Source: Diplonema papillatum | Lineage: Eukaryota > Euglenozoa > Diplonemea > Diplonemida > Diplonemidae | Direction: 5' to 3' | Assembly: GCA_030068145.1 (NCBI GenBank) | Contig: JAPJBO010000116.1 | Coordinates: forward strand, 186,001-250,000 | Length of the DNA: 64,000 bases | Shown here: positions 1 to 64,000 of the stretch, piece after piece | Layout of the letters: each line of letters begins with the position of its first letter | How positions within the stretch are numbered: position 1 is the first letter of the stretch | The notes under the pieces: generated by a model | Seen by the model: the letters and a program-made list of their open reading frames with translations, nothing else | Told to the model about the DNA's origin: nothing | Database searches by the model: none | Program-made: the position numbers and the translations under genes

Positions 1-280
1 CGCCCAAGATAACCGCCGCTTATTTTCAATCAAAGCAAAGGCTTGACGTTGGATGGTGCAAGGGAACCGGTAGCTACGTTGTCAGATCCCAGGCTCGCGG
101 GTCCACAGTGCACGCTAAAACGCGTGAAAACCCTAGCCGTAGAAAGTTGCAGTGTCTCGCCCAAATTCTCGCGCCGGTATTATTCACCTAAAGCAAAGGC
201 TTGCCGTTGGATCTAACCCAAGGTGCCAGGGAGCCGGTAGCACTTAGTCTGATCGCAGGCTCGCTAAACCCGCCGACAAC
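1..280. repeat. Tandem duplication, unit about 157 bp
   Basis: Two diverged direct copies start with CGCCCAA at 1 and 158. They share an 'AAAGCAAAGGCTTG' stretch and a later 'CAGGCTCGC' block. No coding potential is evident. The array may continue to the left of the window. Confidence 0.55.
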
Positions 281-599
281 CGCCGTTTGTAACACCTGCG
301 TCAGAGCAGAACTTCAGGGAGACCTGCTAGTTGGAGCGAAACGAAGGTGGGCGACGGCAGTTGAGTTGTTTGATCTACTGTCCCGGAAAACACGTGAACG
401 CCTTTGCTCCGAGTTGCAGTGTGTCTCCGAGGATGGCGACCCCCCGTAGCTCCAGCCGGCGATGATGCGTCCTGTTACCAGAGCTCTGGAACGGTTCGTA
501 ACGGGCAGTGGAGGCTGTCGGATGCTCACTGCATGAAACGGCCGCAAAGTGGGGGGAATCTCGGTCGGCGCTTCTCTTTCTGATGCGAGCAATCAACCG

Positions 600-800
600 A
601 GGTGTGCGCGCCTGGTTTCTTTTTGTTGCTGCCAACCTTGCAAGGCGTGGCGCTCCTTGGGGCTTGGCACTTGCGCTGAACACAAGCTCGTCGAGACGGT
701 CAGCCACAAGGCAGAGCGGACGGGGTTGTGCTGCCGACTCCAGCTTTGCAAGCTGTGGTTGACCGTACGTTCCTGGACCGGAGCGGCCTTTTTCCTTTTC
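600..800 (+). repeat. Dispersed repeat family A, copy 1
   Basis: This stretch recurs at 5210-5350 in the same orientation and at 26885-27160 and 30010-30290 in reverse. Shared landmarks are 'GGCGTGGCGCTCCTTGG' and 'GACGGTCAGCCAC'. Copies differ by substitutions and by where they stop, as SINE copies do. I see no convincing tRNA-like promoter boxes, so calling it a SINE is only a suggestion. Confidence 0.6.
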
Positions 801-1036
801 CTTCGCCAACCACCCTGTGTGCAAACCCGATGATACGCGTCGTCCGGCGTTGTCTGCCGCCCAGCGAAGGCAAGGCAAGGGTGGAGGCGTGCGGCTCGTC
901 TCTGCTCTTGGCTACGGCCGAGACTGAGCTCGTCGCATCCTCTCCCCTCTCCCGGGCTTCTTTTTCGATTCCGTTTTTTTCTCCGTTTCCTTTTTGCCTG
1001 TGGGAAGCGCGTGAAAACTTGTTCTAGATCGGTGAA

Positions 1037-1290
1037 AATACTCGGCTTTGAACTCCGAATGGAAGGGAGGAAGTATGGAGGAGCAAATACAATACAAACA
1101 CAATTGATTTGTTCTTCGCTTACACCACCGTATGCTGGTTTCTCACTGTCTTGTCGTGTAGGGGTAGACCCGCATGACCTCACGTCCCAACACGTGGTTC
1201 GGTAGTTCCAGCACTTCCTTCGGTTCTTTGTCTGGCAGCTTTTGTCGAGCATTTCCTTCCAAGCTGGCGCTTGTGTAAAAAACGCCCGGG
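1037..1290 (+). repeat. Dispersed repeat family C, copy 1
   Basis: This copy closely matches 63440-63660 and shares 'CTCCGAATGGAAGGGAGGAA', 'GGGGTAGACCCGCATGACC' and 'CAAGCTGGCGCTT'. The other copy ends about five bases inside the intron that follows the Prp3 exon. Here the repeat ends beside a candidate minus-strand exon at 1354-1412. Confidence 0.65.
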
Positions 1291-1353
1291 AAACGTGTCG
1301 CTAAACCGGCGGGGACCATAAATAGTCGACTCCCAAAACCGGAAACCACGCAC

Positions 1354-1412
1354 CTCGTGTGTTCCTGAAACGCTCCGGAAATCCAGAAAAAGTGGTCGGA
1401 TGCTCGTTTAGC
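1354..1412 (-). CDS. Candidate internal exon of an unknown gene
   Basis: On the minus strand a pyrimidine-rich acceptor ending TTATTCCAG is followed by 59 open bases and a donor AG|GTGCGT. The translation begins AKRASDHFFW and ends QEHTR. I recognise no family. Repeat family C lies about 60 bases beyond its donor, and the family B repeat lies about 120 bases before its acceptor, matching the arrangement at firmer exons in this window. Short length makes a chance open stretch quite possible. Confidence 0.25.
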
Positions 1413-1530
1413 CTGGAATAATGGCCGCAGAATGCAAAAACAAAGCGAGATCACCTCCACAAGGAAATTCCTACAGGAGATCCTTCAGAAACAGCACACA
1501 CACAACCGACTAGCACCCTACCCCACATTT

Positions 1531-1600
1531 TTGAGAGTGAAAGTTCGCTTGAGGATCCGGGGTTCTGAAGTCTCCGGGTAACCCAAGAAAATCATGACCA
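1531..1600 (+). repeat. Dispersed repeat family B, copy 1
   Basis: This copy has the family core of 'GTTCGCTTGAGGATCCGGGG' followed by 'GTCTCCGGGTAACC'. Related copies lie at 12224, 21205 (reverse), 27880, 29086, 41672, 53699 and 59660. Several of these sit just upstream of minus-strand splice acceptors or start codons. Confidence 0.65.
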
Positions 1601-1859
1601 TCGTACATTGGCACTTTCGCAACCTCTCCATTGAATCCCCTCATCATGAAAATCCTCATCAATGATCTTCTGGCCCGAATCTGGTGGACGGTCGCTCTAC
1701 AGTGGCAACAGTCTGTCCGTGGCTACCCGGGCGTTTTGAGCGCTTTTGAGAGCGAAATCAACCATTCCCCCCAGCACGCCGATTCTTCCATGAGGGCTAG
1801 CTCCGTCACACGCGATTTGGTACCCGCGGTGTCTTCAAGGTCAGCCATGGCGGAGGCGG

Positions 1860-1976
1860 CTAGCAGAGGTTCGCCAAAAACCCGGCGGCGAAAAACGCTA
1901 CGATGCACATGACAGCCAAAATGCTGCACGAGATGATGGCGATGTTCGTGTTCAGCTTCCGCACCGGCGCCAGGAT
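1860..1976 (-). CDS. Candidate terminal exon with a membrane helix
   Basis: Immediately after a minus-strand 'CCTAG' acceptor-like site there are 38 codons and a TAG stop. Residues 10-35 form a strongly hydrophobic segment (core IAIISCSILAVMCIVAFFAA) preceded by two basic residues. That would suit a C-terminal membrane anchor. The polypyrimidine tract is weak and no upstream exon was found, so the exon is tentative and its protein unknown. Confidence 0.3.
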   Translation of the reverse strand: MLAPVRKLNTNIAIISCSILAVMCIVAFFAAGFLANLC

Positions 1977-2857
1977 CTAGGTTTGACGACCGCTTTTGCA
2001 CGGCGCGCAGTGCGCAGCGCCACCTCCGCGCACGAGAAACTTCGGGAAGAAGGGGCAACAGAACATCGAGAGCAAACAAGCTGTCTCCAGCGGGCATCCG
2101 AATGGGCTGGTGTTGTACGCATACACTACTACTAATAATGAGTAGTGGTGGCTGGTGCTACCACATACCGTCCTACAGCCCGTAGAGGATACTACGTAGT
2201 GGCATATGCTAGTGGGTGTCCGTATCAGCAGATAAGTAAAAGTATGGTATGCCATACCACCACACAGCAGCCATCGTAGCTACATGCATTAGGGGATGAG
2301 CTCGTGCTGTGCATACACAGTCCTCGTGGCGTCCGAATGGGCGGAGACAGCGAAGGGTAGGACTCGCCTGCTGCCCCTGCCTCAAGACAGCCTCGAAACG
2401 TTCGCGTTTCGCAATGAGAGGACGGCACGAGGCCTGTCTACGATCGAACCGCAAGCCACCTGTCTCCCAACAAGGAGCCAAGCGTTGGCCGACTGCGTTA
2501 GCCAGAAAATCGATGATAGAGAAAAAGAAAGGAGCACGTCAACCCGCCGCCTGCGTCCTCATTTTCCAGCCTTTTTTTTTTTTTTTTTTTTTTTTTTTCT
2601 AGCTCTCTTCCTCTCTCTTTCTTCTCTTCTTTTAATAGTACGAGTGTACTGCTTATTCCCCCCCCTGCTCTGTTTCTCTATTTCTTTCTCCGTTCGTTGA
2701 ATCCCTCCTTAAAGAGCGATCGAGATGGGGGAGATAGCTTGCCCCACCGACCAAAATGACTCTGTTCTGCCGCTGCTGATCTGTGTGTGGCATGTACGGG
2801 TCCAAGAGAGGATGGGGCCCGACAGCTGGACCAGCGGTGGTGACTCACTTAAACACG
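1977..2857. other. No gene seen
   Basis: No supportable exon was found here. The stretch holds a run of about 30 T at 2570-2600 and an AT/AC-rich segment around 2110-2260. Open frames are short and of biased composition. Confidence 0.5.
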
Positions 2858-3015
2858 GTAGAGTCCAGCCTCAGAAGCTGGAGTTAAAGCTGGAGTTAAA
2901 AACGCGGGTGTCACACCCGCTTTTCGGGTGTGGACTTACACACGCGTTTTGGTTGTAGCACACCCGGTGTGACTCGGGCACACCCTCTGTAACCTCAGCT
3001 TCTGAGGCTCGACCT
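2858..3015. mobile_element. Fold-back element family D, copy 1
   Basis: The ends are inverted: 'CAGCCTCAGAAGCTGGAG' on the left and its near complement 'CAGCTTCTGAGGCT' on the right. The interior holds further small hairpins of the type 'GCGGGTGTCACACCCGC'. A near-identical copy lies at 49980-50135 and a partial one at 49730-49790. It is a non-coding MITE-like element. Confidence 0.65.
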
Positions 3016-3944
3016 CACCGCGGAGCGCAAAAGAATGTGTGAAAGTGTGTTAGAAGACGTGCAATTGTGGGTCTTGCGGTCGGTTCGTCAAGGGAAACGC
3101 TGCGCGCACAGCAAACACCTGCAAGGATTCCACTGCGGCTGGCCAGGGAAACATGTTCAGAGGCGTCGCCCAGTGCTTGTTTCGACGGAGGCTAGAGTGG
3201 GACTGGGAAACTTGAGCCAGCCTCATAAGCTGGGGAAGAGTTCTTTGACAGAGATGAGCCGATGCATTTTTGCAACGTTTTCTCACTGAAATTCGCGACT
3301 GGCGGCTTTCGTCTAGTCTTCTGAAAGCCCTCACATCAGGCATCTAAAACGCTGAGGAAGTTGGTGCACAGCCTTCAGGGTAGCGTAAAGACAGCTTTCC
3401 CCACAATCCACAACCCCCGGAGACCTCGCCCAAACGCGATGCACATTCTCACGGAAAAAATCGTTCGCGATTCTCTTGAAGAGGGGTGCCGATTATGAAT
3501 GAGTATGAATGGCAGACCACATGCTCGAAAGACATGGATGGAATGCAAATCAACCGGTCATGTGCCAATGAAAAATACAAAAAAACAAGACCGTTGCTCC
3601 GGGAATTGCAGAAGCATGAGACTCATCAGGTCGTCGAACGCATTAGCGGGCTGGGTTCGCCCATGCCCATCAGCAGTTGAGTGTCGCTTGAAAATCTAAT
3701 CTCTCAGACTGCGTCCGACTCTCGATTCGACGATGATTGGCTTGCTGATCATTCTCGATCGAGTTGAATCGGTTTGAATGAGAATGTGGCGGTGCAAAAA
3801 TCACTCAAACCCGATCGAGGCTCATGGACGTGCACGTTGCCACGTCCCGGGCAACGCAGCCTAAAAATACGACATTGCTTGCTGGTTCCCGGAGTGCTCG
3901 GCCGGTCCCATAAATGCCTTGTGTTGCCATCTTCTACGGGACGT
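3016..3944. other. No gene seen
   Basis: There are only short open frames, no acceptor/donor pairs I could defend, and no repeat shared with the rest of the window. Confidence 0.45.
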
Positions 3945-4255
3945 GACAAACCGCACGAAACACCTCCAGAAATCCCCAAAATGTTTTGTAGGGTCCTCGC
4001 ACGTGGTCCAAAGTGGCCAGCCGCCCTGTTTTGAGGTCGGAGAAGCTCTAACGTGCCCAAAACAGTGCGGATCAAGCCCAGATCATACTGGACTGATCTG
4101 GGGTTGATCCGTGGTGATCCGGGCACGTTTCAAGTCTTCTCCGACCTCCGAACTGGCCCGCTGCATTCCACCGAAGGCCACACGCGAGGACCCGGGAACT
4201 CATTCTGGGATTTTTTTTCAAGGGTTTCGTGCACAAAACGGTTCCGCATCTCTCG
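3945..4255. repeat. Large imperfect palindrome
   Basis: The two halves are imperfect reverse complements centred near 4090. 'GAGGTCGGAGAAG' at 4035 answers 'CTTCTCCGACCTC' at 4137, and 'GGGTCCTCGC' near 3996 answers 'GCGAGGACCC' near 4186. The outer arms match more loosely. It looks like a solo fold-back element. No terminal duplication was recognised. Confidence 0.6.
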
Positions 4256-4425
4256 CGCTAAGACTCGTCCCAGATCCGAGGTATCTCGTATGCGCTGGAT
4301 CAAATGATCAAGGTAATCGGGAAGACACGATGGTGAAATGTCTCCGAGAGTCGGCGGGTCACCCGTTTTTGGGTCAGCATGTGCCCACAACTCTCAGCTG
4401 CACGAAAGCTGATGCACAACGCATG

Positions 4426-4480
4426 TCCACAAGAGAACTTCACACAGCCTTCAAGATACGGTTCGGTTTAAGAAAGCCAA
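4426..4480 (+). repeat. Fragment of the hslU-upstream repeat
   Basis: 'AAGAGAACTTCACACAGCCT' here recurs in each unit of the hslU exon-1 array (for example 32190) and in reverse at 37130. It shows that parts of that array are dispersed in the genome. Confidence 0.6.
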
Positions 4481-4754
4481 GTCTCCCCACCCGACCGACT
4501 GAGATCTCGCGTGGGCACTCGTCAGACACTCAGTCTCGAACATCCGGTTCATCGCAATCCGCAAACGGCGGCAAATGCGAGCATTTTGCTCAAGGGCAGG
4601 TGCTTCGTTCAAAGAAGAAGCGAAGGCAGGATTTGCAACGAGAAAACGAGAAGGAAAAAGAAGAAGAAGAAGAAAAAGAGGAGAAAAACGCTGCTGCGTG
4701 TCGTGGCGACGCGTCCGTCGCCCTTCCGCCGAAGGAGCTCCGCTTGGATCACGT

Positions 4755-4935
4755 GCGCGGCAGTGGGATCCTGTGGGGAAGTGGGGGTGACGTCAGAGGT
4801 GAAATTCTTAGATCGTAGGAAGACGAACTACCGCTCCTGCGAAAGCATTCGACCAGAATGTCTTCATTAATCAAGAACGAGAGCGATCCAAGATCATCAG
4901 ATACCGTCGTTGTCCACTGCTGTAAACGATGTACA
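4755..4935 (+). rRNA. Fragment of small-subunit (18S) rRNA gene
   Basis: The stretch carries the universal core 'AGAGGTGAAATTCTTAGATC', then 'AAGACGAACTACCGC', 'GCGAAAGCATTCG', 'TCATTAATCAAGAACGA', 'ATCAGATACCGTCGT' and 'AAACGATG', in the correct order and spacing. 'GTCGTTGTCCACTGCTGTAA' resembles the euglenozoan version more than the animal or fungal one. Flanking SSU sequence (upstream 530 region, downstream universal 915 region) is not recognisable, so this is an isolated fragment and not a working gene. The outer limits are approximate. Confidence 0.85.
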
Positions 4936-5209
4936 GATGTTCTGCATTCTGTTCCCGGTTTTCCCGGGGGTTTCCGTCAGATCCACAAGCTCATTACAGT
5001 GCAGCACGGCGGTGCAGAGCAAACAAGTACACGGGCGCCGTGCAGAGAACGCCGGTTCCGAGCTGGAGCCCGGCCCTACCCCAACCCCCAGCCCAAAATT
5101 AATTCATTTTTTCTTTTCGCGCTCGGGGTGGCCCCGAGCCCCAGACCCATATATGAATCACTGTTTCCAACGATCCCGACAGTTAGGGAAAGCCTGCTAC
5201 ACGGAAGCC

Positions 5210-5350
5210 AAGCTTCCCGTGTTCACAGGCCTACGGGTCAAGTGGCTACCGATTTCCCAAACTAAAGCATCAAGGCGTGGCGCTCCTTGGGGCTTGGGCT
5301 TGCGTGACAAGCTCGCCGAAACGGTCAGCCACAGGGTAGAGCGGACGGTT
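5210..5350 (+). repeat. Dispersed repeat family A, copy 2
   Basis: It shares the 'GGCGTGGCGCTCCTTGG' and 'ACGGTCAGCCAC' landmarks with the copy at 600 and is cut off just before the LINE. Its left part ('GGGTCAAGTGGCTACCGATT') matches the far ends of copies 3 and 4. Confidence 0.6.
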
Positions 5351-5520
5351 GTAGCACTGCGCTGACTTTTTTGATCCCGTGGGACGCAGGTTGGTGCCAT
5401 GGTACACTGGGATTTCCGAGTAGTAGTAGTAGTTCGAACTTTGAGAGAGAGAGAGACGAGTTAGAGTGCAGGGACCATCTCTCCGGGGAGTTTCCGGTCT
5501 CCTCACTTCTCTTCGCACTG

Positions 5521-8500
5521 CTACGGCGGGCGTAAGTCGCTCCGGAGGCGCGCCGCAGGTCGCGGCTCTGCTACAGTGAGTGGTAGCACCGGAGTTGGTG
5601 CTGCAGCGGGCGCTCTGGCCGGCGGGTGAGCTCGTCTCGCGGGGGATCGCCGCCTTGTAGCGCTGCGGGCCCTCTTCTTCCTCGCGACTGCGCGGCCTAC
5701 GGCGGCGGCAAACACCTTGATGGGAAACTTCAGCTTCCAATTAGCGAAAGCTACGTCCTGAGGGTACACGGGTTTGGCGTCGTTCCACCTGTCTTTGGAG
5801 CATACTGCTTCTATGCCGTTCAACATCAGCTCTGTCCTCCGTCCAGCTGCAAAACGTGGACGGTGTGAGAATCCCGGCATTGCCGGCGCACCCAGGCAGC
5901 GTAAAGAGCATACACCCTGTCTCCACTTCCCGGGGAAGGCTGAGGCCCCCGTGTCAGCAAAGCTTAGGTCGTTGATGGCTCGTGCTAGATATCCTATCTG
6001 CAACCCTTTTTCGGCAAACGTTTCCCCAGGCAGCTTGGATCGCGTGTAGGCCTCAAAATCCAAAGCGAGTTCCACGCCGGTCGTGGGGAGAGGGGGGGTG
6101 TTGACCCAACGTAGATTCCTTAGCCAGTAGACTAGCGACGCCGCGAAGCGCGTCCCAATCTGCTTCGTGAGGAGCTCACGGCTGTCCCTTGCCAGCTCAA
6201 CGTCATATCTCCCTGCCGCGGCGGAGGCAAGCTCCCAGGGGCGCGTCGTCGCGATATTGTGCTGCGCTTGCGCCATCTCGATGGAGATGGTCCCGATCAG
6301 CTTCTGGACCCTCTCCACGAGTACCGGCGGGGTTCCGATGGGGGGAATCCCCCGTGTGCTCAGGCATAGGGGCATATTCTGTGCCGCCACTCCTGCGACG
6401 TCGAGTCGGCAGTGTAGATTGACCCACCTGCCCCCTGGTCCCGGGCATTCCCAGAAATAGTGTAGCAGGGTCCCCGGAGTCCCACCGTCGCAGAACTCGC
6501 ATACGCCGTCACCCGTTCCCCATCTTCTGTTGCACCACTCGCGAGAGTACACCGCTCCTGCGATGCATTTGCGGATTGCAAAGCTGAGCCTGTCCCCCGT
6601 CGCGCGGTTCTGCCACAGTCTGTTCAACAGGCGCACATCCACCCCCCTCTCGATACCCGAATAGCCTTGCCTTTGTGTCGTCAGGTAGCGCCACGCTCGA
6701 AGACGCAGGCCCTCACGGACGAAGTGCAGTGCCTCCTTCCCGGAGAAGGGCACGGTCGCACCTTCGAACGATAGCAGCTCGAAACTGTGCCGCTTCGCCG
6801 GCAGGAAACGTATCTCCCGAAGGAGATTGGATATCAGCCCGACGGGGCCCTTTAAGGAGGCGTCAGCCCCGGATACAAGGAGGGCATCCATTCGCAGCCG
6901 AAATCTCTCCTTCTGGTATTGCTTCGCGGCGGTGCGGAGTGAGCTGTACCCGGAGGCGCATGCCGGATCGCACAAGTGCGCCTTCGCAACGAGGGTAAGT
7001 GTCGCGAGGGGGCTCTTCGCCCGATTTGAGCGAGGAATCAAGCAGGCGGAGAGAGCCGTGCGAAGAACGGAGTTGTTCGCAAAGCCCCCGGCCGAGTTGG
7101 CGCAGTAGGCCGCGCCGTAGTGGGCGGATGCCGCGATCGTCTGCATGACGCGGAACTTGGTGCGCGGCTTCAGTGGCGACGCTTCTAGCCTGGCTGCGGC
7201 TTCCACGGTCGCGTCAGACCTACCGTTGTCCACAGGCCCTTCTGTGCCCAGGGGAACGCCCAGAACCTTAACGGTCTTCACCGATTTCATCGCCTTGCCT
7301 CCAACCTCGAGACGGGGGCCTTTTTTCGACGTCGAGAAGGCGGCACACTTGCCTTCGTTGAGAGCGAGGCCGGTCAGATTCCCAAATATCGCGGTGACAT
7401 CTATTCCTTCCTGGAGCAGCTTCGCGAGTCGCGAGAGAAGGTACAAGTCATCAGCAAAGGACTTCGGACTCACTCGTGCCCGGCTGACCAGGGCTTTCGA
7501 GAGCACGGACAGAAGGGCGTTGATCAGGACCACGGAGATAGGGCAGCCTTGGAGGATGCCGTTCGTGACCTTGAATTCATCGCCCACTCCCAGAGGGTAC
7601 CTGAAACGACGTCTGAGGTACTTATAGACGTGGCGCAGAGGCGCCAGCACACGCTCATGCAGCCCCAGAGCCTCAACTAGGTCGAGTACCAAACCTTGCG
7701 GAACGCGGTCAAAACATTTCGCAAAGTCGAGCGCGATCCCATGTAGCGGCGTTCCGTTGATAAGGGATTCCTCTATTGACAGCGCGATGTCCATGATGAC
7801 GTCGTCGCAGGAGTGGCCTTTCCGGAAGCCATGTTGGGACTCGTGTATCCACTGCTCTTGCCAGACAAGAACCTCCTGCAGACGCACACTAGCCCAAAGA
7901 CGATAAACGACGCTGGAGACGGTGATGGGCCGCAGCTTCAGGGGGTCATCTCCCTCTCCCTTGGGAATCAGGGTGACTAGCGCGTCAAGAACCCCGTCGG
8001 GCCATAGGCCCGTCTCCTCGACTTCGTTCAGTACTGCAGCAAACCCTTCTAGGATTGTGTCCGGCAGGGCCGCAACTTCTCGCATGCGCCAGCCGTCCAC
8101 GCCGCATGACGATTGCACACCTTTCTTCCTCGCTACCGACCGTAGGCGGTCGGCCGTGATCGGGCCCAGTTGGCACGGGTGTTGCGCAATAAAGTCACCA
8201 TATTCTCGCAGGAAGGGGGCGAACTCGGGTTCCTTCTTCCCGGCATACATGCGTAGCACGGGGTCCCACTTCCTCCTTACCGTCGCATCAACTTCCACCA
8301 AGTTCGCCGTGAGTCGCCCGTCGCGACCGTTCGTAAAATAGAATGTCGGCGGCGCCTCCTTCTTCACCCAAGCAAACGACTCTTTACCCAGAGGGTTACG
8401 GAGCTCGCGCTGACACCTTGCGATTTCCAGGTACCTCGAATTTAACGTAGTCTGGGCCAGGCTCTGGCACACGTCCGAGATAGTGTGTGATAGGCCCCGC

Positions 8501-9870
8501 GCGGCCTTCGCCGATGGCGGTACCAGTGGCAAAGCACATTTCCCGTCCGAACGCTGGAGGATGAAGCTTTGAAACGACCGTATTTTGTCCCACTGCCCTT
8601 TGAGCAGGAGCGACAACGGGCACGGGGCGCTGGACATATCTTCCCATTTGGCTCGTGCGGCCGAGTACTCCCGCATGCGCCCGAGAAGACACCTGGCTCT
8701 CTTCAGAGGTGCGGTGTCGGCCCCCGCACCTTCCGGGGACGGCCTCGCGGACACGCGCTGGGTGCTCAGCCTCCGCCGCTCTCCTCGCCCGCGGTAGGCC
8801 GCCAGGTTACCCTCAATCTTGGACTTCTGGAGCAGATAATCCTCCGCCGCCCGCGAGATACGCAGCCAGAGAAAATCCACCCTCTGGCTGCCTTCTAGTC
8901 CGCGGGGGCACGGGTCGGCGAGTCGGTATTTCGCGACTACAGCTTTGAGGGCTGCGGTGTCGGTTCGGTCAGTCAGACCGGACCCAGGGATGGCGCGGGG
9001 GAAGCGGAACACCGCGTTAAGTTGCTGGAAAGCGGTGAGGTGGAAGACAGCTCGAATCGCCTTATGCGTCGGGAACCCGGCCTCGAAGGTTTCTACGTTT
9101 CCAAGAGCGGAAGAGGCGATTTCGTTGGTAAGCACAAGGTCAATGCGTGACGGCTCCCCGTGGTAGCAGGTGTGCTCCGGAGGCCTGTTCAGGGACTTCG
9201 CGTGAAGCTCGGCACAGTCAGTCCACCCGTTTCGCAGTGCGAAGCGTAGGGCAGGAGAGTTCAGAGGGTCTGTGTTCAGGTCACCTGCAACTACAATCGG
9301 TACCGCGCCCAGGCGCCGGCGCATGCCCCAGAGAACCCCCTCGACCAGCTTCTCACGTTCAATCCGAGCCGAGTGGCCGCAATGTCCGTACAACGAAACC
9401 ACATGGAGCGCACCCTTGCCGCTTCCGGTCGCGACACGTACGTGGAGGAAGCGAGCTGCCTCGTAGGCCCGCTCTTCAACGACATCGAACGGGCTAACCA
9501 CGCATGCCGGCAGGCCTTTCCTCACAAGGATTGCTACACCGGCGCTCCCCCCGGTTATCTGGGATGGAACGTCGTTGCCACATTTACGCCCTTCGCAACA
9601 GGAACCAAAGAAAGGCTGCCAGACGTCGAGAGCAGCACACTCCTTCAGGGCCATCCGGATTTTCTTCTGCCCGGTGCTCGTCAGCTTCGTCTCCTGCAAG
9701 CAGATGATGTCCGCCACAATGCCGCAAAGGAGGAGCACGTTCTTCAACAACGAGGTTACGTTGATCGTAACTACACGCAAGGGTGGTAGGCGAGGGCCGG
9801 ACCCAGAAGATGTAGTGTGGGTAAGATTGTGTGACGCGTATGACGCGTGGTATAATTGAGGGTTCACCAT
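5521..9870 (-). CDS. LINE ORF2: apurinic-type endonuclease and reverse transcriptase
   Basis: The 1,449-residue polyprotein nicks target DNA and copies the element RNA at the nick. An endonuclease/exonuclease/phosphatase domain fills about residues 30-280: CLQETK near 75, VVAGDLNTDP near 198, SRIDLVLT near 245 and PTHKAI near 270. The reverse transcriptase spans about 640-900, with LRPITV near 647, QHGFRKGHSC, LDFAKCFDRVP, NGILQGCPIS and the catalytic FADD at about 804. A Cys-rich knuckle CEFC-H-C lies near 1125-1145, as in many LINE C-termini. The last 50 residues are Arg/Pro/Ala-rich. No RNase H domain was recognised. The start at 9870 overlaps the ORF1 stop and leaves the endonuclease complete. 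No stops or frameshifts are visible. Confidence 0.93.
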   Translation of the reverse strand: MVNPQLYHASYASHNLTHTTSSGSGPRLPPLRVVTINVTSLLKNVLLLCGIVADIICLQETKLTSTGQKKIRMALKECAALDVWQPFFGSCCEGRKCGNDVPSQITGGSAGVAILVRKGLPACVVSPFDVVEERAYEAARFLHVRVATGSGKGALHVVSLYGHCGHSARIEREKLVEGVLWGMRRRLGAVPIVVAGDLNTDPLNSPALRFALRNGWTDCAELHAKSLNRPPEHTCYHGEPSRIDLVLTNEIASSALGNVETFEAGFPTHKAIRAVFHLTAFQQLNAVFRFPRAIPGSGLTDRTDTAALKAVVAKYRLADPCPRGLEGSQRVDFLWLRISRAAEDYLLQKSKIEGNLAAYRGRGERRRLSTQRVSARPSPEGAGADTAPLKRARCLLGRMREYSAARAKWEDMSSAPCPLSLLLKGQWDKIRSFQSFILQRSDGKCALPLVPPSAKAARGLSHTISDVCQSLAQTTLNSRYLEIARCQRELRNPLGKESFAWVKKEAPPTFYFTNGRDGRLTANLVEVDATVRRKWDPVLRMYAGKKEPEFAPFLREYGDFIAQHPCQLGPITADRLRSVARKKGVQSSCGVDGWRMREVAALPDTILEGFAAVLNEVEETGLWPDGVLDALVTLIPKGEGDDPLKLRPITVSSVVYRLWASVRLQEVLVWQEQWIHESQHGFRKGHSCDDVIMDIALSIEESLINGTPLHGIALDFAKCFDRVPQGLVLDLVEALGLHERVLAPLRHVYKYLRRRFRYPLGVGDEFKVTNGILQGCPISVVLINALLSVLSKALVSRARVSPKSFADDLYLLSRLAKLLQEGIDVTAIFGNLTGLALNEGKCAAFSTSKKGPRLEVGGKAMKSVKTVKVLGVPLGTEGPVDNGRSDATVEAAARLEASPLKPRTKFRVMQTIAASAHYGAAYCANSAGGFANNSVLRTALSACLIPRSNRAKSPLATLTLVAKAHLCDPACASGYSSLRTAAKQYQKERFRLRMDALLVSGADASLKGPVGLISNLLREIRFLPAKRHSFELLSFEGATVPFSGKEALHFVREGLRLRAWRYLTTQRQGYSGIERGVDVRLLNRLWQNRATGDRLSFAIRKCIAGAVYSREWCNRRWGTGDGVCEFCDGGTPGTLLHYFWECPGPGGRWVNLHCRLDVAGVAAQNMPLCLSTRGIPPIGTPPVLVERVQKLIGTISIEMAQAQHNIATTRPWELASAAAGRYDVELARDSRELLTKQIGTRFAASLVYWLRNLRWVNTPPLPTTGVELALDFEAYTRSKLPGETFAEKGLQIGYLARAINDLSFADTGASAFPGKWRQGVCSLRCLGAPAMPGFSHRPRFAAGRRTELMLNGIEAVCSKDRWNDAKPVYPQDVAFANWKLKFPIKVFAAAVGRAVARKKRARSATRRRSPARRAHPPARAPAAAPTPVLPLTVAEPRPAARLRSDLRPP

Positions 9871-11819
9871 TTTGAGTCCGCGGGGTCGACGGCGGGCGCC
9901 TGCGCAGGCGAGGGCGGTGTTGGGGGGGCGTCTTGCAGTTTAGCCCAGCACGCATGGCAAACCACCGCCTCACAGGGGCCGTGTGCACATTGACGCCTCG
10001 CCTGTCCTACTTGCATACGCTTGCAGCAGACTTCGCATAGGAACGCCTTATCGTTTTCGTATGACTCCTGCCAGTTGGCGTGCCGGCAGTCGGTAGCCAT
10101 ATTGTCAGCGGTGTCGAGCCGCGCCACCTTGTCTTGGGTCGTCGTCTCATCGCTGGCGCGGCTCCGCTTCTGTCCCGGAACGGGTTCTGGGCGTTCTTGG
10201 AGGCTCGCGAGGAACTCACGAGGGAGATTAATTTTCACCCGCTGGCACTGCGTGGTGAACCCCTTCCGTTGCCTCGCATCGATGGAACGGTCGTATTTCC
10301 TGATCGAGATTGACGCCCGATCAAGGCGGTAGAGCACTGGTGCCGGAGGTCCCTGGTCGGCAATGACCACGCACACAGTATCCCCTCGCCGTTTGAACGA
10401 ACCGACTGGCTCCACTTTCCATTCGGCTGCTGCGCAGGCGGCGAGGAGGTCGGACGGGTGCTCCGCCGGACACGCCGTGGTGACGATGTACTTGTCACCC
10501 CGACGCTGGCGCTTCGACAGCTTCTTCCCGACCGCCGATTCCGTGGCGGCGACGTGCTCCGGGGTCGTTCGTATGCCGAAGACGCCGGTTTTCGCGCCGC
10601 CGATCACACCGAATGTGTTCGGTGTCCTGGCAGCTATCTGGCGCGCTTCCTCGAGGGCGCAGTCGCTCACCCACACCGCCGGCAGCGTGTCCGTTCCGTT
10701 GACAAACGACATGGCCTTCCAGAAAGTGCCGGCCTTCCCGGAGCTCCGAAGCAGCTTCGGCACGTCTTCGACTGGAACGCGGACGCTCACCTCACACACG
10801 CCCTGTCGTCGGTGCACCTTCGTAAACACCGACGACCAGTCCATGCGCAGACCTTCGGCTTCCGCCGCCTTCTTCGCCATGATCCTGACCGACTGGCCAG
10901 CCTTCATCGCCGTCTCCCACGTAGTGGCGTGGACATAGGCGGCACGTACCTGGAATAGGCACACCTGAGTCGTCGGCTGCCCGGGGGCGACCGTCTTGCA
11001 CGATACCGTCGGCGGGGTGACGTTGCAGTACTTTGCCCACACGTCCTGGTGGTTCCCGTTAGAAAGCACCACCAGGTGCCTCGCCGACTCCGCCCACGGT
11101 ACGGTGCACACGACGGCTACCTTGGCGCCCGGACAGACCCCGATGAGGTCCAGGGCAGCCCCCCATGCGTACTCCGCATCCTCGGTGTTCGCGGCAACAA
11201 GAACGCCGCCCTTCTTGTTCCCCATCTCGACACCTGACTCGACCTTTGGCACTCCCCAGCCATCGAGTACCATGACGGCCTTCGGTCGAGTGCGACGGGT
11301 CTTTTCGGCCCACGTGCTCCCTTTGGGCGTGTTCGGTTGCCCCGCCGCTGCATCGCGCACTTTCTGCGCCCAGGTGTTGTTCGCCGGTGGGTCCGGTTGC
11401 TCTGCAGACGCAGAGGACCGAGTCTTCTCCGGCCGGGTCCGGTCCGGCAGCGGGGGTGCGCATGCGACCGCCGGCCGGGTCCGGTCCGGCGGCGGAGGCT
11501 GTGCGCTTGCGACCGCCGGCCGGGTCCGGTCCGGCGGCGGGGGCTGTGCGTTTGTGACCGTCGGGCCGGGTTTCCTTGCTTCGGCTGCGGGCGGCGCCCC
11601 GGAGTGCGCGGCTTCCATCAGGGTGAGAACGAGGTTCATCATTCTCACCAGCTGCTGCCTCACCTTCTCGTCGACGCCTTTCTCAGCCAAGCATGATGCC
11701 CGGTCAAGCAGTGCGTCGACGTCTCCCATCGTCGAAGATGAACGAGGCAAGCCCGCCACCCTACAGACGGTTTTCGCCCTCTCTCCCTTGCGTTCTTTCT
11801 TACTCTCTGATGTGATCAA
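9864..11819 (-). CDS. LINE ORF1: gag-like nucleic-acid-binding protein
   Basis: This 651-residue protein probably coats the element RNA, judged from its position before ORF2. Residues about 60-130 are low complexity, with repeats of PPPPDRTRPAVA. The middle (about 190-560) matches nothing I recognise. Near the C-terminus (about 590-625) there is a Cys/His cluster: CEVCC, then C-A-H-GPC, then VCHAC. It is spaced like a PHD/RING-type zinc finger, not a CCHC knuckle. ORF1 ends DSKW with the TGA shared with the ORF2 start. The identity of the family is inferred only from context. Confidence 0.8.
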   Translation of the reverse strand: MITSESKKERKGERAKTVCRVAGLPRSSSTMGDVDALLDRASCLAEKGVDEKVRQQLVRMMNLVLTLMEAAHSGAPPAAEARKPGPTVTNAQPPPPDRTRPAVASAQPPPPDRTRPAVACAPPLPDRTRPEKTRSSASAEQPDPPANNTWAQKVRDAAAGQPNTPKGSTWAEKTRRTRPKAVMVLDGWGVPKVESGVEMGNKKGGVLVAANTEDAEYAWGAALDLIGVCPGAKVAVVCTVPWAESARHLVVLSNGNHQDVWAKYCNVTPPTVSCKTVAPGQPTTQVCLFQVRAAYVHATTWETAMKAGQSVRIMAKKAAEAEGLRMDWSSVFTKVHRRQGVCEVSVRVPVEDVPKLLRSSGKAGTFWKAMSFVNGTDTLPAVWVSDCALEEARQIAARTPNTFGVIGGAKTGVFGIRTTPEHVAATESAVGKKLSKRQRRGDKYIVTTACPAEHPSDLLAACAAAEWKVEPVGSFKRRGDTVCVVIADQGPPAPVLYRLDRASISIRKYDRSIDARQRKGFTTQCQRVKINLPREFLASLQERPEPVPGQKRSRASDETTTQDKVARLDTADNMATDCRHANWQESYENDKAFLCEVCCKRMQVGQARRQCAHGPCEAVVCHACWAKLQDAPPTPPSPAQAPAVDPADSKW

Positions 11820-11903
11820 ACTCCCTCCCGCTTCTTTCCACCCAAGGTGTTTCCGGGCAGAACCCGGAGCCGCTTTCCTTCAAGGGTAGCCACGGCAAGC
11901 CAC

Positions 11904-11917
11904 CAATAAAGTACAGA
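11904..11917 (-). other. Spliced-leader-like remnant at the LINE 5' end
   Basis: On the minus strand the bases TCTGTACTTTATTG are identical to the last 14 of the Diplonema spliced-leader exon as I recall it. They stand 85 bases before the ORF1 start in the correct orientation. A LINE transcript that had received a leader by trans-splicing and was then reverse transcribed would leave exactly this mark. The rest of the leader is not recognisable, so the copy would be cut at its 5' side. Confidence 0.45.
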
Positions 11918-12069
11918 CTTTGATATGCAGCAACAATCTGTGACGATAGACTGCACAAGCCGCTACAGACCTCTTCGCGTCGTGTCATGCTTCGGTCGCT
12001 TCTTGCCCCGCGTACTGTTTGTCTCCGGTGCGCGATTCACGTCCGCTGTCTTTGGCAAAGATCGTTTAC

Positions 12070-12191
12070 CCAGCAGACGCTCTGTTTAAATTCCTGGGTC
12101 CGAAAACGAGCATCGCATATCTTCTGGATCCAAATCGCAAGGTCTGATGCAATTGGATGGTGTTCAATCGATGGATCTTGAACAAGAGCGG
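12070..12191 (-). CDS. AT-hook protein, exon 2 (internal)
   Basis: The acceptor ACAATTGTCAG and donor TGG|GTAAAC enclose 122 bases open in one frame. They encode a stretch beginning ALVQDPSIEHHP and ending QEFKQSVCW, with protein-like composition but no family I recognise. It needs two bases to complete its first codon, exactly what exon 1 at 12730-12928 leaves over. Family B repeat lies about 30 bases upstream of the acceptor. Later exons were not found; the LINE follows. Confidence 0.45.
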
Positions 12192-12223
12192 CTGACAATT
12201 GTCTCGTTATATTTGCGAATATT

Positions 12224-12360
12224 TTTAGAGTTAAAGTTCGCTTGAAATTCAGGGGTTTTAGGGTCTCCGTGTGACGGTTCATGAATGGGTTCTCTTAGAG
12301 CAAGAAAGGGCTATGTGGTTACGGGTTGTATATTTAGTGCACGGGTTATGACTAGCCATG
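12224..12360 (+). repeat. Dispersed repeat family B, long copy
   Basis: It matches 29086-29245 almost base for base, including 'TTCATGAATGGGTTCTCTTA' and 'GGTTACGGGTTGTATATTT'. Read on the minus strand it ends about 30 bases before the acceptor of the exon at 12070-12191. Confidence 0.75.
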
Positions 12361-12729
12361 TCCGGGACTGTATGTGACCATCACCAAGTACATTCCTTCG
12401 TGGAGAGAGAATTTTTAATCATATTTATTCCAGGTCGCAATCTTGTGCAGAAACGGGGCTTCTTGCGCAGCATTCCACCACGAAAACGACGTTTCGTATG
12501 CAGACGGTTGTCAGGCTCTCAAAATTCATCTTCGGCACACCATTCCTGCCACACCGGGGGTGCTTGCCGGATGGCCTTGGGACAGCCAACTGCTCTTTCA
12601 CGGATCATTCTATCTCGACACTCTGAACGTCGCGCTTGCAGGCTTCGGCTGGTCAGCTGGTTCAGCGTCTCGGGGCTGTTGTTCCGGCGTCAGGACGGTG
12701 CTTCTTGACCTGCCGTTTACCTGTCTCAC

Positions 12730-12928
12730 CAGGCTTCGTTTGAACAACACCGCCAACTTTGCCTTTCGGCTTGTTTTTGCTGCCTTTTGGTCGGCCTCGG
12801 CGCTTTTTTTGTCCCTGATTGGACGCCTCGGTTGTTGATGATGATGATGCCTTTGTGCTCGCATGCGATGACGACGAGTCCTCGTCAGACGAAGTCGCAT
12901 CCACGACCGGTCGTTTTCTTTTGACCAT
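12730..12928 (-). CDS. AT-hook protein, exon 1
   Basis: An ATG at 12928 opens 66 codons followed by a strong donor, CCTG|GTGAGA. The protein starts MVKRKRPVVD, continues with a Ser-rich acidic stretch (residues 11-37), and has a classic AT-hook at about 42-57 (KKRRGRPKGSKNKPKG) that would bind the minor groove of AT-rich DNA. It is therefore likely nuclear. The frame runs on to 12662 without splicing, giving an 88-residue alternative. The phase-1 donor fits exon 2. Whether it is a host gene or the start of a transposase is open. Confidence 0.5.
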
Positions 12929-13059
12929 TTTGTTCCCCTTGGCAAGGTATGAGTGTGGTGTTCCTTCTTTGGGTACCTGTTATCACTTGCGTTGGCCACA
13001 GAACAAGCTTAGGCAACCACTTCTACTTGCTGACAGCACAACCGCACATTTCTGCACAA

Positions 13060-13137
13060 GGGCAGACTATTTTTTTTTTTGATCCGCGTCCTAGCGCGCG
13101 GAAAATTTTGGGAAACCGTGGAAAAAAAAATAGTTGA
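13060..13137 (+). repeat. Left arm of an inverted repeat pair
   Basis: It begins 'GGGCAGACTATTTTT' and runs through 'GATCCGCGTCC' and 'GCGCGCGGAAAATTTT'. The same string in reverse complement ends at 20661. The pair could be the ends of one transposon enclosing the decayed gene at 18.7-20.5 kb, or two solo copies facing each other. Confidence 0.55.
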
Positions 13138-13138
13138 A

Positions 13139-13439
13139 ATCTTATTTCCCATCCCTTTGATTTTTTCCGCCGGCAGTACAATGAGACGTTGAAGGAAGAC
13201 GTTGGATAGGAGGAGGAAGAGACGATTCTTCGTTTGGGTTTTTATTACGACGCAGCGAGCGTCGGGGTCCCGTGGAGAAACACAGGACCACCTTGCTCCT
13301 GTCCTTGCGAGGTTGCGAGGGGGGCCGGTCGATTGAATTCTTCCCGCTATGGAACAGAGGGCCCGTTGACTCGCAGGAGGAAACACTTCTGCGGGGTACC
13401 CTCTTCCGTGTGCCAATCACGCGGAAGGAAATCCAACCG
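13139..13439 (-). repeat. Split direct repeat B2
   Basis: A 301-base unit, identical by eye to B1 at 13637-13937 (offset 498). It forms the distal end of the retroelement. Confidence 0.9.
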
Positions 13440-13501
13440 GAGGAGCAAGGGTTTTCGAATACGAACTGTGCGAACCCTTTCCAAGGGACGGGTGGGAGGG
13501 A

Positions 13502-13626
13502 ACTTTGAAATTTTTTCTGACCTGCGGGTCAGTGGCGCAAAAAATCGGAAAGGGAGAAGGTGTGTGTTTGGGTGTTCACCTATATTGTTGGGAGAATAAG
13601 ACCAAGCGAAAAAAGACTGCGTGTTT
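13502..13626 (-). repeat. Split direct repeat A2
   Basis: A 125-base unit, identical by eye to A1 at 18419-18543. It lies between B1 and B2. Confidence 0.9.
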
Positions 13627-13636
13627 TTTCTCACCG

Positions 13637-13937
13637 ATCTTATTTCCCATCCCTTTGATTTTTTCCGCCGGCAGTACAATGAGACGTTGAAGGAAGACGT
13701 TGGATAGGAGGAGGAAGAGACGATTCTTCGTTTGGGTTTTTATTACGACGCAGCGAGCGTCGGGGTCCCGTGGAGAAACACAGGACCACCTTGCTCCTGT
13801 CCTTGCGAGGTTGCGAGGGGGGCCGGTCGATTGAATTCTTCCCGCTATGGAACAGAGGGCCCGTTGACTCGCAGGAGGAAACACTTCTGCGGGGTACCCT
13901 CTTCCGTGTGCCAATCACGCGGAAGGAAATCCAACCG
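13637..13937 (-). repeat. Split direct repeat B1
   Basis: The inner copy of the 301-base B unit. It starts 38 bases beyond the stop codon of the RT-RNase H ORF. Confidence 0.9.
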
Positions 13938-13974
13938 TATTAAGAACAAAGCCCCCCCCCTCTCTTCTCTCCGC

Positions 13975-15405
13975 TTACAAACTCCTTGTGTCCATGTCTG
14001 CCACCATGTTCTGACTCGGCACGAGGTGTGTTCGGACGTCCGCCTTCTGCAGATGCGCGCACAGTCCGACAAGGAGATGGTTCTCGGCCAAGTGGGGGGA
14101 CGCCAGCTTCCTGCACCGGCTTTCTGCGGTGCTATTGTCATGGAAAGCCTCCATCCTCACCCAACCGACCGAAATCTCTCTCGCGACGCGCAGACCGATA
14201 GCCGCTGATACGAGTTCTCGGCGCCGTATGGGCGTTGGCGGGGCCAGCTGCGTCAGTTTATCTGCCCAAGTCCACCGCTCTCGAACGAGAACCACGCCCC
14301 TCGTTGGGTCCAGCACCGCGAAGGCGCCTCCCTCATCGGAAGCATCCGCCCAGATATGCAAATCTCTTGTGGGGTGACCGACTTGGCGTGGATTGCATTC
14401 GCGAAGCCACTTTTTCCCCGCGTTGACCTCCTCCAGCAGCTTCTGCGAGGGCGCGACCAGAGTGTCCCAGTCCTTGTTGGTTATGCACCTTCGACTTATC
14501 TGCCTGTTGGCTCTGAGCAGCCTTGGATACGCAGCCGCCGGACTTCTCATTATATAAAGGGCCCACCGCAGGCAACCAATGAATTGGGCCAGACCCCTGA
14601 ACGAAGTGATCTTTCCTGGCGTTTCTTGACCTGCCACAGCATCTGCCCACTGACGCGGGACAGCGAGCGTCTTCTCTTCGAGATTTAGCTGGACTCCGTC
14701 AAAGACTCCTGTCGAAGATGGGATAGTCACCTTATCCTCCCTTATCTGGATATTCGCATCTGCAATGGCTTTTCTCAGCCGCTTCTCTTTTTCACGCACA
14801 TCCTCTTCGGTCGAACCGCCCAGCCCAATATCGTCGTATACCGCGAGACTACTGTCTGAAACACCGGCAAGACGCCTAACCCCAAGGGTTGACAGCTGCG
14901 CAGCAGTGGGGGCGCGGGATATACCTGGCACCGCGACAGTGAATACATAGTACTCGCCACCCCTTGCCCTGAAACCGAGAGACTCGGATAGGGCCTGTGA
15001 CACTGGTAACTGATAAAAATATCCCAATAAGTCCAGAACCATGAAGAAAGAGAACTCTAGTACAAATGACTCTATGTCCCTAAGCGACGGGGTCTTTGGC
15101 GATAGCACCCGTGCAGTGCGCAGGTCGAAGGGCCGACCGTCAATCAGCAGTCGAGTCTCGCTCTTGCCCTTTTTCGCCACTTTAAAAACTCGTAGCGTGA
15201 TCCTCGGCCTTCGCTCTGCAAGTCGCACGATGCCGCACTTCAGCATCGCGCTGAGGTCGCCTTGCGTTATATCCAGGCTGGGTAGCGCCTGATACCTCTC
15301 CGTGGTGGTCAACAGCAGTTCCTGTGTGCATTGCCGCAACGTGAACGCCTCTGTGTCGGTCAGACCTTGCTCGATCACTGCATAGTTTGCCCTCGTGTTT
15401 GGCAA
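13975..15405 (-). CDS. Reverse transcriptase and RNase H of the YR retroelement
   Basis: This 476-residue ORF holds a DIRS-type reverse transcriptase. Recognisable parts are LLIDGRPFDLR near 85, FFMVLDLLGYFYQLPV near 118-133, FTVAVPGISRAPTAAQ, and the catalytic AVYDDIGLGG near 188-197. An RNase H domain follows, recognised by DLHIWADASDEGGAFAVLD near 347-365. It would copy the element RNA into DNA and remove the template. It overlaps the upstream repeat-rich ORF by about 30 bases. Confidence 0.9.
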   Translation of the reverse strand: MPNTRANYAVIEQGLTDTEAFTLRQCTQELLLTTTERYQALPSLDITQGDLSAMLKCGIVRLAERRPRITLRVFKVAKKGKSETRLLIDGRPFDLRTARVLSPKTPSLRDIESFVLEFSFFMVLDLLGYFYQLPVSQALSESLGFRARGGEYYVFTVAVPGISRAPTAAQLSTLGVRRLAGVSDSSLAVYDDIGLGGSTEEDVREKEKRLRKAIADANIQIREDKVTIPSSTGVFDGVQLNLEEKTLAVPRQWADAVAGQETPGKITSFRGLAQFIGCLRWALYIMRSPAAAYPRLLRANRQISRRCITNKDWDTLVAPSQKLLEEVNAGKKWLRECNPRQVGHPTRDLHIWADASDEGGAFAVLDPTRGVVLVRERWTWADKLTQLAPPTPIRRRELVSAAIGLRVAREISVGWVRMEAFHDNSTAESRCRKLASPHLAENHLLVGLCAHLQKADVRTHLVPSQNMVADMDTRSL

Positions 15406-17453
15406 AGTGTTGGCAGAGACCTCATGTATGAGCGCGTAGACAGCGCGCCCAGAACTGCTTCAGATGACCGGACCTTCGCTTTAACATCGGGCCGTGCCTC
15501 GACGACGAAGCTCTCGACGCGCTCCTTTCTGTCGTACTCCTCTTCCGATTTCTCACCGAGCTCGCCCTGCATAGCGGCTTCTGCCCAGGCAAGCACTTTT
15601 AGTGTTACCTTTCTGGCGTCCGGGTGAAACTCTTCATTCCACTCCTTGAGGGGATGGAACACGGCCAGATTGCTGGCGTACCACGGACAGAAAGTACTAA
15701 CCTTTGGTGTACCTTTGACTTTCAGCGCGGTGTCGTCCCGTGGACTAGCTACGTGGAGGGCTTCCATGAGGGAGCAACTTATGCTTCGCCCGGAGCGCGT
15801 TCCCTTCAAAGCGGGGTTCCCTCGTAGTGGCGGCTGCTCTGCGGAGCGGGCTCCACCTTGCCAAAGGTGCCTACGCTGCTCTTTGTCGAGCACTCCCTGC
15901 AGGAGCGGGTGCCTCTGCGGAGGCGGGTGCTCTGCGGAGCGGCTTCCCTCTGGGAAGGGGGGCGTCTGCGGCGGCGGTTGTTCTATGTTCCTCTGCGGAG
16001 GTAGTTGCTCTGCGGAGCGGCTTCCCTCCGAAAAAGGGCGCCTCTGCGGAGGCGGTTCTGCGAAGTGTCTCTGCGGAGATGTTTGCTCTGCGGAGCGGAT
16101 TCCCTCTGGAATGTGCCTCTGCGGAGACGGTTGCTCTGCGGAGCGGATTTCCTCTGGAACTGGAAAGTGCTTCTGCGGAAGCAGTTGCTCTGCGGAGCGG
16201 TTTTCCTCTTGAACTGGGGAGTGCCCCTGCGGAAACGGTCGCTCTGCGGAGCGGATTTTCTCTTGAGCTGGAGAGTGCCTCTGCGGAGGCGGTCGCTCTG
16301 CGGAGCGGATTCTCTCTTGAACTGGAAAGTGCTTCTGCGGAAGCCGTTGCTCTGCGGAGCGGTTTTTCTCTTGAACTGGGGAGTACCCCTGCGGAAGCGG
16401 TCGCTCTGCGGAGCGGACGTTCTCTTGAACTGGAGAGTGCCTTTGCGGAAGCGGTTGCTCTGCAGAGCGAATTCCGTCTGGTAAAAAACACCGTTGCTGA
16501 GACGGTCGCCCTGCGGGACAAGCTACCTCACTGGCGCGTGCAGGTGCGCAGACAGTCTTTCGGTCCGTCGGTGGTCTGGGGTCACGCATCCCCAAAGGTA
16601 CCGCCGCAGTGTTGTCACCGATGTGTGCCTCGCAAGGAGCAGAAGCTCCTCCCAGTCGGCACCGCCCCTTGCCAGGTGCTGTAGCGCGCCTCTCTTCCAG
16701 CTGTGCCCAGAGCAAGCCGGCGCAACGTTTCTCGCTATACGCAGCAGGGTCTGTGCGGTCGTCTTGCCGAACGTCCCACGGCGCGCCAGCCAGCTTCTCA
16801 CTTTCGACGCCATATTCAGTGGGAGCCTGTAGGACACTTCTGATTCGTGCAGGCGAAGGCTTGCCTCTTTCGAGGTCCACCAAGCAATGCGAACTATACC
16901 AGGGGCCTGCATCGTTACGTCTCCGGACCTCAGAGCGGTCAGGTCTGCCATCCGTAACGCACAGCTCCATAGGAGCGTCGCCGCAGCCGCGAGCTCCTCG
17001 TCTCCCGATACGACGCCTATGATCGTCTGTGCCTCCTCGAAACTCAGCGGGACCGCGTGGCTCGGCGTCTCCCTTCTTTCCAGACGTCGCTTCAAGATCG
17101 CCCTTTTCGTCTTCGCCAGGTCGGCCGCTGGAACACCCCATCTTGAGCCCAACACGCTGACGTATTGCTCCACCGACACCGTGCGCATTTTCCCGGTCCT
17201 CGGGCGGCCCCGTCTGCCGGCCTCCCGCGCCGTGTAGCGGGCGAGCTGGGCCCCGCTCATTCCGTCGAGCATTGCAGCCGCGAATGCCTTGATCCGGAGG
17301 GATGCCGGTGCTGCTCGAAGCCCTGCAGCTTGTGTGAACTTCTCCAAGGTCCCCTCCATCGACAGACGCTGTTTTCTCGTCGATGACGCTAAAGCTAGCG
17401 ACTCGAACTTCTCGATTTTTCCCTCCCAGGACGCCATCTGGGAGGGGAGTCAT
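15375..17453 (-). CDS. Repeat-rich ORF of the YR retroelement
   Basis: A 692-codon open frame. Its first part lies over the recombinase ORF in another frame; its second part (about 15375-16520) is unique. The unique part has about eleven imperfect 20-residue repeats of the type RSAEQPLPQRHSPVQE, mirrored in 60-bp DNA repeats at 15830-16500. A more ordinary stretch with HPLKEWNEEFHPDARK then leads to the RT ORF. I do not recognise a protease or other named domain. The true start is unclear. Confidence 0.55.
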   Translation of the reverse strand: MTPLPDGVLGGKNREVRVASFSVIDEKTASVDGGDLGEVHTSCRASSSTGIPPDQGIRGCNARRNERGPARPLHGAGGRQTGPPEDRENAHGVGGAIRQRVGLKMGCSSGRPGEDEKGDLEATSGKKGDAEPRGPAEFRGGTDDHRRRIGRRGARGCGDAPMELCVTDGRPDRSEVRRRNDAGPWYSSHCLVDLERGKPSPARIRSVLQAPTEYGVESEKLAGAPWDVRQDDRTDPAAYSEKRCAGLLWAQLEERRATAPGKGRCRLGGASAPCEAHIGDNTAAVPLGMRDPRPPTDRKTVCAPARASEVACPAGRPSQQRCFLPDGIRSAEQPLPQRHSPVQENVRSAERPLPQGYSPVQEKNRSAEQRLPQKHFPVQERIRSAERPPPQRHSPAQEKIRSAERPFPQGHSPVQEENRSAEQLLPQKHFPVPEEIRSAEQPSPQRHIPEGIRSAEQTSPQRHFAEPPPQRRPFSEGSRSAEQLPPQRNIEQPPPQTPPFPEGSRSAEHPPPQRHPLLQGVLDKEQRRHLWQGGARSAEQPPLRGNPALKGTRSGRSISCSLMEALHVASPRDDTALKVKGTPKVSTFCPWYASNLAVFHPLKEWNEEFHPDARKVTLKVLAWAEAAMQGELGEKSEEEYDRKERVESFVVEARPDVKAKVRSSEAVLGALSTRSYMRSLPTLCQTRGQTMQ
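16523..17437 (-). CDS. Tyrosine recombinase of the YR retroelement
   Basis: This 304-residue integrase of the lambda/Cre fold would insert the circular DNA copy by site-specific recombination. The N-terminal half is a helical SAM-like DNA-binding region. The catalytic half shows ALRMADL with the first Arg near 175, GHSWKRGALQHL (the H-x-x-R box) near 248-259, and the second box LARHTSVTTLRRYLWG near 271-286 with the candidate Tyr nucleophile in LRRYL. It follows directly after the gag-like ORF. Confidence 0.9.
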   Translation of the reverse strand: MASWEGKIEKFESLALASSTRKQRLSMEGTLEKFTQAAGLRAAPASLRIKAFAAAMLDGMSGAQLARYTAREAGRRGRPRTGKMRTVSVEQYVSVLGSRWGVPAADLAKTKRAILKRRLERRETPSHAVPLSFEEAQTIIGVVSGDEELAAAATLLWSCALRMADLTALRSGDVTMQAPGIVRIAWWTSKEASLRLHESEVSYRLPLNMASKVRSWLARRGTFGKTTAQTLLRIARNVAPACSGHSWKRGALQHLARGGADWEELLLLARHTSVTTLRRYLWGCVTPDHRRTERLSAHLHAPVR

Positions 17454-18406
17454 TCGTTTTTTGGAGGTGCGTTCCGCTTGCCCGAGGGCGGCACCGATAC
17501 CCGTTGCGGCGCCGCTACATGCCTGAATCTACAGCGTTCGCGCATGCAACGCCCATTGCGGAAGTTATGGCAAATTGCCGACGGCCCCTTCGCACTCGTA
17601 CTCCGGTCGCTGCCGCGCTGCCTGATTGTAGCTTTCAGACGCCGGCGTGCTTCTGCGACGTGTCGTGGAAGGCGCGAGGCCTCCTGTATTCCTCGCATTT
17701 CCACCCCTGCAGCCGGGTTCCGCGTGTCGTAGACCGCCTGCAGCTGTTCGTACTCGTTGAACAGCCGAGTCAGCTTTAGCAGCCACATCGGCGTGGCCAT
17801 CGGACCCCGCATTCGCAGGTGCTCCCGGACTTTGGTAGTCACATCATCCCGTCTCTCCTGCAGTTCCCTATTGCTGCGAAACCTGTACAGGCGTGACACC
17901 GTACCTTCGAGAAGAGCAAAACCCCCGACCCCGATAGGAGCGTCCTTCCAAAATGTCGCCTCCAGCATCTTGAAGTCGTCTTCCTCATCCTCGTCAAGCA
18001 CCATACTATTTCCCACTGGGGGCACGTGCCGGTCCAATAGCTCCAACGCCTCCCGCTCATCGCCCGCCAGGGCCAATTCCTGCAGCGCATCGGCGTCCAT
18101 CTTCTGCCAGAAGCCCGGGTACTCATCCTCGAAGGCATCAAAGATGGCCCCCGCCCGATCGACGTCCAACATCGGCAGCAACGCTTCGGGACGCAACTCC
18201 TGTTGTGGTGCTGGCCTGCTTCGCTTCGCCCGCGGTTCATCCGGGTCCTCCAGCGGTCTTCCCCGCTGCTGCTGCTGCTCTTTCAGCCGCTCTTCAGCCT
18301 CCCTCAGCTTATCCTCGCGCTCTTTAAGCGACCGCTCCAGCTCCTCCATCCTCTTCTCCCGTTCCAGAAGGTCATCCCCGTTTCTCGCCTGCGCCTTCGG
18401 CGGCAT
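17450..18406 (-). CDS. Gag-like protein of the YR retroelement
   Basis: A 318-residue protein. Residues about 14-50 form a charged coiled coil (EREKRMEELERSLKEREDKL). A Pro/Arg-rich linker and an acidic central region follow. Near the C-terminus a CCCH zinc knuckle, CHNFRNGRCMRERCRFRH, lies at about 284-301 and probably binds the element RNA. It is the first ORF of the element and ends 12 bases before the recombinase start. Confidence 0.82.
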   Translation of the reverse strand: MPPKAQARNGDDLLEREKRMEELERSLKEREDKLREAEERLKEQQQQRGRPLEDPDEPRAKRSRPAPQQELRPEALLPMLDVDRAGAIFDAFEDEYPGFWQKMDADALQELALAGDEREALELLDRHVPPVGNSMVLDEDEEDDFKMLEATFWKDAPIGVGGFALLEGTVSRLYRFRSNRELQERRDDVTTKVREHLRMRGPMATPMWLLKLTRLFNEYEQLQAVYDTRNPAAGVEMRGIQEASRLPRHVAEARRRLKATIRQRGSDRSTSAKGPSAICHNFRNGRCMRERCRFRHVAAPQRVSVPPSGKRNAPPKNE

Positions 18407-18418
18407 ATTCTGGTCTCG

Positions 18419-18543
18419 ACTTTGAAATTTTTTCTGACCTGCGGGTCAGTGGCGCAAAAAATCGGAAAGGGAGAAGGTGTGTGTTTGGGTGTTCACCTAT
18501 ATTGTTGGGAGAATAAGACCAAGCGAAAAAAGACTGCGTGTTT
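18419..18543 (-). repeat. Split direct repeat A1
   Basis: The leading terminal copy of the 125-base A unit. It ends 13 bases before the gag-like start codon. Confidence 0.9.
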
Positions 18544-18719
18544 GAAAAAAAAAAATATTTTTTCTTTTTTGCTGTGGGAAGGGTACAACAGGGTGCCATG
18601 GGATCTCCAGATGGTCACTGAAGTCCGAGCTTCGGCTGCGGAAACACCAAACCCCGCTCGTGGGGCCAACAACGACACGTCAGCGGAACGCCGGATTAGA
18701 AGCTCGCTGCGAATCTCTA

Positions 18720-20480
18720 ATTTGTTTTGACCCCCTGACCTATCTGTTGCTGCAGCACCACGAAAGCTGTGATGCCGGCAAATTTCACCTTGACTAAGTG
18801 AGTGTTGCATGCTAATGCAAAAACAGGGCACAAGCAAAGGGAAGGGACACTGCTGTGTTTTTGCGCCATCGATGTTGAGATTGGTGCAGTGAAGGATCGA
18901 CACCTCCTTGAGATCAACGACCTGTCGTTGTCCTTCATGGAGATGTTTCAGCAGATCATAAAAGACCGTCACCTCCAGACACCTGCCGAGTATGATGATG
19001 ATGTGGTGGTGTCGGCTAGGGCTGATAGCAGGAGTGTGTGGAGAGATGTTTCTCTTGGGATGATGCAGGCCATGGACTCCATGCAGTACCGGGAGGTTCG
19101 GTACGTTGTGAAGCAAAAGTTCCCGTAGCGAACACCTGTCAACGCCTTCGACCTGTGAAAAAGAGCCAAGCCCGCGTGAAGCCGCTGCAAATGGGTGAAA
19201 CGAAGAATTTGACAGGGCCCTCCTGGCCGATGAAAAAGGGCATCCGTTCTATCAGGAAGTGGCCAAGACCCTTCTCAAACTTGATGGGCTCCCACTTTCT
19301 GTGCAGCTGTTGCAGTAGTATGAGGGCACCAACAAGGTGATTGCCCAGCGCCGTACCGCCGACATCCCCCGGTGCACCCTTCAGAACCTGCAAGAACAAG
19401 AAAGTAGCCTGAGAAATGTGTTGGCCTTGCCGTGGGTTGCAGAGCTGAGGTATTCTCAGCATCCACTGCACGAAACTGCAGGAAGTGAGAGATGTGGTGT
19501 ATACCCGTATCGTCACGCAGCAAGCGCAAAACCAACAGCGCACTGAGCAACGCAGTGCGGGAGTTCCATCCAGAAACCCTGTTTGCGACTGGGAGCAGTC
19601 CATCGTGAAAGCGGAGGGGTCTTCTTCTTGGGGAGAGCTGGAAGGGCAATTCGCCGAGGCAACTCGAGCCGTTTTCACTGGACACCGTGCCCAGCCTCTC
19701 TGACGATCGCCGTGCTCGGTTCAAGCAGATCCACGGGGTAAAGACGAGCTTCCCCTTCGGTGTCCACAAATACAACGCTGGGGGGCAAGCGCTTGGTATT
19801 CAAGCTGCCACCGAGCGACCGCCGCCTACAGGAGGATGTCGCAAAGGCGTTCAAGTCGTGCATCGGGACGGGGAAAAGGTTCCACACCCGGGCCATGAGG
19901 ATGAAATTCGTCGAGGTCTGGAAGTCATCTGGGGTTCCGCGTACCATCCTCAAGACGATGTACATGTTCGTGACTGGAGATGTGAACCCCCTGCGCACAC
20001 CAACCGAAAGCCACCTGGCTGAACTCCTCACAACTGATTTCACCCCAGTGAGGTTGCATTCCGAAGCTCGTCAAAAGAGTCCAAACACGACGGCTACTGG
20101 GACGCCATGGGCCGCGTTCTTGAGAAGTGCGGTACTGTCGTGGACGAGAGGCGTCATGGAGAAGTTTCACGCCTCACGGTTCAGGCCCCCGCAAGCATCC
20201 GGCTTCTCATGGAAGAAGTGCAGAAGCGGCTTCCGGCCGATGCCCACGTCCCGTCCGAAACGTGGGTACGATACCAATTCTGGCCGAGTACGCCGAACAA
20301 CACGGTTGCTCCCAGGCAGTCGCAAGGCCCACGACTGGACGCCTACAACTGTCGGTGGCAGCAGCTCTACGCTGAAGGCTCACCTGGTCCCTCCGTACAA
20401 CAAAAAGCCTGAGCACATGCAGACGACAGTTATTTCCCAGTGCAAAAAGTCGCCGCAGAATCAAAGTGAGGGGCGCGTAC
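18720..20480 (+). pseudogene. Decayed gene of an unidentified transposon
   Basis: Stretches of protein-like translation appear in shifting plus-strand frames. Examples are IKDRHLQTPAEYDDDVVVSA (about 18957-19020), ADEKGHPFYQEVAKTLLKLD (about 19227-19290) and VPSETWVRYQFWP (about 20245-20290). Several frame changes and stops separate them. I do not recognise the family. The position just inside an inverted-repeat pair suggests a transposase or other transposon protein into whose flank the YR retroelement has inserted. Confidence 0.45.
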
Positions 20481-20569
20481 CCCTCCGGCCCCCCACCCCC
20501 CGACCGCTTGCCACCAAGACCCCCCCCCTCCACACAGGAACCCACAGGCCAGGTGACTTGCCAAACTAT

Positions 20570-20661
20570 TTTTTTTAAAAAAACTATGTTTTTTTGCGCG
20601 CGCGCGCGGAAAATTTTCAAGGGTCGGGGGACGCGGATCAAAAAATAAAAATAGTCTGCCC
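20570..20661 (-). repeat. Right arm of the inverted repeat pair
   Basis: It ends 'AAAAATAGTCTGCCC', the reverse complement of the left arm at 13060. Both contain 'GACGCGGATCAAAAA' and 'GCGCGCGGAAAATTTT' in that strand sense. No flanking target duplication is visible. Confidence 0.55.
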
Positions 20662-21780
20662 TAAGTAGTAGTATGTGTCCTCCTAATTCAGGAACAAGTC
20701 AGGGAGAAGAACGGAGCAATCTTGAGGTTCACACTTCAACCCTCCGCCTCTATAGACTTGCACAGGGTGGTTCCAACACCCACCCATCCCCTTTAGTTTT
20801 TTCCCGTAAATGCCAGGCTCCCTTGCAGTATCTGAACTGTGTCTTGGAGCTACATCAACTTACTGTTCTTCGTTTTTCGGCTTCCAAAAACAAAAGATGA
20901 AACTTCGATGGTTTGCGCTGATTAGCATCTCCAGAGAGAGAGTGGGTTGCTATATCGGTGGGTTCCAGGCTTAGAACCATACACCAGGAGAGCCGACACG
21001 AATGGCCGGACATGGTGCTACGATCTGTGCATGCAAATGAAACTGCAAGTGGGAACTGGATTCTTTGCATTCTGAATCCTGTGTCATCTTCATTGAGATC
21101 GTTTTTCATTCTTGGGATGTTGACATACTCACCTGCATGCTTTGAGTCACCGACTATCTGCCCACCAATGTTGAGCCCTTTCTTGCTCTAAGAGGACCGC
21201 TTACTACAAGAAACAGTCTAGAGAACCCATTTATCAACGGTCACACGGAGACCTTTACGGCGAACTTTAACTCTAAAAAGAAAGGAAAGGCAGGGACCGG
21301 GAAGGACGCGAATCGACCGCGCGAGACGATGGTTCGAATGAGTGCAAACGCCTGAAGCACGGCACGGTACGATCGAAGGGGTAGTCACCTAGTGACATGT
21401 ACAAGCCACCGCTACAGATGTTCTGCCTCCTTTCTCTGTGGCAGGCTGGTAAAGAAAGAAACTCAAAATACCGTCACTAAAAGGCATGCGAATTCGCTGA
21501 AACTAGGTACTGTTGTCGACACCGAAAAGCAAAAAGTGTTGTTGCCCTGGCTGGCCTTGCTGGGGGGCAAATCAGAAACGAGGCGCTAAGGCAAAAATGC
21601 TCCTGGATCGGGGAGTCGCTTCGCCAGGTGAACTTTTACGTTCGAATGAAAATGAGCGCATACGATGCAAAGATCGCTTGGTGAAGAAAGCGCAGTCGCC
21701 ATCCACCTGGATGAAAAAAGGGCCTTGGTAGACGGAACCGGATACAATGTCAAAAATGACTTTGCAGAGGAAGAGCTATA
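20662..21780. other. No gene seen; one reversed family B repeat
   Basis: At about 21205-21290 a family B copy lies in the opposite orientation ('GGTCACACGGAGACC', then 'GAACTTTAACTCTAAAAA'). It is followed by a plus-strand acceptor-like GGAAAGGCAG. A short open stretch after it is too short to call. The rest is unassigned. Confidence 0.5.
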
Positions 21781-22655
21781 AAAGCCATATTCACCATTTC
21801 CGACAGAGCTGGGGAAGAGGCCAGGCAGGAGTTTGGCGTCTGGAAGCTCAATGGGGAGTATCAAAAAATTACCGACCTTCACCCCTACTTGGAGCCACTC
21901 GCCTTTCCCCTAATCCACTTACGTAACACCCGCATCGGTTGGGCATTTCTGCGTTGGCCTATGGAAGGTACCACATGTACTCCAGGTTGGCCGGTCCTGG
22001 GCCGTCCCTTGTTGGAAGAAGGCTTTCGGAGTATTTCATTCTCCAGAATGCCACCCCGGGCTATCACCCAGAGGCTTCAGTTTCAAAGCCTGAAACTGAA
22101 CAAGAAATACGGAGGACAGCAGATGAGATTCGGGAGATGGCAAACAACCCGGACACCTTGAAAAGTCACAAGGTGGCCCGCCTGGCCGGGGAGTACGAAA
22201 GGGGCAACATGTGAGGGCTAGAATGGGGTGTCCAGACTATTTTTACACTGTGACAGCCGACCCGGATGGGAAGACATCCAAAAGCACCTCCGCAGGGGGG
22301 AAACCGCAAAGAACCGAGCAGACCTGGTCCACCGGGTTTTCAACTCAAAAATGGATGCAATCAAAAAAGAAATTCGAAACGGGGCCAGAAGAGGGGCCTA
22401 CCCCACTTCCATATGCTGGTATGGGTTGAAGAAAAAGACAAGCCCTAGAACACCGGCATACTTGATCAGATTGTGAACGCCCAGCTTCCAGACCCAGAAC
22501 TCCAGGCAGACCTCTATGAGGCGGTTTCCGAACACTGCAAGCACGTTCGGTGCGAAGACATCCGAAATTCTGTACTGCAGAGTAAAGGGAAAGGATGGGC
22601 ACCCAAGGTGCAGAAGTCCGATCCGCCGAATAGGGGGGTCCCCTTAAAGGTCTAG
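21780..22655 (+). pseudogene. Decayed Helitron Rep/helicase N-terminal region
   Basis: Fragments in at least three plus-strand frames read, in order, as the Helitron-like N-terminal domain. ITDLHPYLEPLAFPLIH lies near 21875, YHMYSRLAGPGPSLVGRRLS near 21980, then a DYFYTVTADP strand near 22230 and RADLVHRVFNSKMDAIKKEI near 22320. LPHFHMLVW near 22410 contains the two-His rolling-circle motif, and IVNAQLPDPELQADLYEAV follows near 22470. Single-base shifts separate these pieces, so it is a fossil. No Tyr-containing Rep motif, helicase domain or Helitron ends were found. Confidence 0.75.
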
Positions 22656-22660
22656 TTCTA

Positions 22661-24004
22661 CGTCTGGAACCCAGCTCTTCCGATATGCTACGATTGGGAA
22701 GGGTTTAAACATTTTTCTTCGAGGAGTGTAGTCTTGGGCCCCCCACGTTCTACAATTTACAATACAGTTTTTCCCTGTTTCTGGCCTTCGTCCTTCCCCA
22801 AGTGGGAAGGCTTCTGGGAGGACTGACGACGCGGGAGTTACATAAGGTGTCTGAATGACGATACCGTCGCAGCGCATGAAATAACAATACATATGCGTAG
22901 TTTTGGTAGAATGTTAGGCTAATCTCCTCCCAAACACGCTGCCGCCGCGTTCTCTTTCGAGTTTAAAAACCTTATTGGTATTACTAATACTCTCCTCCTC
23001 GCCCGTCTCGCTGCTCCGTACTCGCTGCTCTCGTCCTTGCTGCTGCGTGATGCCAGATTGATGGTGCGTAACAAACGTAGAAAGGTCATGCAGAGATTCT
23101 TGTGTATGCCACGAACTTCTTCGTGACGCCTCAGGACACTGGACTTGAAGAAAAAAATTGGGCAAGGGTGGGTGGGCGAGGGGTAAAATTACGGTGTTTT
23201 TCTCGGGACGACAGGGTAACAACCTCTATACAAGTGTTCGTTCTCGTCGGAATACCTTTGTTAATCTTCTAAGATCTTCGATCTTAGCAAGAGCGTGAGC
23301 GGTTGTGTGATGGAGCGAGAGGCCCTGTTTCACAGTATATCATTAGTCGGTTAATATTAATCTTCTAAGACTAGCGTCTTATACGACAAGACAACCTTTG
23401 TTGAACGCTCACGCCCGCCACTAAACCCAGATTTACCTGTGCTTCGTGTGGGTTACAGCACATTTGCCTCCTTTGATCTATCGCAACTGGCAGTCTCCTC
23501 AAGCATTTCCTACAAAGCAGGTGCTTATACAAAAAAAAACCAGCCATACCCGTAAATCCAGCCGACGGGTCCGACGTGCTTGCTGCCTTGCCAGAGAGGA
23601 GGCGCCACGCTGAGGGTGAATCGAAACGCAAGTGATCCGAGGGTGATCACAGGATGCTCTTCATCGGGTCGCTCGCGCTTTTCCGCATGTCTTGAATCTG
23701 TGCGCAAGGTGGTCGTTGTTATTGGTGCTGGTTTTGAGGGAATAGGGAAAGGCAAGAACTTTGCGGTGGTCCGTCGGAATGGCAGTTTGTGCTACTCCCG
23801 TTCTTTTACACTCGTTCTTTTCTCTACTCACTACTGTACATCCCCTTTCACTCTTTCGGGGCAGCAGGGCACCTTGTCCAGGTGGGCAGCGTCACCTCCC
23901 CGATGCGAGCTGATTGCCGGTTGGATGCGGGCAACTGCGCCTTTGTACCACCGACACCCTCTGGGTGCTTCCAAGTTACGCGCAATCGGGGGTTTGCAGC
24001 ATGA
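22661..24004. other. No gene seen; minor dispersed repeats
   Basis: A short repeat at 22917-22975 ('GCTAATCTCCTCCCAAA', 'GCGTTCTCTTTCGAG') recurs at 51393-51440 and 53155-53210. A second at 23045-23130 ('GATTGATGGTGCGTAACAAA') recurs at 24458-24530. No exon is supported. The last coding residues of hslU (about 15) must lie somewhere beyond 25183 but were not located. Confidence 0.5.
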
Positions 24005-24330
24005 TGATCACGCAGCCCGTTCAACTTCTCACGAGGCGCGGAGAACCTTTTCTGGGGAAATTCTGCGAATGCGAAGAAACCTGCGATCAACCATGTTCAA
24101 CTTCTCACGAGGCGTGGTGAACCTTTTCTGGGGAAGCTCTGCGAATGCGAAGAAACCTGCCTTCAACCCCGTTCAACTTTTCACGGACGGAGGGGGATGG
24201 GGAGGTTTCTTCGCATTCGCAGAATTTCCCCAGAAAAGGTTCTCCGCGCCTCGTGAGAAGTTGAACGGGGTTGAACGCAGGTTTCTTCGCGTTCGCAGAA
24301 TTTCTCCAGAAAAGGTTCTCCGCGCCTAAG
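24005..24330. repeat. Inverted array of 80-bp repeats (hairpin)
   Basis: Two direct copies of a unit holding 'GTTCAACTTCTCACGAGGCG' and 'CTGCGAATGCGAAGAAACC' are followed, after a GGGGGATGGGG spacer, by two inverted copies. The whole could fold into a long hairpin. No coding function is suggested. Confidence 0.7.
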
Positions 24331-24342
24331 CAGCCCCCATCC

Positions 24343-24457
24343 CCCTCCGTCCGAGTTGGCGCTGCAGCGGGCGCCCTGGCCGGCGGTTGAGCTCGTCTCG
24401 CGGGGGATCGTCTCCTTGTAACGCTGCGGGCCCTCTCCTTTCTCACGACTGCGCGCA
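24343..24457 (-). mobile_element. LINE ORF2 fragment
   Basis: This stretch matches 5590-5700 of the full-length LINE ('GAGCTCGTCTCGCGGGGGAT', 'GCTGCGGGCCCTCT'), i.e. the Arg/Pro-rich end of ORF2, with several differences. It is a scrap of a related element. Confidence 0.7.
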
Positions 24458-24729
24458 GATTGATGGTGCGTAACAAACGTAGAAAGGTCATGCAAAGATT
24501 CTCGTGTAGTATGCATCATTGAACTTCTTCTGAGCGGCACAAATTTTCACCTGCCCGCAACGGCGGCTGGCAGAACAGGCCCGCACCACGTGGGCGGGGG
24601 AAGGTTTGGTGGGGAACATTTGGTGGTCCATGACCTTCGCCAAGCGAGTTGCTCAGCAGATCCTACATCCAACTTCGGTTGCCTCATCAAAAGCGGTCGG
24701 CTCATGGGAGTAAACGCGCTTGCCGAGAA

Positions 24730-24789
<60 letters not shown>

Positions 24790-24945
24790 ACCTGACCTCA
24801 GCGTTGGCACTGGGCAGAAGTCACATTCCACTCGCCACCGCTGTGATAAAGCAAAATTATACGACCCCTTTTCTTTGTGCGCACTTCAATTGCTTCAACC
24901 CGTTTTCTTCATCTGATTGTGCCTCACTATCATTTTGAGGCAAGC

Positions 24946-25160
24946 GCAACGTGATCATTGAGAAGGTGTTTCCACCGCATGTTGAGGTGTCTCCATCAAT
25001 GAGAAGGTTCTTCCACCGCATTCTGAGGTTTCCCCGTCATTGAGAAGTTTCTCCCGCCGCATTTTGAGGTGATCACTGAGAAGGTGTTTCCACCGCATTT
25101 TGAGGTGATCACTGAGAAGGTGTTTCCACCGTAATTGGAGGTGTCCCCATCATTGAGAAG
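24946..25160. repeat. Degenerate tandem repeat, unit about 45-50 bp
   Basis: Five imperfect units carry 'TTGAGAAGGTGTTTCCACCG' and 'TTTTGAGGTG'. They end about 20 bases from the donor side of hslU exon 4. Confidence 0.65.
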
Positions 25161-25182
25161 ACAAAGGAGGGAACGAACATAC

Positions 25183-25236
25183 CTTTGCGTTCACGTAGTC
25201 GACGTCGATGGTGACAACCTTGTCCTGGTAGTCTTC
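25183..25236 (-). CDS. hslU: hslU exon 4: C-terminal segment of the HslU ATPase
   Basis: A perfect acceptor TTTTCCACAG and donor AAG|GTATGT enclose exactly 18 codons, EDYQDKVVTIDVDYVNAK. They match the HslU C-terminal segment that precedes the final DLSRYIL-like tail (E. coli has an equivalent NITIDADYV stretch). The phase is 0 on both sides and joins exon 3 in frame. The remaining exon (about 15 codons plus stop) was not found downstream. The downstream repeat array reaches almost to the donor and the 65-bp array to within 50 bases of the acceptor. Confidence 0.85.
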
Positions 25237-25285
25237 CTGTGGAAAAGGGTTCGCGGGTGAATGATAGCCGCCGCAATTGGGGTAC

Positions 25286-26000
25286 GTGATAATGATGATG
25301 GTGCCCCCAAGCACCCCGTATTGCGCAGCTCCTGATTCAAACACGGTCACGTGATAATGATGATGGTACCCCCAAGCACCCCGTATTGCGCAGCTCCTGA
25401 TTCAAACACGGTCACGTGATAATGATGATGGTACCCCCAAGCACCCCGTATTGCGCAGCTCCTGATTCAAACACGGTCACGTGATAATGATGATGGTACC
25501 CCCAAGCACCCCGTATTGCGCAGCTCCTGATTCAAACACGGTCACGTGATAATGATGATGGTACCCCCAAGCACCCCGTATTGCGCAGCTCCTGATTCAA
25601 ACACGGTCACGTGATAATGATGATGGTACCCCCAAGCACCCCGTATTGCGCAGCTCCTGATTCAAACACGGTCACGTGATAATGATGATGGTACCCCCAA
25701 GCACCCCGTATTGCGCAGCTCCTGATTCAAACACGGTCACGTGATAATGATGATGGTACCCCCAAGCACCCCGTATTGCGCAGCTCCTGATTCAAACACG
25801 GTCACGTGATAATGATGATGGTACCCCCAAGCACCCCGTATTGCGCAGCTCCTGATTCAAACACGGTCACGTGATAATGATGATGGTACCCCCAAGCATC
25901 CCGTATTGCGCAGCTCCTGATTCAAACACGGTCACGTGATAATGATGATGGTACCCCCAAGCACCCCGTATTGCGCAGCTCCTGATTCAAACACGGTCAT
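25286..26000. repeat. Tandem array, 11 units of 65 bp
   Basis: Eleven near-identical units start at 25286, 25351, 25416 and so on to 25936. Each holds 'GTGATAATGATGATGG' and 'GCACCCCGTATTGCG'. The array lies in hslU intron 3, starting 50 bases from exon 4. The last unit runs directly into a methyltransferase gene fragment. Confidence 0.9.
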
Positions 26001-26021
26001 GAAGGAAACCAAGAATCCCGA

Positions 26022-26239
26022 GCGGAAGGTGGACGTCATCGAGCGTGACATTGAGAACCGGAAGGAGTCAGTCACCATGCACCGCCTCTGGATTCAGGCA
26101 AAGTTCGTGCGTACCGACGCCAGCGCCGAGGAAGCTTCGTGACGACATGATCTACCGTTGACCGTGAACACCATATTCATGTTACCATGATCGAAAAGAC
26201 ACTAGTTCGAGCGAAAAAGGACATTCGTAACTCGCAATC
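26022..26239 (+). pseudogene. Transposed 3' fragment of the tRNA methyltransferase gene
   Basis: This plus-strand segment encodes the last 40 or so residues of the methyltransferase (RKVDVIERDIENRKES ... DASAEEAS, stop). It then matches the spacer of the 394-bp units at 39.4-40.6 kb ('CGATCGAAAAGACACTAGTT' type sequence). It is therefore a copied array unit inserted in opposite orientation in hslU intron 3. It has no catalytic part. Upstream open codons come from the 65-bp array. Confidence 0.85.
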
Positions 26240-26650
26240 GGAAAGGCTGGTGAAGCAAGGGGGAAAGTCTTAGCTCAGTGTTGAGCCTCTCGTCCGTTGT
26301 TTTGGACCTTTGGGGGACGCGCAGCCTTGCACAAAACCCAGCAAGAACCAGGCCCAGCACATAGCCGGCAAACCTTGAATCTGAGCACACCATCTGCTTG
26401 GCATGCAAGTTTGATGCTGCCATCGGAAAGGCTGGTGAAGCAAGGGGGAAACTCTTAGCTCAGTGTTGAGCCTCTCCTCCGTTGTTTTGGACCTTTCGGC
26501 CTTGCACACAACCCGGCAAGAACCAGGCCCACGGCAAACCTTGAATCTGATCACACCGTCTGCTTGTCATGCAAGTTTGATGCCATCGGAAAGGCTGGTG
26601 AAGCAAGGGGGGAACTCTTAGCTCAACGTGCAGCCTCTCATGCAGAATAA
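26236..26650. repeat. Tandem repeat, unit about 180 bp, 2.5 copies
   Basis: Units begin 'ATCGGAAAGGCTGGTGAAGC' at about 26237, 26424 and 26583. Each includes family G ('GGGGGAAACTCTTAGCTCA') and 'CCTTGAATCTGA'. The array lies inside hslU intron 3. Confidence 0.75.
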
Positions 26651-26884
26651 GCGTTCCAAACCCCCGATTGACGTTACCTGGAAGCTGGCGGCGGTACGCT
26701 TATCCAACCGGCAATCATCTCGCATCGGGGAGGTGACGCTACGCACCTGGACGAGGTGTCCTGCTGCCCTTGGGGGGTAAATCTTAATTTAATGTTTAGG
26801 CCGTGACACTGCCTCTCATTGCATGTTTGATGCTTGCATTAAGTCTTCTTCGAGGAAAGTGCAGAAGAAAGAAGAGAAAGAAAA

Positions 26885-27160
26885 AGGCCGCGCCGGGTCC
26901 AGGAACGTGACGGTCAACCACAGCTTGCAAAGCTTGAGTCGGAGGCAGCACAGTGCCACAACCCCATCCGCTCTGCCCTGTGGCTGACCGTCTCGACGAG
27001 CTTGTGTTCAGCGCAAGCTCCAAGCCTCAAGGTGCGCTACGCCTTGATGCTTTAGTTTGGGAAATCGGTAGCCACTTGACCCATAGTCCCGTGGCTCTGC
27101 AGTACCGCCGGACACATGAGTGCGCTTGGCTCCCGTGGCTCCCGTGTGACAGGCTTTCTG
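26885..27160 (-). repeat. Dispersed repeat family A, copy 3
   Basis: A reverse-orientation copy with 'GTGGCTGACCGTCTCGACGA' and 'GGAAATCGGTAGCCACTTGA'. It is interrupted at its far end by the MITE at 27164. Confidence 0.7.
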
Positions 27161-27163
27161 GTA

Positions 27164-27320
27164 AAGGGGGGGTCGAATAATATCACCTGTGTTATTATTC
27201 GATTTGTCGAATAATAATAAAAGTTCCAGGTAGCCGAACAGTAGCAGGATCAAATAGTGGTAGTGTTTTTTAGACAACCAGACGTGTGTCAAATAACTGT
27301 TATTATTCGACCCGCCCCTT
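27164..27320. mobile_element. Tc1/mariner-type MITE with TA duplication
   Basis: A 157-base element with inverted ends 'AAGGGGGGGTCGAATAATA' (left) and 'TTATTATTCGACCCG...CCCTT' (right), flanked by TA on both sides. The related copy of the host repeat at 30280 reads 'CTGGTACCTAGG' with a single TA, i.e. the empty site. It has no coding capacity. Confidence 0.75.
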
Positions 27321-28423
27321 TACCTAGGAACGTGTAGTAGTAGTAGTAGTATGTGTCGTCTGCCGAAGCAGCTGGAGACAGCAGGCGCAGGGGGCAGGTC
27401 TTGCATTACTTTTCTCTTCTTCATGGAGACCCGCCCCCGGCATCCCGACTGTCCAATCACTGTCGAGAAAGGTTTGCGCCTATTGTGATGAAATGGTTGA
27501 CCAGGCCCCCGCACGAAGCCTTATGCACAACACGGCTACAACACGAGGATGCAGCCCTGCTTAGGTGTGCACTCAGCCATCAGGCCATTGGCTGCTAAGC
27601 ACCCCCCGGCCGGTTGATTTGCCACTTTTGTGGCCCTCTCTTTTGCCGGGCGGTGCTGTCAGCACTTGTTCCGCGTCGCATCAAGTACATGATGCGACGG
27701 TTGGGGGATCGGCGACTGCGACTCAATGAAGGTGCGGTCAACAGTGTCGCCCGTGAAGGCCCCCCCATGACACCCTAGGAACGTGTAAAAATAGAAAGGG
27801 AAAAAGGCGAGGGGAAGTCCCAATCGACGTCGGTGAGGTCCATGTCCTCACGTGACGGTACAGCCGGCATATTATTAGCGTTATTTGTGGATTAGAAGGT
27901 CGGTGTTTTAAAGTCTCCGGTTGACCGTAGAGGCTTGAGTATGGAGGGGGGCTGAGAAAAGTAAGAGGGTGCTGCTCGTTTCGGGTGGAGTGTCACTCCG
28001 TTGTGAAACCTTGTGAAGTCCCCTAACGCGTTCAGAGGGTGTTTGGGATTGGGTAGGGTGTGGTCGTTCTGCTACGGCGTGAAAAGCCAGGAAGTTTCGA
28101 CGCTAATCTTCGACTGTTGATTATGTTCACGGGTTGCGTGCTCGTCTTTTTGTCGTATTTTTGTTTGTGCGTATGTGCCATCACCTGTATGGTAATTTCC
28201 ACAGTACGCTGTCAACCGTCACTTTTTGATGATGACAACCGCGGTTGTTGCCATTAAAAAAGACAGGCGCTTCGTTTTGTTTGTGTGTGCCGGTTGATCG
28301 TTTTCCCACCCTGTGTATAAGGAATTCTGATCAACCACCAAAACACGCTGCCTACGTCTTTTTAGCCTGTACAATACATTGAAGGGCAACCCACAAGATT
28401 GTTAGTACTAAAAAACGCCACAC
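27321..28423. other. hslU intron 3, upstream part; no gene seen
   Basis: It contains a GTA microsatellite (27334), a perfect small hairpin 'GTCGCATCAAGTACATGATG' near 27678, a family B relic near 27880-27945, and repeat family E (28265-28412) shared with 52975-53110. Family E ends about 11 bases from the donor of exon 3. Confidence 0.55.
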
Positions 28424-29077
28424 CGCAGCGAAGGAGATGTCTTCCACGATCTTCTCGACGACGGTGACGAGCCTTCGGGCGCCGATGTTCTGCATTTCGG
28501 AGTTGAGCTGTTTGGTGAGCTTCGCAATCTCGCGGATGGCCTCGTCGGTGAAGGCGAGGGACACCCCCTCCGTCCTCAACAGCTCCACATTTTGCCGGAT
28601 GATGTTGTAAATCGGTTCGGTTAGTATCCGGTAGAAATCGTGCTCGGTCAGGTTCTTCAGCTCGACTCGGACGGGCAGCCGGCCCTGCAACTCCGCGATC
28701 ATGTCCGACACGCTGGCGACGTGGAACGCTCCGCTGCAGATGAACATGATGTTGTCCGTCCTGATGTTGACGCCGTCCTTCAACGTGACGACCGAGCCTT
28801 CAATCAAAGGGAGAAGGTCCTGTTGCACACCCTCCGCGCTGGCATCGGAGCTCTTGTTCGCGCGCGGCGTCACGACTTTGTCGATTTCGTCGATGAAAAC
28901 GACGCCGTGGCTCTCGGTCAGGTGCTGCGCATCGCGCGCAATCAATTTGCTGTCCATCATCTTCTCGAGCTCGTCGCTCTCGATCAGCGGCAGGGCCTCC
29001 TTCACCGTCTTGCGCATCTTCTTCGTCTTCCCTTTGTCGTCCGTCGGCTTGAAGTCCATCGAGAAGATGAATACGCT
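28424..29077 (-). CDS. hslU: hslU exon 3: Walker B, arginine finger and sensor region
   Basis: A 654-base exon (218 codons, phase 0 both sides; acceptor CGACGCAG, donor GCG|GTGTGG). It encodes residues about 233-450 of HslU: Walker B GVVFIDEIDK near 290-299, MFICSGAFHVASVSDMI, the ELQGRLPVRVEL segment with the conserved Arg, ILTEP, and the sensor-2 box IGARRL near the end. All AAA+ landmarks of bacterial HslU are present in order. The open frame runs on past the donor for about 24 unrelated codons, which supports the splice call. Confidence 0.93.
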
Positions 29078-29085
29078 CTGCGTCG

Positions 29086-29245
29086 GTTTTTTAAGAATTA
29101 AAGTTCGTTTGAAATTCCGGGGGTTTAGGGTCTCCGTGTGACCGTTCATGAATGGGTTCTCTTAGAGCAAGAAAGGGCTATATGGTTACGGGTTGTATAT
29201 TTGGTGCACGGGTTATGGCTAGCCATCTGGGCTAGTTTCTGTCTG
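29086..29245 (+). repeat. Dispersed repeat family B filling hslU intron 2
   Basis: The intron between exons 2 and 3 is only 276 bases (29078-29353), and about 160 of them are this repeat, near-identical to 12224-12360. Its 'TTTTTTAAGAATTAAAGTTC' end lies about 10 bases upstream of the exon 3 acceptor on the minus strand. Confidence 0.8.
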
Positions 29246-29353
29246 GGCTTGGACTGTGCAGTCCTTCTAGATTCTTTTCACAGGTCCGTTCATGCACACC
29301 CATGAAAAATCTTGTATAGGAAAGGAACGCGGGGTGTGAGTGTTAAAGCGTAC

Positions 29354-29542
29354 CTTGAATTGTTCGCCCTCACCATCTCCGCGGGAAGGCGCGTTTTTCA
29401 CATTTCCGGCTTCTTCGGCCGCCACGGTGAAGTCTATCTCAACGTGGTCAAGCTCGCCTTTGTTGAGCATGTCCATGTACTTCTCCATCTCCTCCGGTTT
29501 GTCAGCGCACAGCTTGGACAGCACGATGTTCACGGCCAATTC
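29354..29542 (-). CDS. hslU: hslU exon 2: intermediate domain of HslU
   Basis: A 189-base exon (63 codons, phase 0; acceptor CGCACACAG, donor AAG|GTACGC). It begins ELAVNIVLSKL and ends GEGEQFK. It corresponds to the start of the inserted I domain of HslU (bacterial AEERILDVLL ... GELDDKEIEI); here MLNKGELDHVEIDF is the clearest match. The I domain in HslU contacts substrate above the ATPase ring. The length is short compared with the bacterial I domain but continues in exon 3. Confidence 0.92.
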
Positions 29543-30009
29543 CTGTGTGCGCACGCGTTTAAGGCTTCGTTTCAATGGCTTTTCGATTAAAGGGGTCTTG
29601 ATTCGTAGCAACACTTTGTGTTTTCGCTTTGTGCGCGCCTGCTGAATCGCATCACTTTGTGGTTTCGCTTTGTGCGCGCCTGCTGAATCGATGGTTAGCC
29701 GGCATGTGCTTCCGTCCCTGAGAAGATTCTTCTGGCTCTTGGGTTTCATGCCCGGAGCTTATTTCCGGAGCACCAAGTCGCCAAGCCAGAACCTGGTGGT
29801 GCGATCGCTCTGCAGTCGCAAGAGCTTGTCCATGACAACCCCGGAGTTTTTCGCGTTTGTAGAGGAATGCCGTTGTGGACTTCGCCTTCGGCCCGTTGAG
29901 AAATCAAAGTGTGCACAGCCGATACTCCCCAGTGGTACCTGTAACTCGGGGCCCGGGCCCTGGAGAGAAGAAGAGAAAAAAAGAAAAAAAAAAGAAGAAA
30001 AAAAAAGAG

Positions 30010-30290
30010 AAAAAGGCCGCTCCTGGTCCAGGAACGTGATGGTCAACCACAGTTTGCAAAGCTTGAGTCGGAGGCAGCACAGTGACACAACCCCGTCCGC
30101 TCTGCCCTGTGGCTGACCGTCTCGACGAGCTTGTGTTCAGCGCAAGCGCCAAGCCCCAAGGTGCGCCACGCCTTGATGCCTAAGTCTGGGAAATCGGTAG
30201 CCACTTGACCCGTAGGCCCGTGGCTCTGCAGTACCGCCGAACACGTGAAGCTTGGCTCCCGCGTAGCAGGCTTTCCCTGGTACCTAGGGG
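30010..30290 (-). repeat. Dispersed repeat family A, copy 4
   Basis: A reverse-orientation copy inside hslU intron 1. Its far end preserves the empty target site of the MITE found in copy 3. Palindromic 'GGGGCCCGGGCCC' strings flank it at 29950, 30292 and 30597. Confidence 0.7.
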
Positions 30291-30784
30291 CCCGGGCCCT
30301 GGAAAAATTTCCAGGGGGTTTGGCCCTGAACGATTACCAAAGGAAAAACTCTCTGGTACGAGAAGCAATTCGTTTACAATTCCATTCCAGGGCCCCAGAC
30401 TGTCCTTGAGCTCAACGGATTCAAAAGCGTATATGCGCGACTGTGAGCCTTTTTATCAAATTTTATCAAGTTTATTTCTTGAATTCTTCTCGTCTTGCTC
30501 TCTGCGTGTTGTCGAAGCTGCGATACTGAAGACTCCATCCTTGGATGGAGTGATTACCGTGGGCCGGGACCCTATCTGGACCCCAGCGCTAACCCGGGGC
30601 CCGGGCCCCGGAGACCCTGGATTTACAGGATACCCTTGCTCCTCACTATCGCAACAAAATTCCAATAAGGAGGTAAATGGGGCCCACACGAAACACAGGG
30701 TAAATCTACGTTTAGTGGCGGGCGTGAGCATTCAACAAAAAACGTTCACTCTAAAAAAGACCCACTTTGTAGTTGTTACAACTG

Positions 30785-30960
30785 GTGGTAAAAACCGTAC
30801 ACCGCGAGAGTAGGAGAAAGTAGAAAGGAAAACTAGAGTTTTCGTTGACCGCGCCCAAATCCTGGACGTGATTTCAGGTGGCAAATTTGACAAATGATCA
30901 GAAGGTCCTACTTGGGCGGTTCAGTTTCCTGACACATTGCATGTGGCTAAAAGAAATAGG
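30785..30960 (+). repeat. Dispersed repeat family F, copy 1
   Basis: It shares 'CGCGAGAGTAGGAGAAAGTA', 'CCCAAATCCTGGACGTG' and 'GGTCCTACTTGGGCGGTTCA' with reverse copies at 47222-47396 and 60297-60490. It lies within hslU intron 1. Confidence 0.8.
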
Positions 30961-31039
30961 TGGATCACCCCATTGTATTGCTTTCTCCCCCCTGCTAACC
31001 TCCGTCGATATAGGCACAAGACAGTCCCTTGGGAACAAC

Positions 31040-31492
31040 GAGGAGCACTTGGTTTCAGTGTGTGGGGTCCCAACTTCAGTGTTTGCAATTCGTTTGCAAC
31101 ACGAAACAGTCGTCTGGCCTTGGAGCACTTGAAGTCGTATTTCCCCGACTTTTTCCCAAGTTTTTCTGTACTACTGTTCCCGGCTTTACACGCTCTTTTT
31201 CGCTCGCTCTTCGCTGATTCATAAGATCTCTGTTTCGTGTGTACCACAAAGTCGGATTGGGTGGTTGCGCCTTCGGCGCTTAAATCTTCTATTAAAGAGA
31301 TCGCTCAGGTTGTTCCCAGTCGATTTCAGTGAATTTGTTGCATTAGTGTGATTGTCAGCCCTTCGACTACCCTGAGCAACGCACTATGTATATTTCAGTG
31401 TGTGTGTGTGTGTGGGGGGGGGGGGGTCCCCACAATCTCAGCGTGTTTGCAAATTCGTTCGCAACACTGACCAGGAGAAAGAGTGGGCATAC
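31040..31492. repeat. Duplicated segment at the hslU intron 1 donor
   Basis: 'TTCAGTGTGTGGGGTCCCAA' near 31055 and its relative near 31393-31475 flank a TG/G microsatellite. The second copy ends ('GCAACACTGACCAGG') about 20 bases from the exon 1 donor. Confidence 0.55.
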
Positions 31493-31999
31493 CCGGGCCT
31501 TTTTTTGGTTGCGGGACTTGGCCAATTTCTTGGCGCGCTGCACGGCCACTTGGTACAAATCTTCGATGATGGTGTCTACGTCCCTGCCCTTGAACCCCAC
31601 CTCGGTGAACTTGGTCGCCTCGACCTTGACGAAGGGAGCCTCCGTGAGCTTCGCCATCCGGCGTGACACCTCAGTTTTTCCGACGCCGGTCGGCCCTACC
31701 ATCAAGATGTTCTTCGGGTGGATGTCGTCCCTGAGCAGCTTGTCCTTCACCATCGTGCGGCGCCAGCGGTTGCGCAGGCTGATGGCGACGGCTCTCTTCG
31801 CGGACTCCTGGCCGATGATGTACTTGTCGAGCTCCTTCACGATGTCTTGCGGCACGAGGGCCTTCTCCATGATCGCCTTTTCGAGCTCGTGCGTCTCGTC
31901 CGCCGTGCTCAGGATGGCCGGCTTTATCGAAGCCGTGGCCCATCGCCGCGCCGCCCTCAGCCCGGCGGTCCGGCCGATCACGGCGGGAATGCCCTGCAT
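31493..31999 (-). CDS. hslU: hslU exon 1: mitochondrial HslU protease ATPase, N-terminal part
   Basis: HslU is the AAA+ ring that unfolds proteins and feeds them to the HslV peptidase; in euglenozoa the complex acts in mitochondria. This exon (169 codons, donor CGG|GTATGC) starts at an ATG followed by an Arg/Ala-rich presequence ([20 protein letters not shown]) typical of mitochondrial import. HslU itself begins near residue 49 ([20 protein letters not shown]). Walker A is GPTGVGKT at 102-109, followed by [12 protein letters not shown]. The usual pore-loop motif GYVG reads GFKG at 135-138. The four exons give 468 residues, close to bacterial HslU (about 443) plus the presequence and minus a short missing tail. 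HslV is not in the window. Confidence 0.93.
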
Positions 32000-32408
32000 G
32001 ATTCCCCCGGGAGCAGAACACCTCTAGTCTCCGTCCCCCTGCCGCCCCCACCTCTGGTATGTATAATTTAGCTCGTTTTTTCTTGCATCAAAAAGATCAC
32101 AGTTTCACCGAGGGAGTTGATGCACCACACGAAAGTCGATAAGTTTTGGGTTAGAATGCAAAGAATCTGTAGCGATAATCTGCATCGACAAGAGAACTTC
32201 ACACAGCCTTCAGGGGTGTGGTTGGTTCAAAGAAATGCGTAGTTTTGTTTTATTCTTTTATTTGTTAGTTGTCGGCAACTTGTTTTTGTGTGAGGTGTCA
32301 TTCAGATGTAAATCTAAAGCCGCCAACGTCAAATTTTGTTAAGCATTGAGTTCTTTTAAGTACATGAACCACATGGATTAGCATGCACTTTGTTAAGTGG
32401 CTGCCAAA

Positions 32409-32745
32409 GTGACACCTCAGTTTTTCCGACGCCAGTCGGACCTACCATCAAGATGTTCTTCGGGTGGATGTCGTCCCTGAGCAGCTTGTCCTTCACCATC
32501 GTGCGGCGCCAGCGGTTGCGCAGGCTGATGGCGACGGCTCTCTTCGCGGACTCCTGGCCGATGATGTACTTGTCGAGCTCCTTCACGATGTCTTGCGGCA
32601 CGAGGGCCTTCTCCATGATCGCCTTTTCGAGCTCGTGCGTCTCGTCCGCCGTGCTCAGGATGGCCGGCTTTATCGAAGCCGTGGCCCATCGCCGCGCCGC
32701 CCTCAGCCCGGCGGTCCGGCCGATCACGGCGGGAATGCCCTGCAT
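32409..32745 (-). pseudogene. Truncated hslU exon 1, copy 2
   Basis: The ATG, presequence and Walker A are kept, and the HslU match stops after GKTEV at the array junction. The frame then runs into spacer (ending HANPCGSCT at 32356). A product would lack the ATPase core beyond the P-loop. Confidence 0.85.
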
Positions 32746-33154
32746 GATTCCCCCGGGAGCAGAACACCTCTAGTCTCCGTCCCCCTGCCGCCCCCACCTC
32801 TGGTATGTATAATTTAGCTCGTTTTTTCTTGCATCAAAAAGATCACAGTTTCACCGAGGGAGTTGATGCACCACACGAAAGTCGATAAGTTTTGGGTTAG
32901 AATGCAAAGAATCTGTAGCGATAATCTGCATCGACAAGAGAACTTCACACAGCCTTCAGGGGTGTGGTTGGTTCAAAGAAATGCGTAGTTTTGTTTTATT
33001 CTTTTATTTGTTAGTTGTCGGCAACTTGTTTTTGTGTGAGGTGTCATTCAGATGTAAATCTAAAGCCGCCAACGTCAAATTTTGTTAAGCATTGAGTTCT
33101 TTTAAGTACATGAACCACATGGATTAGCATGCACTTTGTTAAGTGGCTGCCAAA

Positions 33155-33491
33155 GTGACACCTCAGTTTTTCCGACGCCAGTCGGACCTACCATCAAGAT
33201 GTTCTTCGGGTGGATGTCGTCCCTGAGCAGCTTGTCCTTCACCATCGTGCGGCGCCAGCGGTTACGCAGGCTGATGGCGACGGCTCTCTTCGCGGACTCC
33301 TGGCCGATGATGTACTTGTCGAGCTCCTTCACGATGTCTTGCGGCACGAGGGCCTTCTCCATGATCGCCTTTTCGAGCTCGTGCGTCTCGTCCGCCGTGC
33401 TCAGGATGGCCGGCTTTATCGAAGCCGTGGCCCATCGCCGCGCCGCCCTCAGCCCGGCGGTCCGGCCGATCACGGCGGGAATGCCCTGCAT
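33155..33491 (-). pseudogene. Truncated hslU exon 1, copy 3
   Basis: It has the same structure as copy 2, with one extra silent base difference near 33265 (GGTTACG against GGTTGCG). Confidence 0.85.
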
Positions 33492-33900
33492 GATTCCCCC
33501 GGGAGCAGAACACCTCTAGTCTCCGTCCCCCTGCCGCCCCCACCTCTGGTATGTATAATTTAGCTCGTTTTTTCTTGCATCAAAAAGATCACAGTTTCAC
33601 CGAGGGAGTTGATGCACCACACGAAAGTCGATAAGTTTTGGGTTAGAATGCAAAGAATCTGTAGCGATAATCTGCATCGACAAGAGAACTTCACACAGCC
33701 TTCAGGGGTGTGGTTGGTTCAAAGAAATGCGTAGTTTTGTTTTATTCTTTTATTTGTTAGTTGTCGGCAACTTGTTTTTGTGTGAGGTGTCATTCAGATG
33801 TAAATCTAAAGCCGCCAACGTCAAATTTTGTTAAGCATTGAGTTCTTTTAAGTACATGAACCACATGGATTAGCATGCACTTTGTTAAGTGGCTGCCAAA

Positions 33901-34237
33901 GTGACACCTCAGTTTTTCCGACGCCAGTCGGACCTACCATCAAGATGTTCTTCGGGTGGATGTCGTCCCTGAGCAGCTTGTCCTTCACCATCGTGCGGCG
34001 CCAGCGGTTGCGCAGGCTGATGGCGACGGCTCTCTTCGCGGACTCCTGGCCGATGATGTACTTGTCGAGCTCCTTCACGATGTCTTGCGGCACGAGGGCC
34101 TTCTCCATGATCGCCTTTTCGAGCTCGTGCGTCTCGTCCGCCGTGCTCAGGATGGCCGGCTTTATCGAAGCCGTGGCCCATCGCCGCGCCGCCCTCAGCC
34201 CGGCGGTCCGGCCGATCACGGCGGGAATGCCCTGCAT
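33901..34237 (-). pseudogene. Truncated hslU exon 1, copy 4
   Basis: The last unit of the array, identical in layout to copies 2 and 3. Its upstream part stops at 34386, where an inverted piece of the same unit (34394-34500) begins. Confidence 0.85.
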
Positions 34238-34505
34238 GATTCCCCCGGGAGCAGAACACCTCTAGTCTCCGTCCCCCTGCCGCCCCCACCTCTGGTATGT
34301 ATAATTTAGCTCGTTTTTTCTTGCATCAAAAAGATCACAGTTTCACCGAGGGAGTTGATGCACCACACGAAAGTCGATAAGTTTTGGGTTCGAATGCAAA
34401 ATTTGACGTTGGAGGCTTTAGATTTACATCTGAATGACACCTCAACACAAAAACAAGTTGCCGACAACTAACAAGTAAAAGAATAAAACAAAACTACGCA
34501 TTTCT

Positions 34506-37106
34506 CATAGATGGCCGGTTGATAACGCTATATAACGTTTTATAACGTTATAACGGTGATAACGTTATATAACGTTATATAACGTTATATAACGGTCGAA
34601 AACGCAAAATAACGGAAAAAATAACGCAAATAACGGTTTTTAGAATTTTTCCGATTTTGGCCATGTTTCCAGATTTTTGTCATTTTTTCCTCATTTTGGT
34701 CCATTTCGGCCATTTTTTCCGATTTTGGCCATTTTTGCCAGATTTTGGTCAATCTTAGCCAATTTTTCCAGACTTTTGCCGATTTTTTCAGGTTTTGGCC
34801 ATTTTGCCGATTTTTTCCAGATTTCGGCAATCTTTGCCGATTTTTCCAGATTTCGGCCATTTTTGCCGATTTTTCAAGATTTTGGACAATTTTGAGATTT
34901 TGGCCACTCTGGCCGATTTATCCAGATCAGTCAATTTCGGCCATTTTTTCCGATTTTTCCAGATTTCCCGATTTTCCAGATTTTGGTCAATTTCGGCCAT
35001 TTTTGCCAATTTTTCCAGACTTTTGCCGATTTTTGGATCCCGGTCACAAAAACTGTTCGGAAACAAACCCTGGTCCGAAAAGAATTCGTAGTAACCGGTC
35101 CTCAGGGGTCCGTATAGCCCCTCCCCAGAGCTTTTTCTCTTTTACTTATTTTCTTGCGGACTTCCACCCAAGCGCGACAAACGCGATCCTTCCGGATTCA
35201 CATGACTCTTTCACTGTGCGATGTTGTTCTTGGGATGTGGATGTCTGCAGTTTTGGGTTTCCGGCGCGTGTCCCTCAGTCGGTGGCCCGTAACGGTCGTT
35301 TGCAGTGTCCTTCGTGAGGCAGCAGATGTCACCAGCATGATCCGGCCACTGGAGTCCAACTTGTCCAAGCTTGTCCACTCGGCAGACCGTTGCGTACTAT
35401 GCCAGTCAGACAAGGTCCCAGTACCAAATATGGGTGCATGATGAGCACGAGACATGCAAAGTCGAGCAGTCACAGCTGGCGCTTCCCGTAGAACCCAGCC
35501 AGCCCGGGGTCGGTTTTCTTGATCCGGTCGATGAATCGTTGTTCCGGGCTCTTACTTGGTGGTTTCGTGACAGGGAGAACGCTGGGGCCAGTCAATGCCA
35601 GGTCGCGGGACAAGGCCTCGACGCGCAGCGTTTCCGCCACCTTCTTCCTTCCGCGTCGCGCCTTTGCAACCGAGGCGCTGCTGCTGCTGCTGTTGCTATC
35701 CGTACTTTCGGCGCGAGGCCGTTTGCGCTGTGTACCTGGGGTCTTCGGCTGAGCTTTCGGCTGAGCTTTAGGTTGAACCTTCGGCTTCGGCTGGACCTTC
35801 GGGGAGCTTTTCGCAGGCATAGTCGATATTCCCTTTGGAAAGACTAGTGTGGCTGAAATCGAAGCGGGTGGGGCGGTACACGTGTTTTTGTGTTTCCGAC
35901 GATCCCGAATGGGCGTACAGATTGGTGTCTTTCGACCTTTTTTTTTTTCCGCGCACGGACTGCCTGTTCGAGCTTGTGCGGGTTTAAGAAACTCAGACAA
36001 GAATAGCTCTGGTGAGGGGCAGGGCATAAATGACCAAAACCCTGGAAAAATCGGCAAAAACGGCCAAAATGGGCAAAGTCTGGAAAACATGGCAAAACTG
36101 GCCAAAAATGACCAAAACCTGGAAAAATCGGCAAAAATAGCCAAATTTTTGAAAAACATGGCAAAAATGGCCAATCCTGGCCAAATCGGTAAAAACGGCC
36201 AAAATGGGCCAAAATCTGGAAAACACGGCAAAACTGGTCAACATTGACCAAAACCTGAAAAAATCGGCAAAAATCGCCAATTTTTGAAAAACATGGCAAA
36301 AATGGCCAATCCTGGCCAAATCGGTAAAAACGGCCAAAATGGGCCAAAATCTGGAAAACACGGCAAAACTGGTCAACATTGACCAAAACCTGAAAAAATC
36401 GGCAAAAATAGCCAAATTTTTGAAAAACATGGCAAAAATGGCCAATCCTGGCCAAATCGGTAAAAACGGCCAAAATGGGCCAAAATCTGGAAAACACGGC
36501 AAAACTGGTCAACATTGACCAAAACCTGAAAAAATCGGCAAAAATCGCCAATTTTTGAAAAACATGGCAAAAATGGCCAATCCTGGCCAAATCGGTAAAA
36601 ACGGCCAAAATGGGCCAAAATCTGGAAAACACGGCAAAACTGGTCAACATTGACCAAAATCTGGAAAAATTGGCAAAAATAACCAAAATTGGCCAAAATC
36701 TGGAAAATGTGGCAAAAATGGCCAAAAATGACCAAAATCTGGAGGACAGTGTGACCTCCCATGGACTGGTAAAAAACCGTTATATAACGTTATATAACGT
36801 TATATAACGTTATATAACGTTATATAACGTTATATAACGTTATATAACGTTATTATAATAACGTTATTATAACGTTATATAACGTTATTATAACGTTATA
36901 TAACGTTATTATACCGTTATTATAACGTTATATAACGTTATATAACGTTATAACGGTCAAATAACGTTATTTTTCGACCAAAAATGGCAAATAACGGTTT
37001 TATAACGGTCAATAACGGTTTTTCTGGATTTAGGGGGGGGGGTAACAAATAACTCCGGGAATAACGTTATATAACGTTATATAACGTTATATAACGGCCA
37101 TCTATG
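34506..37106. mobile_element. Fold-back DNA transposon with 6-bp target duplication
   Basis: A 2,601-base element with perfect 12-base ends, CATAGATGGCCG and CGGCCATCTATG, flanked by ATTTCT on both sides. The uninterrupted target survives in the hslU array ('GAAATGCGTAGTTTTG' near 32235), which proves insertion. Inside the ends lie blocks of TTATATAACG repeats (34520-34640 and 36775-37100). Then come long complementary arms of degenerate 'CCAGATTTTGGCCATTTT' type repeats (34640-35040 against 36030-36740). The central 1 kb holds one small ORF. The superfamily is not identified; a 6-bp duplication is unusual for the common cut-and-paste families. Confidence 0.85.
35470..35820 (-). CDS. Small basic protein inside the fold-back transposon
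   Basis: A 116-codon ORF from the ATG at 35820. The N-terminal third is Lys/Pro/Gln-rich with repeats of the type PKVQPK and PKAQPK. A Ser-run and a basic patch (KARRGRKKVAE) follow. The C-terminus reads like a folded segment (SPEQRFIDRIKKTDPGLAGF). No transposase signature is visible. The frame is also open upstream of this ATG to 36231 but only through the repeat arm, which I discount. It might be a captured host fragment. Confidence 0.4.
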   Translation of the reverse strand: MPAKSSPKVQPKPKVQPKAQPKAQPKTPGTQRKRPRAESTDSNSSSSSASVAKARRGRKKVAETLRVEALSRDLALTGPSVLPVTKPPSKSPEQRFIDRIKKTDPGLAGFYGKRQL

Positions 37107-37275
37107 ATTTCTTTGAATCGACCACACCCCTGAAGGCTGTGTGAAGTTCTCGTGTCGATGCAGATTATCGCTACAGATTCTTTGTTAAGCATTGAGTTAT
37201 TTTAAGTACATGAACCACATGGAATAGCATGCACTTTGTTAGGCAGTGGCTGCCAAAACTTGCCGTGACACCTAA
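37107..37275 (-). repeat. Inverted remnant of the hslU-upstream unit
   Basis: It continues the inverted array piece broken by the fold-back transposon ('GTGTGAAGTTCTCGTGTCGA', 'CATGAACCACATGGAATAGC'). Confidence 0.75.
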
Positions 37276-37345
37276 GATCAAAGTAAAGTGGAAAAGAGAA
37301 AGGGGGGGTAAGTAGTGAATATTCTTTTGACCCTCAAAACATTGT

Positions 37346-37875
37346 TCGCCCATCAATCGTTGCATCGGGGAGACAGTGCTTCATTGTACGAATTGTACGC
37401 CCATCAGTCGTTGCATCGGGGAGACAGTGCTTCGATAAACCTCGCGCTGGAAAGACTCAGCTTCGTTGCGAGCTCGCCAACCTTGCATCAGAAGAAGCAG
37501 CACCTCGTTGGAAAGACAAGGCTGCATTGCAGGCTCGATAAACTGCCGCGACATGACTGTGCGACGGATAAAATTAAGGGATGGGAAAGCCGGGGAATTC
37601 TCGTGATAGTGATCTTCCAGGCGGGAAGGAAGCAGCCGCGCGCTGAAGCGAGGCTAGAGGAACACAGATTGCGGAAACTTTTGAGGGAGCAAGAGACGGA
37701 GACGAGTTACCTATCTATAGAGTTATCTATCTATAGAGTTACCTATCTCGTGGAACTGCATCCAATTGCCTGCCACTGTTCATCACAGTGGACCACGGTA
37801 CCACCGTTCCCATCCCCTGATAGCGTTATCCGGAGCTTTATTCGCTCGGTCTAACAGTTGACCATGGGGCGCCTG
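37346..37875. other. No gene seen; short tandem repeats
   Basis: Two copies of a 54-base unit ('CGTTGCATCGGGGAGACAGT') lie at 37346-37440, and a CTAT-type microrepeat at 37708-37750. Open frames here have no recognisable content. Confidence 0.45.
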
Positions 37876-40650
37876 GGGCGCTGTGGCGGATGCACGCCCG
37901 CATTTTGTCCGGGTCACCGCCGAGAGGACGAAGATGGCCGGGATACGCCACGGAGTCGAGAACTATCCGCCACCCATCACGGCATCCTGGTGTTTTGATC
38001 ATCGTGGAATCATGAAATTTGTGGTTTTCATGGTGGATCACTGAGGCGTCCAAATTAGCTTCTGTTTCTTTACCAGTCCGTCGGCGAATTAAGTATGCCT
38101 TTTTCGCTCGGACTCGCGTCTTTTTGATCATGGTATCATGAAAACGTTGTGCATGATCGTGGCTTTCAAGGTGGATCACCGAGGTACTAATGAGCTTCTG
38201 TTTTCTACCAGTCCGTTGGCGAGTTACGAATGTCCTTGGCCCCCTCCCTTCGGACTAGTGTCTTTTTGATCATGGTATCGCGGATAGGGTGTGCATGGTC
38301 GTGGGTTTCAACGGTAGATCATGTCGCTACGAAGCTTCATCACCGGCGTTGGCGTCGGTAAACTTCGCCTGAATCCAGAGGCGGTGCATGACTGGCTCCT
38401 TCCGGTTCTCAATGTCACGCTCGATGACGTCCACCTTCCGCGGCTCGAACCACGGGGAGAAGAACCGCTGCAGCTCCTCCTCGTCGAAGAAATACGAGCA
38501 CATGCCGCAGGTGCGCATGAAGAAGTTCTCGTCGATCCGCGCACTCGACTTGAACCGCTTCTGCGCGAAGGCGTATTAATGAGCTTCTGTTTTCTGCCAG
38601 TCCGTTGGCGAGTTACGAATGTCCTTTTTCGCTCGAACTAGTGTCTTTTCGATCATGGTATCATGAATATGGTGTTCGTGGTCGTGGGCTTCAACGGTAG
38701 ATCATGTCGTCACGAAGCTTCCTCGGCGCTGGCGTCGGTACGCACGAACTTTGCCTGAATCCAGAGGCGGTGCATGACTGGCTCCTTCCGGTTCTCAATG
38801 TCACGCTCGATGACGTCCACCTTCCGCGGCTCGAACCACGGGGAGAAGAACCGCTGCAGCTCCTCCCTGTCGAAGAAGTACGAGCATGAAGAAGTTCTCG
38901 TCGATCCGCGCGCTCGACTTGAACCGCTTCTGCGCGAAGTCACGGAAGTACAGCAGCCCGCCCGGCTTCACCTTCGCCACGATGTACCGGATGCACGCCC
39001 GCATTTCGCCGGGGGTCACCGCCTGGTATCACGAATATGGTTTACATGGTCGTGGTTTTTCAGCGGAAGGTCATGTGTCGTCACGAAGCTTCATCACCGG
39101 CGCTGGCGTCGGTACGCATGAACTTCGCCTGAACCCAGAGGCGGTGCATGGTGACTGACTCCTTCCGGTTCTCAATGTCACGCTCGATGACGTCCACCTT
39201 CCGCGGCTCGAACCACGGGGAGAAGAACCGCTGCAGCTCCTCCTCGTCGAAGAAATACGAGCACATGCCGCAGGTGCGCATGAAGAAGTTCTCGTCGATC
39301 CGCGCACTCGACTTGAACCGCTTCTGCGCGAAGGCGTATTAATGAGCTTCTGTTTTCTGCCAGTCCGTTGGCGATTTACGAATGTCTTTTTTCGCTCGAA
39401 CTAGTGTCTTTTCGATCATGGTATCATGAATATGGTGTTCACGGTCGTGGGCTTCAACGGTAGATCATGTCGTCACGAAGCTTCCTCGGCGCTGGCGTCG
39501 GTACGCACGAACTTTGCCTGAATCCAGAGGCGGTGCATGGTGACTGACTCCTTCCGGTTCTCAATGTCACGCTCGATGACGTCCACCTTCCGCGGCTCGA
39601 ACCACGGGGAGAAGAACCGCTGCAGCTCCTCCCTGTCGAAGAAGTACGAGCACATGCCGCAGGTGCGCATGAAGAAGTTCTCGTCGATCCGCGCGCTCGA
39701 CTTGAACCGCTTCTGCGCGAAGGCGTATTAATGAGCTTCTGTTTTCTGCCAGTCCGTTGGCGATGACGAATGTCCTTTTTCGCTCGAACTAGTGTCTTTT
39801 CGATCATGGTATCAAGAATATGAAAATGGTGTGCACGGTCGTGGGCTTCAACGGTAGATCATGTCGTCACGAAGCTTCCTCGGCGCTGGCGTCGGTACGC
39901 ACGAACTTTGCCTGAATCCAGAGGCGGTGCATGGTGACTGACTCCTTCCGGTTCTCAATGTCACGCTCGATGACGTCCACCTTCCGCGGCTCGAACCACG
40001 GGGAGAAGAACCGCTGCAGCTCCTCCCTGTCGAAGAAGTACGAGCACATGCCGCAGGTGCGCATGAAGAAGTTCTCGTCGATCCGCGCGCTCGACTTGAA
40101 CCGCTTCTGCGCGAAGGCGTATTAATGAGCTTCTGTTTTCTGCCAGTCCGTTGGCGATGACGAATGTCCTTTTTCGCTCGAACTAGTGTCTTTTCGATCA
40201 TGGTATCAAGAATATGAAAATGGTGTGCACGGTCGTGGGCTTCAACGGTAGATCATGTCGTCACGAAGCTTCCTCGGCGCTGGCGTCGGTACGCACGAAC
40301 TTTGCCTGAATCCAGAGGCGGTGCATGGTGACTGACTCCTTCCGGTTCTCAATGTCACGCTCGATGACGTCCACCTTCCGCGGCTCGAACCACGGGGAGA
40401 AGAACCGCTGCAGCTCCTCCCTGTCGAAGAAGTACGAGCACGTGCCGCAGGTGCGCATGAAGAAGTTCTCGTCGATCCGCGCACTCGACTTGAACCGCTT
40501 CTGCGCGAAGGCGTATTAATGAGCTTCTGTTTTCTGCCAGTCCGTTGGCGATGACGAATGTCCTTTTTCGCTCGAACTAGTGTCTTTTCGATCATGGTAT
40601 CAAGAATATGAAAATGGTGTGCACGGTCGTGGGCTTCAACGGTAGATCAT
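37875..40650 (-). pseudogene. Array of partial 3' copies of the tRNA methyltransferase gene
   Basis: At least seven minus-strand fragments precede the intact gene. They lie at 37875-37940 (internal scrap), 38320-38577, 38706-39025, 39075-39342, 39470-39730, 39864-40124 and 40258-40520. The last three are in 394-bp units that are nearly identical. Each carries the last 65-110 codons (NFFMRTC, CSYFFDREELQRF, the DASAEEAS end) plus spacer with 'CGAACTAGTGTCTTTTCGAT'. None has the SAM-binding motif. Older units are more diverged, suggesting growth next to the gene. Confidence 0.9.
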
Positions 40651-40654
40651 GTCG

Positions 40655-41509
40655 TCACGAAGCTTCCTCGGCGCTGGCGTCGGTACGCACGAACTTTGCC
40701 TGAATCCAGAGGCGGTGCATGGTGACTGACTCCTTCCGGTTCTCAATGTCACGCTCGATGACGTCCACCTTCCGCGGCTCGAACCACGGGGAGAAGAACC
40801 GCTGCAGCTCCTCCCTGTCGAAGAAGTACGAGCACGTGCCGCAGGTGCGCATGAAGAAGTTCTCGTCGATCCGCGCGCTCGACTTGAACCGCTTCTGCGC
40901 GAAGTCGCCCCTGCAGTAGTCGCGGAAGTACAGCAGCCCGCCCGGCTTCACCTTCGCCGCGATGTGCCGGACGCACGCCCGCATTTTGTCGGGGGTCACC
41001 GCCGAGAGGACGAAGATGAGCGTCGCCAGGTCAGCAACGGAGTCAGGCACCGTATCCGGGAGGGGTGCCGCCGTCAGGTCATGCTGGAACACGGTCAACC
41101 GGTTTGCGTCGTACTGCGGGCTTTGCTTGATGAGTGTCACGGCCACTTTCGAGAGATCGAACGCGTAGCAAGTCAGCCGCGGGTGCTCTTCTAGCAGGGG
41201 GAAGAAGGCGTTGCCGACGCCGCAGCCGCACTCCAGCAGGACGGAGGCCGTGCGGATTTCCTCGACTTCCCGGGTCAGGTAGTGCCGGTCTTTGAAGCCG
41301 AGGGTGGCGTTCTGCTTGTAGTAGTTGTTCCACATCTTCTCCGCGTCCTTGACAGGGTCCGCGGCCAGGCGCATGCCCGTGCCCTCCGTGTACGGCGCGT
41401 AGTGCTGCACGAACGGCTTCATCAGGCTGAACCTGTTCGTCGCGCCCCTTTGCGCCGCCGGTTTCGCGCCCCCGCCCTTCCCGCTGGGTGCTTCCTTCGC
41501 GCTTGCCAT
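40655..41509 (-). CDS. tRNA N3-methylcytidine methyltransferase, METTL2/METTL6 family
   Basis: This 284-residue enzyme is expected to methylate cytidine 32 (N3 position) of tRNA anticodon loops using S-adenosylmethionine. Family landmarks are present in order: MWNNYYKQN near 59-67, the SAM-binding motif LLECGCGVGNAFFPLL at 91-106, CYAFDLSKVAV at 114-124, and IFVLSAVTPDKM at 165-176. KVKPGGLLYFRDYCRGDFAQ at 186-205, ENFFMRTCGTCSYFF at 216-230 and ERDIENRK near 252-259 follow. The length equals that of human METTL6. It is intronless and complete. The first 25 residues are low complexity. A strong splice acceptor 45 bases upstream of the ATG may receive a spliced leader. Whether it corresponds to METTL2 or METTL6 I cannot decide. 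Confidence 0.93.
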   Translation of the reverse strand: MASAKEAPSGKGGGAKPAAQRGATNRFSLMKPFVQHYAPYTEGTGMRLAADPVKDAEKMWNNYYKQNATLGFKDRHYLTREVEEIRTASVLLECGCGVGNAFFPLLEEHPRLTCYAFDLSKVAVTLIKQSPQYDANRLTVFQHDLTAAPLPDTVPDSVADLATLIFVLSAVTPDKMRACVRHIAAKVKPGGLLYFRDYCRGDFAQKRFKSSARIDENFFMRTCGTCSYFFDREELQRFFSPWFEPRKVDVIERDIENRKESVTMHRLWIQAKFVRTDASAEEAS

Positions 41510-41553
41510 TTTACGGAGGGGGTCAAGAGACAGAAAAAGGACTTCCCTCGTGT

Positions 41554-41575
41554 CCTGCGAAAAACAACGAAGAAC
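41554..41575 (-). promoter_or_regulatory. Predicted splice acceptor in the methyltransferase 5' leader
   Basis: On the minus strand a pyrimidine-rich tract ends TTGTTTTTCGCAG|GACACG, leaving a 45-base leader before the ATG at 41509. It could be a trans-splicing site for the spliced leader or the end of a leader intron. Confidence 0.5.
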
Positions 41576-41671
41576 TGCTCGAAGAAGGTGGGTGTCACGA
41601 AAGCACCGCGGACATGCTTGTTGTCTATTTCTTCCGGCCTGGGTTGGGGTTTTGAGAGTTGAGGGAGCATT

Positions 41672-41750
41672 TTATTTTTTTAGAGTTATAGTTCGCTTGA
41701 GAATCCGGGATTTTAGAGTCTCCGGGTGACCTTCGTCGAATGGGTTCTTT
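41672..41750 (+). repeat. Dispersed repeat family B, copy upstream of the methyltransferase gene
   Basis: It contains 'TTCGCTTGAGAATCCGGGAT' and 'GAGTCTCCGGGTGACC'. It lies about 115 bases upstream of the predicted acceptor. Confidence 0.75.
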
Positions 41751-41775
41751 TAAAGCTAATACGTACTGGATGGGT

Positions 41776-41850
41776 TTGGGGGGAAAATCTTAGTTTCGTG
41801 TTCAGGCGCTACTTGCCTCTAAGTGTTTAATGCTAGCATCAAGTCTTCTT
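41776..41850 (+). repeat. Dispersed repeat family G, copy
   Basis: 'GGGGGGAAAATCTTAG' followed by 'TTTAATGCTAGCATCAAGTC'. Relatives lie at 26455, 26770-26850, 51055-51200 and 62898-62965. Confidence 0.65.
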
Positions 41851-41958
41851 CGCGGAATGCAGAGTCTTTTTTTCTTCTTTTTTCCCCGTTTTCTGTTTTT
41901 TCTGTTCTTTCTTTCGTTGTCGACAATTTCTTTTTTCTCCTTTTACTTTTAATTTTAA

Positions 41959-44196
41959 CCCAACTCCGACCAACCGGACATATATATGTCCGGTTTAATC
42001 TGGATTTTTCTGTAGGGGTGCTCAGGAGGCGCCAAAAAATTCCCAAAAATATGGAATTCACCCATTTCGAGCAAATCTTTTCATTGCCGCCCTCGAATGT
42101 CAAAAATTCGTCAGCAATGACGATTGAAACCAAGTGGCGAGATTGGGGAAACCCCCGGAAAACCGGCTTTTTCAATGCCTTGTCATCAACAGTCGAAACA
42201 ATCCAGGAAGTTGGGCAGTGAAAAGTACAAAATGTCTGGAAGGAAGCGGGCGGCCACGGATATGGAGAGTGTGGGGTCGACAGAAGAAGAGGACAACGAG
42301 GAAGCAGAAGAGGTGGAAGAGGAAGAGGACGAGGAAGAAGAAGAGGATGAAGAAGAGGAAGAGGATGACGATAACGACAACAACAGGTCGGGAAGGACAG
42401 TGCGCGAACAAGTGCATCATCTCGACATACGCGATGGGGTTGTCCGTGAAACAGGATCTCTACTCGTACTGGTCCGTGGACCCTATCGAACAATGCGCGT
42501 TTTTTTCTGAAACCATGTCCAGGAAAAGGTGGCACGATATTCACAGGACGCTGCACTTCACAGACCCCCTCAGTGGAAAGAAGGAACACCCGGACCGACT
42601 CATCAAGATAAGAGATATTTTCCAGCTTGTGTCTCTCCAATGGCGGGATGTCTATGCTCCCGATAAAGAACTTAGCTTTGATGAGTCGATCATCAAGTAC
42701 AAAGGTCGTGTCAGCTTCAAGCAATACATGCCCATGAAACGGCATCGATTCGGTTTGAAGTGTTTTGTTCTGGCTGAGTCACAGACTGGTTACACATTGG
42801 TATCGTCAGTGTATACCGGTAAGATTGACACGGATACTAACCCTGGCCCCGTGAACGTTGGTGAGCGTGAACTTCTTGCAGCTGCGGCTCTGTATGCATA
42901 CTCAGGAAGGCACATGTACATGGACAACTACTACACAAGCATTCCCCTCATGCTAAAATTATACACCTTGGGATTCCACGCGGCCGGAACTGTCCGCAAA
43001 AATCGGAACGGGATCCCACTTTTTAGCAAGTCCCAAAAGAAGCGCGGCCGCCCATCCCAAGCGGATAAGGCTGCGGCCCCGAAACGCGGCCATTGCCAGT
43101 ATCGCCAAAGTTCGCCGATCACGTTCTTGGAGTGGGTTGACAAGCGTGAAGTCCGCATGTTGTCAACACTCCCCATTGGAACAACAATGACCGAGCTTGA
43201 GCGTCGCTGCAAGGGGGGAAAGCGGTTGAAGGTCAGTAAGCCAGACATCGTGGTTGCTTACAACAAACACATGGGGGGGGTAGATCGCTGCGACCAGTAC
43301 CTTGCCCGGGCGACACGATTCATGCAGGGCAAACGATGGTATATGAAAGTCTTCTTTTATTTGCTCGAAGTGTCTGCGTTGAACAGTTTTATCTTGTACA
43401 AGCGTCTTGGTAAGAATCGCGGGTCCTTACCCTTCAAGGACTTCAGAAAAGAGCTCATCCGCGGGTTACTTGCTGACAACCGCAGTACTGAGGACTTCAG
43501 CCCCGGAACGCGCACACCTCGGGCTAGCGACCACCCGTCGCGCCTGGATGGCAAGTTCCATGCCATTCTGGAAACAGACACCCGCGTTGCGTGCAAATGC
43601 CATGTTCGTTTGGTCAAGACGAAATATGTCTGCAAAACATGTGGCGTGGCTCTGTGTCCCGCTCCGTGTTTTACCCGGTTTCACACCCTCAAGAACCACC
43701 ATTACTACGAGCCGGAAACTCCTGGGACCCAGCGCTTGAAGAAACGAGGCGGCCGCCCTTGCAAGCAGGGGCGCCCTCCCACACTCAAAGGAGTGCGTCT
43801 GACGTATACCGAGTCTACTGATGAAAGTGACTGCAGTGGCCAGTAGTTGCGTGAACTGCCCACCTGCCCCGTACCTCAATTTCCTGCGTCTTGCCCGTTA
43901 TCTCGCCATCACTCCAACCCCCTGGAAGGAAATCTAAACCACGCGAGAAAACAAAAGATTGTCAAGGTTGCGGTGAAACGTTGTCGACGAATTAGAGACG
44001 GTCATAAGCGAGAAGACGATGACAGACTAGTGCAACATCATGTCAAAATTTCGCCTTCCAAGGGCGGCAATGGAAAGATATGCTTCGAAATCGCAAAATT
44101 CCAGCCCCAGAATGCCCAAAAGAGCGAAGGCACTCTATAAAAATGAAAAATAGGAAAAGGTGGAAATTAACCTGTAGGTGCTTGGTCGGAGTTGGG
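41959..44196 (+). mobile_element. piggyBac transposon
   Basis: A 2,238-base element with perfect 15-base ends, CCCAACTCCGACCAA and its complement. It is preceded by TTAA and followed by TCAA, so the canonical TTAA duplication has one changed base. A 20-base palindrome (CCGGACATATATATGTCCGG) lies just inside the left end. It carries one transposase gene. Confidence 0.9.
42134..43846 (+). CDS. piggyBac transposase (DDE_Tnp_1_7 family)
   Basis: The ORF cuts and pastes the element at TTAA. The three catalytic Asp lie in LSFDESIIKYKGR (about 194), MYMDNYYTSIPL (about 259) and MGGVDRCDQYL (about 380), spaced as in active members. Also visible are LYSYWSVDPIEQCAFF, SRKRWHDIHRTLHF and the C-terminal Cys-rich zinc domain from CKCHVRLVKTKYVC to CFTRFHTLKNHH (about 491-527). 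The N-terminus is odd. In this frame residues 1-90 are basic and repetitive. The overlapping frame from the ATG at 42232 gives the acidic MSGRKRAATDMESV start typical of piggyBac proteins but leaves the transposase frame. Part of the region before YWSVD looks shortened. A frameshift or small deletion near 42385 is likely, so the copy may be inactive. Confidence 0.88.
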   Translation: MARLGKPPENRLFQCLVINSRNNPGSWAVKSTKCLEGSGRPRIWRVWGRQKKRTTRKQKRWKRKRTRKKKRMKKRKRMTITTTTGREGQCANKCIISTYAMGLSVKQDLYSYWSVDPIEQCAFFSETMSRKRWHDIHRTLHFTDPLSGKKEHPDRLIKIRDIFQLVSLQWRDVYAPDKELSFDESIIKYKGRVSFKQYMPMKRHRFGLKCFVLAESQTGYTLVSSVYTGKIDTDTNPGPVNVGERELLAAAALYAYSGRHMYMDNYYTSIPLMLKLYTLGFHAAGTVRKNRNGIPLFSKSQKKRGRPSQADKAAAPKRGHCQYRQSSPITFLEWVDKREVRMLSTLPIGTTMTELERRCKGGKRLKVSKPDIVVAYNKHMGGVDRCDQYLARATRFMQGKRWYMKVFFYLLEVSALNSFILYKRLGKNRGSLPFKDFRKELIRGLLADNRSTEDFSPGTRTPRASDHPSRLDGKFHAILETDTRVACKCHVRLVKTKYVCKTCGVALCPAPCFTRFHTLKNHHYYEPETPGTQRLKKRGGRPCKQGRPPTLKGVRLTYTESTDESDCSGQ

Positions 44197-44513
44197 TCAA
44201 TTTTAATTTTCTTTACCATGGTATTTTTGGGCTTTCTGGTGCCGTAGAGTAGTTCTTCTTTCTCTATGCCGCCCACGTCGATGTTCGTTTAGCATTGAGT
44301 TCTTTGAAGTACATGAACCACATGGATTAGCATGCACTGTGTTCGTTTAGCAGCGGCTGCCGAATCATGCCGTGGCACCGTCCTTTTGTGCGTCTGCCTT
44401 GCTGAAGAAGTGTGGGAAAGGAGTCCAGGACTCCGTGGTTTGAAACCATGTGGTATGGCTTCACTTCCTCCTCCCTTCGTCCGTTTTTCTTTAAAAAAAG
44501 GGGGTTTACAAAT
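44197..44513. other. Dispersed repeat family H; no gene seen
   Basis: At 44285-44380 lies family H ('CATTGAGTTCTTTGAAGTAC', 'GAACCACATGGATTAGCATG'), shared with 32343, 37180 and the intron donor at 51486-51535. Confidence 0.6.
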
Positions 44514-44630
44514 TGGGTTGCACCAGGAGGGGGGGGGGTACAGTGCTGATACTAAGCCTGAGACCCAAAACGAAGTTGCTAACCCTGGGTGGGGGTGGGT
44601 ACCCCCCCCCCTCCTGGTGCAACCCACTGT
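44514..44630. mobile_element. Small palindromic MITE-like element
   Basis: Left end GGGTTGCACCAGGAGGGG and right end CCCTCCTGGTGCAACCC are perfect inverted repeats enclosing about 80 bases. Long G and C runs at its arms may be assembly-sensitive. Confidence 0.6.
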
Positions 44631-44859
44631 GGACCTACTGTGGGACCCACCTTAGCTAAATTCTCCTAGGTGAAATGGTGGAAAAAGTGGGTCAAAAATT
44701 TTTTTTTTCGAGTGCTTTTTTGGGAGGATTTGGGCCAAAAAAAAAAGTTTTTTTTTCTTGGTCGCTGCTGAGGAAACCACCTTTGAGCGGTCACCACCCT
44801 GCTGCACACAGGCCCTGGGGGGGGGGGGAAATGTTTCTTGGGTTTGAAGAGCGCGTGGT

Positions 44860-45010
44860 GCTTGCACCACTGAGGCCAGGTTATTTAACCGCGGATTTAG
44901 TGAAGGATTGTTCAGGAAACGGTCGCGAGCGAACCCCGACCAGGTAACGACCATTTCACTGTCTTCTTTGTTTTGTGATGCGAACATCACGAGGTGCTGT
45001 CCGAAGACAC
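44860..45010 (+). repeat. Dispersed repeat family I, copy 1
   Basis: It shares 'GAAGGATTGTTCAGGAAA', 'AACGACCATTTC' and 'GATGCGAACATCACGAG' with 49830-49950. Confidence 0.7.
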
Positions 45011-45994
45011 CGCCCATGCATGCGCGTGAGGGGGGGTGTATAGGGGGGGGGGGGGTACCCACCCACCCCTCGTTGCCGTCCGGCTGACAACGATGCCGAG
45101 TTTAGGGGCCTTAGCATCAGCACTGGGGGGGTGTGCATGGCTTCTTTCGTGTACACTTTACTGCTCGCTTTGGCGAGTCAAGTTCGGAACAATTTGTGAC
45201 CGACACCAAGTTCTCTTTTTCGTAAATGTAGTGCCGGTCTGCCGGCAAGTGTCCGCCAAAGTCTAACTGACACGTCCCCTTTTCCCCTTTGTCCTGAGCT
45301 GGAAAGACAGAAGCGTGTGCCCATGCCTGAGTGAGTAGCCGGCGGAGAATTCCGAGCGGAGGGGTGGTGCCTTACTCGCCCATGGGGAGGTTGGCGCCAC
45401 TTCCCTGTCGTGACCCAGCAGGGGCGAAGCCAAATCACAATGCTACCCCAACCTCCTCGGCTTAGTGCAGTAGGAAGGACGGTCTGTCTACTTGGTATCG
45501 CATCGACGACGTCTCTCACCCACATGCACTCAACGTCTTACCATCTACTTGAATAACTCTGGTTTGTTTCTGCCTTCTCCAACACCCATCTACGCGTGCC
45601 GCAAAGTGAAGTTGGGGTGTTGTTGATGGCCTTTCATGAACCTTTCTCCCCGAGCCACCACGGGCAATTGGACTCGAAACGATCAGCCTCTTTCATACAA
45701 TCCGCTTAGCGGTCATGGTAAGCAGAACGAGGAAGATGCTTTTACATTTTTTTTTTTTTTTTGCTTTTGAACGCTTTTTTCGCTATTAACTAATAGAGCT
45801 GCCGAGTACAAAAAGACACAACAAGACATGCAAGAGCGCCCAAGGGAGGGGGCGGGTCACTGGGCCGACGGGGGAAGTAGGGCCGGACGGGGAGGGGCTC
45901 AGGAGAAGTTGTGAGAAGAAGTGCTCAGCACCGTGTCGGCCTGTCAGTGCTGTGTGTGCCTATCGTATTCCTGATGGCGGTGTGTTGTGCACAC
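45011..45994. other. No gene seen
   Basis: Homopolymer G runs (45030-45053), a T16 run near 45747, and otherwise unique sequence without a supportable exon. Confidence 0.45.
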
Positions 45995-46575
45995 GCTAGG
46001 TAATGTGCGGTACACCGTTGGTAACGTTGGTACACTCAGTGCCTAGCGTGTGCACAGTACACCGCCATCAGGTATAGCATTGGCACACATATTACGTAGC
46101 GTGTGCACAGTACACCGCATCAGATACAGCATCGATACATACATTACCTAGCGTGTGCACAGTACACCGCATCAGATATACAGCCTTGATACACATTACC
46201 TAGCGTGAGCACAGTACACCGCATCAGATATACAGCCTTGATACACATTACCTAGCGTGAGCACAGTACACCGCATCAGGTACAGCATTGATACACACAT
46301 TACCTAGCGTGTGCTCAGTACACCGCACCAGATACAGCATTGATACACACATTACCTAGCGCGTGCACAGTACACCGCCATCCGATACAGATTGATACCG
46401 CCATCAGATGTACAGCATTGGTGGTACATGTGCACATGCTAGGTAATGTGTGTACCAATGCTATGCCTGATGGCGGTGTACTGTGCACACGCTGGGCACT
46501 GTATGTACCAACGGTGTACCTGACGGCGATGTGTGCACACGCTTGGTAATGTGGGTACCAATGGTGTACCTGCGT
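45995..46575. repeat. Two-way array of about 55-65-bp repeats
   Basis: About seven forward units ('CCTAGCGTGTGCACAGTACA', 'CGCATCAGATACAGC') run from 46030 to about 46410. About three units in reverse complement ('GTGCACACGCT', 'GATGGCGGTGTACTGTGCAC') follow to 46575, and another reversed unit opens the array. The switch in direction lies near 46425. Confidence 0.8.
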
Positions 46576-47221
46576 GAGGTGGAGGAGGGGTAAGGGGGGG
46601 GGATCTGGGCACAAAATACATTGCTTGGTTGCATACCTGCTTTGGTATCGCAACGCTTAAAGGGGGCGGGGGGGAGAAGGGCAAACAAACGGAAGAGCAT
46701 TTCCGCATTATTGTTAAAAAAACTCAGGGCCTCCACCCTGATTCGGACTGCGACTCGCTGGACCGCACTGAGGTGTTTCTTGAACACCGCTTTTTCGCCG
46801 GCGTCGTTTGATATTTTTCACGTGCAACTTCCGAAAATGTTCCCTGCAGTACGCCTGTACTGTTAAAAACAGACCCCAGGTCGCGTGGTAAGGTAGGTAA
46901 ACCCTTGCCCCCTGACTGGCTTGACTTATGGAACTTTTGGAAGGTTTCGTGGCGCTTTTTCGTGGCGCTTTGTAACATGCAGGGTCATAACCTTGTGTCT
47001 TTTTGGCAAATGGCCACCCATTTTTTGTTTGTGCGATTTAATCTACGTGTGTTCTGGTTAAACCGCTGCCAACGTTCTTTTTAGCTGTAACAAATACTGT
47101 CTCCAGGGAAGCAGAAATTGGTTGTCGCAAAAAAAATTGGGGTTTTTAAATTTTAAAATTTTGGAACAAACAATGCAGTGATTTTTGATGAAGTTGAGCA
47201 AAAAAAAAAACTCCAATATTT
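46576..47221. other. No gene seen
   Basis: Open frames exist (for example plus 46621-46866) but show no family resemblance or splice context I can defend. Confidence 0.4.
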
Positions 47222-47396
47222 TTTTAGCCACATGCAATGTGTGAGGAAACTGAACCGCCCAAGTAGGACCTTCTGATCATGATCATTTGCCAAATTTGCC
47301 ACCTGAAACCACGTCCAGGATTTGGGCTCAGGGTAGTGCGGTCAATGAAAACTCTAGTTTCCCTTTCTACTTTCTCCTACTCTCGCGGTGTACGGT
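47222..47396 (-). repeat. Dispersed repeat family F, copy 2
   Basis: A reverse copy of 30785-30960, beginning 'TTTTTTAGCCACATGCAATG' and ending 'CTACTCTCGCGGTGTACGG'. Confidence 0.8.
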
Positions 47397-47604
47397 TTTT
47401 GGGGGCCATCGGCCCCGCGGCAGCGTTTAAAAAAGACACAAGGTGTTGACCCTGCATGGTAAACAGCCTTAGGCGGAAGCTCACAGGCCGTTGAGGGTTG
47501 ATTGCAACACCTTCCGTAAACGGAGGCGGCTCCAGGAGAGCGGAGATTCGGTGTCTGACAGACTGGCCGGCTTCTGCAGATGAGCGCCTGCATGATGCCC
47601 TCAC

Positions 47605-49590
47605 GGTGAACTCCAGCAACTTTTGCTCGAGCTAAAGTCCGGCCTCAAGTGCGGGTGTGACCACACCCGGAAATAGGGTGCGGTGAACTCCAGCAACTTT
47701 GCTCGAGCTAAAGTCCGGCCTCAAGTGCGGGTGTGACCACACCCGGAAATAGGGTGTGCACACTCTATTGCACGGCGAACTCCAGCAACTTTTGCTCGAG
47801 CTAAAGTCCGGCCTCAAGTGCGGGTGTGACCACACCCGGAAATAGGGTGTGCACACTCTATTGCACGGTGAACTCCAGCAACTTTTGCTCGAGCTAAAGT
47901 CCGGCCTCAAGTGCGGGTGTGACCACACCCGGAAATAGGGTGTGCACACTCTATTGCACGGTGAACTCCAGCAACTTTTGCTCGAGCTAAAGTCCGGCCT
48001 CAAGTGCGGGTGTGACCACACCCGGAAATAGGGTGTGCACACTCTATTGCACGGTGAACTCCAGCAACTTTTGCTCGAGCTAAAGTCCGGCCTCAAGTGC
48101 GGGTGTGACCACACCCGGAAATAGGGTGTGCACACTCTATTGCACGGTGAACTCCAGCAACTTTTGCTCGAGCTAAAGTCCGGCCTCAAGTGCGGGTGTG
48201 ACCACACCCGGAAATAGGGTGTGCACACTCTATTGCACGGTGAACTCCAGCAACTTTTGCTCGAGCTAAAGTCCGGCCTCAAGTGCGGGTGTGACCACAC
48301 CCGGAAATAGGGTGTGCACACTCTATTGCACGGTGAACTCCAGCAACTTTTGCTCGAGCTAAAGTCCGGCCTCAAGTGCGGGTGTGACCACACCCGGAAA
48401 TAGGGTGTGCACACTCTATTGCACGGTGAACTCCAGCAACTTTTGCTCGAGCTAAAGTCCGGCCTCAAGTGCGGGTGTGACCACACCCGGAAATAGGGTG
48501 TGCACACTCTATTGCACGGTGAACTCCAGCAACTTTTGCTCGAGCTAAAGTCCGGCCTCAAGTGCGGGTGTGACCACACCCGGAAATAGGGTGTGCACAC
48601 TCTATTGCACGGTGAACTCCAGCAACTTTTGCTCGAGCTAAAGTCCGGCCTCAAGTGCGGGTGTGACCACACCCGGAAATAGGGTGTGCACACTCTATTG
48701 CACGGTGAACTCCAGCAACTTTTGCTCGAGCTAAAGTCCGGCCTCAAGTGCGGGTGTGACCACACCCGGAAATAGGGTGTGCACACTCTATTGCACGGTG
48801 AACTCCAGCAACTTTTGCTCGAGCTAAAGTCCGGCCTCAAGTGCGGGTGTGACCACACCCGGAAATAGGGTGTGCACACTCTATTGCACGGTGAACTCCA
48901 GCAACTTTTGCTCGAGCTAAAGTCCGGCCTCAAGTGCGGGTGTGACCACACCCGGAAATAGGGTGTGCACACTCTATTGCACGGTGAACTCCAGCAACTT
49001 TTGCTCGAGCTAAAGTCCGGCCTCAAGTGCGGGTGTGACCACACCCGGAAATAGGGTGTGCACACTCTATTGCACGGTGAACTCCAGCAACTTTTGCTCG
49101 AGCTAAAGTCCGGCCTCAAGTGCGGGTGTGACCACACCCGGAAATAGGGTGTGCACACTCTATTGCACGGTGAACTCCAGCAACTTTTGCTCGAGCTAAA
49201 GTCCGGCCTCAAGTGCGGGTGTGACCACACCCGGAAATAGGGTGTGCACACTCTATTGCACGGTGAACTCCAGCAACTTTTGCTCGAGCTAAAGTCCGGC
49301 CTCAAGTGCGGGTGTGACCACACCCGGAAATAGGGTGTGCACACTCTATTGCACGGTGAACTCCAGCAACTTTTGCTCGAGCTAAAGTCCGGCCTCAAGT
49401 GCGGGTGTGACCACACCCGGAAATAGGGTGTGCACACTCTATTGCACGGCGAACTCCAGCAACTTTTGCTCGAGCTAAAGTCCGGCCTCAAGTGCGGGTG
49501 TGACCACACCCGGAAATAGGGCGTGCACACCCTATTTCACACCCTATTTCCGGGTGTGGTTCACTTGAGCAAAAGTTGCTGGAGATCACC
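47605..49590. repeat. Minisatellite of about 20 units of 93 bp with inverted end
   Basis: Nearly identical 93-base units run from 47605 to about 49531, each with 'GTGAACTCCAGCAACTTTTG' and 'GCGGGTGTGACCACACCCGG'. The first two are shorter variants. After 49531 a partial unit in reverse complement ('TTGAGCAAAAGTTGCTGGAG') closes the array as a hairpin. Because 93 is a multiple of three, the minus strand is open for 632 codons of an exact 31-residue repeat. I regard that as an artefact. Each unit resembles the fold-back family D, perhaps its source. Confidence 0.95.
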
Positions 49591-49729
49591 GTGCAAGAGG
49601 TTTCGTTTGTCTGCGCCGTGCACCCCTCCAATGATGTGTTCCTCGTTTGAGTGAACCAGGGGGGATAATTTCTTGAGTATAAACAACGCGGCGCTTCCCT
49701 CCTGCACAGTGGGGTCCCGGGACACCCGC

Positions 49730-49790
49730 TTTTCGGGTGTGCCTCGGGCACACCCTCTTTAACTCCGGCTTCTGAGGCTGGACCTCACCG
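49730..49790. repeat. Fold-back element family D, partial copy
   Basis: Right half only ('CACCCTCTTTAACTCCGGCT', 'TCTGAGGCTGGACCTCACCG'). Confidence 0.6.
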
Positions 49791-49809
49791 TGTGAGACTG
49801 TGAGTGCCA

Positions 49810-49950
49810 GGTTTTTCGTACCGCGGGTGCATTTGAAGGATTGTTCAGGAAAACAGTCGTGAGCGAAGCCCACACGACGAGGCAACGACCATTTCCCTGT
49901 CTTCTCTGTTTCGTGATGCGAACATCACGAGAGGTGCTGTCCGAAGACAA
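49810..49950 (+). repeat. Dispersed repeat family I, copy 2
   Basis: Matches 44860-45010 with small differences. Confidence 0.7.
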
Positions 49951-49979
49951 CGCGTGGAGGACAATATACACGGTGGAGC

Positions 49980-50135
49980 CCAGCCTCAGAAGCTGGAGGT
50001 AAAGCTGGAGTTTAATAAAGCGGGTGTCACACCCGCTTCTCGGGTGTGGATTTACACGCGTTTTGGTTGTAGCACACCCGTTTTTAGGGTGTGGCTCGGG
50101 CACACCCTCTTTAACTCCAGCTTCTGAGGCTGGAA
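49980..50135. mobile_element. Fold-back element family D, copy 2
   Basis: Ends 'CAGCCTCAGAAGCTGGAG' and 'CTCCAGCTTCTGAGGCTG' are perfect inverted repeats. The interior is the same as copy 1 at 2858. Confidence 0.75.
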
Positions 50136-50634
50136 ACCCGCTCTTTCTGTGCCGGGAAACTGGTTGGCCCTTCAAATCGACTCCGGCGTCCGAAGCTGAA
50201 GCTCCAGCAGCAAAGCAGAGGTGAGTGCCCGAGCACCTTCAATCTGAGCTCAGACCTAAACCCGCACTAACAATCCCGCACGTGTCCTCAAGAGCCAATC
50301 CTTGTCCCGAAGTTACAGATCCAGTTTGCTGACTTCCCTTACCTACATGGTTCTGTCGGCCAGAGGCTTTTAGCCTGGGAGACCTATTGCGGTTAACGAT
50401 ACGGCCGATGCAAGAGAACGAGATCTCCCCTATTTTTTCCATGCACACCCTACTACACAAAGAAAGTGCAGCTTTCCAGGATAGTTAACCCTGTCCCCGC
50501 GTGAAGCGTTTCGAGGGTCAAACCTGAAACTCTTGTTCAGTGTAGGAACGAATACAGCCAGGGGCTCACACCGTCTTTTTTGTACACGCACCTGCTTCGT
50601 AGGAAAACCCTGAGGAGACCGCCAGTTGCCACCG
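50136..50634. other. 3' flank of the RS-rich gene; no gene seen
   Basis: There is no recognisable exon. The stretch probably includes the 3' untranslated region of the gene ending at 50635. Confidence 0.4.
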
Positions 50635-51044
50635 CTACGATGCGTCGGCGGGGCCCTGGTCCTCCTGCTCAGCAGGAGCTAGTTTGCAGTGTTTGAACGA
50701 GGCCAGCGCCGTCCATCCTTCCAGTTGGACCCAAGCGGTGCTACCTTCTGTAGACACGAGCTTGGCAGCAGCCCACGGGCCTTGGAGGGTCGAAGACACA
50801 AGCACGGCCGCACCCTCCGTGAAAGGGGGAAGATCGGACGGCGGAGAATCCGTCGCTTCCGTCGGATGATCACTGTTGTACGTCTCTGATTCGTCGTCCT
50901 CAGACTCGTGCCCCTCGTAGAACAGCGGCATGCCGGACATGGGATTGCAAGCCGAGCGCAGCGGCACGCCGGAGTGGAACCCAGGGGAATCCATGAACGA
51001 TCCGCGCCCGCGCGAGCTGTCGGTTGATTCTGACGCGACGGAAT
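50635..51044 (-). CDS. RS-rich repeat protein, exon 4 (C-terminal)
   Basis: A 410-base terminal exon (acceptor CACCACCGCAG, stop at 50635). It completes a codon begun in exon 3 and encodes about 136 residues. An acidic Ser/Asp-rich stretch (EGHESEDDESETYNSDH) is followed by a compact segment GAAVLVSSTLQGPWAAAKLV ... WTALASFKHCKLAP. Its pattern of G-x-x-V, W and K-L-x-P resembles a Tudor/SH3-like barrel, which in chromatin and RNA proteins reads modified residues. That resemblance is by eye only. Family G repeat lies directly upstream of the acceptor. Confidence 0.65.
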
Positions 51045-51054
51045 CTGCGGTGGT

Positions 51055-51200
51055 GTGGGGGAAAGTTGTTAGCTTAATGATCCGGCAGAACACTGCCTGT
51101 CGTGCATGTTTGATGCTAGCATGGCAGAACACTGCCTATCGTGCATGTTTGATGCTAGCTGGCAGAACACTGCCTGTCGTGCGTGTTGGATGCTAGCATC
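51055..51200 (+). repeat. Dispersed repeat family G at an intron end
   Basis: 'GTGGGGGAAAGTTGTTAGCT' and three tandem 'CTGCCTGTCGTGCATGTTTG' type units. It starts about 10 bases from the exon 4 acceptor, inside intron 3 of the RS-rich gene. Confidence 0.7.
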
Positions 51201-51485
51201 GAGGCATTCAACATAAATGAGGACGGGATGCGAGAATTCAACGTGCTTGAAATGGTGTGTATGCATCACGTGCACAGAATAATTGAACTGCTTGGCATAA
51301 GGTATGTCCCACGTGCAGAAAATATTTGCACGTCGTCGGAGTCGTTCTGACCCCAAACGCCTTGTGGCATCGCCTGGTCTCTCACATCAGGATCGGAAGG
51401 CTAATCTCCTTCGAAACACGATGCCAGCGTTCTCTTTCGTGTTTACAATGCACGTTGTTACTACGGAAACCTGACTTTCAAGGCA

Positions 51486-51535
51486 GTGCATGCTATCCAC
51501 GTGGTTCATGTACTTAAAAGAACTCAATACTACGG
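51486..51535 (-). repeat. Dispersed repeat family H at an intron start
   Basis: 'CACGTGGTTCATGTACTTAA' and 'AAGAACTCAATAC' end about 10 bases from the exon 3 donor at 51544. It is the reverse of the copies at 32343 and 44292. Confidence 0.7.
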
Positions 51536-51544
51536 AAAACACAC

Positions 51545-52099
51545 CGTGGGCGGCGGTGCCGGGAGCCACCACGATCGCGTCCCGCGTGGCCGTCAGATGC
51601 GGGTTTTCGACCTCCTCTTCCGCCGACACCCGGCGCTTCTTCTTCTTGTCGTGGTGTTTCTCCTTCTTCTCCTTTTTCTTGTCTTTTTTATCCTTTTTGT
51701 CCTTCTTCGCCTTCTTCGCCTTCGCGTGGCTCTCGTCGTCGGTTCCTTGCTGCTGGTGCGCGAGCGCAGCTCTCGGAGACCGGCGGCCCATGGGGGACGG
51801 GGGTGCCTTGATGTACGTCGCGTCGGACGGCGGCAGCTGGGGCGGCGGCGGCGAGATGGGATCCGTCGTCCTGGGGCGGAACTGCGGCGTCATGTCGGAG
51901 AGGGACTGCATGGTCGAATCCTCAGCCTGCGGGGGCGGGGTGCCGCGGCCCCGCGCGGAAGCTTCGCTGTACTCGTCGCTGCGCAACGAGGACCGGCGCG
52001 ACGGGGGGGACGCGGTGCCTGCGCCTAGTGGATACTGCACGGACTCGAGGATCGAGCCACGCCGCGCCGCATTGACGTCGCTGACTGACAACATCGAGC
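51545..52099 (-). CDS. RS-rich repeat protein, exon 3
   Basis: A 555-base exon (acceptor CCCACAGAG, donor CACG|GTGTGT). It begins SMLSVSDVNAARRGSI, contains Pro/Ser-rich linkers (PISPPPPQLPPSD), and has a strongly basic Lys run (KKAKKDKKDKKDKKKEKKEK) near its end, likely a nuclear localisation or nucleic-acid-binding tract. An alternative acceptor two bases upstream would break the phase. The internal Met (52094) would allow a shorter start but is not needed. Confidence 0.7.
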
Positions 52100-52132
52100 C
52101 TCTGTGGGTGAAAGTAGAGTGGTGGACAGAGT

Positions 52133-52465
52133 TGTGCGCACTGGCGGAACTCCCCTGCTATAGTTAGCTTCATGTAGCACGCTGACAACTACTAATCTTA
52201 GGGCCAACACTGCACTGTGCGCACTGGCGGAACTCCCCTGCTATAGTTAGTTTCATGTAGCACGCTGACAACTACTAATCTTAGGGCCAACACTGCATTG
52301 TGCGCACTGGCGGAACCCTGCTATAGCAAGTTTCACGTAGCACGCTGACAACTACTAATCGTAGGGCCAACTGCATTGTACGCACTGGCGGGACTCCCCT
52401 GCTATAGTAAGTTTCATGTAGCACGCTGACAACTACTAATATTAGGGCCAACACTGCATTGATAA
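52133..52465. repeat. Tandem repeat, 4 units of about 82 bp
   Basis: Units begin near 52133, 52217, 52299 and 52377 with 'GTGCGCACTGGCGGAA' and contain 'CACGCTGACAACTACTAAT'. A single relative lies at 63135-63215. The array sits in intron 2, about 35 bases from the exon 3 acceptor. Confidence 0.8.
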
Positions 52466-53376
52466 CACAAAGAAATGTTGAGAGAGACAAGAGAGAGAAT
52501 TTCGTGAACGAAGTGAGAGCTTATACCGAAGGGCGGACTTGGCGCGCGGGGGGGTGATCACAACTGAAAAACGCGTGATCGCATGTTGATATCGCGTTAC
52601 CAACATATGCCGTCGTCCGTGTGTAATTTCCACGACAGGTGGATCGTGTGGTAAAACAAATACAGCCGGAAAAGTGATACCTGCGGCTACCCGATGAGTG
52701 ATCGTTGAAGTAACTGTTCTCGCGTGGGGACCCCGAGCGGCGGACGATGACGACGCCTGTGGCTTCAGCTGCGTCGCAGAGCTTGTCTTTTCCGTATTTG
52801 TATCCAAGACGACACACTACGTTCGACGAGGTGCCTGCGTGTGTGTTTACGTTCACAGCTTGAAGTCGACAACAGCCCCCCTTTGACGGTTGCCTGGCAA
52901 GCTTTGGTCCCATGACTTCTCTCGAAGGCGTGGGTGAAGACACGATCCGATGTTGTCAGCATGCACGACAGGGGAGGGGTGTTGATCGTTTTCCCACTTG
53001 TTTTGAACCTGTGCCACCTCCAGGTGTTCGGGACAACCCACCAAAACACCTGGCATACGTCTTCTTTGCCTTAATAATGCAGGCCCTCCGAGATTGCTAG
53101 TACTCAGAAGCATAGGCACAACCTTTGTTTCTAATGCCGCGAGTTATGATCTGTAAGCTAATCTCCTCCCAAATAAGCCTGCCCCAGCGTTCTCTTCCAA
53201 GATAACAATTTATTGCTGCTGTCAAAGATGCATTTTCACTTACGTCCCTTTTTGCTTGTGCGCACTTCCTTCAAACCTGTGTTTTGTTCATCTAACGGGA
53301 GATGAGGATAGTACGCTGCCATCGATCTGTTTTTTGCTCTTGACAAATAGCATTTGTTAGACACAAAAAAGTGCAC
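52466..53376. other. Rest of intron 2 of the RS-rich gene
   Basis: It holds repeat family E (52975-53110, shared with the hslU intron at 28265-28412) and the short repeat at 53155-53210. No separate gene is evident. Confidence 0.5.
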
Positions 53377-53693
53377 CGTGTTTCGGAGACCCGACAGGCG
53401 TGACGGCAGCGGATTCGACGGCGTCGATGTCGGGGAAGCTCGGCCGCTTGGCAGGCGAGCCCCCTGGGGGTGACTTGCGCAGGCTCGAACGCCTGGGGTG
53501 GGCTGCGTCGTACGAGGACCGCCGCCGCGGTGTGGACAGCCCAGCGGAGGACCCGCGGGAGCCCGGCCCGGACGACGACGAGCCGGTCGAATACCGGCGC
53601 CGGCGTCCGCGGCCGCTCGGCTTCGAAGACAAGCCGCTGCTGCTCGTCCTCCGCCGCCGGCGGGACCGCGGAGAAGGCGAGCGAGTTCCGGAC
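53377..53693 (-). CDS. RS-rich repeat protein, exon 2
   Basis: A 317-base exon (acceptor AAAAAGCAG, donor CACG|GTGCAC; 1 + 315 + 1 bases, so phases fit both neighbours). It encodes an Arg/Ser-rich stretch, SGTRSPSPRSRRRRRTSSSG, then GRGRRRRYS and SSLRKSPPGGSPAKRPSFPD. It is typical of splicing-associated or other nuclear RS proteins that are phosphorylated on Ser. The antisense open frames here are by-products of the base bias. Confidence 0.7.
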
Positions 53694-53698
53694 CTGCT

Positions 53699-53790
53699 TT
53701 TTAGAGTGAGAGTTCGCTTGCGGATCCGGGGTTTCAAAGTCTCCGGGAAAGCATGGTCGAAAGGGTTCTTTTCTGGTAATGATAACCCTC
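53699..53790 (+). repeat. Dispersed repeat family B at an intron end
   Basis: 'GTTCGCTTGCGGATCCGGGG' and 'GTCTCCGGGAAAGC'. Its 'TTTTTAGAGTGAGAG' end lies 5-8 bases from the exon 2 acceptor on the minus strand. Confidence 0.8.
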
Positions 53791-55416
53791 AGAATGAAAT
53801 TGAAAGAAGACTAATTATCTGATAACTCTCGGCGACGTTGAAGGACACAGGACGGGTATCAGCTCAACTCCTTCGCATCGAAACGCAAGAAGTTTTGTGA
53901 CTGGCACGAGACAGATAAGCAAAGGAATCGCGAGCGCAGGAAGGCAGATGAGACGAGGATCCAGGGGTGGAGACAAGGTTCAGGACTAACGCTAGCGCGT
54001 GCGGGATCAATGATCAGGTCGTGAATCGTCGGCGCGTAGAATCGCGCGGGTACGAGTCTCCGAACGCCATGTGCCCATGCGCGGGAGGAGGTGTCGGGCG
54101 TCTGGAATCAGGCCCGCACACGTTGGCCCGCTGGCCGTCATGCGTCTGGAATCAGGCATGATAAGAGTCAGCGTACCGAGCGTCTGAAATAAGGCTCGAG
54201 TACGGGTCAACGCTCCAAACGCCATGTGCTGGAACCAGGCATGTGCGGGAGGTGGTGCGTCTTGCATCAGGCCCGCGCACGTTGGATCGCTGGCCGTCAT
54301 GCGTCTGGAATCAGGCATGACAATGGCCAGCATGCCGAGAGGCTCGACGCTCCTAACGTCATCTGCTGGAATCGGGCTTGCGCAGGAGGTGCGGGTGTCT
54401 GAAAGCAAGTCCGTGCCCGTTGGCCCTGGCCGTCTAGAATCAGGCATGATGAATGGCCAGCGTACTGAGCGTCTGGAATCAGGCTCCAGTACGGGTCAAT
54501 GCTCCGAACGCCATGTGCTGGAATCAGGCATGCGCCTCCGGGCAACATGTAGACCGGCGAGGCGGAAAGCCTTGTTTGCACGCTTTTCGGAAGGTGCAGG
54601 AAGGATCATGCGTAGCGCCCTCTACCGGCTGGCGGATGCAAAGGAAGACGTGACCGCGCTCAACGGTAACCTCGAGTGGCCGACCGTGCTTACGGACCCG
54701 AAGAGCTCCACTCGAACAGTAGCGGAACCCACCAGTATATACACAGACGCTATGCCTAGCGGAGGTCCTTGGTGACGTAGAAGGCATTCTTCAGAAGTTC
54801 TTCCGATGACACGTGCACGTGGGGGTTGCCTGTACTAGAGGCCGAAGCCGTTGATGGCTCGCTGCGGGCTCGGGTACAACGAATGGAAGCTGCCAGGTAT
54901 TCGTTGTCGACGGTGCAAGGCAGCCTGGTAAAGGTTGCGTCTCGAATGCAGGAGATGAACCCTCGCATACACTGTCTCAGGTGTTTGGCAACGCAGAGAC
55001 GAATTGGGCTGTGGTCCGAGCGGGTCCGAGGAAGCTGAACCCGGCGGATTCCCCGAGCAGCGGCCATTTGGCTCTCGAAGGCGAGCGAAGGCTGCCCGCA
55101 GGGGACCAGGGGGTTCGACGGTCCTTTATGTGTCTAACCAAATAAGGCCGCCGCAATGGTTTAAAGAGCAAAAACCGATCGATGACCCAGTACTCACTCC
55201 TGCGTGATGAGGAAGCCACGTTTGAAGTAAGTGGGCACAAACAAAGGAAGCGCCAGATCCATTTTTGACTACCTGGAGAAGAAGCAGCGGGAGAGAGAGA
55301 CTGTTGGCAGATCGGAATGAGATGACTGGAGAACTGGCGTTGACGGCAGAGACGAGGGAGGACTACGAAGTCGTTCTGCGAGCATGGCCGTCTTCTTCTT
55401 CCTCGTGTAAGTGTAA
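53791..55416. other. Intron 1 of the RS-rich gene; degenerate repeats
   Basis: At 54040-54545 a degenerate repeat built on 'CGTCTGGAATCAGGC' alternates with 'GCCATGTGCTGGAATCAGG' in about eight units. Short plus-strand open stretches follow (for example KEDVTALNGNLEWPTVLTDP near 54650). They read like coding sequence but cannot be assigned. Confidence 0.5.
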
Positions 55417-55953
55417 GTGAGCGAGCCCGTCGATGCGGACATGACGGTGGACGACGTTCAGAGTGTTGCGCAGTCCACGCAGAAGGAAAAACGACAGCTG
55501 GTGGTCGGTCGGATGGTTGCCATGAAAGCGATCGAGGGGCCCGAGCGCTTTGGGAGGCGCAATCTCACCTACAGGGCAAGAGCCAACTACGATCAGTTAC
55601 GAAAGGGACTCTGTCGGCTACTGGGACAGAAGGACGTCCGCACCTCCCGGGCTGGAGGCAAGCGACAGGTGGGCATTCTGCGCTCGCTCAGGAAAGCAGC
55701 GCGCAGAGCTACGTCCCTGCAGAGGCCAGCGGGAACCGATCCCACAAAATCGGAGGGTGGTGTTCCTACGAGAGCGCTACGAGGACTACGTGAGACTGAA
55801 CCTCTGCGCAAAGGATGCGGATCTGCGTTCTCAGTAGCGGACCGCCGTTCTTTTCGCGTTTCGGTAGTGCAAGATACCGGCACGCTCACCGGTGATGTGT
55901 CATCCGCATCTATTGCTCGACCTGCCTTACTCGGCGGCCGGGAGCGCCGCTAG
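55417..55953 (+). CDS. Hypothetical ORF in intron 1 of the RS-rich gene
   Basis: A 178-codon plus-strand ORF starting MSEPVDADMTVDD. Residues about 20-110 are basic and helical in look (RFGRRNLTYRARANYDQLRK). The composition changes after about 115, where an overlapping frame (RVVFLRERYEDYVRLNLCAK) looks more natural. It may be a broken mobile-element or host fragment. I recognise no family. A hairpin (AGCCCCGCTCAAGCGGGGCT, 55956-55975) follows the stop, and another lies at 56169-56195. Confidence 0.25.
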   Translation: MSEPVDADMTVDDVQSVAQSTQKEKRQLVVGRMVAMKAIEGPERFGRRNLTYRARANYDQLRKGLCRLLGQKDVRTSRAGGKRQVGILRSLRKAARRATSLQRPAGTDPTKSEGGVPTRALRGLRETEPLRKGCGSAFSVADRRSFRVSVVQDTGTLTGDVSSASIARPALLGGRERR

Positions 55954-56324
55954 GCACCAGCCCCGCTCAAGCGGGGCTCCGTCTGGAAAGAGACAAGGCT
56001 AGCGAGCCGAACAGGCCTGCCTATCCGGGCCGTCGCGGCAACCGTCTATTTCTGTCAGGGGGAGTCGAGAGATAACCAATCGCGGTGCAGGTACGTGTGC
56101 GTGTCTTTGTTGCCTCGGGCAACCGGCAGTCTGTTGCCTGTGACGGCGTTCTTTTGGTTGTATATCAGAGCATCAGCTTGTTTACAAGCTGATGCCCTGA
56201 TGCCCCCAAGCTGCATTCCGCTGTTCTTTCTTTTTCCAAAGCCTCAAACCCGGGAAGCCGGCCTCACGGGAAATGTGGTTTAATAGATATCAGGTTGAAT
56301 AGAAACGAGAAAGAAAGCGCACAC

Positions 56325-57287
56325 CTTCTCTTCCGGTCCAGCTCACGCTGCTGCGGCCGTTTCCCCGTTCCCCTCCTCCTGCTGCTGCTGCCGGACGACG
56401 CTGACGACTTCTTCGACCGGCGCCTAGCGGGGGTCCCGGATCGGGACCGAGAGCGGGACCCAGACGGCATGTGGTGCCGCCGCGCGACCACGATGCTGCT
56501 GGGGCTGCCGTCGCCCGGGGGGTCCGACGACAAGCTGCGCAGCGCCGCGTGCACTTCTGCCTTCGACGGCACCGGGATGCTCCGCATCGACCCCCGAGGG
56601 TCTGGAAGCCCATCGGACTTCCGGCCCGGGCTCACGAACCGGAGCCTCCCGGTCTGCGGGGTTCCCGTAACGAGCGACACGTCTTCGTTCGTGACGCCGT
56701 GGGTCGACGCGTACGACAGGTACGGCGAAGGCGAACGCTTCCGCGGGTACTCGCACGCCGACGCAGACGAATCCCGCGAGCTCTTCCGCCCGGACCCTGG
56801 CGAAGCCACCCCCAGCAGCCCCTCCCCTCGGCGAGCCCCCGGCTCGGGCCCCGTGTCGGGGCCCGCGCGCCGCTGCCGCGCCGCGACCAGCGGCGTCGGC
56901 GCCAGCGCAACGACGCCGCCCGCAGTGTGCGGCGGGGGGGCTTCTTCGGCGCCGCCCTGGGTGTGCTGGACGGAGTATCCGCCAGCCCCGGGGCGGTGGC
57001 GGTGGTGGCGGTGGTGGGAGTGTCCGCCGGGCCCACGGTCCTCCGAAGACTCCGACAGCGGCGGGGTTTCCGCGCCGGTCTGGTGCCGGGAATAATAGCC
57101 GCCGCCCCCAGGGCGCTGCTGCTGCTGCTGCTGCTGCTGCCGCCGCTGCTGGTGCTGGTGGTGGTGGTGGCGGGAGGCCCCGACGGCGGGCGAGTGTCCG
57201 CTGGGCCCAGGGTCCTCCGAAGACCCCGACAGCGGCGGTGTTTCAGCGCCAGTCTGGTGCCGTGAATTATAGCCGCCGCCCCCAGGG

Positions 57288-57325
<38 letters not shown>

Positions 57326-58322
57326 CTGCCGCTGCCGCCGCTGCTGCTGGCGGGAGCCCGTAGCAGCGGCGCCCCTGGGGCGGGGGGGGTCCGAAGACTC
57401 CGACAGCGGCGGTGTCGCCGTCTGGTGTTCCGCTGAGTTGCCGGCCGCTGCCCTCGGCTGCGTCGTGGCAAACGCGGCCCGGTGATCGTCAAACGGCGGC
57501 GAAGACGAAGGCGTTCCCGGGGAGCCCCGACCCGCCGAAGCACAGTCCGGAAGACCGCGCCGCAGGTCCGGCTGCGTGATCAAAAACGCGGTGCAGTCGC
57601 TGAACCCGGGCGACGTGGGGTCCATCGCCGCCGATTCGAACGGGTTCCTCCGCGCCCCGCCCCCGCTCCCTTGGCCGTACGACCGGCGCCCAGCCGGTAG
57701 ACTCGCGTCTTGGTCGGTGGTCAAAAACGCACTCCGCTCGTCAAAAGACGCGGAAACCCCCGGTGAGTGCGGATCCATCGAAGAACCCCCAGACGGGCTT
57801 CCTCTGGCCCCTTGTGCATCTATGCCGCGGTGCCGGTTGACGGGAGCGTGGGTTTGCGTGGTCAAGAACTCGCTCCGCTCGTTGAAGGACGCGGAAAACC
57901 CCGGGGAATGCGGGTCCACTCCAGACGGGCTTCCTCCGGCCTTTCGCGCACCTTTGCCTTGGTGGCGGCTGCCGGTAGCATGCGTCTGCGTGGTCAACAA
58001 CTCGCTCCGCTCGTTGAAGGACGCAGAAAATCCTGGGGAATGCGGGTCCACTACAGACGGGCTTCCTCCGGCCTTTCGCGCACCTTTGCCTTGGTGCCGG
58101 CCGGCGGGAGCGTGCGTCTGCGTGGTCAGCAACTCGCTGCGCTCGTTGAAAGACGCGGAGAACCCCGGGGAATGCGGGTCGACCGGGCCGTACCGCCTGC
58201 CGGGCAGCCGGACCTGCGTCGTCAACAGGTCGCTCCGCTCGTGGAACGTCGGCGAGTAAGAAGGCGACGCCGGCGAGGACACGCGGTCGAACGAGACCTC
58301 CGGGGCCCGCTGCCGTTGGTGC

Positions 58323-58355
<33 letters not shown>

Positions 58356-59614
58356 AGCAGCTGGCCGGCCTGCGCGTGGAGGAACCGCTCCCGCATCGTT
58401 TCGGTCAGGCCCACCGTCGGGGAGTGGGCGGACAGTTCGAGCGGGTTCTCCATCGAATCCCGATGCTGCGCTCCGTGCGCGAACGCGGCTCGTTCCCGCA
58501 TCGTCTCGGTCAGGCCCACCGTCGGGGAGTGGGCGGACAGTTCGAGCGGGTTCTGCGGCGAGACCGACGCGGCTGCCGCGCGCTGCCGAGCGTCGAGGAA
58601 TTCGGCTCGTTCCCGCATGGTAGCCGTGAGACCCACCGTGGGGGAGTGCGCCGACAACTCAAGCGGGTTTCGCAGGGAATCCGAGGCGGCTTGGGTACGC
58701 TGCTGCGCGTCGAGGAATTCGGCTCGTTCCCGCATGGTAGCCGTGAGACCCACCGTGGGGGAGTGCGCCGACAACTCAAGCGGGTTTCGGAGGGAATCCG
58801 AGGCGGCTTCGGCGCGCTGCTGCGCGTCGAGGAATTCGGCCCGGTCCCGCATGGTAGCCGTGAGACCCACCGTGGGGGAGTGCGCCGCCAAGGCGAGCGG
58901 ATTGTTGGGACGGCCCGGAGAGTCCGACGCCTCCAGCCCCCGCCGCACCGCGCGTTCACGCATGGTTGCGGTGATCCCCACGGCCGGGGAGTACGACGCC
59001 AGCTCCAGAGGGTTCGCCGCCGCCTCGTCGGGCGTCGCGGGCGGCGGCGTCAGCGGCTGGACGCCGCGGGGGTGCTGCGGCAGGCTTTTCCGGCCGTCGT
59101 CCGGCGGAAACGGCGGTGTTGCCGGCGGCTGCGACGGAGCCGTGTCGTACGCCTCTTGACTGCTCCTGGACGACGGCCGCACGGACGAAAACGAGCCGTT
59201 TGAGTGCGTGTCCGACGTGCGTCTGTTCTTCGCTGGTGCCTTCCGCACACGGACAGTGGAGGTGGTGGTCGAGACGACGACAACCTCTGCTGGTGACTTC
59301 GTGCGGGTTGCCTGCCGGTGGGCGGTGGCGGAGATGTGCTTTCGGTACCGTGCCCGGTAGCCCTGGTCCCCGGGGGAGGACGAGCCGGAAGAGCTGGACG
59401 ACGCGGCCGGCGAATACGCCAGGGGCGCCGCCTGGTACCTCTGCAGCAGCAGCTCCTCCAGCGGCCACGCGCCCCCGCGCAAGCTCTTCGCCTCGAACTC
59501 CAGCTGCATCAGCGCTTCGACGGACCGGCTGATCATCCTCCTCTGCTCGCCGCTCATGCAGTGCAGCTCCGTCTCGAGCGCATCGCCGTCCACGAACGCG
59601 GCTTTGCGACTCAT
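56325..59614 (-). CDS. RS-rich repeat protein, exon 1 (1,096 codons)
   Basis: The first and largest exon of a four-exon gene coding 1,523 residues (exons 3290 + 317 + 555 + 410 bases, exactly divisible by three). The protein starts MSRKAAFVDGDALETELHCM with a helical head (residues 1-60). About six repeats NPLELSAHSPTVGLTATMRE lie at 210-405, a poly-Gln run near 420, about six repeats DPHSPGFSASFNERSELLTT at 450-680, and Gln/His-rich tracts at 755-835. An RS/KK-rich end runs to the donor AGAAG|GTGTGC. The S-P dipeptides suggest phosphorylation-controlled scaffolding. No enzyme domain is visible and the function is unknown. A possible leader acceptor (TTTCCGCAG near 59690) precedes it. The frame continues 20 codons past the donor to a stop at 56264. 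Confidence 0.75.
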
Positions 59615-59659
59615 CTCCCCTCCCTCTCCCCACCCGCGGAGCGGCCTGATTCCTATAGT

Positions 59660-59740
59660 AATAGACTATTTTCGAAAGACCTGCGGAAACCCGGTACTTT
59701 CGAGTCTCCGGTTGACCGTTGAGTCTGGGAAGGGTATGGG
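59660..59740 (+). repeat. Dispersed repeat family B, divergent copy upstream of the RS-rich gene
   Basis: 'CGAGTCTCCGGTTGACCGTT' lies about 90 bases upstream of the ATG. A similar variant is at 27915. Confidence 0.6.
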
Positions 59741-59859
59741 AGGGCGAGCGAGGAAACGCGGTTGCAGCGATCATTGTGTCAATAGGTATTAGTTGGGTAA
59801 GTAGGCTTTGCTTATCCTTTTCACATTACTGTACGTACTTTGTGCGTGTGCGTGTTTTT

Positions 59860-60258
59860 TAAGTGGCAACACTACGAAAGCACGTGGTGTCTTCCGCACA
59901 CGAACACACGAACAGTGGAGGTGGTGGTCGAGACGAGGAAGACCTGCTGGCTCCGTGACTTCGTGCGGGTTGTCTGTCGGTGGGTGGTGGCGGAGATGTG
60001 CTTTCGGTACCGCGCCCGGTAGCCCTGGTCCCCGAGCCGGAAGAGCTGGACGACGCGGCCGGCGAATACGCCAGGGGCGCCGCCTGGTACCTCTGCAGCA
60101 GCAGCTCCTCCAGCGGCCACGCGCCCCCGCGCAAGCTCTTCGCCTCGAACTCCAGCTGCATCAGCGCTTCGACCGACCGGCTGATCATCCTCCTCTGCTC
60201 GCCGCTCACGCAGTGCAGCTCCGTCTCGAGCGCGTACGAACGCGGCTTTGTGACTCAT
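59860..60258 (-). pseudogene. Partial duplicate of the RS-rich gene 5' end
   Basis: It matches 59240-59614 of exon 1 closely (GEQRRMISRSVEALMQLEFE and the following Ala/Ser-rich part). The head differs (MSHKAAFV, then a shift) and a stretch near the poly-Ser run is lost. The copy stops where exon 1 reads STVRV and continues into unrelated sequence. It lies upstream of the parent, as the hslU copies do. Confidence 0.85.
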
Positions 60259-60296
60259 ATCCCCTCCCTCTCCCCCACCCGCGGAGCGGCCTGATT

Positions 60297-60490
60297 CCTA
60301 TATTTTTAGCCACATGCAATGTGTGAGGAAACTGACCCGCCCAAGTAGGACCTTCTGATCATGATCACCTGCCAATTTTCCACCTGGAACCACGTCCAGG
60401 ATTTGGGCTCGCGGTCCCATAGGGTCCCAAGTGCGGTCAACGAAAACTCATGTTTCCCTTTCTACTTTCTCCTACTCTCGCGGTGTACGG
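60297..60490 (-). repeat. Dispersed repeat family F, copy 3
   Basis: It replaces family B at the position upstream of the duplicated 5' end. It begins 'ATTTTTAGCCACATGCAATG' and ends 'CTCGCGGTGTACGG'. Confidence 0.8.
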
Positions 60491-61560
60491 GTTTTTGACG
60501 GACAGATGGCAGAATGGCAAACCTATAAGATATGCCCAACCGACCCTTTCGGGTGCAGGCGCAACTGACAAAGCTGTAGCCGGGGCTGAGGGCCTTGTCG
60601 TCGGCAGTTGGATGCTGAGCTCTCAAGTCACACACATCCCGTCCCCATTCCTACCCGAAAGCAAGGGACACTGTGGTCGACTCGCACCACGGCCGCTCCC
60701 TGGGCTTGCCAGCGAGGCCGTGTATTCCCCAACAAGCCAAAATGCGCTGGGAAAGTTCGGCAAACTGCCAAGCCCGCTGTGCTGCTCAAGGGACGAAGGA
60801 ATGGAGAAAACGATGATGACGCGATAAGGACAACCTTATCTCGCTAGCGCCCGGGATAGAAAAGGCGAGCTGCGCTCGGACGGGAAACAGCGAGAGTTCT
60901 CTCCGTCCGCCATTTTCAACTGGGTGATCTAGCCGATCGACACCTATGCCCCGGATCTGCATCGCATTGTCTGCCGCTTGCTACCACGATCCTTCAGCAA
61001 TCCGCATCTGCGATGCAGTTTATCGCTACAGATTCGTTGAAATCTAATTCAAACCCTCACGTTGCACCACGAGTGTCGCCTTTTTACAGTGCAAGTTTTT
61101 GCCTGAAAACGCGAGGCGACACTAACACGGGAAGACGGTTCTCAATGGGGTTCCCTGTATTTGCATGGAGAATGTCTCATTCTCACCAACGGCTTCCCGT
61201 GTTAGTGTCGCCTTTTAGGAAAAGGTGCCTCTAGGTAGGCGACACTAACACGGGAAGACGGTCGATCAGGTCCATCCCTCTCTGCTTAATACGCATCTGC
61301 GATGCAGGCTATCGCCACAGATTCTTTGCATTCTAATCCAACCCCAGGCACGTTGCACTATCCCCCGGAGCTGGCTAGATTTGCCTGACGCCGCCACAGA
61401 CATTCTGCGTTCTAATCCAAAACAATCGGGTCGATCACTAGGCGATGGACGAGCGCTCTATGGAGACTTTCGATGGTTGCGAGCGAACGTGTGACGATAC
61501 GACGTCGGTTGTGCCCCTTTCGGTTCTCAACGGTGCGGACGGACTCACCTAGTTGCAGGC
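60491..61560. repeat. Unique sequence with small inverted repeats; no gene seen
   Basis: 'GGCGACACTAACACGGGAAG' occurs at 61112, inverted near 61185-61205 and direct again at 61240. A short repeat 'CGCATCTGCGATGCAG' followed by 'TATCGCTACAGATTC' occurs near 61003 and 61287 and relates to sequence upstream of hslU (32150-32190, reverse). Confidence 0.55.
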
Positions 61561-62705
61561 ATGTTCGAAGGCCGTACGAGCCTTGCACAAGTATCCGCAA
61601 CCGTGCCGCAACATTTGTGGCTCAGGTTGTGACCCGATGGTGGCACCAGTAAGGCCACCAATTGACACAGGAGGGGAGTACACGCTGAGTAGAGGCGGGA
61701 GCGCTGCAGGGTGGCTGTCGTGTGGCACCCAGCAAGGCCACCAGCCCTGCTTCCCGCAGGGGTGGAATACAGCTGCAGCAAGAAGAGCAGCGAGCGCCGC
61801 GGTGGGTATCGTGTGGCACCCAGCAAGGCCACCAGCCCTGCTTCCCGGTATTGACACAGGAGTGGAGTAGAGCTGCAGCAAGAAGCAGGGAGCGCCGCAG
61901 GGTGGGTGTCAGTGAGGAGCGGGTGCGTTAGCGGGAGCGATGGCAACGTCGTCGTGTGTGGTGGTGCAGTTGCACGCCCGTCCTCACCCTGGCTCGACTG
62001 GTTTCTGCCGGACACTTCTATACTCAGTTTCGAACACTCAAGCAGGTTTAAATGGTACGCACAGCCCGGCGGCCCGTATGCGTCGGTCCTTTCCTCGTGA
62101 AACCCCTGAGCGTGTGCACGCAGGGTAGCGGTGAGTCTATCTTGTCGGGATTGTCAACTTCGGGCCCTGACCGAAACACCAGCCTTGTACACAGAGCTTC
62201 GTCCACGTGCCGGCCTTTGACTCCATGAGGACACGATAGGCTGACCGCATCAGCGTGGATGCCTGAGCGTTTGCAGCCAGGGTAACGGTGTGAGTCTGGC
62301 GGTCAACTTCGGGCCGTGGCCGAAAACCCAGCTTCGTACACGAAGCTTCCTCCACGTGTTGGCCCTTGACTCCAGTGGTTGGGCCTATTTCGGGCTGGTC
62401 GAAGCTTGCGTGCCGTGAGGGTCGGAAGACGAGCTTGTGCGGTCGAAGTCGGCGAGCTGTACGGCATGAGTTCGTAAGATCTGCGCTGTCGACACATGTC
62501 CAGGTATCAAGCTCCTAGGTTAGAAGATGAACATGGCGGGCTGTACGGCATGAGTTCGTGAGATCTGCGCTGTCGACACATGTCCAGGTATCAAGCTCCT
62601 AAGGTTAGAAGATGAGCATGGCGGGCTGTACGGCATTAGTTCGTGAGATCTGCGCTGTCGACACATGTCCAGGTATCAAGCTCCTAAGGTTAGCAGATGA
62701 ACGAG
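61561..62705. repeat. Three short tandem arrays
   Basis: Unit 1 of about 100 bp ('GTGGCACCCAGCAAGGCCAC') repeats 2-3 times at 61710-61930. Unit 2 ('CTTCGTCCACGTGCCGGCC' type) repeats twice at 62150-62375. Unit 3 of about 83 bp ('GAGATCTGCGCTGTCGACAC') repeats three times at 62455-62700. No exon is supported. Confidence 0.7.
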
Positions 62706-62745
62706 TCGGTCGGCGGGCTGTCCGTTCCAGAAAATGCAGCCCGTG

Positions 62746-62853
62746 CTACAGCAGCTCGTCAGCGCTGGCATCTTCGTTCTGCTCCATGCCTGTGTGCGGG
62801 TTAGTGGGACGGTTCGGCGGCACAGTAGGCGCAGCTCGTTTTTTGTCCTCGGA
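62746..62853 (-). CDS. Candidate terminal exon of an unknown gene
   Basis: After an acceptor-like GGGCGAAG there are 35 codons and a stop. The peptide is SEDKKRAAPTVPPNRPTNPH and then TGMEQNEDASADELL. Family G repeat lies about 45 bases upstream, as at the firmer exon 4 of the RS-rich gene. It could belong to the Prp3 gene upstream, but the phase of the preferred Prp3 donor does not fit. Confidence 0.25.
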   Translation of the reverse strand, partial: SEDKKRAAPTVPPNRPTNPHTGMEQNEDASADELL

Positions 62854-62897
62854 CTTCGCCCGCGAACGCAGATCATTGCAAAGTTAAAGCGCAACAG

Positions 62898-62965
62898 TGG
62901 GCGGGGGAGAAAGTCTCAGCCCAATGCTAAGTCAGGACTCTCATGCATGAGTGATGCGAGCATCA
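62898..62965 (+). repeat. Dispersed repeat family G, copy
   Basis: 'GGGCGGGGGAGAAAGTCTCA' and 'CTCATGCATGAGTGATGCGA'. Confidence 0.55.
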
Positions 62966-63134
62966 CCGATGAACGTGCTTTTTGGGGAGTGTCCCTGGGG
63001 GTCGCACTGTCCCAGGTTTTAAGCGGTTCAACATTAATCTAATTACGGTAGTACATTTGTACTGACGGGAATATTTCCGGAACAACGGTTGCACATGAAC
63101 GAGAAAACGAAGTCAAACGGAAAGCACCAGACAG

Positions 63135-63215
63135 GTGCGCACTAGCGGAACTCCCTGCTTTGGTAAGTTTATGTAGTACGCTGCCAACTACTAATTTTTA
63201 GCACCAACAATGCAT
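63135..63215 (+). repeat. Single copy of the 82-bp repeat
   Basis: Shares 'GTGCGCACTAGCGGAACTCC' type start and 'CTGCCAACTACTAAT' with the array at 52133-52465. Confidence 0.7.
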
Positions 63216-63439
63216 TGTTAACACAAAGAAGTTGCCTTGTCATTTTCATCACCTTTGGTCACTTGATGCTGCTCGTCCGTTACTTCGTTTATCAGAGCAA
63301 GCCCAACTCCGGAAATGTTCCCACCGCGGTGTTGTGCACACCTCGTTCTCGTGAATGCAGACCACTCCAAAGCTCATCAGCGGGTCCCTTGGCCAAAGAG
63401 TTGAAGTATGGCTAAAGAGGAAATACTCGACGTAGCTGC

Positions 63440-63660
63440 ATCGACTCCGAATGGAAGGGAGGAAATATACACAATCTGATTTGTTCTGCGCTTACACCAC
63501 CGTGTGTTGTTTTCTCACTCAAGACTTTGACCTGTTTTGTCGTGTAGGGGTAGACCCGCATGACCTCACCGTTCAACACGTCTTGGGATCCCTTCTGTTC
63601 TTTGTCTGGCAGCATCGTCGAGCATTTCCTGTCAAGCTGGCGCTTAGTGTAAAAAAAGGA
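63440..63660 (+). repeat. Dispersed repeat family C, copy 2, at the Prp3 intron start
   Basis: It matches 1037-1290. Its end ('CGCTTAGTGTAAAAAA') lies about five bases inside the intron that begins at the Prp3 exon donor. Confidence 0.8.
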
Positions 63661-63663
63661 TAC

Positions 63664-64000
63664 CAGACAAAACGAGATCCAAGTAGAGCGTGGCTTCGAA
63701 ACCTTCAAGGTATTTCCTCGCCTTCTCTTCGTTGCTGAACGTTAGCGACTTGAAGGTGGGCAGCCGCTTCTGGCTCGAGGAGCCTTGCCACACGGTGACA
63801 ACGTTGGCCGGTGCCAGCGGGTCGTCTATTTTGTAGTCAATCCGGTGCAGCAACAGCCGGGCGTACTTGCGCATGGGCTTGCGGCCTCCTTCGACGACAA
63901 CCATGTTGATGCCGCCGTCGATGGTCACCAGCATGCCGGAGAGGTGGAACTGCTTCGCATTTTCGGTGATCTTCCAGATAGCCTGCGTCGAATGCAAATG
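63664..64000 (-). CDS. PRP3: U4/U6 small nuclear ribonucleoprotein Prp3, C-terminal exon (partial)
   Basis: Prp3 binds the U4/U6 duplex and the 3' tail of U6 in the tri-snRNP before spliceosome activation. This exon encodes its C-terminal ferredoxin-like domain (DUF1115). It shows ENAKQFHLSGMLVTIDGGIN, the signature MVVVEGGRKPMRKYARLLLHRI, VVTVWQGSSSQKRLPTFKSL and EKARKYLEGFEATLYLDLVLS. These match human PRPF3 NAKQ...LTG, [38 protein letters not shown] and YWDLALS. It runs off the right edge of the window. The preferred donor is TCTG|GTATCC at 63664, after which only a few C-terminal residues are expected. Minus strand. Confidence 0.9.

Follow-up and report, generated by a model that had tools for sequence, protein, structure and literature searches.

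In a 64,000-nucleotide stretch of the Diplonema papillatum (Euglenozoa) genome, positions 186001-250000 of its contig and called the window here, and in other loci of this genome fetched by their similarity to two repeat families, B and X, the ends of short dispersed repeats lie within a few bases of coding boundaries more often than expected from control positions, and the end that faces the exon tends to be the A-tail of the element. The explanation to which we give about an even chance is retroposition into runs of A or T at the edges of introns that already existed, with the tail of the inserted copy directed toward the exon. The elements probably did not make the introns, to judge from the flanks of the repeats and from a related protein.

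The sole gene of the window whose splice sites are verified against a protein record is hslU. The spliced translation of its five exons is letter-identical to the annotated protein DIPPA_00021 (P0003), and its introns (31492-29543, 29353-29078, 28423-25237 and 25182-23698) are all GT-AG. A repeat map, drawn from matches between the window and 64 fetched loci (199 kb), places consensus repeat ends 9 bases from two of the eight splice sites, with a third site 13 bases from a weakly supported end (Table 1). A first-pass annotation of the window had put family B beside the exon 3 acceptor and family E beside the donor at 28423, and both placements are confirmed, with ends at 29087 and 28414. Its description of intron 2 as mostly one repeat was too strong: 140 of its 276 bases, about half, belong to the detected B copy, and the recognised head of this copy is 127 bases from the donor. 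The head of the E copy in intron 3 directly follows an A-run (28256-28261) which is apparently the tail of a neighbouring element. The repeat end at 23711, together with a family X end at 53370, was absent from the first-pass annotation.

Table 1. Positions in the window of the hslU exons, the proposed RS-rich exon 2 and the repeats that end beside verified or proposed splice sites.
Feature	Positions	Strand	Basis or remark
hslU exon 1	31493..31999	-	spliced translation identical to P0003
hslU exon 2	29354..29542	-	spliced translation identical to P0003
hslU intron 2, 276 bases, about half family B copy	29078..29353	-	repeat map and verified gene model
Family B retroposon, A-tail at 29087 toward exon 3, 9 bases from intron-2 acceptor	29087..29226	-
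hslU exon 3	28424..29077	-	spliced translation identical to P0003
Family E element, antisense to hslU, A-tail (28414) toward exon 3, 9 bases from intron-3 donor (28423)	28262..28415	+
hslU exon 4	25183..25236	-	spliced translation identical to P0003
hslU exon 5 and stop codon	23647..23697	-	spliced translation identical to P0003
Dispersed repeat, end 23711, 13 bases from intron-4 acceptor (23698)	23711..23857	.	only 3-4 matches
Diverged family B copy, A-tail 2-4 bases from proposed RS exon-2 acceptor (53694)	53698..53772	-	end at about 53696-53698
Proposed RS-rich exon 2	53377..53693	-	coding-like, no protein match, also in the coding-score training set
Family X copy, A-tail (53370) 6 bases from proposed RS exon-2 donor, antisense to the gene	53230..53371	+
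Family H repeat, end 51531, 13 bases from proposed RS exon-3 donor (51544)	51468..51533	+
Family G repeat, contains a 39-base tandem unit, 11 bases from proposed RS exon-4 acceptor (51046)	51057..51203	.
Family C repeat, abuts end of Prp3 C-terminal domain ORF, 6 bases from 63663	63421..63657	.

Several other features of the hslU region were noted. A 65-bp unit is repeated 11 times at 25284-25999, inside intron 3 and about 47 bases before its acceptor, and a fragment of 28S rRNA (Rfam RF02543, the sole Rfam match) lies at 24718-24815 on the reverse strand and resembles the roughly 3600 pieces of 28S reported for the genome. The 5' region of the gene (the 5'UTR and the first part of the coding sequence) is repeated in tandem with a period of 746 bp at 31663-34400, and the extra copies part from exon 1 after GGAAAAACTGAGGTGTCAC. 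These copies agree with the tandem repeats of gene 5' ends described by Valach et al. (2023, PMC10161547).

Repeat ends lie 13 bases or less from four of the five checked sites of a second, proposed gene, which is rich in RS. The adjacency of families H and G to the donor at 51544 and to the exon 4 acceptor was as the first-pass annotation had it. Family B does adjoin the acceptor of exon 2, at 2-4 bases rather than the 5-10 given there, in a gene model without a protein match. Searches at E 1e-3 and E 1e-10 with portions of the RS protein, within the length and word limits of the tool, returned no match, and the proposed RS exons were used to train the coding score, so that their own score is no independent proof. 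An RS-rich ORF of 1116 amino acids at 56264-59614 on the reverse strand, which has no database match at E 1e-10, may be exon 1 of this gene.

Two further annotated adjacencies were confirmed as distances, beside an exon and a donor that are themselves in question. Family B ends at 12222, 31 bases from the supposed acceptor of an AT-hook exon at 12191, as had been claimed (about 30), and the exon itself is rejected: on a coding scale the adjoining sequence has a value of -18.5, whereas 17 pieces of exons, known or proposed and for the most part training material, range from 5.2 to 19.6. Family C ends at 63657, 6 bases from 63663, and the status of 63663 as a donor is doubtful. Residues 3-108 of a 117-amino-acid ORF (63644-63997) align to positions 10-137 of the 138-position Prp3_C profile, and with so nearly complete a match the gene may end at 63644, so that 63663 need not be a donor and is rejected as a necessary one. 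Elsewhere in the window, the reverse strand carries a 1449-amino-acid ORF with endonuclease and reverse transcriptase domains at 5521-9870, a non-LTR retrotransposon and a candidate partner of the short elements, and the forward strand carries a 570-amino-acid ORF with a DDE_Tnp_1_7 transposase domain at 42134-43846.

If exons are drawn by eye where repeats stop, then the adjacency of repeats and splice sites in a repeat-rich genome could be the product of chance, sharpened by the drawing. The numbers from hslU alone would allow this, where a repeat end lies 15 bases or less from three of eight sites and the local background is 12.6% (p 0.069), and the failed AT-hook exon speaks for it. Boundaries were also taken from a codon score, trained first on exons known or proposed and afterwards on the sample itself, which outside hslU is the basis for calling sequence coding. 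The sample comprised 53 sequences (the window and 52 loci chosen for their similarity to B or X), with 225 kb and 63 coding segments. Left out were 12 redundant loci, four loci overlapping the window, segments shorter than 150 bases or with 40% or more repeat, boundaries within 60 bases of a sequence end, and the tandem copies at 32400-34300 and 38300-41600 of the window (also 6000-18500 in the by-eye orientation and edge-composition analyses). The control consisted of random positions that are neither coding nor repeat.

Repeats were found within 15 bases of 15 of the 79 boundaries kept (control 5.0%) and within 30 bases of 22 (control 9.2%). The excess is present in the window alone (5/33 boundaries of coding segments at 15 bases or less, control 3.7%, p 0.0066) and in the 52 loci without the window (10/46, control 5.3%, p 0.00013), and in these loci it persists when the central element that brought each of them into the sample is ignored (6/46, control 4.6%, p 0.018). 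A choice of exons by eye thus does not suffice to explain the adjacency in the window and in the loci fetched with B or X. In six 8-kb regions placed arbitrarily, with boundaries within 80 bases of a sequence end left out, 1 of 26 boundaries lay within 15 bases of a repeat against a control of 2.6%, a sample which neither confirms nor excludes an excess; the excess accordingly applies to the first sample and may or may not extend to the genome as a whole. Chance is favoured by this last count, by the repeat content of the assembly (52%, PMC10161547) and by the genome-wide tallies given below, in which CAG is not in excess after B tails, nor GCATAC after X tails. The count of 10 in 46, in loci chosen by B or X similarity and nothing else, and the asymmetry between tails and heads described below both speak against it, and we consider it improbable.

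Families B and X have an A-tail at one end and, in independent copies, a variable other end; in the other families A-tails were seen only as ends that are T- or A-runs. Exact tail strings occur 1732 times (family B) and 343 times (family X) in the 271-Mb genome. Direct repeats of 8-11 bases are present at both ends in 4 of 36 rows of B copies (AAAAAGTGTGA, AAAAAGGGT, AAAAAAAC and AAACAAAA), several further rows share just 5 bases of A or nearly A, and none was found in the remaining rows of the 36. The clear target duplications, which come from few copies and from family B, begin with an A-run, and by eye some B copies start in the apparent A-tail of another copy (L016, L028). A-tails, apparent target duplications in A-runs and heads apparently set in older tails are marks of target-primed retroposition at A-runs, and the best reading of these elements is that they are short A-tailed retroposons so inserted. 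We take them to be SINEs or 5'-truncated copies of non-LTR elements, which presumably insert by target-primed reverse transcription. A long form of X runs, in L056 and L057 (from about 1632 on, in element orientation), into an open frame that starts MPAVHRDDIDLSTVKWKDV; the frame is antisense to the A-tail and is shorter in L053 and L055.

In the sample, the end of an element that adjoins an exon tends to be its tail. When B and X copies outside the window were scored with the retrained version, the sequence after the tail was coding-like in 8 of 69 rows, and the sequence before the head in 1 of 75 (p 0.014); the counts are 6/36 tails against 0/39 heads for B and 2/33 against 1/36 for X. These rows are not deduplicated, and p is 0.028 when L023, a tandem duplicate, is taken off the numerator. 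The first version of the score had found coding-like sequence beside 4 of 34 B tails and 1 of 34 X tails. The same asymmetry is seen across all families, where an A-tail points outward at 13 of 22 repeat edges within 30 bases of coding sequence and at 144 of 855 edges more than 150 bases away (p 1.4e-5), a comparison that leaves out the edges at 30-150 bases; with the window excluded the counts are 9/15 near edges and 117/662 distant ones (p 4e-4). Inspection by eye shows the sense orientation in nine B-type copies near acceptors (in hslU intron 2, the RS gene, L018, L021, L023, L029, L034, L010 and L065, those of L010 and L065 being about 45 bases from the acceptor), and antisense tails in the T-runs near donors. 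This tail-first bias is a supported addition to the first-pass reading, which had spoken of adjacency without orientation. Two loci may be described separately. In L029 the coding-like exon at 1656-1981 lies between two tails, one of B ahead of the acceptor and one of X beyond the donor, as at the proposed RS exon 2. In L018 the end of an exon, the donor and a T-run occur twice, as a 45-base direct repeat that flanks an element of about 105 bases; the exon is one that we take, by eye, to be adenylate-kinase-like.

If ancestral introns were short and insertion into them dense, then any element that entered an intron would come to lie near both of its splice sites, and a preference for particular targets would not be needed. 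Some of the data have the form expected of small introns, since the excess of repeats lasts out to 60 bases from the boundary, both in the loci (21/46, control 19.3%) and in the arbitrary regions (5/26, control 9.5%). Relatives have canonical introns with medians of 41-107 bases (Thakur et al. 2025, PMC12621601), and in D. papillatum the median is below 1 kb and long introns often contain elements (PMC10161547). This explanation, however, predicts heads as close to exons as tails are, contrary to the counts for B and X, and it leaves the outward A-tails at 13 of 22 near edges unaccounted for. We regard it as possible, at clearly lower probability than retroposition into A/T runs; small ancestral introns may also add to the effect of retroposition beside existing splice sites.

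The mechanism we favour, retroposition into A/T runs at intron edges, would proceed as follows. Short A-tailed retroposons would insert by target-primed reverse transcription at A-runs, which are T-runs on the other strand. Such runs would be present at the edges of pre-existing introns, as T-runs after donors and as A-runs before acceptors, and also in the A-tails of older copies. Insertion at either edge would turn the A-tail toward the exon and set it immediately outside the splice signal, so that copies before acceptors would be sense and copies after donors antisense. Later elements would land in the tail already there, by which the tail would be kept in the same place. We infer target preference as the cause of the adjacency, together with serial landing of tail in tail, and short ancestral introns would be the setting. 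A tentative extension, which we think somewhat doubtful, makes the A-tails at intron edges into landing pads that renew themselves: an initial copy would enter an A/T run beside a splice signal and later families its tail, the tiny introns of diplonemids would thereby grow long, and the splice signals would stay a few bases outside the tail.

Composition at intron edges bears on the supply of targets. On the forward strand of the assembly, GTATGCN{0,5}T6 occurs 382 times and the control GCATACN{0,5}T6 100 times, an excess due in part to one recurrent string, GTATGCCATTTTTT; on the reverse strand the counts are 904 and 185, with long T-runs counted more than once. The T6 excess fits T-runs at donors, without showing that elements made them. 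Within the 225-kb sample, 10 of 264 occurrences of GTATG have T5 in the next 6 bases (CATAC 0), as do 8 of 365 of GTACG (CGTAC 1), and there is no excess for GTGTG (6/1011; CACAC 8) or GTAAG (2/258; CTTAC 7). T5 starts within 11 bases of the GT in 5 of 20 automatically chosen donors. At element-free edges the bias is slight, T reaching 0.29 after 20 donors, and A 0.27 and C 0.28 before 26 acceptors, against a background of A 0.23, C 0.27 and T 0.23, at sites which were picked automatically and some of which are doubtful.

A different origin had been raised in the first-pass annotation, in which introner-like elements create introns and supply the splice sites; in a wider form of this reading the duplicated target may supply them instead. 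Repeat ends near splice sites are what such elements would leave. If splice sites were supplied in this way, then a constant signal should follow the tails, and the sequences flanking the tail ends, 40 of B and 35 of X, contain no constant splice signal. CAG follows within 8 bases in 275 of the 1732 B tails, compared with 317 for the single control GAC, some of whose matches come from one recurrent neighbour string; with no excess over GAC, B tails just before acceptors can amount to a few per cent at most. GCATAC, the antisense of a GTATGC donor, follows within 12 bases in 1 of the 343 X tails, where about 1.1 is expected. Among the B and X copies, no intron was found that is a donor-to-acceptor copy of one family: few sampled copies adjoin exons at all, those that do have no coding-like sequence in the head-side windows scored, and the recognised head of the B copy in hslU intron 2 is well short of the donor. 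The alternative in the same annotation, that elements prefer to insert beside splice sites, fared better; it agrees with the window and with the loci fetched by B or X, was not reproduced in the small sample of six arbitrary regions, and finds no excess of X tails at GTATGC donors genome-wide.

The age of individual introns can be approached through a relative. The ENA protein P0007 is 65% identical to the P0003 query and groups with diplonemid-like HslU records, and its end, ..ISYNAVC, falls exactly where P0003 continues past intron 3. P0007 ends as if it had been read into a GTN TGY donor, and hslU intron 3 would then predate its E copy, whose identity to other copies reaches 96%. Judged from the protein record, intron 3 thus appears to be older than the element that adjoins it, at a position apparently common to the relative. 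Introns 1 and 2 seem to be absent from P0007, which is apparently an unspliced reading frame; intron 2 may consequently have been gained. This apparent absence favours creation of introns by elements. We nevertheless judge that origin very improbable, given the tail flanks and the apparent age of intron 3.

Kinetoplastids are almost without introns, and their diplonemid sisters have many (PMC12621601). The same article reports short introns in relatives, with a warning from its authors that long introns may be missing, and describes CA- or CAC-rich motifs and, in one diplonemid species, an A-rich 3' tract; it also proposes a MITE-like origin for the noncanonical introns of hemistasiids. Short introns and A in the 3' tract agree with retroposition into A/T runs at intron edges. 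Valach et al. (2023, PMC10161547) report elements inside introns of D. papillatum. A literature search found no title or abstract opening on the distance of repeat ends to splice sites in diplonemids. Tail-first insertion at intron edges, if true, would explain how introns grow without loss of their splice sites, and would separate the growth of introns from their birth in diplonemids; the landing pads, if true, would constitute a genome-wide route of intron enlargement driven by retroposons.

The elements share with SINEs and with 5'-truncated non-LTR copies their short length, copy numbers in the hundreds to thousands, an A-tail, a variable head and, in a few B copies, apparent target duplications in A-runs; they differ in that their tails crowd beside exons in part of the sample. 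With introners, as described by Gozashti et al. (2022, PMC9860276), in a main text that contains no word beginning with diplonem or euglen, they share dispersed family copies whose ends lie a few bases from splice sites, whereas few of the sampled D. papillatum copies lie beside exons, none of those examined spans an intron from donor to acceptor, and no splice signal is constant at their ends. The intronic transposable elements reported for the same genome are the closest in setting, although the consulted part of that article (PMC10161547) does not mention their orientation or their distance from splice sites. The noncanonical introns of hemistasiids also tie mobile elements to diplonemid introns, through the MITE-like origin proposed for them (PMC12621601), while the verified introns of D. 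papillatum are GT-AG and its elements are A-tailed.
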